In this document: piece after piece, positions 1 through 64,000 of the stretch
How the letters are laid out: the number at the start of each line of letters is the position of its first letter
How positions within the stretch are numbered: position 1 is the first letter of the stretch
Assembly: GCA_002964805.2 (NCBI GenBank)
Contig: PUDQ02000125.1
Coordinates: 62,001 to 126,000 of the forward strand
Direction of reading: 5' to 3'
Origin: Trametes villosa
Lineage: Eukaryota; Basidiomycota; Agaricomycetes; Polyporales; Polyporaceae
DNA: 64,000 bases
The notes under the pieces: model-generated
Seen by the model: the letters and a program-made list of their open reading frames with translations, nothing else
What the model was told of the DNA's origin: nothing
The model's database searches: none
Position numbers and translations under genes: made by a program

Positions 1-432
1 TCAGCGACACGGAGTTATTACGCACCGGTTGAGAAATAGTCAAGGTCGTAACATTTCGCGCGGCGGGCCCGGGGTTGGTCTGGCTCGTGTAGGCGAGGCG
101 CGTTCTGAGTAGTTATTGCCGCAGCCGCGACACGACAGACAGACCTGGTCGAAACCTACAGAAATCGAGGTGAGATTCATTGAAAGAGGGGAAAGGGCGC
201 ACGGAATACTCAGCGGAGGAACATGGACAGTGACTTTTATCTTGACGTAGCGGAGGGATAAAGCATCGTGAGCCAGACGCCGGGGAGTGACGCCGCAGCG
301 ACAGACTAGGATGAGATACATCAAAAGAGGGAGGCAGCCGCGTTTGCTAGCGAGACCCAGGTAAGTAACAAGCTGTAGCACACTTTGATGAGTATGCAAA
401 CCGTCGGATAGAGGTGTTCAAATAAGACGTAC

Positions 433-851
433 CGTCGAGACTCCTCCGAAGGGCCTCCTCGTCGTCAGCGCAGCGTGCTCTAGTGTTGCTGAGCGAAGGA
501 GTACGGTGGTGCCTCACTGCGTAGAATATCCTTGCTCCACTGCTCTTGCAACTGAAACGGAGGGTATATCGGGTGCGCACCGGCCAGGCCTAAGCTACTG
601 CATCTGCAGTTCTTTCGCATCTGCGAGTGACAAGACCAGCGTCGGCGATCCTTCATAGAAAGGAAGAGGTCATGTACGCACCGTCGAGCGTGTATGGACA
701 TGTCTGTCATCGAAGTATTAGTGCGTCGAGGACATAGAGCGAATAGGCCGTTACTCACGGGGTTCCCCTTGAAGTCTACTACCTTCACGGCCGTACTGAC
801 CGCCAGCTCACGAGTCTTGCCAGCCTCACCACGCGCAAAGGTCGCGGACAT
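433..851 (-). pseudogene. P1: multi-exon gene remnant with two 22-base exons (R1 copy)
   Basis: Reading minus from ATG at 851, exon-like pieces are 851-759 (starts MSATFARGEAGKTREL), 703-682, 620-599 and 551-433, separated by introns of 55, 61 and 47 bases with GTGAGT, GTGCGT and GTAGCT donors and CAG acceptors. The pieces join in frame through two 22-base micro-exons, and the fourth reads on to RCADDEEALRRSLDG before a GTACGT donor. The R2 copy (12984-13401) has an in-frame stop at codon 9, and the R4 copy has lost the ATG, so the family is decaying. I do not recognise the protein. The R1 copy could still be the 5' part of a working gene, but no clear downstream exons were found, so it is listed as a remnant. 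Confidence 0.4.
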
Positions 852-1150
852 TCTTCGTCTATGCTTTTGGCTACATCCACTGCGCTGGTTCAGGAGTAAT
901 TCTCCGTCGTATTTATTGCTGACTCACTGTAAGCACCGAGTGAGTACGCGCATGCGTCCAGCGATACGGGTGTTTGAGGCTGCTATACGGTGCGATTGTC
1001 TCGTCAGTCAACACCGCGCTGAGTCGGTCGGTCGGCGAGGCCGCCAGATAGTTGGAACAGAAGACATACAGCTCCGATAGTGGACGCAGGGAGAGAACAA
1101 CCAACGACGACGCGGGCGCCCATCGAGCGGCTCGCACTCGCGCAAGCCAC

Positions 1151-1224
1151 GCGGCGCGGGAGAAGCGCGGTCACGTGGTCGCGTTCTCAGGCTCCTATAG
1201 GTCCGCGGCCCCGCGCGCTCGCGA
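1151..1224. promoter_or_regulatory. Conserved E-box/GC-rich block, R1 copy
   Basis: A strongly conserved stretch containing the palindrome CACGTG (1172-1177), a CTCAGGCTCCTATAGG segment and a GC-rich end GCGGCCCCGCGCGCTCGCG. The same block occurs at 13701-13776 and 31899-31973. CACGTG is the classic site for fungal bHLH factors. The block lies upstream of the minus-strand remnant P1, so a promoter role is plausible but inferred from conservation alone. Confidence 0.4.
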
Positions 1225-2864
1225 AGTACTGCTTCTCGCCGCCCTTGCCGTCCGCGCAGCACGCTGCCTTGGGCGCACTTCCGGGGAGCGCTCGTTGCAG
1301 GAACGGGGAAAAGGACGTCTCGAACCTCTCCTCCGGCGCGGGTGGGCCTGAAGATGGCGAATGCGAGGAGGTAGAGCTGAGCGCAGGGTGCGGAGGTGTC
1401 GGGGAGTGTAAACGGTCGGGGGCGGGCTGAGTTTGAAGAGCAAAGCATTTACGAGGTTGGTGCTACGGCCCTAGGTTCGCAACCGGATGCCTTGGATCTT
1501 GACGCATGGGCGTGTTCCTCTACATGGCGAGCGCGACGAGAGTTAGAAACAGCGCAGACGAGCCGTTCGAAAAGACCAGCAGGTACGCATATGTTTCCGC
1601 AAGGCAGGGGATAGTCCACACCCCGCCAATTCCAGGTTATGTTGCGGTAGTGTGAGAGACACGCAGCACCACAGAAACAACGACCCGCCATGCTCGCGCA
1701 CAGTCGCCTCTCTACGGAAAGCTATGAACGCTGGGATATACATACGTGAGCAAAGAATGGCCGGTATACTCACGCAAAACACGCACTCAATCGCATATAT
1801 CCTCCTCCCGTTTGATCGCCATTGTGCCCCCTGTGCGGCACTGCGGAAACCGATACCGCAGTGACTTGAGTTGGCGCGGCACGTCTTCGAGCGGTTTCCG
1901 GCATTACAATCAGATAGCTGAGTGGGACGACAAACAACATCAGCGTCCATCCAACGGTCCGTCCCCACCGGCTGTAGGTGGATGCGCGACTTGGGTAGTG
2001 CTCAGCATGTTTGATGTACTCTCCATTCTGGCGTTAGCTAAAGCATGTCACCCGCAGAAGCAGTATTTAACGCGGCGACGTACAGCTGGTACCGCCGTGT
2101 GACCTGTTGCAGGTGGTCTTGGCTGCGGAGAGCGACGACGGTCGCGCTGTTGCTCGCGCGGACTCCGATCTCGCGTCCTGCTTCCTGGGGGGCTGCACTC
2201 CGGCGAGCTTTAGGCGTCGAATTCTAGGATCTCTACTCCTTTCGCTTGAGCTGCGCGAGGTCGAGGTCGGGGTATCTGTTGGCAGATCGTACCTACAACC
2301 GCGAAGCACGGTGAATGAGCCCGGACCCTAAACGAGGAGAGAGGCGAATACTAACAACGTTGACGCGGTCTGAGTCGTGCCATAGTGGGAGGGCTTTATG
2401 CCGCACATGAGATGTGCGCCTGCGCGATGCGTTAAGCATTCTTGACGTTGCGGGTACGAACCCACTGGGTGGGCGAGCAACGAGAACGCGAGAGATGCGA
2501 GGCAGCAAGCTGGGGATGTATCTGGGAATGATTAGGGGATGCATTGTGGTGAGAGCAAAAAGTGGCTTACTGAGTTCTTTACTACTCCGAGGCAATCAAT
2601 GAAGGCGTACAGGGGCCAAACTGACGAGGACTTACGCAGTCCCGATGTCGTCTGTGTTGCGCAGCTTAAGCCAGCGGTGAGCGGGGGTCGTTGTACGGCT
2701 CTGCGCGACTAACTCTGTCGCAGAGACCTTGCCAAAAGTAGCAGAGGTAGTATCATATCTAAAGGGGCGTTCAAAATGCACGGCAAGCTGTCCGAGGGTG
2801 CGAAGGGCAGCCTGAGACGAGACAGAACAGGCGAGAGAGGCGTGTCAGTCAAGCGCCGGAGTCT

Positions 2865-2965
2865 GGCCAGAGGTGGCCGTGACGTCATCGACAGAAGCGC
2901 TGGCAAGCGACGCGTCCCCGCGCTCTTCCTCTCTCCTTCCCCTTCTCTCTCACTGAAGTACTCGC
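2865..2965. promoter_or_regulatory. CRE-like TGACGTCA plus pyrimidine tract, R1 copy
   Basis: The perfect palindrome TGACGTCA at 2880-2887 is followed by a long CT-rich tract, a common fungal core-promoter layout. All four R copies keep it (2880, 15404, 28519, 33618), each time just upstream of the plus-strand remnant P2. TGACGTCA is the known target of ATF/CREB-type bZIP factors. Confidence 0.45.
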
Positions 2966-3039
2966 TCGCTTGTAACGGACGCGCTTTTCTCCTCTGTGGC
3001 AGTTGCCCTAGTCTGTTATGACCTCACCTGGGCTGCTAC

Positions 3040-5610
3040 TCTCCCCTGCTCCTAGTACAGCCTACCCTCGGTATCTCTGGCTTCGCCCGACGCCTCGGAG
3101 ACCTCAACCCTCTGGAACACTGGTGGGCCATATGACGAGCCGTATGTCGCGTCCGGCGAGGCCCAAAGCACAATATGCTGTCGTTACTGCCCTTCTCTAG
3201 TACCGCGTACGTCTGCCTCTCGCGTTAATGCCCTCCGCTAGTACCGTGTACGTCTGCCTCTCGGTCGCTCGTGTGCGGTGACGTGCTGCGACGTGCTCGC
3301 AGTCTGTCGGGCGCTCCATCCGTCCTTGCTTGTAATTGCGAACAACGCGAGCTGACCTCCATCGCTTTACAGCGCCTGGACACGCCGTTGATACTCGTGA
3401 ACCGAGTGCACCAGGTGCTCGTTCCGTCCGTTTCCAGTGTCGACACCCCCGCTGCGCCCGTGGTATCCGTCCTTACTTCCACACGGACAGTCTCACGCAA
3501 ATCCTTCTCCCTGGGTGATATTGCTTCTCCTCTCCCACTGGGATCCTCGTATCCTGTCTGAGAACCTCTCGGAGAACACGCGTAGCCGACTTCGCCACCC
3601 GCCCTGCCTCTGACATCCCTGCCGCTTGACGACGCTATACATCTCGTGTATGGTGCGCTACTTTGTCCACATATCGCCCGTGCTCTAGCTAACTACGCGG
3701 TCTTCGCTGTCACCATCAAACCAGACCCACCGATCGCAGGACTTACTACCTCGCTCGCCCCCGTCCCTTGTACGCCCCCGCCAGGCACGATCACGACGGC
3801 GACCTCCGCTGGGTCTCTCGCTTACAATGTAACGGACGCGCACGATGCTCCGATCGACTCGGCATACCCTGCGGCTTCACGCGCTTCTAGCGTACTCTTC
3901 AGCTGCCATTCGAGTACGACCTTGGTCGCCCAACTCAAGCATGACCTCCGGATCGCGCGTGGACGTGCTGGAGCTACAGCTCGCCGTACTACGGGCGTCC
4001 TACCTTCTTTCACCCTCTCTAAGGGCACCGCGATTTCCGAAGGTCGCGGCTTTTCCGCTGAGGACCTATACGACGATCACGCCGCGCAAAGGGACTCGCC
4101 GTATTCTAGTCGTCCCGCACGCCGTTACGCCCTCCGGGACCGTAGCTCACACCCGCGCGCAAATCGTTATATGTGGCCAGCGCCGAGCTGTGTAGGAGCG
4201 GTCGCGGCACAAGACCTGGCACACCGTCCACGGAGTTGGATCGCACGTGCCGTTCCCTCTATGACTCGTTCGGCAAGCCTTCCACGCCCGTTCCGCATCG
4301 CGCTCTCAAGGCGCTCGCGAGGTCGCCCCACGTTCTGTCTTCTCGTCACTTTCGGACCGCGACGTCGATGCGTATAGCGCCGTTCGCCGTTATCGACCGT
4401 GCGCCGACTGCACCTCTCAGCGCATTCGCACTCCACATGCAGCGCGAACTCGACACAAAGCCCTGCCCTAGCTCTTGTCTCAAAGGTTTGTCTATCCGGA
4501 ACTGTCATTAATACTCGGGGCTATGGCATCTCACTGTGGGCTATGTACTCTCGCGCGGTTGCAATTGGTATACAACAGGACTCCCAGGTCATGACGGAGA
4601 ACGCCGTCGCTCAGTAAGTACCTGTTCGCCTGCAGGTGATGTGGAGAGCCGCACCTCACATTGACCTATCGCTCGGCAGGCTTGTCCTCAGCATACACTG
4701 GCTCGCGCCGTCCTCTCCGGGTTTACATCCGTACGGGCGCATGGGAACTCTCGCTGCCGATAATGTACGACGGCCCGAGCGCATCTCAGCCACGGTCGGA
4801 ACGGGTCGCGCGCTCGACGTGCTCAACAGCTGCTCAACAGCTGCACGACGCTAACGAGTACGTATCTCACTTCACAACTCCTCTCTCACTGGCTTTGCTG
4901 TCTTCCCAGGGCCTGCAGGACGCTTTCTCACGCGAGCAAACGCTGGCGGAACTCCCTAGCCCCCGCTTTCCGGCACCTGGAAGAGCGCCGGATGCGTGCT
5001 AGTCAGGGCGCGTGCATAAAATGCAGCGCTGTCTCTTGCAGCACGTCTCGCACTCCCCCGCCGGAACATTCGACGTGTTGCATTGCAGGGAGCGTGCACG
5101 GTGGACGTTTCTTCACTGAAACGCCGAAACACGCCCAACTACGGGTGCCCGATGGCATTGAGTGTTCATAGGCATGTCTCGTCCCCCGTGTCGCGGTCCA
5201 CGAGGCCGACGGCGCACGCTGTTCATAAAGCTGATGCTGCACGTTACCAGGTGCGCGTTGGGATCGCTCGCGCAAACGCGTATGCCCACTGTAATCCGCT
5301 ACCGAAGCGCAAGCCTGTTCTTGTTCCCGTAAAGGCGCGGCAGATGCCCCGCCTTTTGAATCTCTCCGTACGGTCGACGCTGCGCTCGCTCGCGCGGGCG
5401 TAACGCTGGCCGTACACGTTGTTCTTCATGCCTACGTCGGCGGATTCCTCCGGGGGAACGGCACGCACACCGACTGCCCGCGGCTGCTCGTTTGGAGCGA
5501 TCTCGTCGACATGTACGTCCTCCTTCCCCGCTCTCGTGGGAGGTGTTTGTTCTGCCTCTTATGAACACTTCTGGGTGAGAAGAGGCTTTCCTGGAACTTG
5601 CTGGTCATAG
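3040..5610 (+). pseudogene. P2: degenerate plus-strand multi-exon gene, R1 copy
   Basis: Coding-like blocks shared with R2, R3 and R4 lie downstream of the CRE-like site. One is an ASETSTLWNTGGPYDEP block near 3090-3140, whose start codon (ATG in R3) is CTG here. Others are an LYDDHAAQRDSPYSS block near 4068-4110, a block after a CGGCAG acceptor at about 4680, an intron with GTACGTATC donor and TTCCCAG acceptor at about 4858-4910, and a GGFLRGNGTRT-like block near 5430-5470. Frames switch and stops interrupt, so no single protein can be read. No known family was recognised. It may be more than one gene; the grouping rests on constant order in all R copies. Confidence 0.35.
3185..3266. repeat. 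Two 41-base tandem copies
   Basis: Positions 3185-3225 and 3226-3266 are near-identical (each contains CTAGTACCGYGTACGTCTGC). R4 has the sequence once, so this is a local duplication private to R1. Confidence 0.8.
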
Positions 5611-7635
5611 TTTTGTTGACGGGCGGTCTACGGAAGTTGTCCCGGTGAATATATGCAGATCGTCCCTGCGCGCTACGGATAATAGATATACGTTTTGTGG
5701 ATTGCACAATGCTGTCTAGCCCCGCGTGGCTGAAGTCAGGCCCTTCCGCGTCGCCCATCGAATATCGTAACCCGTGTGTCTTGTCTACGTCGCGATGGTA
5801 CCAACAACGGTGCGCTCGAGCGCGCTCAGGCTTAGAGGTCGACATTGGCATCGACATGTAAGTCTGAAGGCCATATGCGACCTTCGTCTCGATACAACAC
5901 CTCGCGCGCCACAACGCTAGCCTTGCGCCGCACGTACACCCGAACCCCTCGCACTGTGTGAGTTATCTGAGTCCACGCGCATAGCTCTTGTCGAATGTGG
6001 CCCGACGACAAAGTATACACGATGTCGACCCACCAGCGACAAACCTGTGGACCCATGTTGAGCCATCATTCCCTGCATGCGCTATCTCGCGGCTCTCTCC
6101 AAGACAAGTACAATGACCGTATCGTAGCGAGAGCGATGCGCGCGACCTGTGATGCGTGCTTGAGGACGCGGGGACGATGGGTAGCGTGCTTGGTGAGCGG
6201 CGTCATCGCAAGACCGTGCGACGAGGCTGCGACGTCGATGTACCGCCGAGGTGAGCTTGAGCCGTCGTGCCGGGGGTAGAAAACTGGATCTGTACGATGC
6301 GCCTCCGTGACAGCGAAGGTACGACACACGGAGCCAGTATTCAGGTTCGACGACGAGAATGTGGCACCTGCAAAGCGTCTGCACGGGGTAATCGACCCGG
6401 GCTTGCGTCTGAGCGTGTTCGCGGGCTGTCTAGCTCTGTTGTAGGACCCTACACGAGCAACCCACAGGTTTGTGCCGAGGCATGTCTACCATGGCCAGGT
6501 ATGCAGGTTAGAGAGGTGTCTTCTGAGCGAGAGGCAAGTACAGTTGACGGGAGTGAGAGAACTACTTGGGCATGCGCAGGAACCTGTGTCGTAGAACGCA
6601 GCGCATGTATGACAGATACGTAGAAACTATGAGTATCGAACCAGAGGATAGGAAGGTTGGGACAGCACGCAAACGAGTTGGCGTATGTTTAGTGTCCGGT
6701 AAGTACAGTGCGTTTTCACAGGAACCGGGACGAGGAGATGAGAGGGAAGCGGGAGCAGGGGGCAGATCAGAGAGCACGATACTTGGAGGGGCGTCGATAC
6801 ATAGAGTGCGCGACAAAGGCGAGGTCGGCTGGGTATTTTTCGAGAGGGGGAAGAACGGGGATGGCGGTACGTGGTGCATGCCCTGCAGACTGACCGCATA
6901 CTGATGCAACTCGCCTGTCTCTCGGAACGAGGGCCCGTGATGAACTGATCCGGGCCAGTATCGCGGCCTTCCGCTTTCCTCACGCACATCTCCCTAGACG
7001 AGTCACCTTTACTCCAAGAGGAGATGTAGAACCATCCATGCTCATGGATATGTACTACGTCACGAACGTACGCGTGCAGACGACATGAGGTGCTGCCACC
7101 CCGAGCCCGCCCGGTGCGACGCGCTGTCACGCATCATCGATTAGGGGCTACAGTGTTCGCGTCTGCCTATCAAAGCGAGACACAATTGCGGGGCGGCGTG
7201 GGCCGAGTTAGGGAGATGCGTCGAGAATGTGTTAGTACATGCGCGGCTACCACCAGAAGAGCGATCACGGTGACTTACTGAGGGCGGTGTGGGAATTGCG
7301 AGGGGGAAGCAGACGACGGACACGTTATGGAATAGAGACGTCCGCGCTCGTGGTGAGAGGTCCCAAAAGCAGGTGGCACTCGCTCGAGTAGATCTCCCGG
7401 AGATGTAAAAGCACTCGCGGAGGGTTCTGTTCGTTTACGAGGACCGGCGTCCAGGTAGAATAGCATCTTCAGGTGGGGCAGCGCTCTCTCAGGCCTCCGG
7501 AAGAGTAACCACAATCAGGGGAGCCTGAAGAGTGGTTTCCTCGGGTAAGAGTCGTGCGCTCGGGGAGACTGTCGCCCCCGCATCTTGGACGCTCTCCAGG
7601 GGTTCCTGCAAAGGAACGCTGAGCAGAGCAACTGA

Positions 7636-9853
7636 TTAGTCAGACATATACACACGAAGCAGGGAGCCGACAGGTACTGACCCCTCTGCAGGATTGTCTT
7701 TGAGGCGGATAAGCCTCTCCTTTACCCTGCGCGCAAAGTCGGGTATGTCTTCTCCCCAGTAGCTGTCATCGTAGTCGTAGGGCCTAGTGAGTGTGTTGGC
7801 CATGCGAAGGACGTTCAGGAATAGTTCGCCATCAATGCACTGTAATATGCTGTCCGATACGCGCTCCGCGAGTGCCTTCATGATGGAGCGGACTGCCCAG
7901 GCGTCGACTGCCGTCGGAATATGCTGCATTTGTTTGCCTGTGTATTTCTCCAACAGTGCGCCAGTTAGCTTTGCGAAGACATCACGCGTGTATGCGCGAA
8001 GTGCACTGAAGTTGTCGGAGGCGAGGGCGACACGGCAGACGCAGTCGGCATACTCTAGGAAGTGGTTGATACACCGAAGGCAGGCGGTTAGGGCTGTCCT
8101 TGCGTCGCCGGCGACTTTCGTCTCCTCAATTTGGATAAGTTCGTGATATGCTCTGGTCGCCGCTTTTACGCGGGGGAGTGAGCACTTACAGTATCTGTGC
8201 GCAAGTACAACCTTACCTTGCAGGAAGGCGATGGCGGCGCCGCTTCCGGCCCCTGGCCCGCCCCTGAGGGAAATAACCCTCTCCTTCAGTGTGCGCGCCA
8301 AGCCCGGTATGAGTCTTCCACAGAGGTCGCCACCGTAGTCGTAGGGCTTTTCAAGTGTGTCGGCCAGGTGCAGGACGTCAGGTAAGAGCTCGTCATCCAT
8401 GCACTGTAACACCTTGTTCGATGCGCGCTCGGCGAGTGCATGTATGACATCCCATAGTGCCTGAGCGTTGATTGCCGTCCGGATGTGCTTCACCTGCTCA
8501 CCCGTGAACGTTTCCAGTAGAACGCGGGTTAGAAGAGCGAGAACATCTCTAGTGCAGCTTCGAACGGTACTGATGTCGGAGGAGGAGAGGTGCACATCCA
8601 AAGCGCCATTGGCATACTCCAGGAAGCGGTCGATACACTTGAAGCGAGCGGCAAGGATTTCCTTTGCATCACTGGCAAATCTGGGCTCTTCGATGCCAGC
8701 GAGGTGGAGTTCATGATGTGTCCTGGCCACAGCTTGCGAATTCTTAGTAAGTACATGCAGTATCCACGGGGGAGTATGAACTCACCCTGTAAGAAGGTGA
8801 TGGCCACGCTGCTCCCAGCCTGGGACCCACCCTTGACGCGGATTATCTTCATCCTTAGCTTACCCGCACTTTCGGGTATTCTACATCCCCAAGGGTCGTT
8901 GTCATCCTCGTAAAACTTTGCGAGTGTGTCGGTCATACGAAACACGTTGGGTAAGAGGTCATCGTCGATGCATTGCAGTACGTCGTCCGTTACGCCCCAA
9001 GCGAGATTCTCAATGACGCCCAAGAGTGCCGTGGTGTTGACGGCCGTGTGATCATGCTTCACCTGTTCTCCTGTAAGCAGGTCAAGCACAAGATCGGCCA
9101 GATACGCGAGGGCATCCCGCGTGTACAGGCGAAACGTCTTCATGTCGTCAGAGGGGAGGGGTGCAGGAAAGATGGCGTTCACGTATCGCAGGAAGCAGAA
9201 GATATTCTCGAAGGGAGTTGTCATGTCTGCGTTTGAATTATGTGCGACTCTGGACCGCTTGACGTGGTTGAGACCGTGATATGCCCTTCGTGCAGCTTGC
9301 ATGCAATTCGGTCAGTACATTTGGTGCCTGTGCGTGAGTAACACCGCACCTTGCAAGAGGGTGATAGATGCGCCGCGCCCTGCACCATGCTCGCTCTTGA
9401 TACGAATGATCTCGCTCCTCAGCAGGCCTGCATACGTTCCGTGGGAAGGTGTGTCGCAGTTGTGGAAGGGTTTTTCGAGCGCGTCGGTGATAAACAAGAG
9501 GTCCAAGGCCAGCTCGTCGTCAATGCACCGCAACACATCGTGAGATACCTCTCGAGAAAGAGTCCACAGGAGGTCTTTGAGAACTTGGATGTCGACTGTC
9601 GTACTAATGTGCTGCACCTCCTCGCCTGTGAATTGCCTTAGAAGAATGCCACTCAGATGCGCGAGGACATCCCGCGTGCATGCGCGAACAGTCCTGAGGC
9701 CGTGAGGAGGCCGGTGAGGCTTCAGGGCTTTGTCGGCGCATTGCAGGTACTCTTGTATACGGCTGAAGTGAGCAGTGAGGGCTGCCTTCGCATCGTTAGT
9801 GCTGTCTCCGGGCTCCTCGGTGAGGCGGGCTGCGTGATATGCCCCGGCTATGG
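7636..9853 (-). repeat. Four tandem exon-modules of gene 1
   Basis: Exons 9853-9350 (504 bases), 9295-8786 (510), 8732-8217 (516) and 8162-7636 (527 with stop) each encode one module. Every module starts A-x-x-R/G-x-Y/H-H with a conserved YTRDVLA-type block, FTGEQVxH, LxCIDDELLxDVL and LKERVIRLK-type end. Introns between them are 53-54 bases, all phase 1, with AAG|C acceptors. Confidence 0.9.
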
Positions 9854-11883
9854 CTTACGCATAGTTCTGTCAATACGTGCATTATCTACGAGCGAGTATG
9901 ATCTCACCTAGCAAGAACACATTTTCCATACCGCTTCCTGTAGTATCCGCGTAGTCAAGGAGGGACCCCCTCTCGCTCGCGAGCCGGACAGGATCCAGCG
10001 AACGCAGCCGATTCTCCTTAGATCCGAGCTGATTCGTGATCGCATTGATCGCTGTCATTGCCCATTCTGTGTCAGCCGCCTTCATGCGAGATGACCAGTG
10101 CCCCTTTTCGAAGTAGAGAACCAAGGCGGCAGACTCGTCTTCGGACAGAAGTGCGTAGTCCGCGTCGAGGACGCTCAAAATGACCAGCAGCCACAGGAGC
10201 TGCTGTTCATTGTCTCCACCGAATGGTCCGCCGTTTGAGTCCGCCGTTTGACCGAAATGCTCCTGCGTGGACTTGCGAAGTTGACGGAAGAACACTATAA
10301 GGCGCTCATGGTCGACGTCCATGAGGCAAATGGTCGCCGCATCGAGGGCGTCTGGATGGAGAGTTGAGCTGTACGCTTTAACGAGAACTTGCGTGTCCAA
10401 ATCTTTGGTGGAATCGCGGATTTTCGCCTGTTCTTGGCCCTGCCACGATTGTCCACGGTTTCTCCAGGTCTGAACCTCTGGAATGTGATCCAGTGATGAT
10501 ATAAGAGATGTGAAGACAAGTTGCAAGGTACGGAAGATGGAAAGAAAGGAGTGGGATGTGGTGGTTATTGACGAGTCACTAACTGAGGATTGGGGCTCCG
10601 AGGGTGCCTCTGTAAGTGCGAGCACATGAACGAAGGTCGCGCAGAGCCAAGTCCAGCGGGATAGGAGTGTATTCGGTGCACCCTTGATAGTGTTGATGAA
10701 GGCGCAGGTACAAGAAGATATGGCAACACCTATCCGGTACAGGAGGTACTTTGGCTGCCATAGTGAGTACAGCAGTCGTGCTTGGGGGGTAAGATACGAG
10801 CAGTCTGTCTTGAAGAGCGGCAGGAGGGTGCTGACAACAATGAAGAGTCCCAAGGAGCCCACTAGTGCGGACGAGAGTGCGGCGACGGTGTTATGTAGGT
10901 TCCACAGGAGGACGAGGATGCCCGAGAGGAAACACGCCAGGGCGAGCTGCAGAAGCACTGGTATGATGGTGACGATGTTCTCTACGCCCCACCTCTCAAG
11001 ATTATTGAGTCGATGCTGACGTAGTTGGGCAACGTGGCGGGATGTTCCTGAGACGCCGCTTGTATACTCGTTGGTCCATTGACGGACAACGATGCCAATT
11101 GTGGCAGCGGCGAGGCTGAGAATGAGCCCCGAAAACAGGAGGCCGTTGAGCCATACGGCCCAGCGCGGAACAGCGACGGGTATGGTATGATTGGCGGCAA
11201 CAGCGGTACCCGGCTGCTGGGTGGAGTTGATGAATGGGGGGTATATGGAGAAGCTGGCAAGCTGATAGGATATCTGTTGAAGAATCGCGATAGAGGGATC
11301 GGGCGAGGCGGGACTCAGGAGGATGTATGTCTGTACGTTGAACGTCGTGAGGACAGCTGAGAACAGCCCCGCCTGAACGTTTTTGATTAGCATCCTCACC
11401 ACGGGCAGCAGCGCGCAGGGCACGCACGAAGACGAGGTAGCTATCGATCTCTTCCTTCCACCGCTTGATCATCTCATCGCTATACATCTGCACCATCGCC
11501 GCTGCATCGGACCAGGCTTTCGCTTTCTCTTCTTGAGTGTGCACTTTTTTACGTCTTTTGTACACATCCTGCAGTGAACCATCCGAGTGTTATCCAGGAG
11601 CCAACGATGGACAGGCGGGACATACCCGTATTGTGTCCATTTTTGGAATCTCTGGTCGCGCAGATGCCTCTGGCTCTCTTGCGTTTTCCTTCTCGTTCTT
11701 CTAAAGGTCAGAGCTGTGAGCTATAGGCACGGATCATCTCAGAAAATCCGCACTGACGCCAATAACGTTCTCTTCAACAACCGCCTCCGAATCTTTCGCT
11801 ATCCGGGGCTGGTCTCTGGAATAGTCCGGGTGGGACAGGTGGCCCACCAAATGTTCGCCTGCTTCTTGGGACGTGCGAGACAT
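7636..11883 (-). CDS. DUF6535 membrane protein with four C-terminal modules (gene 1)
   Basis: Exons, minus strand: 11883-11752, 11700-11626, 11568-11428, 11372-9908, 9853-9350, 9295-8786, 8732-8217, 8162-7636; 1289 residues. Exon 3 gives an amphipathic segment (KAWSDAAAMVQMYSDEMIKRW) and joins exon 4 as VF|AGLFSAVLTT, the DUF6535 signature. Predicted membrane segments lie at about 117-135, 187-213, 249-275 and 277-303, with a conserved QWTNEY after the second. A soluble helical region (to 604) contains KAADTEWAM. Four modules follow: 605-772, 773-942, 943-1114 and 1115-1289. The start is the Met shared with genes 2 and 4 (MSxTS). Oddity: the first donor reads AGT|GCGGAT where gene 4 has AGG|GTGAGT, so exon 1 splicing may be weak. 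DUF6535 has no known biochemical role; a membrane-anchored location is inferred. Confidence 0.88.
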
Positions 11884-12559
11884 TTCGGGGTTTCTTGTGA
11901 ATAGTACAGAGTGGCTGACGCAAATGGAGGACGATTTGATGAGTCTCCGAGCTTGTGAGGAGCCTCGCAGCGCCAGAGGAGCGTGATGCGTGCTTCCCTG
12001 CTTCCTCGTCTTCAATTTCGCACGCCGGATGTCGCATGTCAGTTGGTGACCGTGTACAAGGCCGAACCTTCCACACGTATGATGCGGCAACGCTCAACGC
12101 CTACGGGGTATACACTACAAAGACAGGGCACCGGGACTATGGAAGTACAACGAAAACCACACCAGACATATGCATATGCACTGGAAATCAGCAGCCCGCG
12201 AGACTTCTAGCTCTCAAATCACACAACGCTCGCGCTCGCCACTCGCGCCCATGTATCCGGTGTCAAACCACACATTAGTACACATTGTCCGCCCAATGTC
12301 GGTTCTCTTGAGAGTCACCGCCAAGCATCCGGTATACGGGACGACGACGTGCTATTCAAACGTATCTGTCTGACGGGTGTACATCGGCTCATCTCTACAC
12401 AACGGGAGAAGACGAGCCTCCCCGATGTCGTAAGTGGGGTAAAGATCCCGTCGGATCGCCTCCGCATGAGGCTCTTGACATGCGTGCTGAAAAGCAGATC
12501 TCAGTTAGTGGCGGAGATCAGCAACACATATTCATGACGCACCCATTGTGCGTCTTCAC
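11884..12559. other. Upstream flank of gene 1 and inter-unit spacer
   Basis: The part to about 12060 aligns with sequence upstream of genes 2 (to about 26140) and 4 (to about 56040), including a TGCTTCCTCG-type motif, so it is the shared promoter and 5' leader region. From about 12060 to 12540 nothing matches the other units and no gene is supported. Confidence 0.5.
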
Positions 12560-12983
12560 TACCGTTGTGCCTAGCGCGGCGAGCCCGCGATCGGTTCACC
12601 ACGCTCAGGCGAGGCGCGCCCTGAAGCTTTGAAGGATTTTGGCCGTAGCTGCGACGCGACATAGAGCCCAACTGGAGCGCAGAGGCATCGTGGTAAAACT
12701 CACGGGAGGAGGACAAAAAGTCCACGGCATACTCAGCGAAGGAACAAGAACAGCATCTCGGACGATCATGGCAGACGAGAACTGGACGCATCAAAAGAGG
12801 GAGGTACAAAGGCGGCTGTGTTTGCTGGCGAATCCGAGGTGGGAAATCTTCAGTCCGGAGAGAACTCGTGGGTGCTCCCCAATAATGCGGCGCGAACCGA
12901 GCAGCGACGGTCCAAGTAACGAGCTGCAGCGCACTTTGATGAGTATGCAGACCGTCAGATAGAGGTGCACAAATATGGCGTAC

Positions 12984-13401
12984 CATCGAGACTCCTCCCA
13001 AGGGCCTCCACGTCGTCAGGGCAACGGGCACCAGTGTTTCTGAGTGTAGGCATCCGATGATGCTTTGCTGCGCAGGACATCCTCGCTCATACTGCTCTTG
13101 CGGCTGAGAGGAGGGGAATATCGGGTGCGCACCGGCCGGATTGAGCTACTGCATCAGCAGTTCTTTCGCATCTGCGAGTGACAGGACCAGTGTCAGCGAT
13201 ACTTGATCGAAAGGAAGAGGTCATGTACTCACAGTCGAGCTTGTATGAGCACGCCTATTATAAAAGTATCAGTCCCCCGATGACATGGAGCGAGGAGAAA
13301 GCCACTCATTGGGCTCCCCTGACGTTCACTACCTCCACCGCGGGATTAACCGCCACCTCACGAGTCTCGCCAGCCTAAACGCTCGCAGAGGTCGCAGACA
13401 T
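12984..13401 (-). pseudogene. P1 remnant, R2 copy, with in-frame stop
   Basis: The ATG at 13401 opens MSATSASV and is followed at once by TAG, where R1 reads on. Later exon-like blocks are still alignable, ending in RCPDDVEALGRSLDG before a GTACGCC donor at 12983. A point stop in an otherwise conserved exon set marks this copy as a pseudogene. Confidence 0.5.
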
Positions 13402-13700
13402 TCTTCGTCCACGTTGTATACTGCATTTGCTGGGCTCATCCAGGGATAAGACAATAACATTTGGTCGTATCCACAGCTTGCTCACCGGAAACAACGAGTC
13501 AGTATACGCGCGCGTGGGGCGGTACGGGAATTTCAGGCTGCTATACGGCAGGACTGGCTCGTCAGACAACACGGCGCTGGGTCGGTCAATCGGAGAGGCC
13601 GCCAGATATATAGCACGAACGACTTGGAGCTCAGAATAGTGGACGCGGGGAGAGAACAGCCAACGCCGACGACGACGCTCGTCGAGCGACTCGCACAGGC

Positions 13701-13776
13701 CACGCGACGCGGGAGAAGCGCGGTCACGTGGGCGTGTTCTCAGGCTCCTATAGGCCCGCGGCCCCGCGCGCTCGCG
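13701..13776. promoter_or_regulatory. Conserved E-box/GC-rich block, R2 copy
   Basis: CACGTG at 13725-13730 with the CTCAGGCTCCTATAGG and GC-rich segments in the same order and spacing as at 1151-1224 and 31899-31973. Confidence 0.4.
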
Positions 13777-13984
13777 CCTGCTTCTCGCCGCCCTCGCCGT
13801 CCGCGCAGCACACCGCCGTGGGTCCACCTCCACGGAGCGTTCTTCGTAGCAGCGGGGTGATGCGCGGTAGCGCTGTCCTCTCGACGCTCTCCTCTGGGGC
13901 GGGCAGGCCTCAAGATGGCGAATCCGAGGACGTTGAGTCGAGCTCCGAGTTGGGCAGGGTGCGGGAGTGTCGGGGAGTATCAAC

Positions 13985-14250
13985 GGTGGGAAGCTGGCCG
14001 CGATTGAAGAGCAGAGTATTGACGAGGCTGGTGCTACGGCGCCAGGCCCGGGGGCTCTGTCCTGACGCACGGGCGTTTTCCTTTACGATAAGGGCGAGTG
14101 CGACGAGAATTAGACACGTTCGAACAGACGAGCACGTACGCACCTGTTTCCGAGAGACGAGCGATAGTCCGCAGCTCGCTATCCGCAGGTACCGCGTCGC
14201 GGTGGTGTAAACGACACGCAGCACCACAGAAACAACGACCGTCCATGCAC
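13985..14250 (-). pseudogene. Possible fungal membrane-protein remnant (DUF6533/6534-like)
   Basis: The minus-strand frame gives a hydrophobic run (CLILVALALIV), a polar basic stretch, and SLVNTLLFNRG. This order resembles the membrane segment, basic loop and LLxRDG turn typical of Agaricomycete DUF6533/DUF6534 proteins. R1 (about 1400-1560) and R4 (about 32200-32340) have the same DNA with frame changes. The match is from memory of the family pattern and is short, so it is weak. Confidence 0.2.
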
Positions 14251-15389
14251 GTGCACAGTCACCCTTCAAAAGAAAGCTACGAACGCTGCGATATACATGC
14301 GTGAGCAGGAAATGGCCGGTATACTCGCGCGGAGCACGTACTCGCCTGCACATATCCTCCTCCCATGTTATCGGTATCGCACATCTGTGCGGCACTGGGG
14401 AAACCGATACCGCAATGCCATGAGTGGGCACACCATGTTTTCGATCGATTTCCCGCAGTACAATCGGATGACTGAGGTCCTGGAACGACGAGCGACATCA
14501 GTGGACATTCAAGGGTTCGTCCTCGCTGTGGGTGAGTGTATGCGCGACTTGGGCGGTGCTCAGCAAGGTCAATTTCCTCGTTATTCCGATTCTAACTGAG
14601 GAGTATCACTGGTAGGAGCAGTAGCTAATGCGGTAACGTACAGCTGATCTAGCAGTTTGAGCTGTTGCAGGCGATCTTGAAAGCCGACCGTGACGACGGT
14701 CGCGCTGTTGCGCGCGCGATCTCCAATCTCGCATTCTGGTTCCGTACAAGCTACACTCCGGATATCTTGGGGACTAGAAGACCATTGGACACTGCTGTTT
14801 GAGCTGGAGCCGCGCGTGATCGAGGTCGGGGACACCTGTTGCCAGACCTTTCCTGCAACCGTGAAGCACGGTTGAATGAGCGCTGGCCGTGAACGAAGAG
14901 AGAGGCCGATACTCACCACGTTTATGCGGCCTGAGCCGCACGGTATTGAGAGGGTTTCATGCCGCCCATGCGCGACGCGTCAAGCATTCTTGATGACACG
15001 GGTGGGAAGCGACTGGGTGGGCGAGCAACGAGAACGCGAGAGATGCGACACAACAGGCTGGGATGTACCTGGAAATGCTCAGGGGGTGCATTGTGGTTAG
15101 CACAGGAAAGGACTCACCGAGGTCCCTTCCTCACTCCCCGGCAATCGATTGAAGCACACAGCACCTACATCGACGAGGACTCAAGCAGTCCTGACGTGGT
15201 CTGCGGCAGAGCGGCCAGTGGTAGGCGAAGGTCCTTGTGGGATTTGTGCGACGTACTCTGTCGCCGCAACCTTGCCAAAAGCAGCGCACGTAGTTGGCAA
15301 TGTGGGGAATGCGTTCATAACCCCCGCAAGCAGTCCGAGGGGAGTGAAGGGCGAGAGGCGAGAGAGGCGTGTCAGTCAGGCGCCGCGGT

Positions 15390-15490
15390 CTGGCCAGGGG
15401 CCGTGACGTCATCGACAGAAGCGCCGGCGAGCGACGCGTCCCCGCGCTCTCTCCTTCCTCTTCTCTCTCACTCACTCACTCCCTCGCTCA
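15390..15490. promoter_or_regulatory. CRE-like TGACGTCA plus pyrimidine tract, R2 copy
   Basis: TGACGTCA at 15404-15411, then CGACAGAAGCGCCGGCGAG and a CT-rich tract to about 15490, as in the other R copies. Confidence 0.45.
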
Positions 15491-15539
15491 TTGAGGACGC
15501 GCTTTTCTCCTCTCTGGCAGTCGCTCTCATTTTCTCTGA

Positions 15540-17881
15540 CCTCACCTGGGCTGCTACTCTCCCCTGCTCCTTGTATGGCCTATCCTCGGTATCTCTGGCT
15601 TGGCCCAGCGCCTCGGAGACCTCCACCCTTTGGAACACTGGTGGCCCACACAACGAACTGTGTCGTGCGGGGAGGCCCGAAGCTCGTTATGCTCTTCTTT
15701 CTCTCATTCCCTGTTACCTTGTAAGTCTGCCTCTTCCTCGTTCGTGCTCGGTGACGTGCTGCGACGTGCTCGCAGTCTGTCGGGCTCTCTATCCGTCCTT
15801 GCTTGGAATTGCAAACAACGCGAGCTAACCTCCATCGCTTTACAGCTCCTGGACACGCCGCTAATACTCGTAAACCGAGGGCACCAGGAACTCGTTGCGT
15901 CCATGTCCGATGTCGGCACCTCCGCTGATCCCGTGTATCAGCCTCTCCCTTCTACACGGACAGTCCTACGCGAAAACCTCCCCCTTAGCGTTGTTCCTTA
16001 TCCGCTCCTACCTGGATCCGTGCGCTACTCATGAGAGACCTTCAGAGGACGCTCGTAGCCGACCCCGCCGCTCGCCCTGCCTCGGACATCTCTGCTGGGG
16101 ACATAGTGCTCATTGTGTATGGTGCGCGACTTCTCCGCATCTCGGGCCTGCTCTAGCTAACTGACGTGCTCGCCGCTGTCATCATCAGACCAGATATACC
16201 GATTGCAGGCCCTACCATCTCGCGCGCGCCCCGTCGTTTGCACGCCCCCTCCAGGTACGATTACGACGGCGACCTCCGCTAGGTCTCGCGCTTACAACGT
16301 ACCGGACGCGCACACTGTTTCGAAGCACTCATTCGCACGTCCGGCCGCCGTTCGAGCGCACGGTGGAGCTCTCGCCTCTCTACAATCCCGAAAATGCGCG
16401 CCTTGCTATTTTGACACCTCGTCGTAATGCACGGCGCCCACTTTCTTCTACCCTATCCACCATCTTCCGGCACCACGGTCTCTAGGCGAACTGAGTATAC
16501 TTGTTTGCGGATAGTACGACAAGCACTCTGCCCACGGAGACTCGGCGTACCGCGGCCACCCCGCACGCGTTGACGCTCTCCGGTACGACGTGACACCTCT
16601 GCTCGTAGCCCCATCGCTTGTTAAAGGATGTAGCGGCGGGTGCGCGTCTGCGCGCGCGCCGTGATTGGGCCTCGCAGGCGTGTCGCTCCGCCTTTCCGCC
16701 TTCCTCCCGACGTACGGGCTCCGAATTTTCTGTGCCCGCCCTGCGCAGGTGTCACGACTGCGAGGGGCTCGCGAGCCGGCTCTCGGGTGTATCTCCCGGT
16801 ACGTCACTGAAGTTGACGTGTCTATACGCTCAACTCGCCTCCCGTCAGGAGCAGGATAACACACGGAGCGCGCGGCAAGTCGTTCTCGAGCCTCTGGCGA
16901 CGTCGCTCCCCGTCACATAGTCAGGAAGCCTGCGCTCGTCCGTCTGGACACCTCTCCCCCTCACGCTTGACGACGACACCTCGCCACGTTCCGGCTCTTC
17001 TCGCAACAGCACTCCGCGCAACGAAACGGCCGTCGCCCGGCGAACGCGCAACCTCGCACCTGCGCTCCCAGAACTATGGGTCCTCCTAGCGCCGGTTTGC
17101 GCCCATATGCTGGTGCGCTGCCTAAGCACGAGTCGCAGGTCCAATGTTGTGGACATCAGGGGGCTACGCGTAAACGTTGGTATCTTCGGGTAAGTGTCCA
17201 AAGCGTGTACCGGCGTCATACTTCTGACAGACTCCGAGGCGAGCCCGGGGTGGCTCCCTGATATCTTTCCCCGGCTTCCTAGCGCTGCAGGGTCCTATAC
17301 AGGACTGTCTCCTCGCGCGGCCTATCCCTCCCGGATGGCCCTCCGGCGCGTTGTCTGGGCGAAGCAAAACTCCCTGCGGGGGCGTCTCCTTCTGCGCACC
17401 CTCGTCAAGAAGTGCGGTACCTCGTAACTGTTCTAGCGCCCCTACCCGTTCGTGCCCTACGTGTTGCATTCGCGCGGGACGTGCGCGACATACACCTCAT
17501 GGGTGGACCACCAAGACGCGCATCCACCAGCGTCTGAGGGACGTCAATATCGTCGCCATGTCCCCTCTACGATGCCGCTGGGACACACGGTACCGCCGGA
17601 TACGCATCACGATTGCCCAGGGCGTGAACGCGTACACGAGCGCAAGAGGCTCATTGTTCCACCCTGCGCGCCGTCGAATCTCCGAGCTCACGTTCGCGCT
17701 CGGCACACTGGTCCTGCGCCTTGTTCGTCGTGCCTATATCGGCGGATTCCTCCGGGGGAACGGCACTCGCACCGAGTGCCCACGGCTACCCGCCTGCAGC
17801 GACCTCGCCTTGTCCGCGCTCCTTGACTGCGCTCGGAGGACGCGTGTCGCCATCCACCTCGGAGGCGTTCAACAGCTCTGA
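15540..17881 (+). pseudogene. P2 degenerate gene, R2 copy
   Basis: Same ordered blocks as in R1. The last part keeps an open frame at 17351-17881 that includes RITIAQGVNAYTSARGS and RRAYIGGFLRGNGTRTECP, which aligns with coding-like blocks at about 5430 (R1), 30860 (R3) and 36030 (R4). The upstream half has stops and frame changes. The open 3' part could be a surviving exon. No family recognised. Confidence 0.35.
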
Positions 17882-19099
17882 TGGGGATCTCCGGGCCAGG
17901 GGAAGCCCTTCCGGAACCTCCTGGCCATAGGTTCGTCGACGGGCGGGGCACGCAAGGTAACCAAGTGAAGTTATTCTCGCACGCTGCGCATATATGTACG
18001 TCTTGTGGACTACGTACCACTAGTCATACGTAACCAAAATCTCGTGCGCATGCGCCACTGGTCATACTGGCCCTTCCTCGTCGTTGCTAGTTGAATATTA
18101 TCATATTTGGGTCCTAACTACATCGCGCCGGTACTAGCAAAAGCGGGCCCGAGTGCACCCAGGCTTGGAGCTCGACGTCGCGACGTAAGTCCGAAGGCCA
18201 CATTCGACCTTTGTCACAGCACCTCGCGGACCACGCTGCTAGCCTCGCGCCGCACGTACACCCGAGCCCCTCGTACTGTAAAGATCATCTAAGCTCGCGC
18301 GTACGCCTCTTGTAGCGCACGAGGACAAGGGCCATCCCGCGAACGTGGTCCAAAGACAGACGACACGCCATGCCGATCCACCCGCGGCGAACCTGTGGCC
18401 CTACGTCGAGCGATCGTCCACGACAGCAATACTTCGCAGGTCCTCCAGAGACGGACACGAGAGCCGCGTTGCCGTGAGGGCACTGTGCGCGTAACCTGTG
18501 ATGCGTGCTCCTGGGCGTGGGGGCGACGGGGAGCGTGCTTAGTGAAAGCCGTCAGCCCAAGGCAGAGCAACGAGGCTGCGACGTACCGTCGAGATGAACT
18601 TGAACAGCCGGGCCGGAGGTAGAGTACTGGACCTGCGCAATGCGCCTCTGTGACAGCGAAGGGATGACCGACAGAGCCGGTATCCATGCGTGCAGATGAG
18701 AACGTCGCACCTGCAAAGCGACTGCACGAAGTGATGGAGGCCCGAGGTTGCTCTTGAGCGGGTGGCCGCGAGGCTGCCCATCCTTCCGGCAGGACCCTAC
18801 ACGGACAGCCAGAAGGACGTGAGTGTACAGCCCAGGTTCCGATCGTGTACCTGACCTACATACACACAATCTGCGCAACGTCCCTGCTAGCTGAGCATGA
18901 GCGGAGGGCGCCGACCCTCGCACTTCTGCAACATGCAGCCACGCCTTGCGCGTGCCGTCCTCCGCCTGGGCACGTCGGATGCACGGTACTCGTACGTTCG
19001 TGCCGAGACATTGCTGCGAGGAATAGAGCCTAGAGAGGTGTATCTGGAGCGCGAGAGGAATTCAATCGATGAAAGTGCATCGCGCCTGCACGGAGAGCC

Positions 19100-21770
19100 G
19101 CAATGAGCTCACCTGGGTGACGGCCACATAACGGGACCTGGGTATCACGAGGGGCTCAAATACGCAGGCTGGATGTAGGAGCGGAGGATTCTCCGGAGCG
19201 CAGGTGGTCTACATTTGTTTGAACCGGGGAACGCGCGTGCGGGTGTCGGGGTGGACCTCTGAAGCATGCATATGGCCCGCCCATACAATGGGATTCTGAG
19301 GACGAAGACGGCGGCGTGACCTATGAGCTACACATCTTTGACGAGCGAAGAGGCACTTACGCTCACCTTGAACACGGTTCAGTAGTACGCGGTATTGAGA
19401 AGAGAGCCTCGGATGCGGGGCGAGTGCGATCTTTCGGGGTATTTGTGCTGAAAACGTCCTGTAGATGTGAAACGTCGGGGGATTGGGTAGGTGTGAGTTC
19501 GGCTAGGCGCGGATATACTGACTGGAATAACGGGATTCGGCTTGAAATACAGCGAGCAGTTGGGTCGCGCGGAGTTTCTCACGAGCTGGAGGGGCGGATA
19601 CGACAATGTAGTAGATTGAGAAAGAGAAGAAGGACATACAGTTCAACTATACGAGTGCGGACTGCGAGCCACGCATGTAGCACTGTGGCAACCGCGCGCA
19701 CGAGCCAAGGAGACCCCCTTGGGCAACGAGAGACTGTCGACCGAGAAGGCGATGCTCGCACAACGAGTTGAAGCACTGTCGCAGGACAAGGGTTAGCACG
19801 CTGATTGAAAGCTACTTTCGCACTGGGACGTTGAATATACTGACGGACGACCGTCCGGAGGACCGTTAACATAGATGTTTACCTGAACGGGGTAGGGGAC
19901 GACATGGGGCTTCGAAAGGCAGATCTCGGGACGGAGACGTGATACGTTTCCAGTATCTGTATGGTGCTTACCTGAACATATATCCGTCTCATTCACTGGT
20001 CGCTGCTCCTCTCCAGAGAGTTGAGGATGATGGTACACGGACAGACGCCGCGGGTCGCAAGTCGGTCGTGTCAGGAGAGGAATAGACAAGCAATATCAAG
20101 ACCTGAGGTCGACATCTTCAAGTTCCCTCGGGCAGTGTGTTACAAATGTGAATGGTTCTGCCGCCGCAGAGGAGGATGTGAGAGAGTGAGAGAGAGAGCT
20201 CTTGACGCGATGACGTCTCGTCGGTAGGCTTCGGCGCTTGGCATACCCGTCTCTTTCGTCTGTTCGGTCATGTTCTCTGCTTCCCTTCCGTCCTCCTGCT
20301 CTCCTGCGTCACCATTCATGGAAAGAAATGATTCGGGTAGATGGATATCACGGTAAGTGGTATGTGCCCTGCATTGGGACTGAGTACTGCGTGCTGATGA
20401 TGCAGCTCGCAGGTCTCTGGGGACGCCACCATTTCAGACTTCCGAGGGCTCGCGATGTAATCTGAGCTAGTACCGCCGTTTTACTCCAGCGCATCCTTCT
20501 AGACAAACCGGCCGTACGTTTGAAGGGGGTGTGGCATCATCCGTGGTCATGGATATGCACCACGTCACGGACGCGCGCGTGCGAGGCGGGGGTGTACAGG
20601 GCTAGTGAATGCCTCGGTGCGCCAGATTCTGGCCCGCGACCCGAGGTGCTCGACATAACGGTATGTCTCAGCAACATACAGCTCACTCACTGTGACTTCC
20701 TGTATCAACATAGCTCAACGTATCTCCCCCATCCCGTCTACGTCGACTCGCTCGACATCCATGGCAGCACGTTCCCGGCGTCGCGTAATAATGAACCGCG
20801 CACGCCCGGCCTCGGACGTACTATCTCACCACCCCATCTTCACAAGTACGGATCGACGGAAACCACGCTACGGATGGGGGATACCAGTACGTATATTTAC
20901 CCCCGCAACATTGAATTTACAGCCAACTCGAGCTCGCCATCCCTGTAGCCCGCTGTGCGACTCATTTCACCGTGCACCCTGGGACCAATCCAGCACCCCG
21001 TCCTCTGCCGTTCTCGCGGACGCGGCTTTGCATTGGACGAGCACATTTTTCACAAGCAACGCCGCAACTTCGCGCGGAGATCCGGTGGAAATAGACGCGG
21101 GTCTTCAGCCCGATGAACGTTCGACACGCTGGCGAACAGCGCGATGCAGAGGTCAGTAAGCCTTTTAGGCCGCTTTCGCTGAGCCCCTGTCTGATCTAGC
21201 GTATTATCTATCTCAACAACGAGTAGGCGGCAGCAAGCCACCGCCTACCTCAGCGCCGCCACGGTCTTCGTCCCGACATACCTATACTGCTACGTCTCGA
21301 AAAAACGTCCCCCGCGACTCTCGGAACCGCCCCCGCTTGAGCTACGTGTCGTGCTTTCGCTTCTGAGATCGTATCGCAGGCATAACGCGTGTAGCGTGTG
21401 CTCCGCCTATGGAAGATATCCCCGCATGGTACGTCAAGGATCCCGCGAATGAGCTCGTCCGTCCGCTGACCTCCTCCGTAGTCATGCATTGTAGCCTCGG
21501 CGTCGACTAAGGATAGGATTTCGCGAGGCACGCCTAGAATGCTGCTAGATGTGCGGCATATCGCAACCCGCCGGGGACGTGCAGGAATGATGTTCCGTAT
21601 CGTGCTCGTACATATGTCGTACTGATGTCCAAGTTTTTGCGCGTCGACCTGCAAGAGCATATCTCGCGCCACAGACGCTCCGACACGCACACGACAGGCT
21701 GGGCTCTATGCTAGAGGCGGGGGATGGCGCGTCGAATTGCTACATACACGGGGTGTCAGCGCTGTGACTG
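19100..21770. other. 2.7 kb segment shared with R4, absent from R1
   Basis: R2 19100-21770 aligns with R4 about 37240-39840. In R1 the flanking sequences are joined near 6520. It includes a GATGACGTCTCG stretch at about 20207, a CTGTTCGGTCATGTTCTCTG segment, and short exon-like blocks with GTACGTATA donors (about 20890). No continuous gene can be read. Confidence 0.5.
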
Positions 21771-22934
21771 CGCCTTGGACGCGAGCAGTGGTGGAAACGA
21801 GGGCGAGTGAAACTGTCGTGTATGGCAAATACATAGAGATTTTAAGTATCGAAGCAGAGGGTAGCAAAATCAGGACAACACAAGAACGAGCCAGCGTACG
21901 TATGGTGTACGGTAGATACAGCGAGATCGCAAGGGGACCAGGACGGGAAGGAAAGGGGAACAGGAGCAAGAAACATAGTAAGTACGGAACATCAGGAACA
22001 GAAGGGATAGATAGAGAGCGCGATAGAGGCAATTCAGGGCGTGTATCTTTCAAGAAGGGGAAGAGGCAGAGCAGAAGCGAGGGGAGAGAGGACGTACGTA
22101 CGTATCATACAACACCAGAACGAATCACGGAGTCCAGTACAGCGCATTCGAGGGTCGAGAAGAGAGCGAGACATAAAGGCCATATAACAGTGAAGGAGGA
22201 ATGCAGCGCACGACGCGAGCCTCTGCCACGCCGAGCGCGCCCGGCGAGACGTACAGTGCGCCGTCGGGAGGGAGGCGACGGCCTTTGCGTCCGCCCATGA
22301 CATCGATACGAGCGCAGGGCGGCACAGACACATCGTAGGGAAGGTGTTGAGGACGCGTCGCGAGGTGCGCGGCTGCCACCGGAAGAGCGATCGCGGCGGT
22401 TTACTGAGCGCAGTGTGAGAAGGACGAGTGGGAAGCAGACCACGGACGCGTCATGGGATCGAGAGACGTCCGCGCGCGAGGTAGAGAGTGCCGCAAGCAG
22501 GGGACACTTGCTGAAGTAGGGTGCCCGGAGATGCGAGGGCACTGGGAACCGTTGGATGATACTGACATAGCGAGAGGGGAAGAGAGATTGGGCAAGCATG
22601 GACAAAGCGCGAGGGATGAGGGAGAATCGCTGCTGGATTGAAGGGGAGAGCGCGATAGGAAGACTGTGGAGGTGCGCCTTAGCGTCATGTTCGACGCGTG
22701 GAAGCGCATTCCCGGAGGGCGGAGAGTACTGGTCGCCTACGAGGAGCGGTGTCCGGCAGGGAGAGCATCTTCAGTAGGGGCAGCGTTCTCCCCAGTCGCT
22801 GAGGGAGCGACCGCGCTCGAGGGAGAGGGAAGAGGGGATTCATGGGGTGAGAGTGGTCCGCTCGGGAGGACTCTCGCTTCCGCACTTGAGACGCTCGTTT
22901 GGGGTTCCTTTAAAGGGGATCTGAGCGGAAGAGA

Positions 22935-24025
22935 TCATTTATCAGACGTGTTCATACGAATCGGGCTGCTAGAAAGTACTGACGCCTCTCCGGGGTCGCC
23001 CTTGAGTCCGGGGTCGCCCTTGAGGCGGATAACCCTCTCCTTCAGTTTGCGGGCAAAACCCGGTATTTCCTCGCCCCAGTCGTTGTCGTCGTAGTCGTAG
23101 GGAGTAGCAAGCGTGTCGGCCAAGCGCAGAACGTCAGGAAGCAGCTCGCCATTAATGCACAGCAGCACGTTGTCCGACACGCGCTCAGCGAGCTCTCTCA
23201 TGGTGTCCCGGAGTGCGTAGGCGTCGACCGTCGTCTGAATGTTCTGCACCTGTTCGCCAGTGAATCTCTCCAAGATAGTGTGCGTGAGCTGTGCGAGGGC
23301 ATCCCGAGTGTACACGCGAAGCGTCTGGAGGTTGTCGGAGGGGAGGGGCAAATCCAAGGTGGCGTCGGCATAGGCTAGGAAGCGATTGACCAACGTGCTG
23401 TACATTCTCAAGCCTGCCTTGGGAGCGTCGGCGACTGTAGGCTCCTCGGTGACACGAATGTCGTGATATGCCTCGGTTGCGGCTTGTACGCGACTCGGTC
23501 AATACATGTGGTATCTGTGAATGAGTGCAAGCCCACCTTGGAAGACGATGATTGTCACACTGGGACTGGCCCCGGGCCCGCAGGAGAGACGGATTACCCT
23601 CTCCTTCAGTTTGCGAGCATAATTGTCCCCGTAGTCGTAGGCAGTAGCAAACGTGTTGGCCATGCGCAGAACGTCTCGGAGCAGCTCGCCATCGATGCAC
23701 TGTAACACCCTGTCCGATACTCTCCCGGCGGCGAGTGCCAGGGTGATGTCCCAGAGTGCCTCGGTGTCGACCGTCGTCTGAATGTGCTGCACCCGCTTGC
23801 CGGTGAAGTGTTCCAGTAGAGTGCGAACAAGCTGAGCGAGGACATCCCGCGTATACGCGCGAACGGTCTCGCGGTCTCCGTCTAGTAGGGGTGCCTTCAA
23901 GGCGTCGTCGGCACATCGCAGATACGCGTCGATACACTCGAGTTGAGTGCTGAGGGCTGCCTTGACATGGTCGGCAAACGCGGACACCTTAGCGGGGCGG
24001 ACTTGGCGGTATTCCCAGCGTACAG
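22935..24025 (-). repeat. Two exon-modules of gene 2
   Basis: Exons 24025-23537 and 23482-22935, both entered in phase 1; the first also ends in phase 1. The first resembles the first module of genes 1 and 4 (AVRW/AVRG start, LEC.DAYL.CA). The second resembles the last module (DLQTLRVYTRDALAQLTH; ends RVIRLKGDPG). Gene 1's two inner modules have no counterpart here. Confidence 0.85.
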
Positions 24026-25963
24026 CTTGCAGACGGAGTGGCAGTCAGTATATGCGGTGTCTGTGAGCAATATTACACTCACCCTGCACGAAGGCCTTGA
24101 CCTTCTTGTCGTCGGAGATGCCCGCACTGTTAAGGAGGTTTCTCCTCTCCTGCGCAATCCGTTCTTTACTCAGGAAGGTCAGCGAAAGGTCCTCGGACAT
24201 GATCGCATTCATCGCCGACACCGCCCATTCTGTATCGGCCGCCTTCATGCTCGACGACCAGGATCCGCATTTGAAGAAGGTTACCAAGGCCGCTTTCTCT
24301 CTTTCTGACAGCGTAGAAGGATTGTACCAGACGAGCGTGAAGCAGATGCCAATCTGAAGCCATAGCAGCTGCTGTTGATTCCCCCATCCCAGTGGCCCGT
24401 CCTCCGAGTCTGCTGCTGCCCCAAAGTGCTCGTGTGCGGACTTGTGCAACCGACTGAAGTAGGCGATAACGTCCCGGTATTCGAAGTCCATGAGGCAGAC
24501 GGTCGCCGCGGAGAGGGCGTCCGGGTGCAAAGTTGCACTGTAAGCCTCCAGTAGGATTTGTGTGTCCAACTCCGTCGAGCGGGGTTCTATGGCTGCCCGT
24601 TCGCGTCCCTGCCATGTCTGCTTGCGGTCCTTCCAGGCTTCCGGTGGGGATGCGACATGTACAAGAGTCCGCCATACCCGTGAAAGCTGCGAAGATGTCA
24701 GATCCCAGAGTACCCGGAAGTATCGAATGGGAGAAAAGAGAACCCGAATGGGGAAAAAAAGCACATAGACAACGTTGAAGACGACTCTGGTATGGCCGTA
24801 AAACACGGCAGTGTGGATATAGTAAGCCAAGTACTTCGGTTCCAAACAATAGATGGCGCGTGCTTGGGGCGTGAGGAAGGCACAGCTCGCATGGAACAGC
24901 GGAAGGAGGGTGGTGATGATAACGAAGACGCCTAGGAATCCCACGAGAACGGAGGAGATGGCGGCAACGGCGTTGTGCAGGTTCCACAGGAGGAGAAGGA
25001 GGCCAGCCAGGAAAAGAGCAAGGGCGAGCTGGAGCAGGACTGGGATTATCCCGACGATATCCTCGACATGCCACTTCTTGAGGTTGTCTAACCGATGCTG
25101 GCGTACACGAGCGGCAGGGAGAGACTTTCCTGAAATGCCGCTCAGATACTCGTTGGTCCATTGCTTGGCCATGATGCCGATCGTAGCGGCGGCGAGGCTG
25201 AGGATGAGTCCCGAGAACCATAGACCGTTGAGCCAGATGGCCCAGCGCGGGATCGGGGAGGATAGGGGAGGATTGGCGAAAATTCCGAGAGTCGGCTGCT
25301 GGGTAGAGTTGACGAAGGGCGGGTGAATGGAGAAGCTGGCGAGCTGGGAGGAGATCTGCTGTAGGATCGCGACAGAGGGATCGGGTGAGGCGGGGCTGAG
25401 GAGGACGTATGTCTGGACATTGAACGTTGTGAGGATCGCAGAGAATAGACCCGCCTTTCCCGTCAGGGTCAGTCATATCTAGCCTGGCAGAAGAGTACAG
25501 GACACGCACGAATACGAGGTAGGTGTCGATCTCTTCCTTCCATCGCTTGATCATGTCGTCGCTGTATGTCTGCACCATCCCCGCAGCGTCTGACCAGGCT
25601 TTCGCTTTCTCCTCCTGAGTGTACACCTTGCCACTCCTCCCATAAACGTCCTGCCATTTCAGGGTGAGCTAGCGACCGACTGCACATCTGCGGGACATAC
25701 GTATATACCCTCTACCTTTGGAATATCTGGGCGCGCAAACATTTTCTTCTCTCCCGGTTTCTCCTTCCCTTTCTTCAGGAGAACAACGTCTTCAGCTGGC
25801 GGCGCAAAGTCAAGGAGAAGAGACCCACATCTTGACCGATAACGCTCTCTTCACCAGACGTCCCGCCTCCTGTTGTCGGGCGCTGATCTACAGAGGGGCC
25901 GGGATCGGGGTGAGGCGGCTCGTCCGTCACCTGTTGACTTGGTTCGTGCGACGTGCGGGACAT
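22935..25963 (-). CDS. DUF6535 membrane protein with two C-terminal modules (gene 2)
   Basis: Exons, minus strand: 25963-25829, 25772-25701, 25650-25510, 25454-24083, 24025-23537, 23482-22935; 918 residues. The plan equals gene 1: hydrophilic N-terminus (MSRTSHEPSQQ), helical segment ending TYLVF, then AGLFSA, four membrane segments in 117-305 with KQWTNEYLSG after the second, and a soluble region with KAADTEWAVSAMNA to residue 573. Modules are 574-736 and 737-918. The first module is shortened near its centre (163 residues). The last carries a small internal duplication (GDPG twice) before its end. Introns are 50-57 bases; exons 2, 4, 5 and 6 use AAG acceptors. No stops or frameshifts were seen, so this is probably the best preserved short form. 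Function unknown. Confidence 0.88.
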
Positions 25964-26384
25964 CGGTCGGTTGCTGGATGTTTGTACACTTAGGGGAGCA
26001 AGGGGGAGCAAGGTGGAGCGACCGCTTGGCGGGCCTCCGGGCTGTTAAGAGGCTGCAACGCGGGTGAAGCGTGTCCGGCAGCGCCCTCCTTCCTCGTCTT
26101 CGATGCCAGACGTCAAGTAGAGTTTCGTCCACCCGCAAGGCAAGAAGCACGCGGCCGCCCACTCACAACGCCGGACGCACTGGGGTTTGCAGATTGTCGG
26201 AATGTGCGATTTAGCGCCGGAAGTTTCGGTGAAAGTTCTCGATTAGGACAGGCTTAGTCAGCGATTACTTAGAGCTCCACTTAGAGTACTAGAACTATCG
26301 ATGTACAAAGTATGTAAGAGCGCGGCTGTAGGCCGCGTTCAATGCGCCTCCATCAGCAAAGTACCCGCATGTCTTGCATAGCTC
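25964..26384. other. Upstream flank of gene 2
   Basis: Homologous to the flanks of genes 1 and 4 as far as about 26140 (shared GACGTCAAGTAGAGTTTC with 56008-56025). Beyond that the sequence is unique. No gene is supported. Confidence 0.5.
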
Positions 26385-27942
26385 TGTAGGCTTCGTAGGG
26401 TCTTACAGGCATGGTAGCTACTTACTATATACTGCATGTCAGCCACGGAAATCCGCCGTACCAGGTAGTGCCTTGCAGGACCTTCGTAGCACCCTACCAG
26501 ACGCCAGGTGCCGGCTGGCAGAGCTCTACCAGACCTCGCACACGAGCCTACAGCGCTCTACCTACCCCCCCTCGTGGTCTGACAGAGCCATATAGAGCTC
26601 TGCATTATGTAGGTCCGACTAGCCAAAAAGTAACAATCCGGGTATCCCTCGCATGCCGCCAGGCTTGCTCGAGCACGGTCACGAAGAAGGGGAGAAAAAT
26701 CAAATATATTTTTGCTATTAGGGTACATATAAGAAGCCGAGTGGGTGGCAGCATCGATACCAGGCAGCTTCCGGAGCCCCAGGGGAGTCGCCGCCAAGCG
26801 GTACCAGTAAGAACAACGCATAAGTAGTCAGCTTAGACTCAGAAGACAAGGCAGAGAGCGGAAACCCAGTTAAGATGCCGCTCCAGAGATGCCACCGAGC
26901 CTAGAGGTGCCGGTGAGCCGCGATGACTCGGTCCGAATAGCACCTGAAGTTGTAAACCTATTAGCAGTTGTCCGTGGTTAGCACCGGTCAGAAAACGCGC
27001 ATATATGCGCATGCTAGTGAGTATATGCACATGAATGATGAGTATATGCGCATGAATAATGCGACCTACGCTGTTTGTGTCAACGGGGTGCGGTTTGAGA
27101 CTGACCTTCGGCGTGTGGAACACGAACTATCAGTCATACGAGCAGTCCAACGCGCACTGCGGTATGATTAGCGTATCGAGTACTGACAACTCACCTTCAG
27201 GAGGCGCCAGGACCCCCGCTCCCGATTCAGAGCTTGCGCAGGTATACGGTCGCCGAGGATCGTGGAGGGAGCTGCACCAGAAGGCGATGGTTGTGGTAGG
27301 TGGACAAGGGGCAACAGCGAGGTTCCGCGCGGGTTGGATCCTTTTATGCCAGGAGATTTCGAGCCTCTAGGGCAGAGGGTTCTAGGGATGGCCTGAGTGG
27401 GTCCCGAGTAAGGTGGAAAAGAACGCACCAGTGGGCCCGACGTGTCGATCCCGAGCCGCCGAGTCGAGAAGTCAGTCGGCGCGCCACATTCTGTGAAGGA
27501 TTCGGAGTGCGCGCGCCGACGTCACGTCGATCGCAGCATCGTGAGCAGCATCGCGCGCTCGGCTCTCCCTCCAAGACAGATATCTCCTCCTGCAAGTCCA
27601 GGATTCGTGCTACCCCTCTACGTTCTGTAGAGCCCCCCGTGAGCGGATACCTGGCGTTGACTCGGAGCACGCATTTGGTCAGTAATTCGCTTTTCCATCG
27701 CACTTTGCAAGCCTCCACAGATTTTTCTCGCGAGCTGCTCAAGTCAGGCAGGGACCTGGAATATGTCCGTAAGACCAGGCTGTACCTGGTAGAGCACTGT
27801 AGTATGTTCGCAGCGCCCTACGAAGTGCGGGTAGGGTTCTTAGCTTACGACGTTGGGCTGTAGCGCCCTGCGGTACCCCATCCGATCCGGCGGGCGCCTC
27901 ACAGCGCCCTGCCAGACTCGTAGCGCCCTGCATTGCCCTACA
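26385..27942. mobile_element. Candidate non-autonomous DNA element with subterminal repeats
   Basis: This island matches no R copy. Both ends carry clusters of a short motif close to GTAGCGCCCTGC. On the right it occurs as CGCAGCGCCCTACG (27811), TGTAGCGCCCTGCGG (27860), CACAGCGCCCTGCC (27900) and CGTAGCGCCCTGCATT (27919). On the left it occurs as CGTAGCACCCTACC (26486) and inverted or diverged relatives (CAGCGCTCTACC, GCAGAGCTCTACC). The extreme ends are TGTAGG and its complement CCTACA. No target duplication or transposase gene was found. Subterminal repeats are typical of several cut-and-paste families; the class is not assignable. Confidence 0.35.
26995..27062. repeat. TATATGCRCATG short tandem repeats
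   Basis: GAGTATATGCACATGAAT and GAGTATATGCGCATGAAT follow one another about 23 bases apart, preceded by the self-complementary GCGCATATATGCGC. The AT-rich palindromic repeat stands out from the GC-rich surroundings. Confidence 0.7.
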
Positions 27943-28199
27943 TACAAGTCGGGGTTTTGCTGATGTCTAATTCACTTCATTCCTCGTCTCTAGCGGGACT
28001 TCTGACACAGATCCAAGACGTGTCCGCGGCGGTGCGGCTACCCTCGCGCACAAAATCGGAAACGAGGTGCCTCACTCCCACTTCCTTGCACCGCGGACGC
28101 TGAAAAGAGATATGTCGGTGAGGTAGTCCCGGGCCGCAGTCTACTCAGCTTGGACGCGTCGATCGACCGTAGGGTATCCGCGATCGGGACCGACAGAGC
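27943..28199. other. Spacer before R3
   Basis: No homology to other units and no open coding frame of note. Confidence 0.4.
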
Positions 28200-28504
28200 C
28201 AAGCTTTGCTTTACCGCAAGGAGGGCTGCTCCGAGTACAATCCAAACAGCCTCTGCCTCGTAAACAGAGTGCTTCGACGACGGCGAACCAGGCGGATATC
28301 CGTGTGCGGCTCTAAGACTGTGCCACTTACTCTATCGCGGCAACCCTGGAAAGTAGCGTTGATGGGTTGTGATACACACAGAGTGTCTGTGGCCTGCAAA
28401 TGCACGACGCGTGAAAGTGGTCCGAAGAAAGCGAATACACAATCAATGGCAGGAGACGAGACGGAGCAGGCGAGAGAGGCGTGTCAGTCAAGCGCCGGAG
28501 TCAA

Positions 28505-28605
28505 GCTAGAGTGTGTCGTGACGTCATCGCGGGCAGCGCTGGCAACCGACGCGGCCGCGCGCCCTCTCCTTCGTCTTCTCTCTCTCCTGCTCGCGCACAC
28601 ACCTA
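28505..28605. promoter_or_regulatory. CRE-like TGACGTCA plus pyrimidine tract, R3 copy
   Basis: TGACGTCA at 28519-28526 followed by a CT-rich tract; conserved position upstream of P2. Confidence 0.45.
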
Positions 28606-28724
28606 CAACGGCCACGCGCTTCACCTCTGAAACGCTCGGATTTCCATACGTTCTAGCCTCGGACTACTACAGTATTCTCTATCACCTAATCAATGTACGG
28701 CGCAACTACCGTTGATTGGTACCT

Positions 28725-30990
28725 ATGGCTTCGCCCGACGACTCCTTGCAAGCCTCCACACTCTGGAACATGAACCGGCCGCACGGCGAGTTGCATTTGG
28801 CGTCCAAGTAAGTACAGTAAGCGTCATATCATGTGTCCCTCCGCTGGTAGGATGAACGCCTGTGCCTTGGTTCTTCCTGACAGGCGACGTTCGACGTTTC
28901 CCCTCGTACTCGCAGACTGGCGGGCTCCCTTCCCGTCTTTTATTCAGATTACCAGTGGTTGACGTGCTGAGTGAGGAGAGCTAACGTATATTACCCTGTA
29001 GCTCCCGGAAGTATCGTTGCGGCTTGCATACTGATAGCACCAGGTGCTCGCGGCGCCCGGTGGCGGGTTCGACGCCCGCCCTACATCCGTGATATTCAGC
29101 CCTCACTTCATGTGGTCAGTCCGACATTCATCTTTGTCTTTCGGTGTGCCTGTCCTCGTGCTCGTATACCCGGATCCTTGCTCTCTCTGCCAGGCTCTCA
29201 GAGAGCTTGCGCAGCCGACCTGCCCAGGACATCCTTGGCGCTCGACGATACCCGGTAGATGGAGCAAGGTGCGATATCTTTATACCCATCACCCGTAGCA
29301 CTGTGTGCTAACGCATCTCCAGCTGCCATGAACCAATCCGGGCTGGCGATCACATGCGCTACGCCCTCGTACACACTCCATCGTTTCTACGCCCCCACCG
29401 GGCACCATCCTGCGCTGGGTTTCTCGCCGGCGGCCTATCAAACGCTCCCACTGATCTGAGGAATTCGGAACTTTGAGCAGCTACCTTCCGCTACCCGTGT
29501 GGACATCCAGCGGCAATTGGAGCGGCATGAGACAACCTCGATCGCCTTGGTCAAGGACGACCACCCACACGCACGACTTACCACCTTGCACCTGCGCCTC
29601 GCCGTGTTCCACACGCTCTACCGTCATCCACACGACCTTCAGACAGCATGGCCGCTATGAGAAGGCATTCTCGCTGCTTACGACCTGTACGACGAGCACG
29701 TTACTCGCGCAAACTCGGGGTACCTCGGCCACTCCACGCGCGTTGACGCACTCCGGTACGACGTAACTCGACCGCTCGTAGTCGCATGGCACGTCTCTTG
29801 GGGTAGCAGGCGCATTCGCGAGTTCGCGTTTGTGTGCGCAAAGATCGGGCCCGGCCGGCGTGCCGGTCTGCCCTTCCGCCGTCCTCCCGACGTAAGCGCT
29901 CCAAATCTTGCGCGCCTCCCCTGCGTACTCGTCACGGTGGCGAGGGTCTCGCAAAATGCCTCCGTGCCGTATTTCCTTGTACGTCACTGAAGCATACGCG
30001 TCTGGTTGCTTACCTGCTGCCCGTCATTAGCAGGGCAACCTGCGGATGACACCGCACGTCTGCCTTGGCCCCCTCGTACGATAGCTCTTCGTTGCATACA
30101 CAGGAGCCCGGTCTCCTCCATCCGGTGTTCTCTTCACCTCGCTCCTGACGATGCCTCGACACACGTTTTCGGCGCTTTCGCCACAAAACTCTCGGCGCAC
30201 GCCAACGGCTGTCGCCCGGCGAGCGTCTTCCTGCGCGCATGCGCATCTAACTTCAGCACATGACACGCGTCTCCCTAGCGTCAGTCCGCACGAACGCGGG
30301 TGCGCTGGCTCAACGCGAGTCGCAGACTTGTTGATGTGGACGTATGCGTACGTCGCTATCCTCGGTAAGTTCTCAACGCGCCTAGCGCTGATGTGCCTCT
30401 GACTAACTCAGACGCAATCTCAGCACCGTGCCCTTGCCTTCCCTCGCTCCGCGGCGCTGTACGGACCTGTACGAGACTTCCTCGCGCAGCCTACGCCTAC
30501 CGGATGGCCCTGGACGAGTCTTCGCCTTCACACAGTCCATCAGCGAGTGCCACGCCTCGCTGCCCATCTCGCGCTGCATCTCAGTGCACCGGCCCGTTGT
30601 GTTCGTGCGGAGCATGCGCAAAGTACGTCTCCTCGATGGACTACCGAGATTCGCACATCCACCAGCGTGCGAGGGATCCCAGTATCACAACAAGGTCTTC
30701 TCTACGACGCCGCCGACCGCAGGATACGCGTCACGATTTCTCAGGGTGCGACCGCGTATACCAAGGCAAGTGGCTCGCTGTAAATCCTCGCGCGCCGTCG
30801 AAGCTCTAAGCTCACGCTCACGCTTTCCCGCCCTGGTACTTCGCATTGTTCGTCGTGTCGACGACCCATTTCCCTCAGGGAATGGCACTCGGAACGACTG
30901 CTTGCGGCTGCCCCTTCGAGGCGATGATTTCATGTGCGCCCCCCTTTCCCGCATTCGTAGGACGCGCATCGTTTCCTACCCCGAAGGTTC
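28725..30990 (+). pseudogene. P2 degenerate gene, R3 copy, start codon kept
   Basis: Only this copy keeps the ATG (28725) of the first exon, reading MASPDDSLQASTLWN to a GTAAGT donor at 28808. In R1, R2 and R4 the codon is CTG. Further on, 29475-30000 reads one frame with a single TGA near 29658: before it comes LTTLHLRLAVFHTLYRHP, after it AAYDLYDEHVTRANSGYLG. Later exon-like blocks are near 30440-30600 and 30840-30960. The single stop in a long conserved frame marks a pseudogene, or an unnoticed intron. Protein family not recognised. Confidence 0.4.
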
Positions 30991-31499
30991 CTATGTGCCC
31001 TTACACCCACTTCTGCGGCCGGAGACGCGTTCCCAGCACTGGCGGGTTATGTTACCAGCCATGGGTACCGGCCGGTGGACACAAGGTACCGGCAGCTGGG
31101 TAAAATATGTGAAATTCCCCGCGCATTGCGTATGTATGTACACTAGGCGTACGTAGCCCGAACCCGCTCGAATGCGACGCCGTTCTTACTTGTCCTTGCT
31201 TATTGCCCATGTCCTCTTGTTCTTGTTGTGAATGGGATGTTTGCCTCGCGCTCATGATACCAGCCGTCGGGAGCCGTGCGCTCGACGGTCGATGGTCGAC
31301 GCCGCCGTACAAGTTGGCTCGAAGGCTATATGCAACCTTCGGCTCGTTTACACGTCTCACGCGCGATGACGATAACCTCGCACCGCACGTACGCTCGAGC
31401 CCCTCTCGCATTGACGGACCCGCCCATTGCAGCGTCAGAAATACTTAATCAGAGAATAGACATCACGTACTAACGGCCGAGCGAGTGTGGGTGGTTCTA

Positions 31500-31640
31500 T
31501 CCTTAAAATATCAGTGTCAAGAGGAGGGCGCGGTCACTCACCGAGCCTCCCTGAGGTTTACTCCCCGCTAGCTTCACCGCGAGCTCACGAGTGTTTCCGA
31601 GCTTAACGCTCGGAAAGGTCGCGGATACTCTCGGTCAACG
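31500..31640 (-). pseudogene. P1 remnant, R4 copy, start codon lost
   Basis: The first-exon block aligns with 851-759, including the donor GTGAGT, but the ATG is replaced (GTATCCGCGACC instead of ATGTCCGCGACC). Later exons are not found because sequence to the left belongs to R3. Confidence 0.4.
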
Positions 31641-31898
31641 CCGCTCACTGCATCTGCGGCACTGGATCATGGTGGATCTTCCGCCGTGTTCACCGTCCTA
31701 CTCACCGGTGAGTATACGCGCGCGTTCGGCGGCACGGGAATTTGAGGCTGCTATACGGCAGGACTGGCTCGTCAGCCAACACGGCCCTGAGTCGGTCGGT
31801 CGGCGAGGCCGCCAGATAGTTGGAACAGACGACTTGTGGCTCAGATAGGGGATGTAGGGAGAGAACAACCAACGACGACGACGGCGCTCGCGCGGGCC

Positions 31899-31973
31899 AC
31901 GCGGCGCGGGAGAAGCGCGGTCACGTGGCCGTGTTCTCAGGCTCCTATAGGCCCGCGGCCCCGCGCGCTCGCG
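31899..31973. promoter_or_regulatory. Conserved E-box/GC-rich block, R4 copy
   Basis: CACGTG at 31922-31927 in the same context as at 1172 and 13725. Confidence 0.4.
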
Positions 31974-33604
31974 ACTGCTTCTCGCCTCACTCGCCGTCCA
32001 CGCAGCACATTGCGTTAGGCCCATTTCCGGGGAGCGTCCTTCGTAGCAGCGGGGTGATGCGCGGGGGCGCTGCTCTTGCGAAGCTCTCCTCTGGGGCGGG
32101 CAGGCCTCAAGATGGCGAATCCGAGGAAGCAGAGCTAAGCGCAGGGTGCGGAAGTGTTGGGGAGTGAACGGTCGGGGGCGGGCTGAGTTTGAAGAGCGAA
32201 GCATTTACGAGGTTGGTGTTACGGTGCTAGGCTCGCAGCCGGATGCCTTGGATCTTGACGCATGGGCGTGTTCCTCTACATGGCGAGCGCGACGAGAGTT
32301 AGAAACAGCGCAGACGAGCCGTTCGAACAGACGAGCACGTACGCACCTGTTTCCGAGAGACGAGCAATATTCCGCAGCTCGCCGGCCGCAGGTACCGCGT
32401 CGCGGTGGTGTGAACGACACGCAGCACCACAGAAACAATGACCGTCCATGCACGTGCACAGCCGCCCTGCAAAAGAAAGCCACGAACGCTGCGATATACA
32501 TGCGTGAGCGGGAAATGGCCGGTATACTCGCGCGGAGCGCGTACTCGTCTGCGTATATCCTCCTCCCGTGCGATTGTCATCGCGCACCCTGTGCGGCACG
32601 TGTAAAACCGATGCCGCAACGCCTTGAGTTAGCCCCGCAAGTCTTTGAACGCTTTCCCGCAGTACAGTCGGATGATCGAGGTTCTGGTGACGAGGAGTGA
32701 CATCGTTGTCTATCCAACGCTCTGTCCCCGCCGCCTGTAGGTGTATGTGCGACTTAGGCGGCGCCCTCAATTGCGGCGTTTCTACCAGGGTATCAGCCGC
32801 AGGGGCGATGAGTAACGCGGTAACGTACATATTATACAGCGGTTTGAGCTGTTGCAGGTGGTCTCGAAGGCCGAGCGCGACGGCGGTCGCGGTGATGCTC
32901 GCGCTGTCTCCGATTTTGCGTCCAGGCTCCACCCGAGATAACTTGAGGAGTTGAATAACATGAAAGTCTGCTATTCCAGCTTGATACATGCGTGATCGAG
33001 ATCGGGGACATCTGTCGTCAGATCTTTCCTACAACCGTGACGCACGTTTGAATGAGCGCTGACCGTGAACGAGGAGAGAGGCAGAACTCACGAAGTTCAT
33101 GCGGTACGAGCCGTGCAGTATCAAGCCGGCCTCATACCGCCTGTAAGGAGTGCTTATGCACACCGCATTGAGCAGCCTTGATGCCGTAGGCGCGGAGCGA
33201 CCCAGTGGGCGAGTGACGAGAACGAGAGGGGTGCGACACATCGGCAAGCTGGCGATGTGCCAAAGGGCTCGGGGATGTATTGTGATTAGAGCGGAATATG
33301 GCTTACCGAATCGTTTCATACTCGCTCCCCGGCAATTCATCGAGTCATACAACGATTACACCGACGAGGACTTGCGCAGTCCTGACGTCGTCTGTGCTGC
33401 ACAGCACCTAGCGGTGAACGGAGGTCCTTGTGTGGCGTGATGCCACTAACTCTGTCGTCGCAACCTTGGCGGAGGTAGTGTAGGTAGCTCAAAGTGTGAA
33501 CAGGGCGTCCATAGCGCGCGACAATAGTCCGAGGGGAGCGAATGGGTGGAGACGAGACAGAAGAGCCGGCGAGAGAGCCGTGTCCGTCAAGCGCCAGAGT
33601 TTGG

Positions 33605-33700
33605 CCAGAGGTGGCCGTGACGTCATCGACAGAAGCGCTGGCAAGCGACGCGTCCCGCGCTCTCTCCTTCCCCTTCTCTCTCACTGAAGTACTCGCTCGC
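33605..33700. promoter_or_regulatory. CRE-like TGACGTCA plus pyrimidine tract, R4 copy
   Basis: TGACGTCA at 33618-33625 followed by a CT-rich tract, nearly identical to the R1 copy. Confidence 0.45.
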
Positions 33701-33759
33701 TCGTAACGGACGCGCTTTTCTCCTCTGTGGTAGTCGCCCTAGTCCGTTCCGACCTCACC

Positions 33760-36160
33760 TGGGCTGCTAGTCTCCCCTGCTCCTAATACAGCCTATCCTC
33801 CTTATCTCTGGCCTCGCCCGATGCCTCGGAGACCTCAGCCCTCTGGAACACTGGTGGGCCATACGACGAGCCGTATGTCGCGTCCGGCGAGGCCCAAAGC
33901 ACGATATGCTGTCTTTACTGCCCTCCGCTAGTACCGTGTACGTCTGCCTCTCGGTCGCTCGTGTGCGGTGACGTGCTGCGACGTGCTCGCAGTCTGTCGG
34001 GCGCTCCATCCGTCCTTGCTTGTAATGGCGAACAACGCGAGCTGACCTCCATCGCTTTACAGCTCCTGGACACGCCGTTGATACTCGTGAACCGAGTGCA
34101 ATAGGTGCTCGTTCCGTCCGTTTCCAGTGTCGACCCCCCCGCTGCGCCCGTAGTATTTGTCCTCACCTTCACACGGACAGTCCAACGCAAATCCTTCTCC
34201 CTGGGTGCTGTTGCTTCTCCTCTCCCACTGGGATCCTCGTATCCTGTCTGAGAACCTCTCGGAGAACACGTGCAGCCGTCACCACCCGCCCTGCCTCTGA
34301 CATCCCTGCCGCTTGACGACGCTATACATCTCGTGTATGGTGCGCTACTTTGTCCACATATCACCCGTGCTCTAGCTAACTATGCGGTCTTCGCTGTCAC
34401 CATCAAACCAGACCCACCGATCGCAGGCCCTACTACCTCGCTCGCCCCCGTCCCTTGTACGCCCCCGCCAGGCACGATCACGACGGCGACCTCCGCTAGG
34501 TCTCTCGCTTACAATACAACGGACGCGCACGATGCTCCGATCGACTCTGCGTAGCCTGCAGCTTCACGCACTTCTAGCCGTTCGAGTACGACCTCGATCG
34601 CCCAGGCGACCTCCGGATCGCGCGTGTACGTGCCGGAGCTACAGCTCGCCGTACTACGGGCGTCCTACCTCCTTTCGCCCCCTCTGCTGGTACCAAGATT
34701 TCCGAAGATCGCGGCTTTTTTTGCTGAGGACCTGTACGACGATCATGCCGTGCAGAGGGACTCGCCGTGTTCAAGCTGTCCCGCACGCCATTACGCTCTT
34801 CAGGACCGCATCACACACCCGTGGACACCCGGCGCGCGAATATCAAGATATAGCCAGCGCCGAGCTGTGCAGGAGCAGTTGCGGGCACAAGGTCTGATAC
34901 AACGTCCACCGAGTCGGGTCGCACGAGCTGTCCCTTCTATTCCGCTCCTCCTAGGACTTGTTCGGCAAGTCTATCATGCCCGTTCTACATCGCGCTCTCG
35001 AGGCGCTCGCTAGGTCGCCCACCTTCTGTCTTCTCGTACCTCTTGCCTCGCGACGTCGTCGCGCACAGCGACGCCTATCTTTATTGACCGTGCGTAGACT
35101 ACACCTCTCAGCGCATTCGCTGTACGTACAGCGCGAGCTCGCTCGCCCTGGCTCTCGTCTCCCGGCTTTGTCAATCCCGCAGCCTTCTCAATACTCTGGA
35201 TTGCGACATCCCGCCGTGGACTTTGTACTCTCCCGCGTCCGCAATTGGTACACACCGGGACTCTCGGCACATGGCTGAACACGCCGTCGCGCAGTAAGTG
35301 CCTGTTCACTCGCTGGCGTTGCCTATATCCGAACCTCAAACTGACCCATCGCTCGGCAGGCTTGTCCTCCGCATACACTGGCTCGCGCCGTCCTCTCCGG
35401 GTTCACATCCGTACAGCCGCACGGATACTCTCCCTGCGGATATTGTATACGATCCTGAGTGCATGTCGGGGACGGTTGGAACGCGGCACGTACTCGACGG
35501 GTGTACCATCGGTGCGACGTTAACGGGTACGTATCTCCTTTCACAACCTCGTTTTCATGGACGTCGCTGTCCTCCCAGGACATGCGGGACGCTTCCCTAT
35601 GACGGCGGACACTGACGCGGCACCCTCCAGCCCGCTGTCCGACACTTGAAAGATCCCCGTATGCATGCTAGTCGTAACCTGGGCGCAATGTGGAGCGTTG
35701 ACTCTCGTAGCGCGTCTCGCGCCCTGGGAAATCACATTGCCACAAGCGAGCGCGGTGACTCCCTTCGCCAACACGCCCAACTACCAGCGTCCAATGCCAT
35801 CGAGTGTTAATAGGCATGTCTCGTCCCCCGTATCGCTGTCCATGAAGCTGACGGCGCACGCTGTCTATGAGGTTCGCGTTGCAGGTTCCCAGATCGCTCA
35901 CGCAAACGCGCACCCCGCTACCGACGCGGAAGCCTGTTCTCGTTCATGCGACAGCGCCGCGGATGCTCCACCTTTCCGCTCTCTGAGTACGACGGACGCC
36001 GCGCTCACGCTCGCGTTCGTAGCGCTGGCGTTGCACGTTGCTCGTCGTGCCTACGTCCTCGTGCTCCTCCAAGGGAGCGGGACTCGCGCCGACCGCCCGC
36101 GGCAGCCCAGCAACACCATCCTTCCCCACATTTGTAGGACGTGCGTCGTTGCTCAGTCCT
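33760..36160 (+). pseudogene. P2 degenerate gene, R4 copy
   Basis: Same block order as in R1-R3. The start codon is CTG. Visible pieces are ASPDASETSALWNTGGP near 33815, a DLYDDHAVQRDSPCSS block near 34730-34780, an exon-like piece from a CGGCAG acceptor at 35360 to a GTACGTATC donor at 35528, and RRAYVLVLLQGSGTR near 36035-36080. Frames are broken between them. Confidence 0.35.
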
Positions 36161-39100
36161 GAAGTTTCCTCCTTCCAAGGACGGAGAAGCGTTGGCAGCA
36201 CTAGCTAGCCAACGCTCCCACGACGGGCACAGGACAGCGGACACGAGGTTTCTGGCAGCAGCTCGAAAACGTGTAGTCTCCCCGGATGTTGCGTATGCAT
36301 GTATATTTGGTGGACTACGCGGCTCTGGTGGTACGGAGATCGAGTCCGAATGCCATATGCGACCTTTGTTCTGTCACAATGTCTCGCCCGCCACGGTGCT
36401 AGCCTCGCGCCCTTGTACTGTGGGAGTTACTCAAGCTCGCGCGCATGAATGTAGCCCGACGACAAGCTCCACGCCATTGCGATCCACCTGCGGCAGACCT
36501 GTAGCGCTACCGTGAACCATCGTACCCGAGAACAATAGCTGACAGCTGTTCCCGGGACGGGCGCGAGCGTCGTATTGCCGTGCGGGCGCTGAGCACGTTG
36601 CGGTAAGCCTGTGGTTCGTGTTAGAGGGCGCGGCCGGGACAGGTTCCGTGCTTGATGAACGGCGTCAGAACAAGAACCTTGTGACGAGGCTGCGACGTAC
36701 CGTCGAGATGGACTTGAACAGCCGTGCTGGAGGTAGAGTGCTGGGTCTGCGCGATGCGCCTCTATGACAGCGAAAGGGTGACCGACGGAGCCGGTATTCA
36801 ATATTCAGGCTTGAAACCGAGAACGTCGCACCTGCAAAAACGGCTGCACAGCCTGAGGGTGATAGACCTGAGGGTGCTACTGAGTGGGTGTTCGCGGGCT
36901 GTCCGTCCCTCCTGCAGAAGACTACACGGGGAGCCCGAAGGGCATGAGTGCACAGCCCAGGTGCCGATCGTATACCTGGCGTACAGAGACAAAATCTACG
37001 CAACGCTCTTGCTAGTGGAGCATGATGAGCATGAGCCGAGGGCGCCGACCCTCATGCTTCTGCAGCATGGGGGTACGGCTTGCGCGTGCGCGGCCCTCCG
37101 CCGGGGCCGACCAGATGCACGATACTATACGTTCGTGCCGAGGCATGTCTGCGAGGTATGCAAATTGGGGAGGTGTACTGTGAGCGAGCGACGAGTACAA
37201 TGAACGGGCGGGTATCGCGCCTGCACGGAGAGCCGGAGTGAACTTACCTGGTTGACCGCCGCATCACAGGACTCGGGCACCACGAGGCGTTCCAATCCCA
37301 CGGCGTGACGTTCAACTACAGGCCGCTCGAGGGCACAGGAAGCCCGCTCGTCACTGAGCCAAGAAACACGCGCGCGGATGCCGGGGTGGAACCCCAGAGG
37401 ACGCATAGGGCGAGCCCGCGCAATGAGGTTCTGAGGACGAAGACGGCGGTGTAACCTATGAGATACACATCTCTGACGAGCGAAGAGGGACTGACGATGT
37501 CCTGTGGATGCCGGACGTCGGAGGGCTCCAGTGGATGATGGTTCCGCTAAAGCGGATACGCTGAGTAGAATAGAGAGGCTAGGCCTCGAGCAGAGCGAGG
37601 AGTTGGGTTGTGATGAGCTTGTCACGAGCCAGGATATGGGATACGAGGACGCAGATGAAGACAGAGAAGGAGGGCATACGGTTCAATTATCAGAACGCGG
37701 ACTGCAAGACACGCCGGCTGCGAGTCGTTGCCACTGCAACCGCGGACATGGGTGGAGGGGACCCCCTGGGGGACGAGAGATGTCCACCGAGAAGGAGGTG
37801 CTCGCACAATAGGAGAAAGGACCGTCCAAGGACACGGGTTAGCACACCGATTGAAAGTTGTTTTCGGACAAAGACATCAAATACTGGACGTACGGTCATC
37901 CGGAGGGTCGTTAACACGGATGTTGACCTGAACGACGCAGGAGACAACATGAGGCTTCGCGAGACAGAGCTCCCAAAAGCGACGCAATACGTAGTCACCG
38001 TGTGGTGCTTACCTGAACATGTATTCGTCCCATATCCACTTGGTACCGCTCTCCAGAGAGTCGAGGATGATGATCCCCTGCGGGATCATCCGCAGAGAGT
38101 CCCAACTCTTCCGTGTTAGGAGTGCACAAGACAAGCAGTAATAAAGTCTGAGATCAATATAGTTCACATTCCAGTGTGGTGCAAATGTGAATGGTACCGC
38201 TGCTGAAGAGGAAGAAGTGAGAAGCCAGAGAGGAAGAGAGAGCGTTCACGCGATGACGTCTCGCCAGGTTGGCTGGCTTCGGCGCTTGGCATACCCGCCT
38301 CTTTCGCCTGTTCGGTCATGTTCTCTGTTTCCCTTCCGTCCTCCTCCTCTCGCGCGTCGTCAGACTCAGGGTTGACTCGGATGGTCGAACATCACGGATC
38401 TGCATGCTGGTGCACCTCGCATGCCTTTCCGAACGTGATCATTCACTCCCGGGGGCCCGTGATGTCATCTGGGCCAGTACCGCCGCTCATCTTACGCACG
38501 TCCCTTTAGACAAACCATCCATACTCTAGAAGAGGGAGTGGGACCATCCGAGGTCATGGATATATTGCACCACGTCACGAACGCGCGCGTGCGAGGCGGG
38601 GGATTACGGGGCCAGAGAATGTCTTGGTGCGCAGACCTCTCGTCTGCGTACCGAGGTACTCGAGAGAACCGTACGTCTCAACACCATAAAGCTCATTGTG
38701 ATGTTCTGTACTAACCTAGGTCAATTTATTTACCCCTTCCCGTCTGCGTCGACACGCACCTCATCCACAGCACGTTCTCGGCGTTGCGTATTGAGCAGCG
38801 CGCCTCCGGCTCCGGACGCACTACCTCACCGCCCCCGTCTTCACAAGTACGAATCTACGGAAACTCAGGCACTACGGATGTGGGTTATTAGTACATATAG
38901 GTGCTTGCGACGCTGAGTATACAGCTAACTGAAGCCCTCATTCCCAAAGCTCGCTATGCGACTTCAACTCGTCGTCCACTCAGCTTCCAATCCAGCACAC
39001 GCTCACCCCCGGCCTATGCTCGCCGACTCGGCATAGTATGGATGCTCACACGCTTCGCAGGCAACGCCGCGACGTCGAGCGTAAGCCAACGTAGCTGAGT

Positions 39101-41334
39101 GCATATCATCACGGTCAGCGTGCGACACGCTGTCGAACAGCGCCGCGAGTAGAAGGGTAAGTTTCTTACGCCGCTTTCATCGAGCCTCCATCATATCTAG
39201 CCTTCTAGTTAGCTCAACAACAACTGGGAGACCTCAAGTTGCCATCTACCCCTTCAGCGGAGCCATCTTCGGCCCAACACACTTCGACATCCTGAGGGAA
39301 CACCACCGCGATGAGCCGAATCGCCCTCGCTGGAAGAGTTCACGCGCACGCGCGGAGTCGCGTCGCAGGCGTGAAACGCGTACCATGCGCCGCGCCTAGG
39401 CAAGATACTCCGCACGGTACGTCAAGGGTCCCGCAAGTAAAATCGCGCGTTTGCTGACCTCCTCCGCAGTCATATATTGTCGCCGGACGCCAACTCTGGT
39501 TTAATATCAAGAGTCCGAAATGTCGCTCCGTGAGATGTGCGACGTATCTCAGCCCGGCGCGGCGGTGCAGGTGCGATGCTCCCTATCGTGCTCGTACATC
39601 TGTCTTACTGGTGTTCATATCCTCGCGCGTCATCTTGCAGGAGGGCGTCTCGGGGCACAGACACTCCGGCGCACGCGCCCTCCTGTGCATCAAGGCTGCA
39701 GATGCGCGACGCCCTGGGCTCGTTGTCGGTCTTAGATTGCCTGTGCCGCGCGACCTGCAAGTTCTCCGTGTAGGTACATGGAGCATCAGCGCTGGGACCA
39801 CGCTGCGGACGCGAGTGGTCGGGCGGACGAGACGAGGGCCCGGGAACCTGTGTCGTACAGCGCAAAGCGCGTATCGCAAATACATAGAGATTCTGAATAT
39901 CGAAGCAGGGGGTAGCGAGATCAGGACAATACGAGAACGAGCCGGCGTACGTATCGTGACCGGTGAATACAGTGAGATCGTAAGGGGACCAGGACGGAAA
40001 GGAAAGGGGAACAGGAGCAAGAAACATCGTAGGTACGGAACATCAAGAAAAGGATTGGTACATAGAGAGCGCGACGGAGGCAAGCCGAGGCGTGTATCTT
40101 TCAAGAAGGGTGAGAGGCAGGGCAGAAGCGAGGGGAGAGAGGACGTACGTACGTATCATACAACACCAGAACGAATCACGGAGTCCAGTACAGCGCATTC
40201 GAGGATCGGGAAGAGAGCAAGTCAAAAGGCCATATAACAGTGAAGGAGGAATGCCGCACACGACGCGAGCCTCTGCCACGCCGAGCGCGCCCGGCGAGAC
40301 GTGCAGTGCGCCGTCGGGAGGGAGGCAACGGTCTTCGCGTCCGCCTGTGGCATGGACACGAGCGCGGGGCGGCACAGACGCGGCGTGGGGAAGGTGTTGA
40401 GGACGCGTCGAGAGGTGCGCGGCTGCCACCGGAAGAGCGATCGCGGCGGTTTACTGAGCGTGGTGTGAGAGTGATGAGTGGGAAGCAGACGACGGACGCG
40501 TCCTGGGATTGAGAGACGTCCGTTCGCGGGGTAGGGAGTGCCGAAGACAGGGAACACTCGCTGAAGTAGAGGGCCTGGAGATGCGAGGGCGCTGGGAGCC
40601 GTCGGGTGGTACTGACATAGCGGGAGAGGAAGAGAATTGGGCGAGCACGGGGACGCGTTGGGCTTGGTGAGAGATGGAAAGCCGGATAGCGAGGCTACAG
40701 AGCTGCGCCTCAGTGTCATGTTTGAAGCGCGGCAGCGCACTCCCGAAGAGCGGATGTTACTGCTCGCCTACGAGGAGCGGGCTCAGGTGGGACAGCATCT
40801 TCAGTTGGAGCAGTGTTGTCCGACGTCGTCGGGGAAGCGGCCACGCCCTACTGGAAAGAGGGTTCCTGGGGTGGGAGTGGTCCGCTTGGGGAGACTGTCA
40901 TCCCCGCGACTTGGACGCTCACTTGGGGTTCCTGAGAAGGGGTTCTGAGTGGGACAAACCAATCTTCAGAAATGTGCACACGAACTAGACAGCAGGAAGG
41001 AACTGGCTCCTGTCCGGGATCGCCCTTCAGACGGATAACCCTCTCCTTCAGTTTGCGGGAAGAACCCGCAATGTATTTTCCCCAGGGGTTGCTGTCGTAG
41101 TCGTAGAAAATAGCGAGTGTATCGGCCATGCGAAGGACGTCCGGGACCAGCTCGCTATCAATGTACCGTAGCACGTTGTCCGATACGCTCTCGGCGAGTT
41201 CCCTCACTGTTTGCCAGAGTGCCTTCGCGTCGACCGTTGTCCGGGTGTGCTGCACCTGTTCGCCGGTGAATCTCTCCAGCATAGTGTGAGTGAGCTGCGC
41301 GAGGGCATCCCGAGTGTACGCGCGAAGCGTCTGG

Positions 41335-41750
41335 TTTCAAGGTTAGGCGGCGTGCGGTATGCGAGCGGGACGCGAGCTATCGCGCGGCGGTCAGATCTCA
41401 CACGGCTCGGGGGATGAACGTGTGACATGTATTGAGTACTAACCTATCGCGCGGCGGTCAGATCTGCGCGATAGGGTCAGTGTCTAGCGTAGGCGACGAG
41501 AAATAGAATGAGCTCACCTCACACGGCTCGGGGGATGAACGTGTGAGGTGAGCGGGGCCGCGCGCGAGCGCGGTATGCCCGAATTTTTGTGAGTAAACAA
41601 AGCCAAACAGCCCGCCTCCCGCCGGCGCCTTTCCTCCACCCGCGCGCGTCCTCGACGCGCGCGGCGCGCGCTCTCCCTCGCGCCCTTTGCCTAATCCATC
41701 AGCGGCCGCGCCTTGCACGGCCGCTCCCTTCGTCCTCCGAATCCTCAACA
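41335..41750 (-). repeat. Copia-1 3' LTR
   Basis: 416 bases, matching 46378-46793. Contains a 28-base direct repeat (41398-41425 and 41519-41546) and a perfect 13-base-arm hairpin at 41513-41552. Confidence 0.95.
41513..41552. promoter_or_regulatory. 13-base-pair hairpin in Copia-1 LTR
   Basis: CTCACCTCACACG (41513-41525) and CGTGTGAGGTGAG (41540-41552) are perfect inverted repeats around a 14-base loop. The same hairpin is at 46556-46595 in the other LTR. Role unknown; it could act in transcript folding, 3' end formation or factor binding. Confidence 0.6.
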
Positions 41751-41763
41751 CGCCCCCTCAAAG
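41751..41763 (-). other. Copia-1 polypurine tract
   Basis: Read on the minus strand, TTTGAGGGGGCG abuts the 3' LTR and overlaps the Gag-Pol stop codon TGA. A purine-rich run at this place is where plus-strand DNA synthesis starts. Confidence 0.6.
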
Positions 41764-44700
41764 GGCGAGCAGCCCAAAGAGCGCGCAGAGGTGGTCCAAA
41801 CGGCGTCGCGGCAGCGCCTTCGTGAACAAGTCCGCAGGCATGTCTTCGGTGCGTCGGTACCCGAGGTCGACCTCCTCCCGCTCCACGGCCTCCCGAATGA
41901 AGTGGTAGCGGATGGCTATGTGCTTCGTGCGCGCGTGGAACGCGTTGTTCCGCGCCAGGTCCATCGCGCTCCGGTTGTCGCTGTAGAGGCGTACTGCGTG
42001 AGTTGCGAAGTCCGGGTGCACGAGGTCGCCTAGGAGTGCGCGAAGCCAGATCGCCTCCTTCGCGGCGTGCGTGATACCGATGTACTCGGCCTCGGTGGAC
42101 GACAGCGCTACGACACTTTGCTTCTTTGCGGACCACGAGACAGCTCCGCCGTCGAACGCGAACACGTACCCGCAGACCGAGTGACGCGCGTCGTCGCTCG
42201 TGCCCCAGTCCGCGTCCGTGTACCCCGCGAGCCCGGTGTTGTCGCGTCCGTAGGTGAGCCAGAGTTCGCGCGTCCCTATGAGATACCGGACGAGGCGCTT
42301 CAGTGCCTCCCAATGAGGGCGTCCGGGGTTCGACATGTACTGGGCGAGTCGGTGCACGGTGTAGGCAATGTCGGGGCGGGTGGTCACGGCGATGTACATG
42401 CACATGCCCACCCCTTCGCGGTACGGGATCCCGCTCATGTCGGCGATGGCGGTCGCGGTCGTCGGGCACTGGGTTCTGTTGAGGACGCCTCCGACGGCGA
42501 TCGGCGTGCTTGCCGGCTTCGCCCCCTCAAGGTTGAGGGTACGCACGAGCGTGTCGATGGCCGAGCGTTGGGCAAGGCGCACGGTGCCGGCGTCCTTGTC
42601 GCGCACGACCTCGATGCCCAGGAGCCACGCGACTTCGCCTGCGTCGGTAACCGTGAACTGCGTCTTGATGCCCTGGCGGAACTGTTCGACGAGGTCGGGC
42701 GTCCCAGTGACGAGCATGTCGTCCACGATTGTGCCCACCATGACGAGCGAGTCCCCTTCGTGACGCCAGAAGCAGGCGTGATCGGATTCGCTGCGAGTCA
42801 TGTCCAGCGAGCTCATCGCGTCACGATACGTCTTGTACCACGCTCTCCCTGCCTGTTTCAGTCCATACAAGGACTTCCGCAGGCGGCAAACGAGATGCTC
42901 TTCCCCCGGTGCTGCCGTGCCCGGGGGTTGGCGCATATAGATCTCTTCATCAAGATCTCCGTTAAGATATGCGCTCTTTACGTCGAGTTGAATCAACGGC
43001 CACCCGAAGCGGGCGGCCAGCGCGATCATCGTTCGGAGAGAGCTTGACTTCGCGACTGGAGCGAAGGTCTCGGTGTAGTCAACGCCTGGGATCTGAGCGA
43101 ATCCCTGCGCAACAACTCGGACCTTGCACTGCTTGACGGCGCCATCGGCGTCGCGCTTTCTGTGAAAGACCAGTTTGCTGCCGATGACGTGCGCGCCGTC
43201 GGGCCGTACGACTAGGTCATACGTTCCGTGGGCGCGCAGGTTCTCCACCTCAGCTGCGATTGCCTTCTCCCACTGCGGCCAGTCAGGCGCTGCCTGAGCC
43301 TCACGCAGGGTTTTGGGGTCGCCACTGAGTGGATCACCCCCAGCCTGGGCGACGAACGAGTACGCTGTCGCCCCCCAGTCTCGAGACATGTCCGGGGTGT
43401 AACACTCACCGGCCTCGTTGTCTGCATCCTCTGCGTGCGTCTCGAGCGCGACTAGGGCGCCCATGACTTCGCTGACCATGCTCGCTCTCTGCTGGTCTCC
43501 TCCTGCGGCCTCCTGGACGAGCCGTGCCTTGAGCGACGGTTTCTTGATGCGGTGACCGCGCCCAAGCGATTGCGCTGGCGGGGCTTGCTCTACGACCTCG
43601 CCTTCGGGTTCGTCTGCGGCGCGCTCGTCGCCCCCGTCCTCGTCTGCTCCGGTCCCGCGCTCGTCCTCGTCTGCTCCGGTCTCGTGCTCATTGTCCTCGC
43701 CTGCGTCTCCGTCCTCGACTGCCTCCGCCTGTCTCGCTCCGCCCTCGCGTTCGTCGCCTACGTCGCGAGTGTCGTCGGACTCGCCGTCCGATACCTCCAC
43801 CTCTTCCTCAGCGCTCGCCCCCTCACTCGCGGACGTCGGCGACTCGTCGGCGCGATCCGCCCCCTCGCTCGCGACCGCCTCTGGCTCGTCCGCCCACACG
43901 TAGTTGCGCACGATCGTCACGGTGTGCTTCTCCGGCCAGTAGGCGTAGACGCCGTCGCGGTGGTTGTCGCTGAACCCGACGAACCTCGCGGGCACGCCGC
44001 GCGGGTCGAGCTTGCGGCTCTTCTCCGGCTTGACCCAGATCCGCGCGCCCCACGGTCGGAGGTGGCGTATGTCCGGCGGCGAGCCGAACCTGGCTTCGTA
44101 AGGAGTCATGCCATCGAGCTTCGAGTGGCCCGTCCTGTTGTGTACGTAGACGGAATGCTTGTAGGCGTGTACCCAAAGCGTCTTCGGGAGGTCCGCGTCG
44201 AGCAGCATCGCGCTGACGCGTTCGCGATGCACGCGGTGCGCGCGTTCCGCGACGCCGTTTTGTTCGGGGGTGTGCGGAACCGAGGCGCTCCAATGAGTCC
44301 CGCGTGATGCGAGGTGCGTCTTCAGTGCGATGAACTCGCCTCCATTGTCGCTGTGGAGCCATTTCACCTGGTTGCCCGTCTGCGTCAGGATGGCCGCCTC
44401 GAGGTCCTTGTACGCCTGTGTCGTCTCCGTGACTGACTTTCCGGGGTACACGTGGTGCAGGCGCGTCTTGTCGTCGACGAATAAGACGGTCTTGGTGTTG
44501 CCGCCGAGCGATGTCCAGTCGGCGTCCCAGGTGTCGGAGTGTAGCTTGTCCCCGTACTCCTCGATCGGGATGTCGTGCGGGGCCGGGTGCGCCTCTCCGG
44601 GGATCGCCTTCCGCGTGAGTTTCGCGCGTACGCACACCTCGCACGTCGGGTCTTCGTCGCTCGCCTTCACGATCTTGACCCCCGTGGCGCGCCCCTTCTC

Positions 44701-46314
44701 GACAAGTTCGCGCGCTGCCTTGAGGGAGACGTGCGCGAGGCACCGGTGGAGCTCGAACGGCGTCACTTCGAGGACGCGCTTGCTGCCGGGGCATGAGGAT
44801 GCGCTCAAGGCGGCGTCTGAGCTTGCGGCGACATCGGCCTCGACGTACCGGCTGACTACTTGATAGAGCCCGGCCGTGAGTGGGATGCGCGCGATGTCTG
44901 TCTCGCTCGCGCGCTCGTACATCCGGCATTCGCCCTGTTCGAACACCGTTGTGTAGCCGTTCTCGTCCGCCTTGCGAATGGACACCAGAGCGAACGCGAC
45001 CGCGGGCGAGTAGAGCACGTTGCGCAGCGTGAGCGCGCGGGTGGTCGCGCCGTTCGGAACCACGAGCTCGACGTCTCCTTGTCCGATCGCCAGGAATTCA
45101 TCGCCGTTCGCGGCGGTGATGGCCCGCGGCGGCGTGAGCTCCGTGTACGTCACGAAGCGCTCCCGGTACGGGGATATGTGCGCGCTGGCACCGCTGTCGA
45201 AGACGTCGACGTAGAGGCCGGGCGCGGCGGCGAGTGCGCTCGTGACCGTGTTGCCCAGAGCCACGAACCCGTGATGCTTCTCGGCGGCTGCATTCGCGTT
45301 CGCGGTCGCCGTGTCGCCGTCCTTGCTCTGCTTCGCGTTGGGCCATGGCTGCCCTTCGCGTCCCCCTCCCTTCCGCCTACAGTTCCGGGCGATGTGCCCC
45401 TTGCCGTGGCAGTTGTAACACTCCACCGGCCCGCGCGCGTAGAGCGCGCTCGGGTTAGCGCCGGCTCCGGTGTTCGAGATCGCGGCGCCACTGAGTGCAG
45501 CCGCGAGCGCTGTGTCGTTCGCCTTGTTGATCGCCCGGCGGTCGTATTCCTCGTTCAGCTTGTTCATGAGGAAGTCGATGGGGATGGTCTGCCCGGAGAT
45601 GCTCGAGATGTCCAGGATCATCTGGACGCGGGCGTGGTAGGACTCCGGTAGGCTGTTGGTGACGATCGCCGCGAACTCCGAGTCGGAGAGGCGGGTTCCC
45701 ACCGCTGCCAGGTTTTGCCGCTCGCGGAGCAGCAGCGCAAGGTGCGCTCGGACGTCGCCGCCCTCGGGGCATCGAGTGTTTTGGATCCGCGTGCGGATCG
45801 CGTTCGCGTACATCAGCGACTTGTTCTCGCAGGACGCAACGACGGCCTCCCAGAGGGCCTTCGCGGTCGGCTGGGACTGCACCTCGATGAACAGCTCGTC
45901 GGAGAGCGTCTCGTAGATCAGCGCGCGCGCGCCCGCCTCCTTCGTCTCCCACGCGGTGTACTTCGCATCCATCTTGTCCACCAGCTCCGCGTACTCGTCG
46001 TCCGTGAGGTGCGAGTACTCGTCCGTTTCGACCGTGGCTTGGCTGGACTTGGGAAGGTCCTTCTCGGCGTCGGCGTCATCAGGCTGAGTGGTCGAGACGG
46101 GCTTGGGAGTCGGAGCGGGGGGAACGTGGGGGAGATCTCGATCGACAGGGGGGGGAAGGGGCGGCTGGCGGCTGGTTCCTCTGATGTGGGGCATGTGCCC
46201 CTTGGCTGCCTGGACTGCCTTCATCCGTTCTCGGTAGGTGACCCAGTTGGATCCATCAGACGCTAGCTTCGGCACGCTATACTTGGACGAATTGATTGAT
46301 GTTTCGTACGACAT
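41758..46314 (-). CDS. Copia-1 Gag-Pol polyprotein
   Basis: 1518 residues from MSYETS at 46314. Domains in order: Gag; zinc knuckle CYNCHGKGHIARNC (about residue 296); aspartic protease DSGAS (about 370); GAG-pre-integrase His/Cys motif; integrase catalytic D/D/E (HSDTWD about 593, HSDNGGEF about 656, PEQNGVAERAH about 683); reverse transcriptase with LDVKSAYLNGDLDEEIYM and IVDD (about 1196) where most relatives have YVDD; RNase H with YTDADWGT (about 1371), SSTEAEY and LFTKALP. An upstream in-frame ATG at 46383 lies inside the LTR and is not preferred. No internal stop or frameshift, so the element could be active unless the IVDD change matters. Confidence 0.93.
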   Translation of the reverse strand: MSYETSINSSKYSVPKLASDGSNWVTYRERMKAVQAAKGHMPHIRGTSRQPPLPPPVDRDLPHVPPAPTPKPVSTTQPDDADAEKDLPKSSQATVETDEYSHLTDDEYAELVDKMDAKYTAWETKEAGARALIYETLSDELFIEVQSQPTAKALWEAVVASCENKSLMYANAIRTRIQNTRCPEGGDVRAHLALLLRERQNLAAVGTRLSDSEFAAIVTNSLPESYHARVQMILDISSISGQTIPIDFLMNKLNEEYDRRAINKANDTALAAALSGAAISNTGAGANPSALYARGPVECYNCHGKGHIARNCRRKGGGREGQPWPNAKQSKDGDTATANANAAAEKHHGFVALGNTVTSALAAAPGLYVDVFDSGASAHISPYRERFVTYTELTPPRAITAANGDEFLAIGQGDVELVVPNGATTRALTLRNVLYSPAVAFALVSIRKADENGYTTVFEQGECRMYERASETDIARIPLTAGLYQVVSRYVEADVAASSDAALSASSCPGSKRVLEVTPFELHRCLAHVSLKAARELVEKGRATGVKIVKASDEDPTCEVCVRAKLTRKAIPGEAHPAPHDIPIEEYGDKLHSDTWDADWTSLGGNTKTVLFVDDKTRLHHVYPGKSVTETTQAYKDLEAAILTQTGNQVKWLHSDNGGEFIALKTHLASRGTHWSASVPHTPEQNGVAERAHRVHRERVSAMLLDADLPKTLWVHAYKHSVYVHNRTGHSKLDGMTPYEARFGSPPDIRHLRPWGARIWVKPEKSRKLDPRGVPARFVGFSDNHRDGVYAYWPEKHTVTIVRNYVWADEPEAVASEGADRADESPTSASEGASAEEEVEVSDGESDDTRDVGDEREGGARQAEAVEDGDAGEDNEHETGADEDERGTGADEDGGDERAADEPEGEVVEQAPPAQSLGRGHRIKKPSLKARLVQEAAGGDQQRASMVSEVMGALVALETHAEDADNEAGECYTPDMSRDWGATAYSFVAQAGGDPLSGDPKTLREAQAAPDWPQWEKAIAAEVENLRAHGTYDLVVRPDGAHVIGSKLVFHRKRDADGAVKQCKVRVVAQGFAQIPGVDYTETFAPVAKSSSLRTMIALAARFGWPLIQLDVKSAYLNGDLDEEIYMRQPPGTAAPGEEHLVCRLRKSLYGLKQAGRAWYKTYRDAMSSLDMTRSESDHACFWRHEGDSLVMVGTIVDDMLVTGTPDLVEQFRQGIKTQFTVTDAGEVAWLLGIEVVRDKDAGTVRLAQRSAIDTLVRTLNLEGAKPASTPIAVGGVLNRTQCPTTATAIADMSGIPYREGVGMCMYIAVTTRPDIAYTVHRLAQYMSNPGRPHWEALKRLVRYLIGTRELWLTYGRDNTGLAGYTDADWGTSDDARHSVCGYVFAFDGGAVSWSAKKQSVVALSSTEAEYIGITHAAKEAIWLRALLGDLVHPDFATHAVRLYSDNRSAMDLARNNAFHARTKHIAIRYHFIREAVEREEVDLGYRRTEDMPADLFTKALPRRRLDHLCALFGLLAL

Positions 46315-46362
46315 CGTTGCTGTGGTTCTCCGGGGTTTCTTTTTGGGTTCTACTGCTCGGAA

Positions 46363-46377
46363 GCAGGGCTCATAACC
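46363..46377 (-). other. Copia-1 primer-binding site (half tRNA-iMet)
   Basis: Directly beside the 5' LTR. The plus-strand text GCAGGGCTCATAACC equals the D-stem to anticodon-loop part of fungal initiator tRNA-Met (anticodon CAT within it), as in Drosophila copia, which primes from a cleaved half tRNA-iMet. Confidence 0.75.
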
Positions 46378-46793
46378 TTTCAAGGTTAGGCGGCGTGCGG
46401 TATGCGAGCGGGACGCGAGCTATCGCGCGGCGGTCAGATCTCACACGGCTCGGGGGATGAACGTGTGACATGTATTGAGTACTAACCTATCGCGCGGCGG
46501 TCAGATCTGCGCGATAGGGTCAGTGTCTAGCGTAGGCGACGAGAAATAGAATGAGCTCACCTCACACGGCTCGGGGGATGAACGTGTGAGGTGAGCGGGG
46601 CCGCGCGCGAGCGCGGTATGCCCGAATTTTTGTGAGTAAACAAAGCCAAACAGCCCGCCTCCCGCCGGCGCCTTTCCTCCACCCGCGCGCGTCCTCGACG
46701 CGCGCGGCGCGCGCTCTCCCTCGCGCCCTTTGCCTAATCCATCAGCGGCCGCGCCTTGCACGGCCGCTCCCTTCGTCCTCCGAATCCTCAACA
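46378..46793 (-). repeat. Copia-1 5' LTR
   Basis: 416 bases, no difference from 41335-41750 seen by eye. Carries the promoter of the element; hairpin copy at 46556-46595. Confidence 0.95.
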
Positions 46794-47973
46794 TCTGGAG
46801 GTCGTCGGAGGGGAGGGGCACATCCAAGGCGACGTCGGCATAGGCTAGGAAGCGTCCGACACACTCGAAGTGCATTTTCAAGCCTGCCTTCGGATCGTCG
46901 GCGACCGTAGGCTCCTCGATGCGATGAAGATCGTGATATGCCCCGGTTGCGGCTTGTACGCGACTCGGTCAATACATGTGGTAACTGTGAATGAGTGCAA
47001 GCCCACCTTGGTAGACGCTGATCGCCACCCTGGGACTAGCCCCAGGCCCGCAGAAGAGACGCATTACCCTCTTCAACAGCTCGCGGGCAGAAGCCGGGAT
47101 CATCATTCCATAGAGGTCGTTGTCCAAGTAATAGGGCTTTGCAAGTGTGTCGGCCATGCGAAGGATGTCCGGGACGAGCTCGTCGTCGATACACTGCAGC
47201 ACGTCGTCAGATATGTGGTCAGCGAGTGTCTTCATGACGCCCCAGAGTGCCGCGGCGTCGACCACCGTCTGAACGTGTTGCACCCGTTCGCCGGTAAAGT
47301 GTTCCAGTAGAGTGCGAGCAAGCTGAGCGAGGACATCCCCCGTGTACGCGCGAACGGTCTCCAGGTCGCCGTCTTGGAGGGTTGCCTTCAAGGGTTTTTC
47401 GGCACATTGCAGATACGCGTTGATACACTCGAGGTGAGTGGTGACGGTTGCCTTGACATTGTCGGCAGGCGCGGGCTTCTCGGTGAGACGGACTTCGCGG
47501 TATGACCCGCGTACAGCTTGCCGACGGTGCAGTCAGTATATGCCATGTTTGTGAGCGGGTACACACTCACCGAGCAAGAAGGCCTTGACCTTGCTGTCGT
47601 CGGAGATGCCCACAGGGTTAAGGAGGTATCTTCTCTCTCTCGTGATCTGTGTTTGACTCAGGAAGGTCGGCGAAGGGTCCTCGGACGCGAGCCTATCCGT
47701 GAATGCATTCATCGCTGACACCGCCCATTCTGTATCCGCCGCCTTCATCCTGGACGACCAGAGGCCCCACTCGAAGTAGGTTTCTAAGGCCGCCTGATCT
47801 GTCTCTGACATAACACGAACATTGACCGGATTGGGTGCGCATAAACCGATCTGAAGCCACAGCAGTTGTTGTTGATTCCCCCGTCCGAAGGGCCCGCCTG
47901 CTGAGCTCGCTGCTGCACCAAAGTGCTCGTGTGCGGACTGGTGCAACTGACGAAAGTAGTTGATAACGTCCCC

Positions 47974-48549
47974 TGATGAACTCTGAACCTGGAAGGCTGT
48001 AAGCCGCACAAAGAGAGGTCTTCAGTCTGTGAGAGAACGACTATGATTGCATAGTACTGTACCTGTAAGCCGCACAAAGAGAGGCTACAAGTACTAGTAA
48101 GTAAACATGTAAAGGCGCATAGGTAATATGGGACTTACTCTTCAGTCTGTGAGAGAACGACTGAAGAGCAGAGGCCTGCAGAGTCCTCCTTATATACTAC
48201 TGAGGGAGGACGATGAATAAGCATAAGAGAAGAGATCATATGACCGTCCAGAGGACGCTGACTGAGCGAGGAGGTACGCTGACTGAGCGAAGGTAGGACG
48301 ATGAGTAAGAACGAGGCATGTGATGTCCATGGATGAGTAACACTAAGCTCCAGACAGGTCTAGAATAGTCAGGAGCATCGTAGAACGTACCAGAAGCATA
48401 GGTAGGGATGGCAGGATGCCGAGTATGTACAGAACAAAAGAATGTACGTATATGGTAAGTAGGAAAGTCCATGCCGGCGTATCGTAGACGCACGGCCACT
48501 AACACTGCCACTCCCGGTCCGGCACAGCCGTAGACACGGAAGTTCAACA
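47974..48549 (-). repeat. Copia-2 3' LTR
   Basis: 576 bases, matching 53777-54352. Internal direct repeats: 22 bases at 47997-48018 and 48063-48084, 24 bases at 48019-48042 and 48139-48162, and a short ACGCTGACTGAGCGA pair near 48254-48290. Confidence 0.95.
48138..48168. promoter_or_regulatory. 10-base-pair hairpin in Copia-2 LTR
   Basis: CTCTTCAGTC (48138-48147) and GACTGAAGAG (48159-48168) are perfect inverted repeats around 11 bases. A copy lies at 53941-53971. Role not known. Confidence 0.55.
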
Positions 48550-48562
48550 CTCCCACTCGTTC
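48550..48562 (-). other. Copia-2 polypurine tract
   Basis: On the minus strand GAACGAGTGGGAG abuts the 3' LTR, the usual place for the plus-strand primer. Confidence 0.6.
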
Positions 48563-51500
48563 AAGATGCGGAGGACACCAAGCCAACACCCTGCCTGAAG
48601 CGCTCGAGAATGGAGAAGGGCACATTCTTGGTCAGAGCGTCGGCGAGTTGGTCCGCGGAAGCGACGTAGAAGATCTCGGTGTTCCCCAGTTCGACCTGCT
48701 CTCGAACATAATGATAGGTGATCTCTACGTGCTTGATCTTTCGGTCGTAAGCGGGGTTGACTGCGAGGAAGATCGATCCCTGGTTGTCTAGACACAGGGG
48801 AGTCGCTCGCGAGATGTCGTCCCCAAGCTCACTTCCAAAAGTCCTCAGCCACGCCATCTGACGACAAGCGTCTGAAGCCGCCTTGTACTCCGCCTCGGTC
48901 GAGGAGCCGGAGACTGTAGGCTGACGCCTCGATGCCCATGAAACGACACCGCCTGCCATCAAGAAAACGAAGCCGGATGTGGAATGCCGGTCATCGCGGT
49001 CCTCGGCCCAGTCCGAGTCTGAGTAAGACAAGAGACCGTCGTTGGACGCCCCGTTGTAGCGCAACTTGTAGTCCTTAGTACCCTGGAGATAGCGTAGGAT
49101 GTACTTGGCAAAGTTCCAGTGCGCGTTAGACGGATTGGCGTTGTACTTGGACAACCGCGTTACGGCGAAGTCGATGTCGGGGCGCGTCCCAAGAGTTGCG
49201 TAGAGAATACTGCCGATCAAACTCTGGTAGCGCTTCCGAAAGGAATCGGTGGCGGTCTGCTTAGATTTCTCCAGGACAGCACCAGCAGGGAGAGGGGTGC
49301 GAGCCAGCTTGCAGTCGGCCATGTTGAAGCGTTCGAGGACGGACTGGATGTACTCCGACTGGTCGATGTCGATAGTACGCGTGCTACGGTCGCGGGTAAT
49401 GCGAAGACCGAGGAAACGCTCGACTGGTCCTAAGTCCGTCATCTTGTACTGTCCGCTCAACGTGTCCTTGACCTGCTTGATATGGCTAGGCCGGTCGCCG
49501 AAGAGGAGTAGATCGTCGACATAGAGTACGACAATCGTAATGAAATCCCCCCCTTGTCCCCCTTGTCGCCAATATACGTAGACTCCGGCATCAGAGTACG
49601 TCCGTTTGAATCCCATGTCAAGGAGAGACTTGTGGATTTTGGCATTCCACTGACGAGACGCTTGCTTAAGGCCGTAGATAGCCTTCTTAAGCAAACAGAC
49701 GTAGTTCTCCTTGCCGCGTACGGCCCAACCTTCCGGTTGTTCCATGTAGATCTCTTCCTCCAAGTCGCCGTTCAGGAACGCGGTCTTTACGTCCATAGAC
49801 TCGATGTCCCAGTCCTCAAGCGCGGCGTGCGCGAGGAGGTAACAAATCGATTCAAACCGCGCCACTGGCGAGAATGTCTCGTTGTAGTCCTCCCCCCAGA
49901 TCTGGGTAAAGCCCTTGGCTACGAGGCGAGCCTTGTACCGTCCATCATGCTTAATGTCATACACCCAACGATTGGCGACGACGTGACGGTTCTTAGGGCG
50001 AGGTACGAGGATCCAGGTCTTGTTCTCCAGAAGCGAGTCATACTCAGCTTTCTCAGCAGCTTGCCACTTAGACGCTTCAGGCGAACGCATGGCATCCCGA
50101 TGGGTATTCGGTAAGCCCGCCTTATACTGAGCGGCAGCGAGAAAAGCGAGCAGAGTCTCCGCTTGCTCGTGCTGAGTACCATCTGCGTCCGTACGTGCAT
50201 CAACCCGAGCAGGGGGTTCATCACCATACGTACTGTCCCCATAGCGCTTAGGCGGTCTGACCTCGCGATGAGGCTTATCGCGCGCAATGCTAGGACCTCC
50301 CACTGGCTCATGACGGCGGCGCACGTGGGCAGGACGAGGAGGGGGAACAGGCGGAGGTGTGGGTGGACGTTCAGGTTCAGCGGGAGCTTCTGGCTCTGGA
50401 GCTGGAGGAGCAGGAGCGGGTGGAGGGTCCAGAACCTCAGGCTGAGGCTCAGGAAGTTGGACAGGAAGAGGAGGGAGCTCGTCGTCATCAGCGTTCGAGG
50501 CTTCATCAGACGGCTCGGTGTACTCTGGGAACGGACTATCATCCGGGGTAACAGGATGATCGCCGGGGGTTTTACGTGCAGGGAAAGACTCTTCGTCAAA
50601 TGTCACATCGCGAGACACGACGATAGAGCGGGTGGCCGGGTTCCAAAATCTGTACCCCTTTGAACCGGCTTCATACCCCACGAAGGTCATCTCGACAGCC
50701 TTCTTGTCGAGCTTTCCAGCGCGCTCTGACTTCTGCACGTGAACATATGCTTTGCACCCAAAAACGCGGAAGTAGGACACGTCGGGGACGGTCCCATCCC
50801 AGACCGTAACGGGGCAGCGCCATTTAAGGCGACGCATGGGCTGACGATTGTAGATATGGACGGCTGCTTCCATAGCAAGCTGCCAGAAACCGTGGCTGAG
50901 TCCAGCTTGGTGGAGCATGGACATGGCCTTCTCGACAACGGTACGGTTCCAGCGTTCTGCGCGTCCATTCTGCTGAGGCGACTTAGGCATCGTCTTGTGG
51001 TGCTCGATCCCATGCTTGCGAAGATGATCGGTAAACTCCTTCGAGGTGTATTCCCCCCCGCGATCAGAACGGACTCGCTTGATCTTCTTGCCAGTCTGGT
51101 TCTCAGCCCACGCCTTGTAGTCGTCGAACGCACGGAAGGCGTCAGACTTGTGCTTAAGGTAGTAGGCGCGAGCGAGACCGGAGTGATCGTCGATAAAACC
51201 AGCGAAGTACGAGTAACCGTTGATCGAGCGGGTACGCATGGGGCCATCCAGATCAGTGTGGACGAGCTCAAGGGGCTCAGTCGCACGCTTTTCTGAAGGA
51301 GGGAAGGAGGAGCGATGGGATTTGCCAAAGGCGCATCCGTCGCATGGTTCACCGTCCGCAGGGTCGATAGCATCAACACCTTTCACGTTCGAAGGAAGCT
51401 TGGAGAGAGCCTCCTTGCCTGCATGTCCGAAGCGACGATGCCAGGTCTTATAGGTACGAACGTTCAGGTCGAGCTTAAGACTGTCCGCGATCTCGAGTTC

Positions 51501-53252
51501 ACACTCATAGAGATTAGAACGCGGGACATACTGCGCCTCCAGGATTTTACGTCCTGGGATTGTAATCGTAGCACCATGAGCAACAGAGCCCGTAGGCAGC
51601 CTGTTGAAGATGGTCATCTTCCCGTCTCCTTGGAAGATGGAATAACCTTGCCGCTCGATAGTGCCAGTGGAGAAGAGTCGTGAGGCCGCTTTAGGGACAT
51701 AGCAGACCTTAGGTAGCGTAATCTTCCACTTAACACCGTCGATGTACGTCTCAGCCTTAACGGTACCCTCGCCTACACCAAGTACAGAGTTCCCACTTCC
51801 AGCAGTGCTGAAGACAATGGGGTCGTTGTACTCGTGATAAGTAGCGAAATCGGCGAGGTTCCAGGTGACGTGCATGGAGGCTCCTGAGTCCATAAGCCAA
51901 TGAGTAGGAATCACGCCAGCGGCATTAGCCGCACGATAGAAAGAAGCGTGCATAGAGGCGTCCTCAGAGGAGGAGGCGCCTGCGGACTCTTCTACAAGTA
52001 CATTGGCAGCGGGAGCGACGACGTGAGCGGTATTGGTAGTGTCCTTTCCTTTCCCCTTGTTCTTCTTCTTCCCACCATTGCCCTTGCCGTTGGGACGCAT
52101 CTCGGGGTGCTTCTTGTAGCAAGTGGACTCGTGGTGAGTCGCACTACCACAGTGGGAGCAGGGGCCCTTCAGCTTAGGCTGCGTCTTGGAGACGCGGGAG
52201 GCGGACTGTCCGGACTTGCGCATGGACTCCTCAGCAAGAGACTTCGCGAGGATGACGTCGACGGTGAGTTTCTCGAGTTCCGTCGTGGCCATAAGCGCAG
52301 AGATCATCGACCGGTAGGACTCCGGGACCTTGGACAGAAGGATGAGGGCCTGGATCGTCTCCTCGAGCTTGATCCCATTGGTAGAGATCTCGCGGAGGCG
52401 GGTGACGATCTTGCTCGACTGGTCCTGAATGGACTTCTGGTCCGACATGCGACCTTCGCTGATGAGGGCCTCAAAGAGGCCCCAGACGTGCGCGCTGTTC
52501 GGTTTCCCAAACTTGGTCTGCAGCGCGTCCCACATCTGCTTGGCTGTAGCAGTTGTGCCAGCGACGGTTGCGGCGGAGTCCAGGATGTAGTGGAAGCTAG
52601 GCGCGGTCCGGATAGTGATGAGACCAGCAGCCTTACTGTTTTGCTTCCTCCACTCCTTAGCGGCTTCCGCATCGGTAGCGGCGGGCGGAGTGCCCGTAAT
52701 AGCCTCCCAGCAGTCGGCGAACATGAGGTAACCCTTCATCTTCGCGGCCCAGTCCGCATACTGAGCGGCGGAAGAGAGAGCAGGGACAGATTCTGGTTTG
52801 ATATCCCCCATGACGAGGAGAAAGAACTCGGGGGAATCGGTGAAGTCTTCGCCAAAGTCTAGATCGAATGGAGTTGGAGAGGGCGAGCGCGAAGAGACTT
52901 CAGAATCTGGGAGAGGAACGGTTGTAGGAGACGGGGGAGCAGACTGAGGGAGCGGAACGAGGTGCCAATGGCCAACCTGGTGAGGACGAACGAGAGCGGC
53001 CCAGCTTCGAGGAGTTCCTCGAGGTCCTTGATCGTAGCGATGAGGACAGGGGTGCTCGTCGCAGGGGTAGTATGAGTCGTCCGGCGGATTGTAATGACGG
53101 TCGATGTGTTCTTCTGTGTCGAAGATGTGAAAGCGACCAGAACAGTCAAATGGTTCGTCGGCGACGGAGGAATCAGAAGAAGAGCCTTGGAGGTCTGCGT
53201 CAACTTCTTCCTCAGAGTCCAGGACCAGGGGTTCCGCAGTTGTGGGCTCCAA
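48561..53252 (-). CDS. Copia-2 Gag-Pol polyprotein
   Basis: 1563 residues, no stops. The first 147 residues are acidic, proline- and serine-rich and precede a second good start (MGDIKPESV, 52811) where Gag homology begins. Zinc knuckle CSHCGSATHHESTC about residue 364; protease LMDSGASMH about 452; GAG-pre-integrase motif with CDGCAFGK; integrase D/D/E (HTDLDGP about 667, SDRGGEY about 730, QQNGRAERWNR about 765); reverse transcriptase with MDVKTAFLNGDLEEEIYM and canonical YVDD (about 1244); RNase H with YSDSDWAEDRDDRHS (about 1412), SSTEAEY and LADALTK. All catalytic residues are present, so the element is potentially autonomous. Confidence 0.95.
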   Translation of the reverse strand: MEPTTAEPLVLDSEEEVDADLQGSSSDSSVADEPFDCSGRFHIFDTEEHIDRHYNPPDDSYYPCDEHPCPHRYDQGPRGTPRSWAALVRPHQVGHWHLVPLPQSAPPSPTTVPLPDSEVSSRSPSPTPFDLDFGEDFTDSPEFFLLVMGDIKPESVPALSSAAQYADWAAKMKGYLMFADCWEAITGTPPAATDAEAAKEWRKQNSKAAGLITIRTAPSFHYILDSAATVAGTTATAKQMWDALQTKFGKPNSAHVWGLFEALISEGRMSDQKSIQDQSSKIVTRLREISTNGIKLEETIQALILLSKVPESYRSMISALMATTELEKLTVDVILAKSLAEESMRKSGQSASRVSKTQPKLKGPCSHCGSATHHESTCYKKHPEMRPNGKGNGGKKKNKGKGKDTTNTAHVVAPAANVLVEESAGASSSEDASMHASFYRAANAAGVIPTHWLMDSGASMHVTWNLADFATYHEYNDPIVFSTAGSGNSVLGVGEGTVKAETYIDGVKWKITLPKVCYVPKAASRLFSTGTIERQGYSIFQGDGKMTIFNRLPTGSVAHGATITIPGRKILEAQYVPRSNLYECELEIADSLKLDLNVRTYKTWHRRFGHAGKEALSKLPSNVKGVDAIDPADGEPCDGCAFGKSHRSSFPPSEKRATEPLELVHTDLDGPMRTRSINGYSYFAGFIDDHSGLARAYYLKHKSDAFRAFDDYKAWAENQTGKKIKRVRSDRGGEYTSKEFTDHLRKHGIEHHKTMPKSPQQNGRAERWNRTVVEKAMSMLHQAGLSHGFWQLAMEAAVHIYNRQPMRRLKWRCPVTVWDGTVPDVSYFRVFGCKAYVHVQKSERAGKLDKKAVEMTFVGYEAGSKGYRFWNPATRSIVVSRDVTFDEESFPARKTPGDHPVTPDDSPFPEYTEPSDEASNADDDELPPLPVQLPEPQPEVLDPPPAPAPPAPEPEAPAEPERPPTPPPVPPPRPAHVRRRHEPVGGPSIARDKPHREVRPPKRYGDSTYGDEPPARVDARTDADGTQHEQAETLLAFLAAAQYKAGLPNTHRDAMRSPEASKWQAAEKAEYDSLLENKTWILVPRPKNRHVVANRWVYDIKHDGRYKARLVAKGFTQIWGEDYNETFSPVARFESICYLLAHAALEDWDIESMDVKTAFLNGDLEEEIYMEQPEGWAVRGKENYVCLLKKAIYGLKQASRQWNAKIHKSLLDMGFKRTYSDAGVYVYWRQGGQGGDFITIVVLYVDDLLLFGDRPSHIKQVKDTLSGQYKMTDLGPVERFLGLRITRDRSTRTIDIDQSEYIQSVLERFNMADCKLARTPLPAGAVLEKSKQTATDSFRKRYQSLIGSILYATLGTRPDIDFAVTRLSKYNANPSNAHWNFAKYILRYLQGTKDYKLRYNGASNDGLLSYSDSDWAEDRDDRHSTSGFVFLMAGGVVSWASRRQPTVSGSSTEAEYKAASDACRQMAWLRTFGSELGDDISRATPLCLDNQGSIFLAVNPAYDRKIKHVEITYHYVREQVELGNTEIFYVASADQLADALTKNVPFSILERFRQGVGLVSSAS

Positions 53253-53759
53253 AGTGGTTCAGGGAAGCGCGATGATTGACTTGCTGTGTGCACGGAAAGA
53301 GAGAGATGAACACCTGTTGCGGTGCACCAGGAATCCAGGCAGCCGATATGCCCGAAGACCCAGATAGAAGTCGCCAACTGTGCCCAAGAAGCTACTAGGT
53401 ACATATGGCTATCCGACGCAAAAAGCTATAGTAAGGAGGGTCCGAACGGTTGTCCTCCGGTCCAAAGCTCAGAACGAGCCCGGCTACGACGACTGGCAGC
53501 TGCAAGTGCAGGGCCTGGTCGAAGTATATGTGAAGAAAGGCCGGACTATAAAAGGCCTGTGTAGCTAGGTGCGTGCGAGTACGTAGGGCTAGTAAAAGCA
53601 CTCAGGGCTGCGTCACGAGCGCAGAAATGTCCCCCTGGTAGCAGTGTCGGCGGGCACAGTCAAGAGGTTAGGAATATGGAGGAGGGTGTGCACAAACCAG
53701 CGAGGTCGACAAAGCAATAGTGCGCGCGCGGTGTCAACGATGAGGAGCAACCGGTTAGA

Positions 53760-53776
53760 GCGCAGGGCTCATAACC
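53760..53776 (-). other. Copia-2 primer-binding site (half tRNA-iMet)
   Basis: The plus-strand text GCGCAGGGCTCATAACC is 17 bases identical to the D-stem to anticodon-loop part of yeast initiator tRNA-Met as I recall it. It touches the 5' LTR with no gap. Confidence 0.8.
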
Positions 53777-54352
53777 TGATGAACTCTGAACCTGGAAGGC
53801 TGTAAGCCGCACAAAGAGAGGTCTTCAGTCTGTGAGAGAACGACTATGATTGCATAGTACTGTACCTGTAAGCCGCACAAAGAGAGGCTACAAGTACTAG
53901 TAAGTAAACATGTAAAGGCGCATAGGTAATATGGGACTTACTCTTCAGTCTGTGAGAGAACGACTGAAGAGCAGAGGCCTGCAGAGTCCTCCTTATATAC
54001 TACTGAGGGAGGACGATGAATAAGCATAAGAGAAGAGATCATATGACCGTCCAGAGGACGCTGACTGAGCGAGGAGGTACGCTGACTGAGCGAAGGTAGG
54101 ACGATGAGTAAGAACGAGGCATGTGATGTCCATGGATGAGTAACACTAAGCTCCAGACAGGTCTAGAATAGTCAGGAGCATCGTAGAACGTACCAGAAGC
54201 ATAGGTAGGGATGGCAGGATGCCGAGTATGTACAGAACAAAAGAATGTACGTATATGGTAAGTAGGAAAGTCCATGCCGGCGTATCGTAGACGCACGGCC
54301 ACTAACACTGCCACTCCCGGTCCGGCACAGCCGTAGACACGGAAGTTCAACA
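53777..54352 (-). repeat. Copia-2 5' LTR
   Basis: 576 bases, no difference from 47974-48549 seen by eye; ends TG...CA in element orientation. Confidence 0.95.
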
Positions 54353-55860
54353 TCCCCGGCATGGAAGTCCATGAGGCAGACAGTTGCCGCTGAGAGAGCG
54401 TCTGGGTGCAGAGTCACACTGTAAGCTTCGACCAAGATTTGCGTGTCCAACTTTGTCGTAATTTCGGAGTCGCCAATGGCCGCCCGTTCCCGTCCCTGCC
54501 AGGTCTGCTTGCGGTCCCTCCAGGTGTTCGGTGGGAACGCGATGTGTACGAAGGTTTGCCGTACGAGTTTGGGCAACGAGGAAATGAACGTCCCGGCTTG
54601 TAAGACGGCCTCAATGGTATTTAAGAGAACTTCAGCCTTGCGATCCGAAAAGAGCTCGACAATGTACGTGATGGCTCTGCGACCTGCGGAGGACACGGTT
54701 GCGTGGATGAAGTAAGCCCAGTACTTTGGGTCACAGAGATGGAGGGTGCGAGCTTGGGGCGTGAGGTAGGCGCAGCTCGTGTTGAACAGCGGGAGGACGG
54801 TGGTGACGACAACGAAGACACCTAGGAACCCCACGAGAACAGAGGAGATGGCGGCAACCGTGTTGTGAAGGTTCCACAAGAGGAGGAGAAGTCCAGCAAG
54901 AAAGAGTGCGAGGGCGAGCTGCAGCAGCACCGGGATGATCCCAACGATATCCTCAACATGCCACTTCTTGAGGTTCTTTAACCGGTGCTGGCGGAGGCGA
55001 GCGGTGGGGCGAGAATTTCCTGCAACGCCGCTCAAGTACTCGTTCGTCCATTGCTTGGCCATGATGCCGATGGTAGCAGCGGCCAGGCTGAGTATGAGTC
55101 CCGAGAACCAGAGACCGTTGAGCCAGATGGCCCAGCGCGGGATCGGGGAGGATTGGTTTGGATTGGCAAAGATCCCGGGAGCTGGCTGCTCGGTAGAGTT
55201 GACGAAGGGCGGGTGAATGGAGAAGCTAGCGAGCTGGGAGGATATCTGCTGCAGAATCGCAACCGAGGGATCCGGTGAGGCGGGACTGAGGAGGACGTAG
55301 GTCTGGACGTTGAACGTCGTGAGGACCGCAGAGAATAGACCCGCCTTATCCGCCATGATCAGTCATATCTAGCCTGTTAGGAGCGCGCAGGACACGCACG
55401 AATACGAGGTAGGTGTCGATCTCTTCCTTCCATCGCTTGATCATCTCATCACTGTATGTCTGCACCATCCCCGCAGCCTCTGACCAGGCCTTCGCTTTTT
55501 CCTCTTCAGTGTACACCTCGTCTCGCCTATTCAAAACGTCCTAGAGCATACCATTGCAGGGTTAGCTAGGACTCAACTCCCGACAGGCAGGACATACATA
55601 TCTATCTTCCACGTTTGGAATTTCTGGCCGCGCAGGCGATTTATTCCCTACCGCCTTTTCCTTCTCCTTCTAAAGAAAAATGACGAATTCTGCTGCTGGT
55701 TCATAGGCAAGGGGAAGAAACTCACCCTGTTGCCAACAACGCTCTCTTCCACAGGCTTTCCGTCTTTTGACGTCGGGCGCTGGTCTACAGAGGGGCGGCT
55801 GCCCGAGTGAGACGGCTCGTCCGCGACCTGTTCGCTTGGACCGTGCGACGTGCTAGACAT

Positions 55861-58390
55861 TGGTTTGTCGGTTGCAGGCTGGGAGGCTTGGTAATGCGAG
55901 GAGGTGTGTCGTGAAGCAAGCACTCGGAGGGTCTCCGGGCTCATGAGGAGGCTGCAACGCGGAGGGAGCGTGCCCGGCACTGCCCTGCTTCCTCGCCTCC
56001 CATGTCGAACGTCAAGTAGAGTTTCTACCACCTGCAGTGCAATAACTGCTGCTCATCAGTTACTCATAGCCGCGAGCGTGCCTACAAAATGCGACCTCGG
56101 CGAGGCCGTGCATGGCGCAGCGCTGGCACGAGATCAAGAACAGGTTGCTGCGCACCTACCTGCGAGGGTACTACGGGAGCTGTTTTGGTTTGTGCAGGGC
56201 ACACACACGCCTCATATGCAAGCCCGGCTGTATATGTACAGGCGACGACGGAGAGTAAATGCGAGCCGATGCGTACGGCGTGCGCTTGTGACGAGTCAAG
56301 CAAACTCGAATACTACATGCCGCGCCCTCGCCCTTCTTGTCCACGCCAGCACAGCCGCTGGCACGGATACGCACTCGACGCGCTTGTCCCCGACGCGTAT
56401 GCTGAGTGCGCAAAGGGCTGATTGCGCAAACGGCGCGCGCTCATCTACCATTTTCACCGTCATCCGTTGTCTGGACAGCGCTCTATACATCTATCCACCA
56501 GCCAACCACGCGGTAGGCCCGAAGCCGCTCCTTGTCCTAGTACAGCGCGCTGCGGAACTCTGTCACCAATGTCCACGCTTGTCCTCTCTCGATACCTCTG
56601 GCGTTACCGGTGCTGTTGCGCCCTCTGTCGCCGCCGCCGCTCTCAGTGCATGTCCACACTGTCAGCACATGAACGTGGAGAAACTGCGCCGCCAGACCAG
56701 TACTCTGCGCCTTCATTGCGGAGATGCGTGCCCCGCACGCAAGGGCGCGGGCTCCTTCCTGGAACGACGTCAGCACCGAAACACGACCATGTTGTGGCAT
56801 GAGTCGGCGAACAACTGCAGACGATGCGGCTGGTGCGTCGGCGAGACGTGCGTACCTATGTCGTTGCGCGTTGATCCCCGTTTGAGCACACGCAGAATCG
56901 AAGCAGTTCCGGACCCGGGAGGAATTGATGAATGGCAAGACGCGTCGCTGGGGCGCCACGCACGATGGGCGACCTTTTTGCCGGTGTGATCTCCAACGTC
57001 CGCATGCTCGTGTGAGCGTGCGCCGCTCGAAAACTCGGGGCGATGTCGATACTCACAACTACATACGATGCGGCTGGGATCGCGAAGCCGCAAGCCAAGC
57101 ATCTTCTGCCGTTAACGGCCGGTATTCCCGTGCACGCACGCGGTGGTGGGTTACTTGAACGCGGGCAAGTGACCCATATTGACGAGGAAGCGAGGAAGAG
57201 AAGCGAAGGTGTAACGAAAGAGTCCACTGGAGGCGTCTTGGGAAACTGTCTAACCCCACTGCCTGTGGGATAGGTGAGAAACGACGTATTGACGGAGTCC
57301 ATCGATGTACCGGAGGGCACGAGGGGATACGTGGGCATCCTCGCGCTGTCGCCTAACTGCTGGTCAGTCGATGGCCGGAAACGGGCTCTTCTGCGCAACG
57401 TACCGCATAGTGGTAGCACAGAGCGTATCCTCGGGGTAACCTAGATGCCGGATGCTCTTAGCGTTTGCCTGAGGTCCGAAGATGGCACTAGGCGCGCAAG
57501 ACATTAAGCTGCGCGAACCATGCCCTGCCACTGTATTGACGAGTTAATCGTGGCCGCGAAGTGCGCACAGCTTGGCGGCACTCACAGCCGCAATATGGAA
57601 TACATTGTAGTGTCGTTTGAGCGGATCGCCATAGCTAGGGGAACCTCCGTGTTTCCAGGCCAGCCCGTCTCGCCAGATACGTCTTCGTCGAGAGCTAAGG
57701 CACCAAGCGCAGACTGCTCGCTTGGACAATGCGGGTCGGAGCGCGCATGCCGGAGAGGAGGGTGCCTGTTCGGTATGAGAGATATTAGGCGCAGCGGCTC
57801 TACCTGGTGAGCGTCACCGATTGTAATATCGCACGCGATACCACTCTATGACGGTGGTTATTGGACAAAAATAACGGCATTGAAGTTTCCGCGCCGTTCA
57901 CTGCGATGTGACCGTGATTCACCGTGATGCTCTGCGCGTCACGATCATTCAGCGCCAATCCGCACGCTTCCACCCCATGCACGACGGTGCCCTGTGGATC
58001 CTTATGTGTCCCAAGCCCGGCCGTTCACTGTAGATCCCTGTGATACATCACCACTCCCAAAACCGTGTCATTTGCATCTGAAAGTCATTCACCGTACTGC
58101 ACTCCCGTTCCCCTTCGATCATTATCGTGTGTTATGCATCCCTATCGATCCCGGGTTAGCTATTATCGCGACTCCCTTCAGGAACCACTGCAACGCACTG
58201 AGGTTCACCTTGATTCACTACTGTGGCACCTGGTCAGGGGCCCCAAATAATGCCCAACAACAGCCTTCAGGTGTTTTCGTCCCCATCCCGAGGGTGTCCT
58301 TGCCCTTCACCTCGCTACTCTCCCCCAGCTCAGTGTCCCTGCTCGACCATCCTCTCTCTGTCGCTCCACCCCTCCAAAAATCTGCAAAAA
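55861..58390. other. Divergent intergenic region between gene 4 and the HECT-like gene
   Basis: The part next to gene 4 (to about 56040) is homologous to the flanks of genes 1 and 2 and should hold its promoter. The array ends here. The rest to 58390 is unique. The last 500 bases are CT-rich with CCACTCCC, CCCCTTCG and CCCTTCACCTC runs, as expected for the promoter and leader of the plus-strand gene. A 361-codon open frame (55904-56989) is judged non-coding. Confidence 0.5.
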
Positions 58391-61300
58391 ATGGCGACTC
58401 CCATGCTCCCCTCCAGAAACGCATGTCGCCACATTAGCTGTAGGACCGACAGCGACGGCTGCGCTTGCTTTATAGTCGTCGCCAACGGGGTCAATCGCCT
58501 GGTATGCCCTTCCCGTTCTCGCACCACGCCCTCTCCACCGACCACATTTCAGACCGCCCTCACCCCTGCCGAGCCCTGCTCGGCTTGTGGTCGCCCTTGG
58601 TTCTGCCACGTTCTTGCCGAGATCGCACCCGGCCACCCCAACCCTTCGTTCCAGCGTGGAGGATTGACCGAGTCAAACTGCGGTGGATATGCATCGGTGA
58701 GTCGCTCCGTACCTCGCATGATATCGCTGTGACTGACTATTTCAGGTTGTCAACCCAAGCGAGTGGATGTTCGATACCGTCTGCGAGTGCGGGCGTGCTC
58801 TTCGCAGCCACGAATGTTTCCCTTCAGCCGGAGCTACCCCTAACCCAGCAGCTGTACCCCAGGTCCCTATGTACGTCTCTAGTATATGTCCACCGGCTGG
58901 TACTAACGATTGGTCTTCATAATCAGAGCGGCTGTAGGACAGCCGCAGTTTGGGGGCTTCGGCGCTCCGAACCTGCTCCTGCCAGCCTCCCAGACCTCGG
59001 TCGCCGCTGCACCCCCGATCGCTGCCTACTATGGTATCAGGGCGTCCGAGCCGGGCCGCACTATTGACCGCCGCAACGCCAGTGCTGATCGTGCGCGCAA
59101 CGCAGGTTCCTCCAGCCGGGCTGGAAGCGCTACTGCCCGCCCGAATGCTTCCCGTGTCCGTACATCGACCACTACCTCAGCCCCCGCTCCGTCGGCACCC
59201 GCTCCTTCGACGCCCGCTCAAGCACCTGCTCAAGGACCGACCACCGATGACAGCCTAGTCAAGTTTTGTGTCGTCTTCATTCCGCAAGTTGTACGTTCTG
59301 TATACCTACGTTGCGTCATGTCATGCCTGATACACGTACCCACAGCCCCCAAGTGTCCAGGCCCGCCAGTCTGGTGGAGGCCGGGGCAATCACCGCCTAA
59401 CAGGATATCCGCTGCCGGCGTTCCGCTGGAGCGCCGAGCAGTTCACCTCTCTCGTCGATGTCCTGAACAGGGTGGACCTTGTCTTCTCTGTATCACTCGC
59501 TGCGACCGGTCCTGTATGGAAGGAACTAGCCAGTCAGGTTCTCGCCCACTGCCAAAACAAACATGTCATTATCCCCAACGTCTCTGCCACGACTCCTCTG
59601 CCAGCGACACCAACTGGCCTACCCTTCATCCTCATCGCACCTGGCAACCTCCGCCGTAATCGCATCGACCGTCCGTACGACCCTTATGACCAACTGGACG
59701 TCAACACATTCTGCACCAGCGAGCTTCTGAAGCGTCCCTTCCGCGGGCTGCATCTGCCGCTCGACGATCCTCTCAGCACACTTCCTATGCTGCTCATTGG
59801 TATGTATCGCTCCTTCTCTGAGTGCCTCTGCTGATATTCTCTCTGCAGCCCCGCGCCGCGACAATGTTCGCTCGTCTATCGCACGCTTTGCCCTCGCTCG
59901 TCTCGACCTGCCTCCTTGGACGGAGGCTCTCGAGCAGTCGAACCGCTTCAACAGCCAACATCAATGCTTTGCTGCCCGCGTCATGCACACGGTTGCGCCG
60001 ACCATCGACTGGCAATGCCAGTCTGAAGACTGCGCCCCTTCGGCGAATCTTGCTGCACTCCTGGGCCGTCCCGCAGACGTTTCTCTGACGGCTCCATCTT
60101 CCTCATCAGCAGCCGCTCAGACGCCATCCGCCTTCTCTGTTGCAGGGTCCTCCACTGCAGCGGTCTCGTCATCGTCAGCCGAGGCATCCTTGTTCCTCCC
60201 CGACGCCAGCGACTCTGAGCTCGAGCCTGAACGTGAGGTAAGCTCTACTTGGGTTGCATTCGATCGTGTCACCCAAACTCATATTCCACGTTTAGGAAGT
60301 GGCCCCACCTCCTCTTCCACAGCCTGATACGGTGAGTTTTACCTCCCGGACCACAGTACTGCTCGGTATGCTCATGGTTCTCCTCGCTCTAGTCAGGCAG
60401 CGAGCCAGGCTCAAACGACACATATCAGCACCCACGCCCAGCTACCCTGACTACTGCCACTCAGGCCGCCATAGTATCCACCAGTGCAGCGTCCGTACGG
60501 GACCGCTCTGCCTCGCTTGAGGTGATTCATCCCTCGTCACTTGTCTAACCTTTTCTTAACATTGCATTCTCATCAGATCATCCACGCTGCTGCCCATCCG
60601 GCGATCCGCTCACGTTCATCTGTGCCGGCGATTGCCGGCCTGCACGCCCCCGCTCATCTCACTGGCGCAGCAGTGAGTCGTCTGTGCTGTCTTGTTGGTT
60701 GCACAGAGCTAACCGCTGTCATCCTCCAGAGTACGCCGCTAACAGAGTTGTCGCAAGCAGCAGTCGGCGCGTGGACGAGCCGCGTGCGCCGTGCAGTGCC
60801 TCCCGACGTTACCGCGCAGCGCCCATTCCTCGAGGCCCCCGATGCCCCAACCGCTGCTGCGGTGTTACTCTTCCTCATTAGGTGGCTGATGTGTGATCCT
60901 GCGCCGGCTTTAAGGGGTAGCGGCATGAGCTTCACCGAAGCGCTGAAGGCGAACTTCCATCCCCAGGAGGTTGTATGCAGACTGACAACACTGGGTACAC
61001 TGCTCACCATCCGCGGGACCGAAGTGCGAATGTACGTCTGGATAGCTTCGCCCGGGTATCTCTCAGTACTGATACCTACACAGCGGCCAGGGCATCGGGG
61101 ACGCAACTGTGCGCACTATCCTCCGGCTCGCTGTTCGATCAGCTCTCTCAGACGATCAGCTCTGGGAGAGCCACGGGCATTTCAAGTCTATCCTCTTCCA
61201 CCATTCGCGCGATGTGGTGCCTGCGCGATGTTCCCGCCTGCAGGCGTGTGGATACCTCGCTCTTCTTCATATGATCATTCTCGAAGCCGCTCCTGACCCC

Positions 61301-62517
61301 ATCTCGCCATTCCTACTACGCGCCGCCATCGAAGACCGTGCACGAGCATTCAGCATCGATGCCCCCTTCCTTCGCCGGCTCGCACCGGACATGTATGCAG
61401 CACTCGCACCATGGGCTGAGCGCGACATCACCCTACCATTGGACACTCGCTTGACCTCGCCTATCGGAGGGTTGCTCTATGGAGCTGGCATCAACGTAAG
61501 CCACTCACTTTCATGATGAATCACGTCCTCAATGCATGGGTTGCAGCCACGCGGCCTATCGTCCAACCCCTCCGCCGAGGAACTGTGTGCCCTGGAGCTT
61601 TCCTTGGCTTCGGAAGTACTCCTTGGGGACAAGGATGTCTCGCACCACCCTGACCTCATAGCTTTCGCTGACGGTCTGAGAGTTGTCCTTGCACCTGGAA
61701 GTACACTCGACAAGGTGAGCACGTCCCGCTCAGACTGCTCGCCTCTGGGCACCTGTGCTTACAAATGAAACAGACATTCAGGGAACATAGCCGCGATTAC
61801 CTCGCGTTTATGTACGACCAGCGCCTCAATGACGTTGAAGAACTCATTGCACGCTTGCAGTTCCGCACCGGTGTCAAGCATTCCAGCTCAGCCTACCCCA
61901 TGGACCTCGGCGATGATGACGAGAGCGGCGACAGCAGCTCCGAGCCCCTCGACGACAATTCGTGGGATCTCATCAACGAGGATCTCTTCACCATGCGGCT
62001 GCACGCCTACCTCCGCGGCACAGGCCATCCCAAGCACCCGCACATCTTGGACCTCCTCTCGGCTGATAAGATCGCTGCTGCAGAGGGAGACCCCTTACTT
62101 CGTGCGCGCGCATTCTTGCAGCTGATGTCAGGGTCTGATCTTGTACCGATCCAATCGGATTGGTCGCTCAAGGTGAGCTCTGAGCCTTCAAGTTGCACAT
62201 ATGTCATTCCTGAACACAGCGATGCCACAGCTCCACTTTACTCACACGGGAAATCGCACATTCGTGCCTTCCGAGGACGAAGAGCCCCCTCTCCCTGCGC
62301 CTGTCAGTAAAACTTCCCGTCTTGGTCTGCCCTGGATTCTGACCTCCCCTCGACTCAACTGAGCATCCACGCCTGCTTCTACGATGGGACCGTTCATGTG
62401 GATAATGGGTTGCGCAATCTTCTGCGGGAGGAGCCCCATGGAGACGGATCTGCTCTGGCCTTTGATGCATGGATCCATGGTCCATCGCTCGAGCCTAATG
62501 ATTTCTCAACCATCTAG
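58391..62517 (+). CDS. Cys-rich protein with divergent HECT-like C-terminal region
   Basis: Inferred exons: 58391-58501, 58553-58696, 58746-58870, 58927-59290, 59346-59799, 59849-60237, 60296-60331, 60393-60521, 60577-60672, 60730-61031, 61084-61495, 61547-61714, 61774-62172, 62231-62362; introns 49-61 bases, all GT-AG; 1086 residues to the TGA at 62360-62362. The N-terminus has Cys pairs (CRTDSDGCACF, CSACGRPWFC, CECGRALRSHEC) suggesting zinc binding. Residues 130-270 and 430-540 are Ser/Pro/Ala-rich. The C-terminal half has GQGIGDATVRTILRLAVRS, HPDLIAFADGLRVV, RLHAYLRGTGHPKHP and LHFTHTGNRTF. These match my memory of a HECT-like family multicopy in Agaricomycetes. The expected final block with the catalytic-type Cys (IHACFYDG, then AFDAWIHG, stop at 62517) lies at 62362-62517 in a frame that no GT-AG junction reaches, suggesting a 1-base frameshift or sequence error. 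HECT proteins are ubiquitin ligases; activity here is uncertain. Confidence 0.65.
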
Positions 62518-64000
62518 ATAATCTCCTGTCCGCAGGCCGCCCGAACTTTCAAGTAGTTGTGTACAGTTCCCCCTACCGATGCCCAGTAATCCCACATTGG
62601 TGTTCTGCCCCCCCACACACAAACCAGTGTTTGGCTGACGGAGCTACCCCGCTCTATGCGACCTGAGTCGGCGCCGGCAGGTGCAACGCGAGCTTTTGTG
62701 TCATCGTGTTTGTCCAGATCGCGCCCGCTGGGAGGCATTGTCAGCAAAGAGCGGTGGCAGAGCGACACGGAAGGCTCACCCACTGCGCAGGCAAAGGAAC
62801 CACCGATCTCCGTCCAAAGAAGGACAACTGCGGCGACCATTACCACGTCGACGTGCAGCACGGACGCCTGCGCGCCGGCCTGGGAGCCGACCGCCGCAAG
62901 GCCACCGCCCGCGACGCGGGCAGTGCGCTCGGCGCGTCCGTAAGTGTTCAGTCGAGGTCGTGTGCCCTCCCTCGACGTCTCACAGCCGTCTACGGGGCAT
63001 GGGGCGGCGATGTGGGTGTTCGCATGGTCGGCCTCCCGGAGGGCTGCTCGAAAAGTCAGATTTTCAATCTCGTCGTACATGCTCGAAACGAGCGGGGATT
63101 GATAGCGTACTCACCGGCGAGTGTTCATTCCAAGCAGCGTCGCAGGCGAGCGCGGCCGCAGCCGGCGGTGCGCGGTTCTGTCGCCGCTCCCGGAGAGCAC
63201 CCATGAAACCGCCCCAACCGACAGCGACGTTTTCTCCGCCGTTCGCCACAATACTTGCCGCGCGTACGCGTCCCGGTGCACTCATGCTGGGAACCGTGTT
63301 TGCGAGCGGCTCCGCGCGGGGGACGGGCGTTGGGGCCGCGATCGTCCCGGGCTCTCTCTGCCGCCGCCCATGAGATCGTGCCAACCTGAGCTCATTGTTT
63401 TGCGTCGGATCGCAGCAAAACTTACCTCGTACACCCCCCGTGGCTCATGCGTCCTGGAAATCGTGTTTGCGTGGCGCGCAGTGGGCGGGACCCCGGCGCA
63501 TGGGGCGCTCTTGTCGGGGAGCGGGCCGCCGCAGTGCGCATCGCGGCAGGATGAGTGGCGCATCCGCCACGCCCGTACGTGTCCGCCCGAGCTCTTAGAC
63601 ACGCTCTGCACGCGTCACGGGCATCCCGGAGCCGTGGGCTGGCCGCGGAGAGGTGCACGCAGACGGGCTCCCCGCGGTCCGGTTGGCGGGCGCCCGACAC
63701 CGACTCCCTGCTCGCCGCACGCGCCCTCGACTGCTCATGGGCGACAGCGGGAGGCCGGTAGAGCGCGTCCGCCGCGTGGCTGGTCAGACGGAGGAGCATG
63801 CGGCGGGCGGCGCGTGTTCTTCGCGCGGGCGCGCCCTCATTTTGTCGGCCCGGAGGGCGCCCGGGCTTGCGGGGCGCGTGAAGCGTCGTGCGTGCGTGCC
63901 CGGGGTCGTGTTTGCGCAGCCGTTCAGGCGCAGGACGGGGTCGGGGCGGGGGCAAGCGCTTGGGGGGCGGGGCGTGCGTGATGGAGACGGCCAGCAGCGA
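62518..64000. other. GC-rich right end
   Basis: Very GC-rich beyond 62850 with CG-dense runs. The words CGTGTTTGCG recur at about 63294, 63463 and 63907. Long open frames exist on both strands, as expected for such composition, and none shows a recognisable domain. Apart from the small candidate gene listed separately, nothing is supported. Confidence 0.4.
62791..63102 (+). CDS. Hypothetical 3' exons of a small or partial gene
   Basis: An exon-like piece at 62791-62939 has a GCGCAG acceptor and a GTAAGT donor. It reads PKKDNCGDHYHVDVQHGRL and AGLGADRRKATARDAG with nearly all codons ending in C or G, as in real fungal exons. A 46-base intron (62940-62985, CACAG acceptor) then leads in frame to an exon ending at TGA 63100-63102. 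Upstream exons were not found and no family was recognised. Confidence 0.25.

Follow-up and report, generated by a model that had tools for sequence, protein, structure and literature searches.

Gene 1 of the window, by which we mean the whole 64,000-nucleotide stretch analysed (C122:62001-126000 of the 46.7 Mb Trametes villosa assembly), is predicted to encode a DUF6535 membrane protein that ends in four tandem copies of a helical module, each on its own exon, and its paralogs in the same genome carry between one and four. That this exon anatomy and this variation in module number are real is, on the sequences compared, close to certain. We further consider it fairly probable that the whole represents a membrane-anchored solenoid arm diversified by the gain, loss and exchange of exons.

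Exon structure of gene 1

Gene 1 lies on the minus strand from 11883 to 7489 and comprises exons 1-4, four module exons and a tail exon, with all splice sites inferred from sequence conservation. Exons 1-3 (11758-11883, 11626-11700 and 11428-11568), which begin at a start codon placed in the same way, are joined by phase-0 introns, and exon 4 (9908..11372), which holds most of the DUF6535 domain together with a middle helical region, exits in phase 1. Three symmetric phase 1-1 exons follow, encoding module 1 (9350..9853, 504 nt), module 2 (8786..9295, 510 nt) and module 3 (8217..8732, 516 nt), and then the terminal module 4 (7682..8162), an asymmetric exon of 481 nt that is entered in phase 1 and left in phase 2. 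A 63-nt phase-2 intron (7619..7681) separates it from a Pro/Ser-rich tail exon (7489..7618) that ends in TGA. The inter-module introns are 53-54 nt long, run from GT to AG and leave the spliced frame open, and with the tail exon included the predicted protein has 1315 residues.

An earlier note on this DNA had described four phase 1-1 module exons, the last of 527 bases and reaching a TAA at 7636. The phase assignment stands for the exons of 504, 510 and 516 nt, but not for the fourth, which is very probably 481 nt long and ends at 7682 at a conserved phase-2 donor; the TAA at 7636, contained in the phase-2 intron, is probably not the stop of gene 1. The same note had proposed four membrane segments. 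A simple hydropathy scan found three strong hydrophobic segments in the DUF6535 region, but the fourth passes only in the middle region; gene 2 gave a slightly different set. DUF6535 (PF20153) was found once in gene 1, at residues 86-272 (E 4.1e-51), and with 173.8 bits against a cut-off of 23.9 the protein belongs to that Pfam family; no other Pfam match to gene 1 exceeded its cut-off. An AlphaFold2 model of the DUF6535 exon (3 sequences) was set aside at a pLDDT of 40.5, as was the idea that the middle region hides a further module (best E only 0.097 by sequence).

Eighteen terminal modules were scanned for a donor, L025 being left out because its match lay off the shared column, and the pattern GT[C/T/G]AG[T/C] was present in 16 of the remaining 17 (all except L018), in phase 2 in 14 and in phase 1 in L017 and L019. 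When 19 genes or fragments were aligned, the donor fell at one column and read GTCAGT in most, followed downstream by a branch-like TCTAAC or TCTGAC and an acceptor that was mostly CTCAG; in the gene 3 fragment the donor is lost. In the phase-2 frame the tails resemble one another between genes, and six of them (L011, L012, L014, L020, L021 and gene 2) stop at the same position. Given the conserved donor column and the common tail frame, we take the terminal module to occupy a phase 1-to-2 exon, with a Pro/Ser-rich tail exon after it. Single-module genes have this asymmetric end exon, and the exons that vary in number are the symmetric ones. In the terminal modules of L009-L024, and at 7619-7681 of the window, the intron sits where inner modules carry a linker of about 12 residues, so terminal and inner exons use different donors.

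A module family of variable number

The modules of gene 1 are homologous, with module 1 as query retrieving the other three from its own genome at E values of 9.8e-19, 1.1e-30 and 1.9e-20. Their pairwise protein identity is 34-47%, by which they are old. Three module queries matched 31, 31 and 33 stretches in the 46.7 Mb genome, and DUF6535 matched 58, some of which are parts of one gene. A profile scan of 17 extracted stretches plus the window counted one module at ten loci (L014, L015, L017-L020, L022-L025), two in L009, L010, L011, L016, L021, gene 2 and gene 4 (whose second module is cut off both in L013 and in the window), three in L012 and four in gene 1, besides the gene 3 fragment. Phase 1 precedes every module examined, and the terminal exon exits in phase 2. 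Thus the variability in module number expected by the earlier note is borne out between paralogs of a single genome. Its related view, that the modules are not a fixed, known domain of constant number, holds to the extent that none is known in Pfam and that the number runs from 1 to 4 in this one genome. Protein searches with the C-terminal part of gene 2 and with an alignment of 30 modules returned nothing at threshold, which says little about spread, each having scored about 8000 candidates from a database of unspecified fungal content.

Scanning nine further DUF6535 stretches gave divergent module matches in L026 (two genes) and L027, at E values of 5e-17, 1e-5 and 1e-6, weak ones in L030 and L033 (about 0.02) and, in L031 and L034, only matches at E 1-10; none was listed for L029 or L032 in this profile scan. 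L030 and L032 share with gene 1 the DUF6535 domain and a C-terminal exon that follows a phase-1 intron, but unlike the modules of gene 1 that exon matches the module profile weakly in L030 (E 0.02) and, in L032, is not among the matches listed. The module may be the usual C-terminal domain of many DUF6535 proteins in this genome, multiplied in a subset; arrays were restricted to a subset of the DUF6535 genes seen. On C14, L028 holds a DUF6535 gene (1080-4574, minus strand) whose open frame runs to 1165 residues; the module profile scan found no match in it, and its C-terminal extension is of another kind.

Two clusters of module genes were seen, one on C122 and the other at about 100-195 kb of C3. 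Since C3 begins with (CCCTAA)n telomere repeats (C3:1-10000, L038), this second cluster is subtelomeric; C122 has a telomere at neither end. Clustering and subtelomeric location fit a rapidly changing family.

Origin of the symmetric exon

We compared the introns before the first module (D, n=18), between modules (I, n=12) and after the terminal module (T, n=17), with a further six introns from genes 1 and 2 serving as controls. Mean between-gene alignment scores were 10.0 for I-D, 21.4 for I-I, 11.4 for D-D and 11.1 for T-T, and 2.5 for I-T, 2.9 for I-control and 2.9 for D-T. The last 12 exon bases agree at 62% for I versus D and at 25% for I versus T; over the last 18, I-D agreement is 0.50 (shuffled mean 0.34, with 0 of 500 codon shuffles reaching 0.50), and over the last 36 it drops to 0.33. 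The first 25 intron bases alone score 4.5 for I-D and -3.5 for I-T. Judged by this likeness, an inner module ends with an exon end, donor and intron like those of the DUF6535 exon. Convergence at a module junction might contribute to the exonic component of this signal, and less to the intronic one.

These comparisons bear on the site of the founding breakpoint, and we think it likely that it was exonic and that the duplication borrowed the phase-1 donor of the DUF6535 exon. The basic state would have been a single terminal module on a phase 1 to 2 exon, with the Pro/Ser-rich tail behind it. A tandem duplication that started a little way inside the 3' end of the DUF6535 exon and stopped close to where the module exon ends would then have given the first copy the phase-1 donor and intron of the DUF6535 exon, turning an asymmetric last exon into a symmetric 1-1 cassette. 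Later misaligned recombination, within modules and between neighbouring paralogs, would add, remove and swap modules to leave one to four per gene.

A plainer route is intron-mediated duplication, in which crossing-over between introns copied whole module exons without any exonic breakpoint. The introns before and between modules are alike enough for it, this route is open once symmetric exons exist, and the single module of L020 starts as a whole-exon deletion would leave it. However, a founding crossing-over between a D and a T intron would yield a phase 1 to 2 exon and an intron with a T-like 5' end, whereas the inter-module introns observed are D-like from the first base and the exon ends before them are D-like as well. 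We regard intron-mediated duplication as an improbable account and retain donor-borrowing as the founding step.

Exchange between genes and the relationships of modules

L012, the gene with three modules, contains a tract of about 0.9 kb, from 151 nt inside module 2 to about 22 nt beyond module 3, that is 84% identical to gene 2 and L011, compared with 52-53% outside it, a contrast reached by 0 of 2000 block permutations. Upstream windows are 37-72% identical to gene 2. For the second inter-module intron of L012, identity is 91-93% with those of gene 2, gene 4 and L011, 82% with that of L010, and 65% with the first inter-module intron of L012 itself. As controls, gene 2 against L010 gave a weaker tract (82% against 70%, 5 of 2000 permutations), and gene 2 against L011 gave none (414 of 2000). 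There is little doubt, from these identities, that L012 arose by exchange with a gene-2-like neighbour; we read one of the breakpoints as falling inside a module exon, and the third module was probably acquired by that exchange.

A tree of the DUF6535 exon was built for 27 genes, with ten distant rows labelled single-module by hand (two genes of L026, L027, L029-L034 and L039, the last representing the 5' portion of a gene that has its module in L025). Gene 1, with four modules, is sister to L014, with one (support 100/100), L012 pairs with the single-module L018 (91/88), and the state of having several modules needs 5 changes, at least 4 of them forced by well-supported branches. The earlier note had left it that the inner two modules were gained by gene 1 or lost elsewhere; the closest relative of gene 1 has one module, and L012 probably received its third by exchange.

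The module tree used 24 of the 32 module rows, the eight dropped being the last modules of L009 and L016 together with L017, L019 and L020 (all five because the chosen borders took in stops), L025, and the broken pieces of genes 3 and 4. This tree groups the last modules from six multi-module genes with the module of L014 (89/95); the single modules of L015, L018, L022, L023 and L024 fall outside this group, and most other branches lack resolution. A pairing of first with first and last with last modules across genes, as had been claimed for gene 1, is seen over the first 40 alignment columns, which separate all first (9/9) and all last (8/8) modules; columns 40-140 separate only 4 of 9 first modules, and the whole-module tree leaves the first module of gene 1 unplaced, not joining that of gene 2.

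Middle modules (modules 2 and 3 of gene 1, module 2 of L012) start like terminal modules. Together with the L012 tract this suggests a general step by which middle modules are added, in which a terminal module and a first module, exchanging out of register, would contribute a chimeric middle module; for the way middle modules start, selection on array position is an alternative. Among single modules, a first-like start with a terminal-like end was found by permutation in L015 (p 0.003), L014 (p 0.03) and L023 (p 0.006), and no such switch in L018, L024 and L020 (p 0.36, 0.34 and 0.89). We do not claim single modules as first-last fusions, as a single-module ancestral state predicts the same pattern. 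The lone module of L020 (4763-5242, plus strand) has a terminal-like start, which may be the trace of a whole-exon deletion by way of the homologous introns.

Fold, selection and function

Module 3 of gene 1, the one module folded in silico, was predicted as an ARM/HEAT-like piece (pLDDT 81.5). Foldseek with the predicted module gave nothing at E <= 0.001, and Pfam listed no ARM/HEAT family for gene 1 or for two modules of gene 2, even with E allowed up to 10. Identity of the module to ARM/HEAT solenoid proteins such as importins is 8-10%, and a PDB sequence search with the module profile returned six rows, the best two being designed helical filaments (E 0.0091 and 0.077) and the rest lying at E 0.31-1. 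On the model, an ARM/HEAT-like solenoid is the likely form of the arm, which would consist of tandem all-helical modules of about 160-170 residues placed C-terminally on a DUF6535 membrane protein.

The ratio dN/dS is 0.14 in the membrane part and 0.83 (0.62-1.10) in first modules, whose non-core columns reach 1.14 (0.82-1.58); core columns of modules are constrained (0.46 and 0.43), and no class of sites, in modules or membrane part, is significantly above 1. Between gene 1 and L014 the last module has a dN of 0.41 and a dS of 1.26. Of the diversifying recognition surface proposed by the earlier note, there remains a dN/dS 4-6 times higher in modules than in the membrane part, but no class is significantly above 1 and the modules of gene 1 are old.

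A putative binding or recognition arm is the leading reading, at odds that we would put a little short of even. Its surface would bind protein and vary in sequence and length by recombination, while the membrane anchor stays constrained. Alternatively the arm may be a structural spacer or scaffold whose length is set by module number, with high dN/dS reflecting weak constraint on the solenoid surface. Constrained core columns, the lack of any class significantly above 1 and the age of the gene 1 modules are all consistent with a scaffold, but the steep gradient from 0.14 to 0.83 and the value for the non-core columns of first modules speak against it, as do inter-gene exchange and clustering, which are typical of diversified families though no proof. 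We hold the scaffold to be unlikely, yet not much less likely than the protein-binding arm. That the family is decaying and largely non-functional, in repeat-rich DNA, is very improbable: one gene of the window is split by two LTR elements with LTRs 100% and 99.8% identical, and the dN/dS of first modules is close to 1, but no stop interrupts the translations of 30 module stretches taken from 19 genes (with borders chosen by hand, and the L016 and L019 rows trimmed to exclude a stop at the edge), splice sites are conserved along with their phase, and the last modules of gene 1 and L014 differ far less in dN than in dS.

Comparison with known systems

Brown algae have candidate immune receptors of the ROCO (LRR) and NB-TPR kinds. 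Each phase-2 exon of their ROCO genes encodes one LRR, and these exons are reported to be shuffled, alternatively spliced and under positive selection (PMC11378527). The DUF6535 modules resemble these brown-algal ROCO and NB-TPR arrays in having one solenoid unit per symmetric exon, in tandem and in the same phase, with number and order shuffled, and in placing a fast-evolving unit next to a conserved core; they differ from the ROCO genes in using phase-1 helical modules of about 510 bp rather than 72-bp phase-2 LRR exons, a DUF6535 membrane protein rather than a ROC-COR GTPase, and an asymmetric end exon, and positive selection, reported there, is not significant here (PMC11378527). Tetrahymena has arrays of 90-bp phase-2 LRR exons ascribed to unequal crossing-over; these too are symmetric tandem exons of one intron phase and concentrate in pericentromeric and subtelomeric regions, a further likeness, but they number tens of thousands of short exons against about 30 larger phase-1 helical modules, and are described there without DUF6535 (PMC6564038).

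A review of fungal immunity mentions both brown-algal exon shuffling and combinatorial rearrangement of fungal NLR sensor repeats, the latter being, like the module genes, fungal paralog families whose C-terminal repeats are thought to be reassorted within and between genes (PMC10197012). Unlike NLRs, gene 1 has no nucleotide-binding domain (NACHT, NB-ARC) among its Pfam matches. NLR repeats are near-identical, in contrast to the modules of gene 1. With the same E limit of 10, Pfam gave no LRR or TPR for gene 1 and the two modules of gene 2. As in the exon-shuffled solenoid arrays, unit number differs (1-4) and units have been exchanged, as read from the L012 mosaic.

Although DUF6535 matches 58 stretches of this genome, searching the literature by the names DUF6535 and PF20153 turned up a single paper, with a table entry, and no description of the module array was among the matches listed from the literature on exon duplication, symmetric exons, exon shuffling, intron phase and lineage-specific families, searched mostly outside subscription papers. 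The principle of shuffled symmetric unit exons is already known from brown algae and Tetrahymena, and the helical DUF6535 version is a variation on it; an exonic breakpoint that borrows the donor of the upstream exon is without description in the literature searched. Such borrowing would explain how a last exon, which is not simply copyable in frame, becomes a symmetric cassette, and the origin of symmetric cassettes is a general question in exon shuffling. The array gives the DUF6535 family a testable shape (anchor, helical arm and tail) and a mechanism of change, and it is a candidate for fungal nonself recognition outside NLRs, exon gain, loss and swap being a way in which organisms can vary a binding surface. 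The genes might form a germline-diversified recognition family of membrane-anchored solenoid receptors, in which misaligned recombination reassorts module exons between neighbouring paralogs; such a family would be the fungal, convergent equivalent of the exon-shuffled receptors found in brown algae, reached by the exonic donor-borrowing route; taken together, we consider this combination rather doubtful.

Other genes of the window

Gene 2 (22737..25963, minus strand) is a DUF6535 gene with two modules, at 23537-24025 (phase 1-1) and 22984-23482 (phase 1 to 2), followed by an intron (22921-22983) and a tail exon (22737-22920). Genes 3, 4 and 5 in the numbering of the earlier note, all on the minus strand, look like one two-module DUF6535 gene (40983-55341) split by two LTR elements: gene 5 (54357..55341) holds the 5' portion of a DUF6535 exon that an LTR element interrupts; gene 4 (46794..47971) continues with what is left of the middle region and with module 1 (47008-47517), and includes the beginning of module 2, which breaks off at 46794; and gene 3 (40983..41334), beyond the second element, is the rest of that module 2. 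The LTR pairs are 100% identical (41335-41750 and 46378-46793) and 99.8% identical (47972-48554 and 53775-54356), so the insertions are recent, and from the long open frames between the LTRs we read both elements as Ty1/copia-like. Tandem duplication of many-kilobase units seems to be how the paralogs spread, since intergenic DNA is repeated together with the genes. Repeats of 74-82% identity that include intergenic DNA are the stretches 363-5484, 12914-16313 and 31703-36103, and in the same range 18364-20895 pairs with 36470-38899 and 21817-23328 with 39868-41334.
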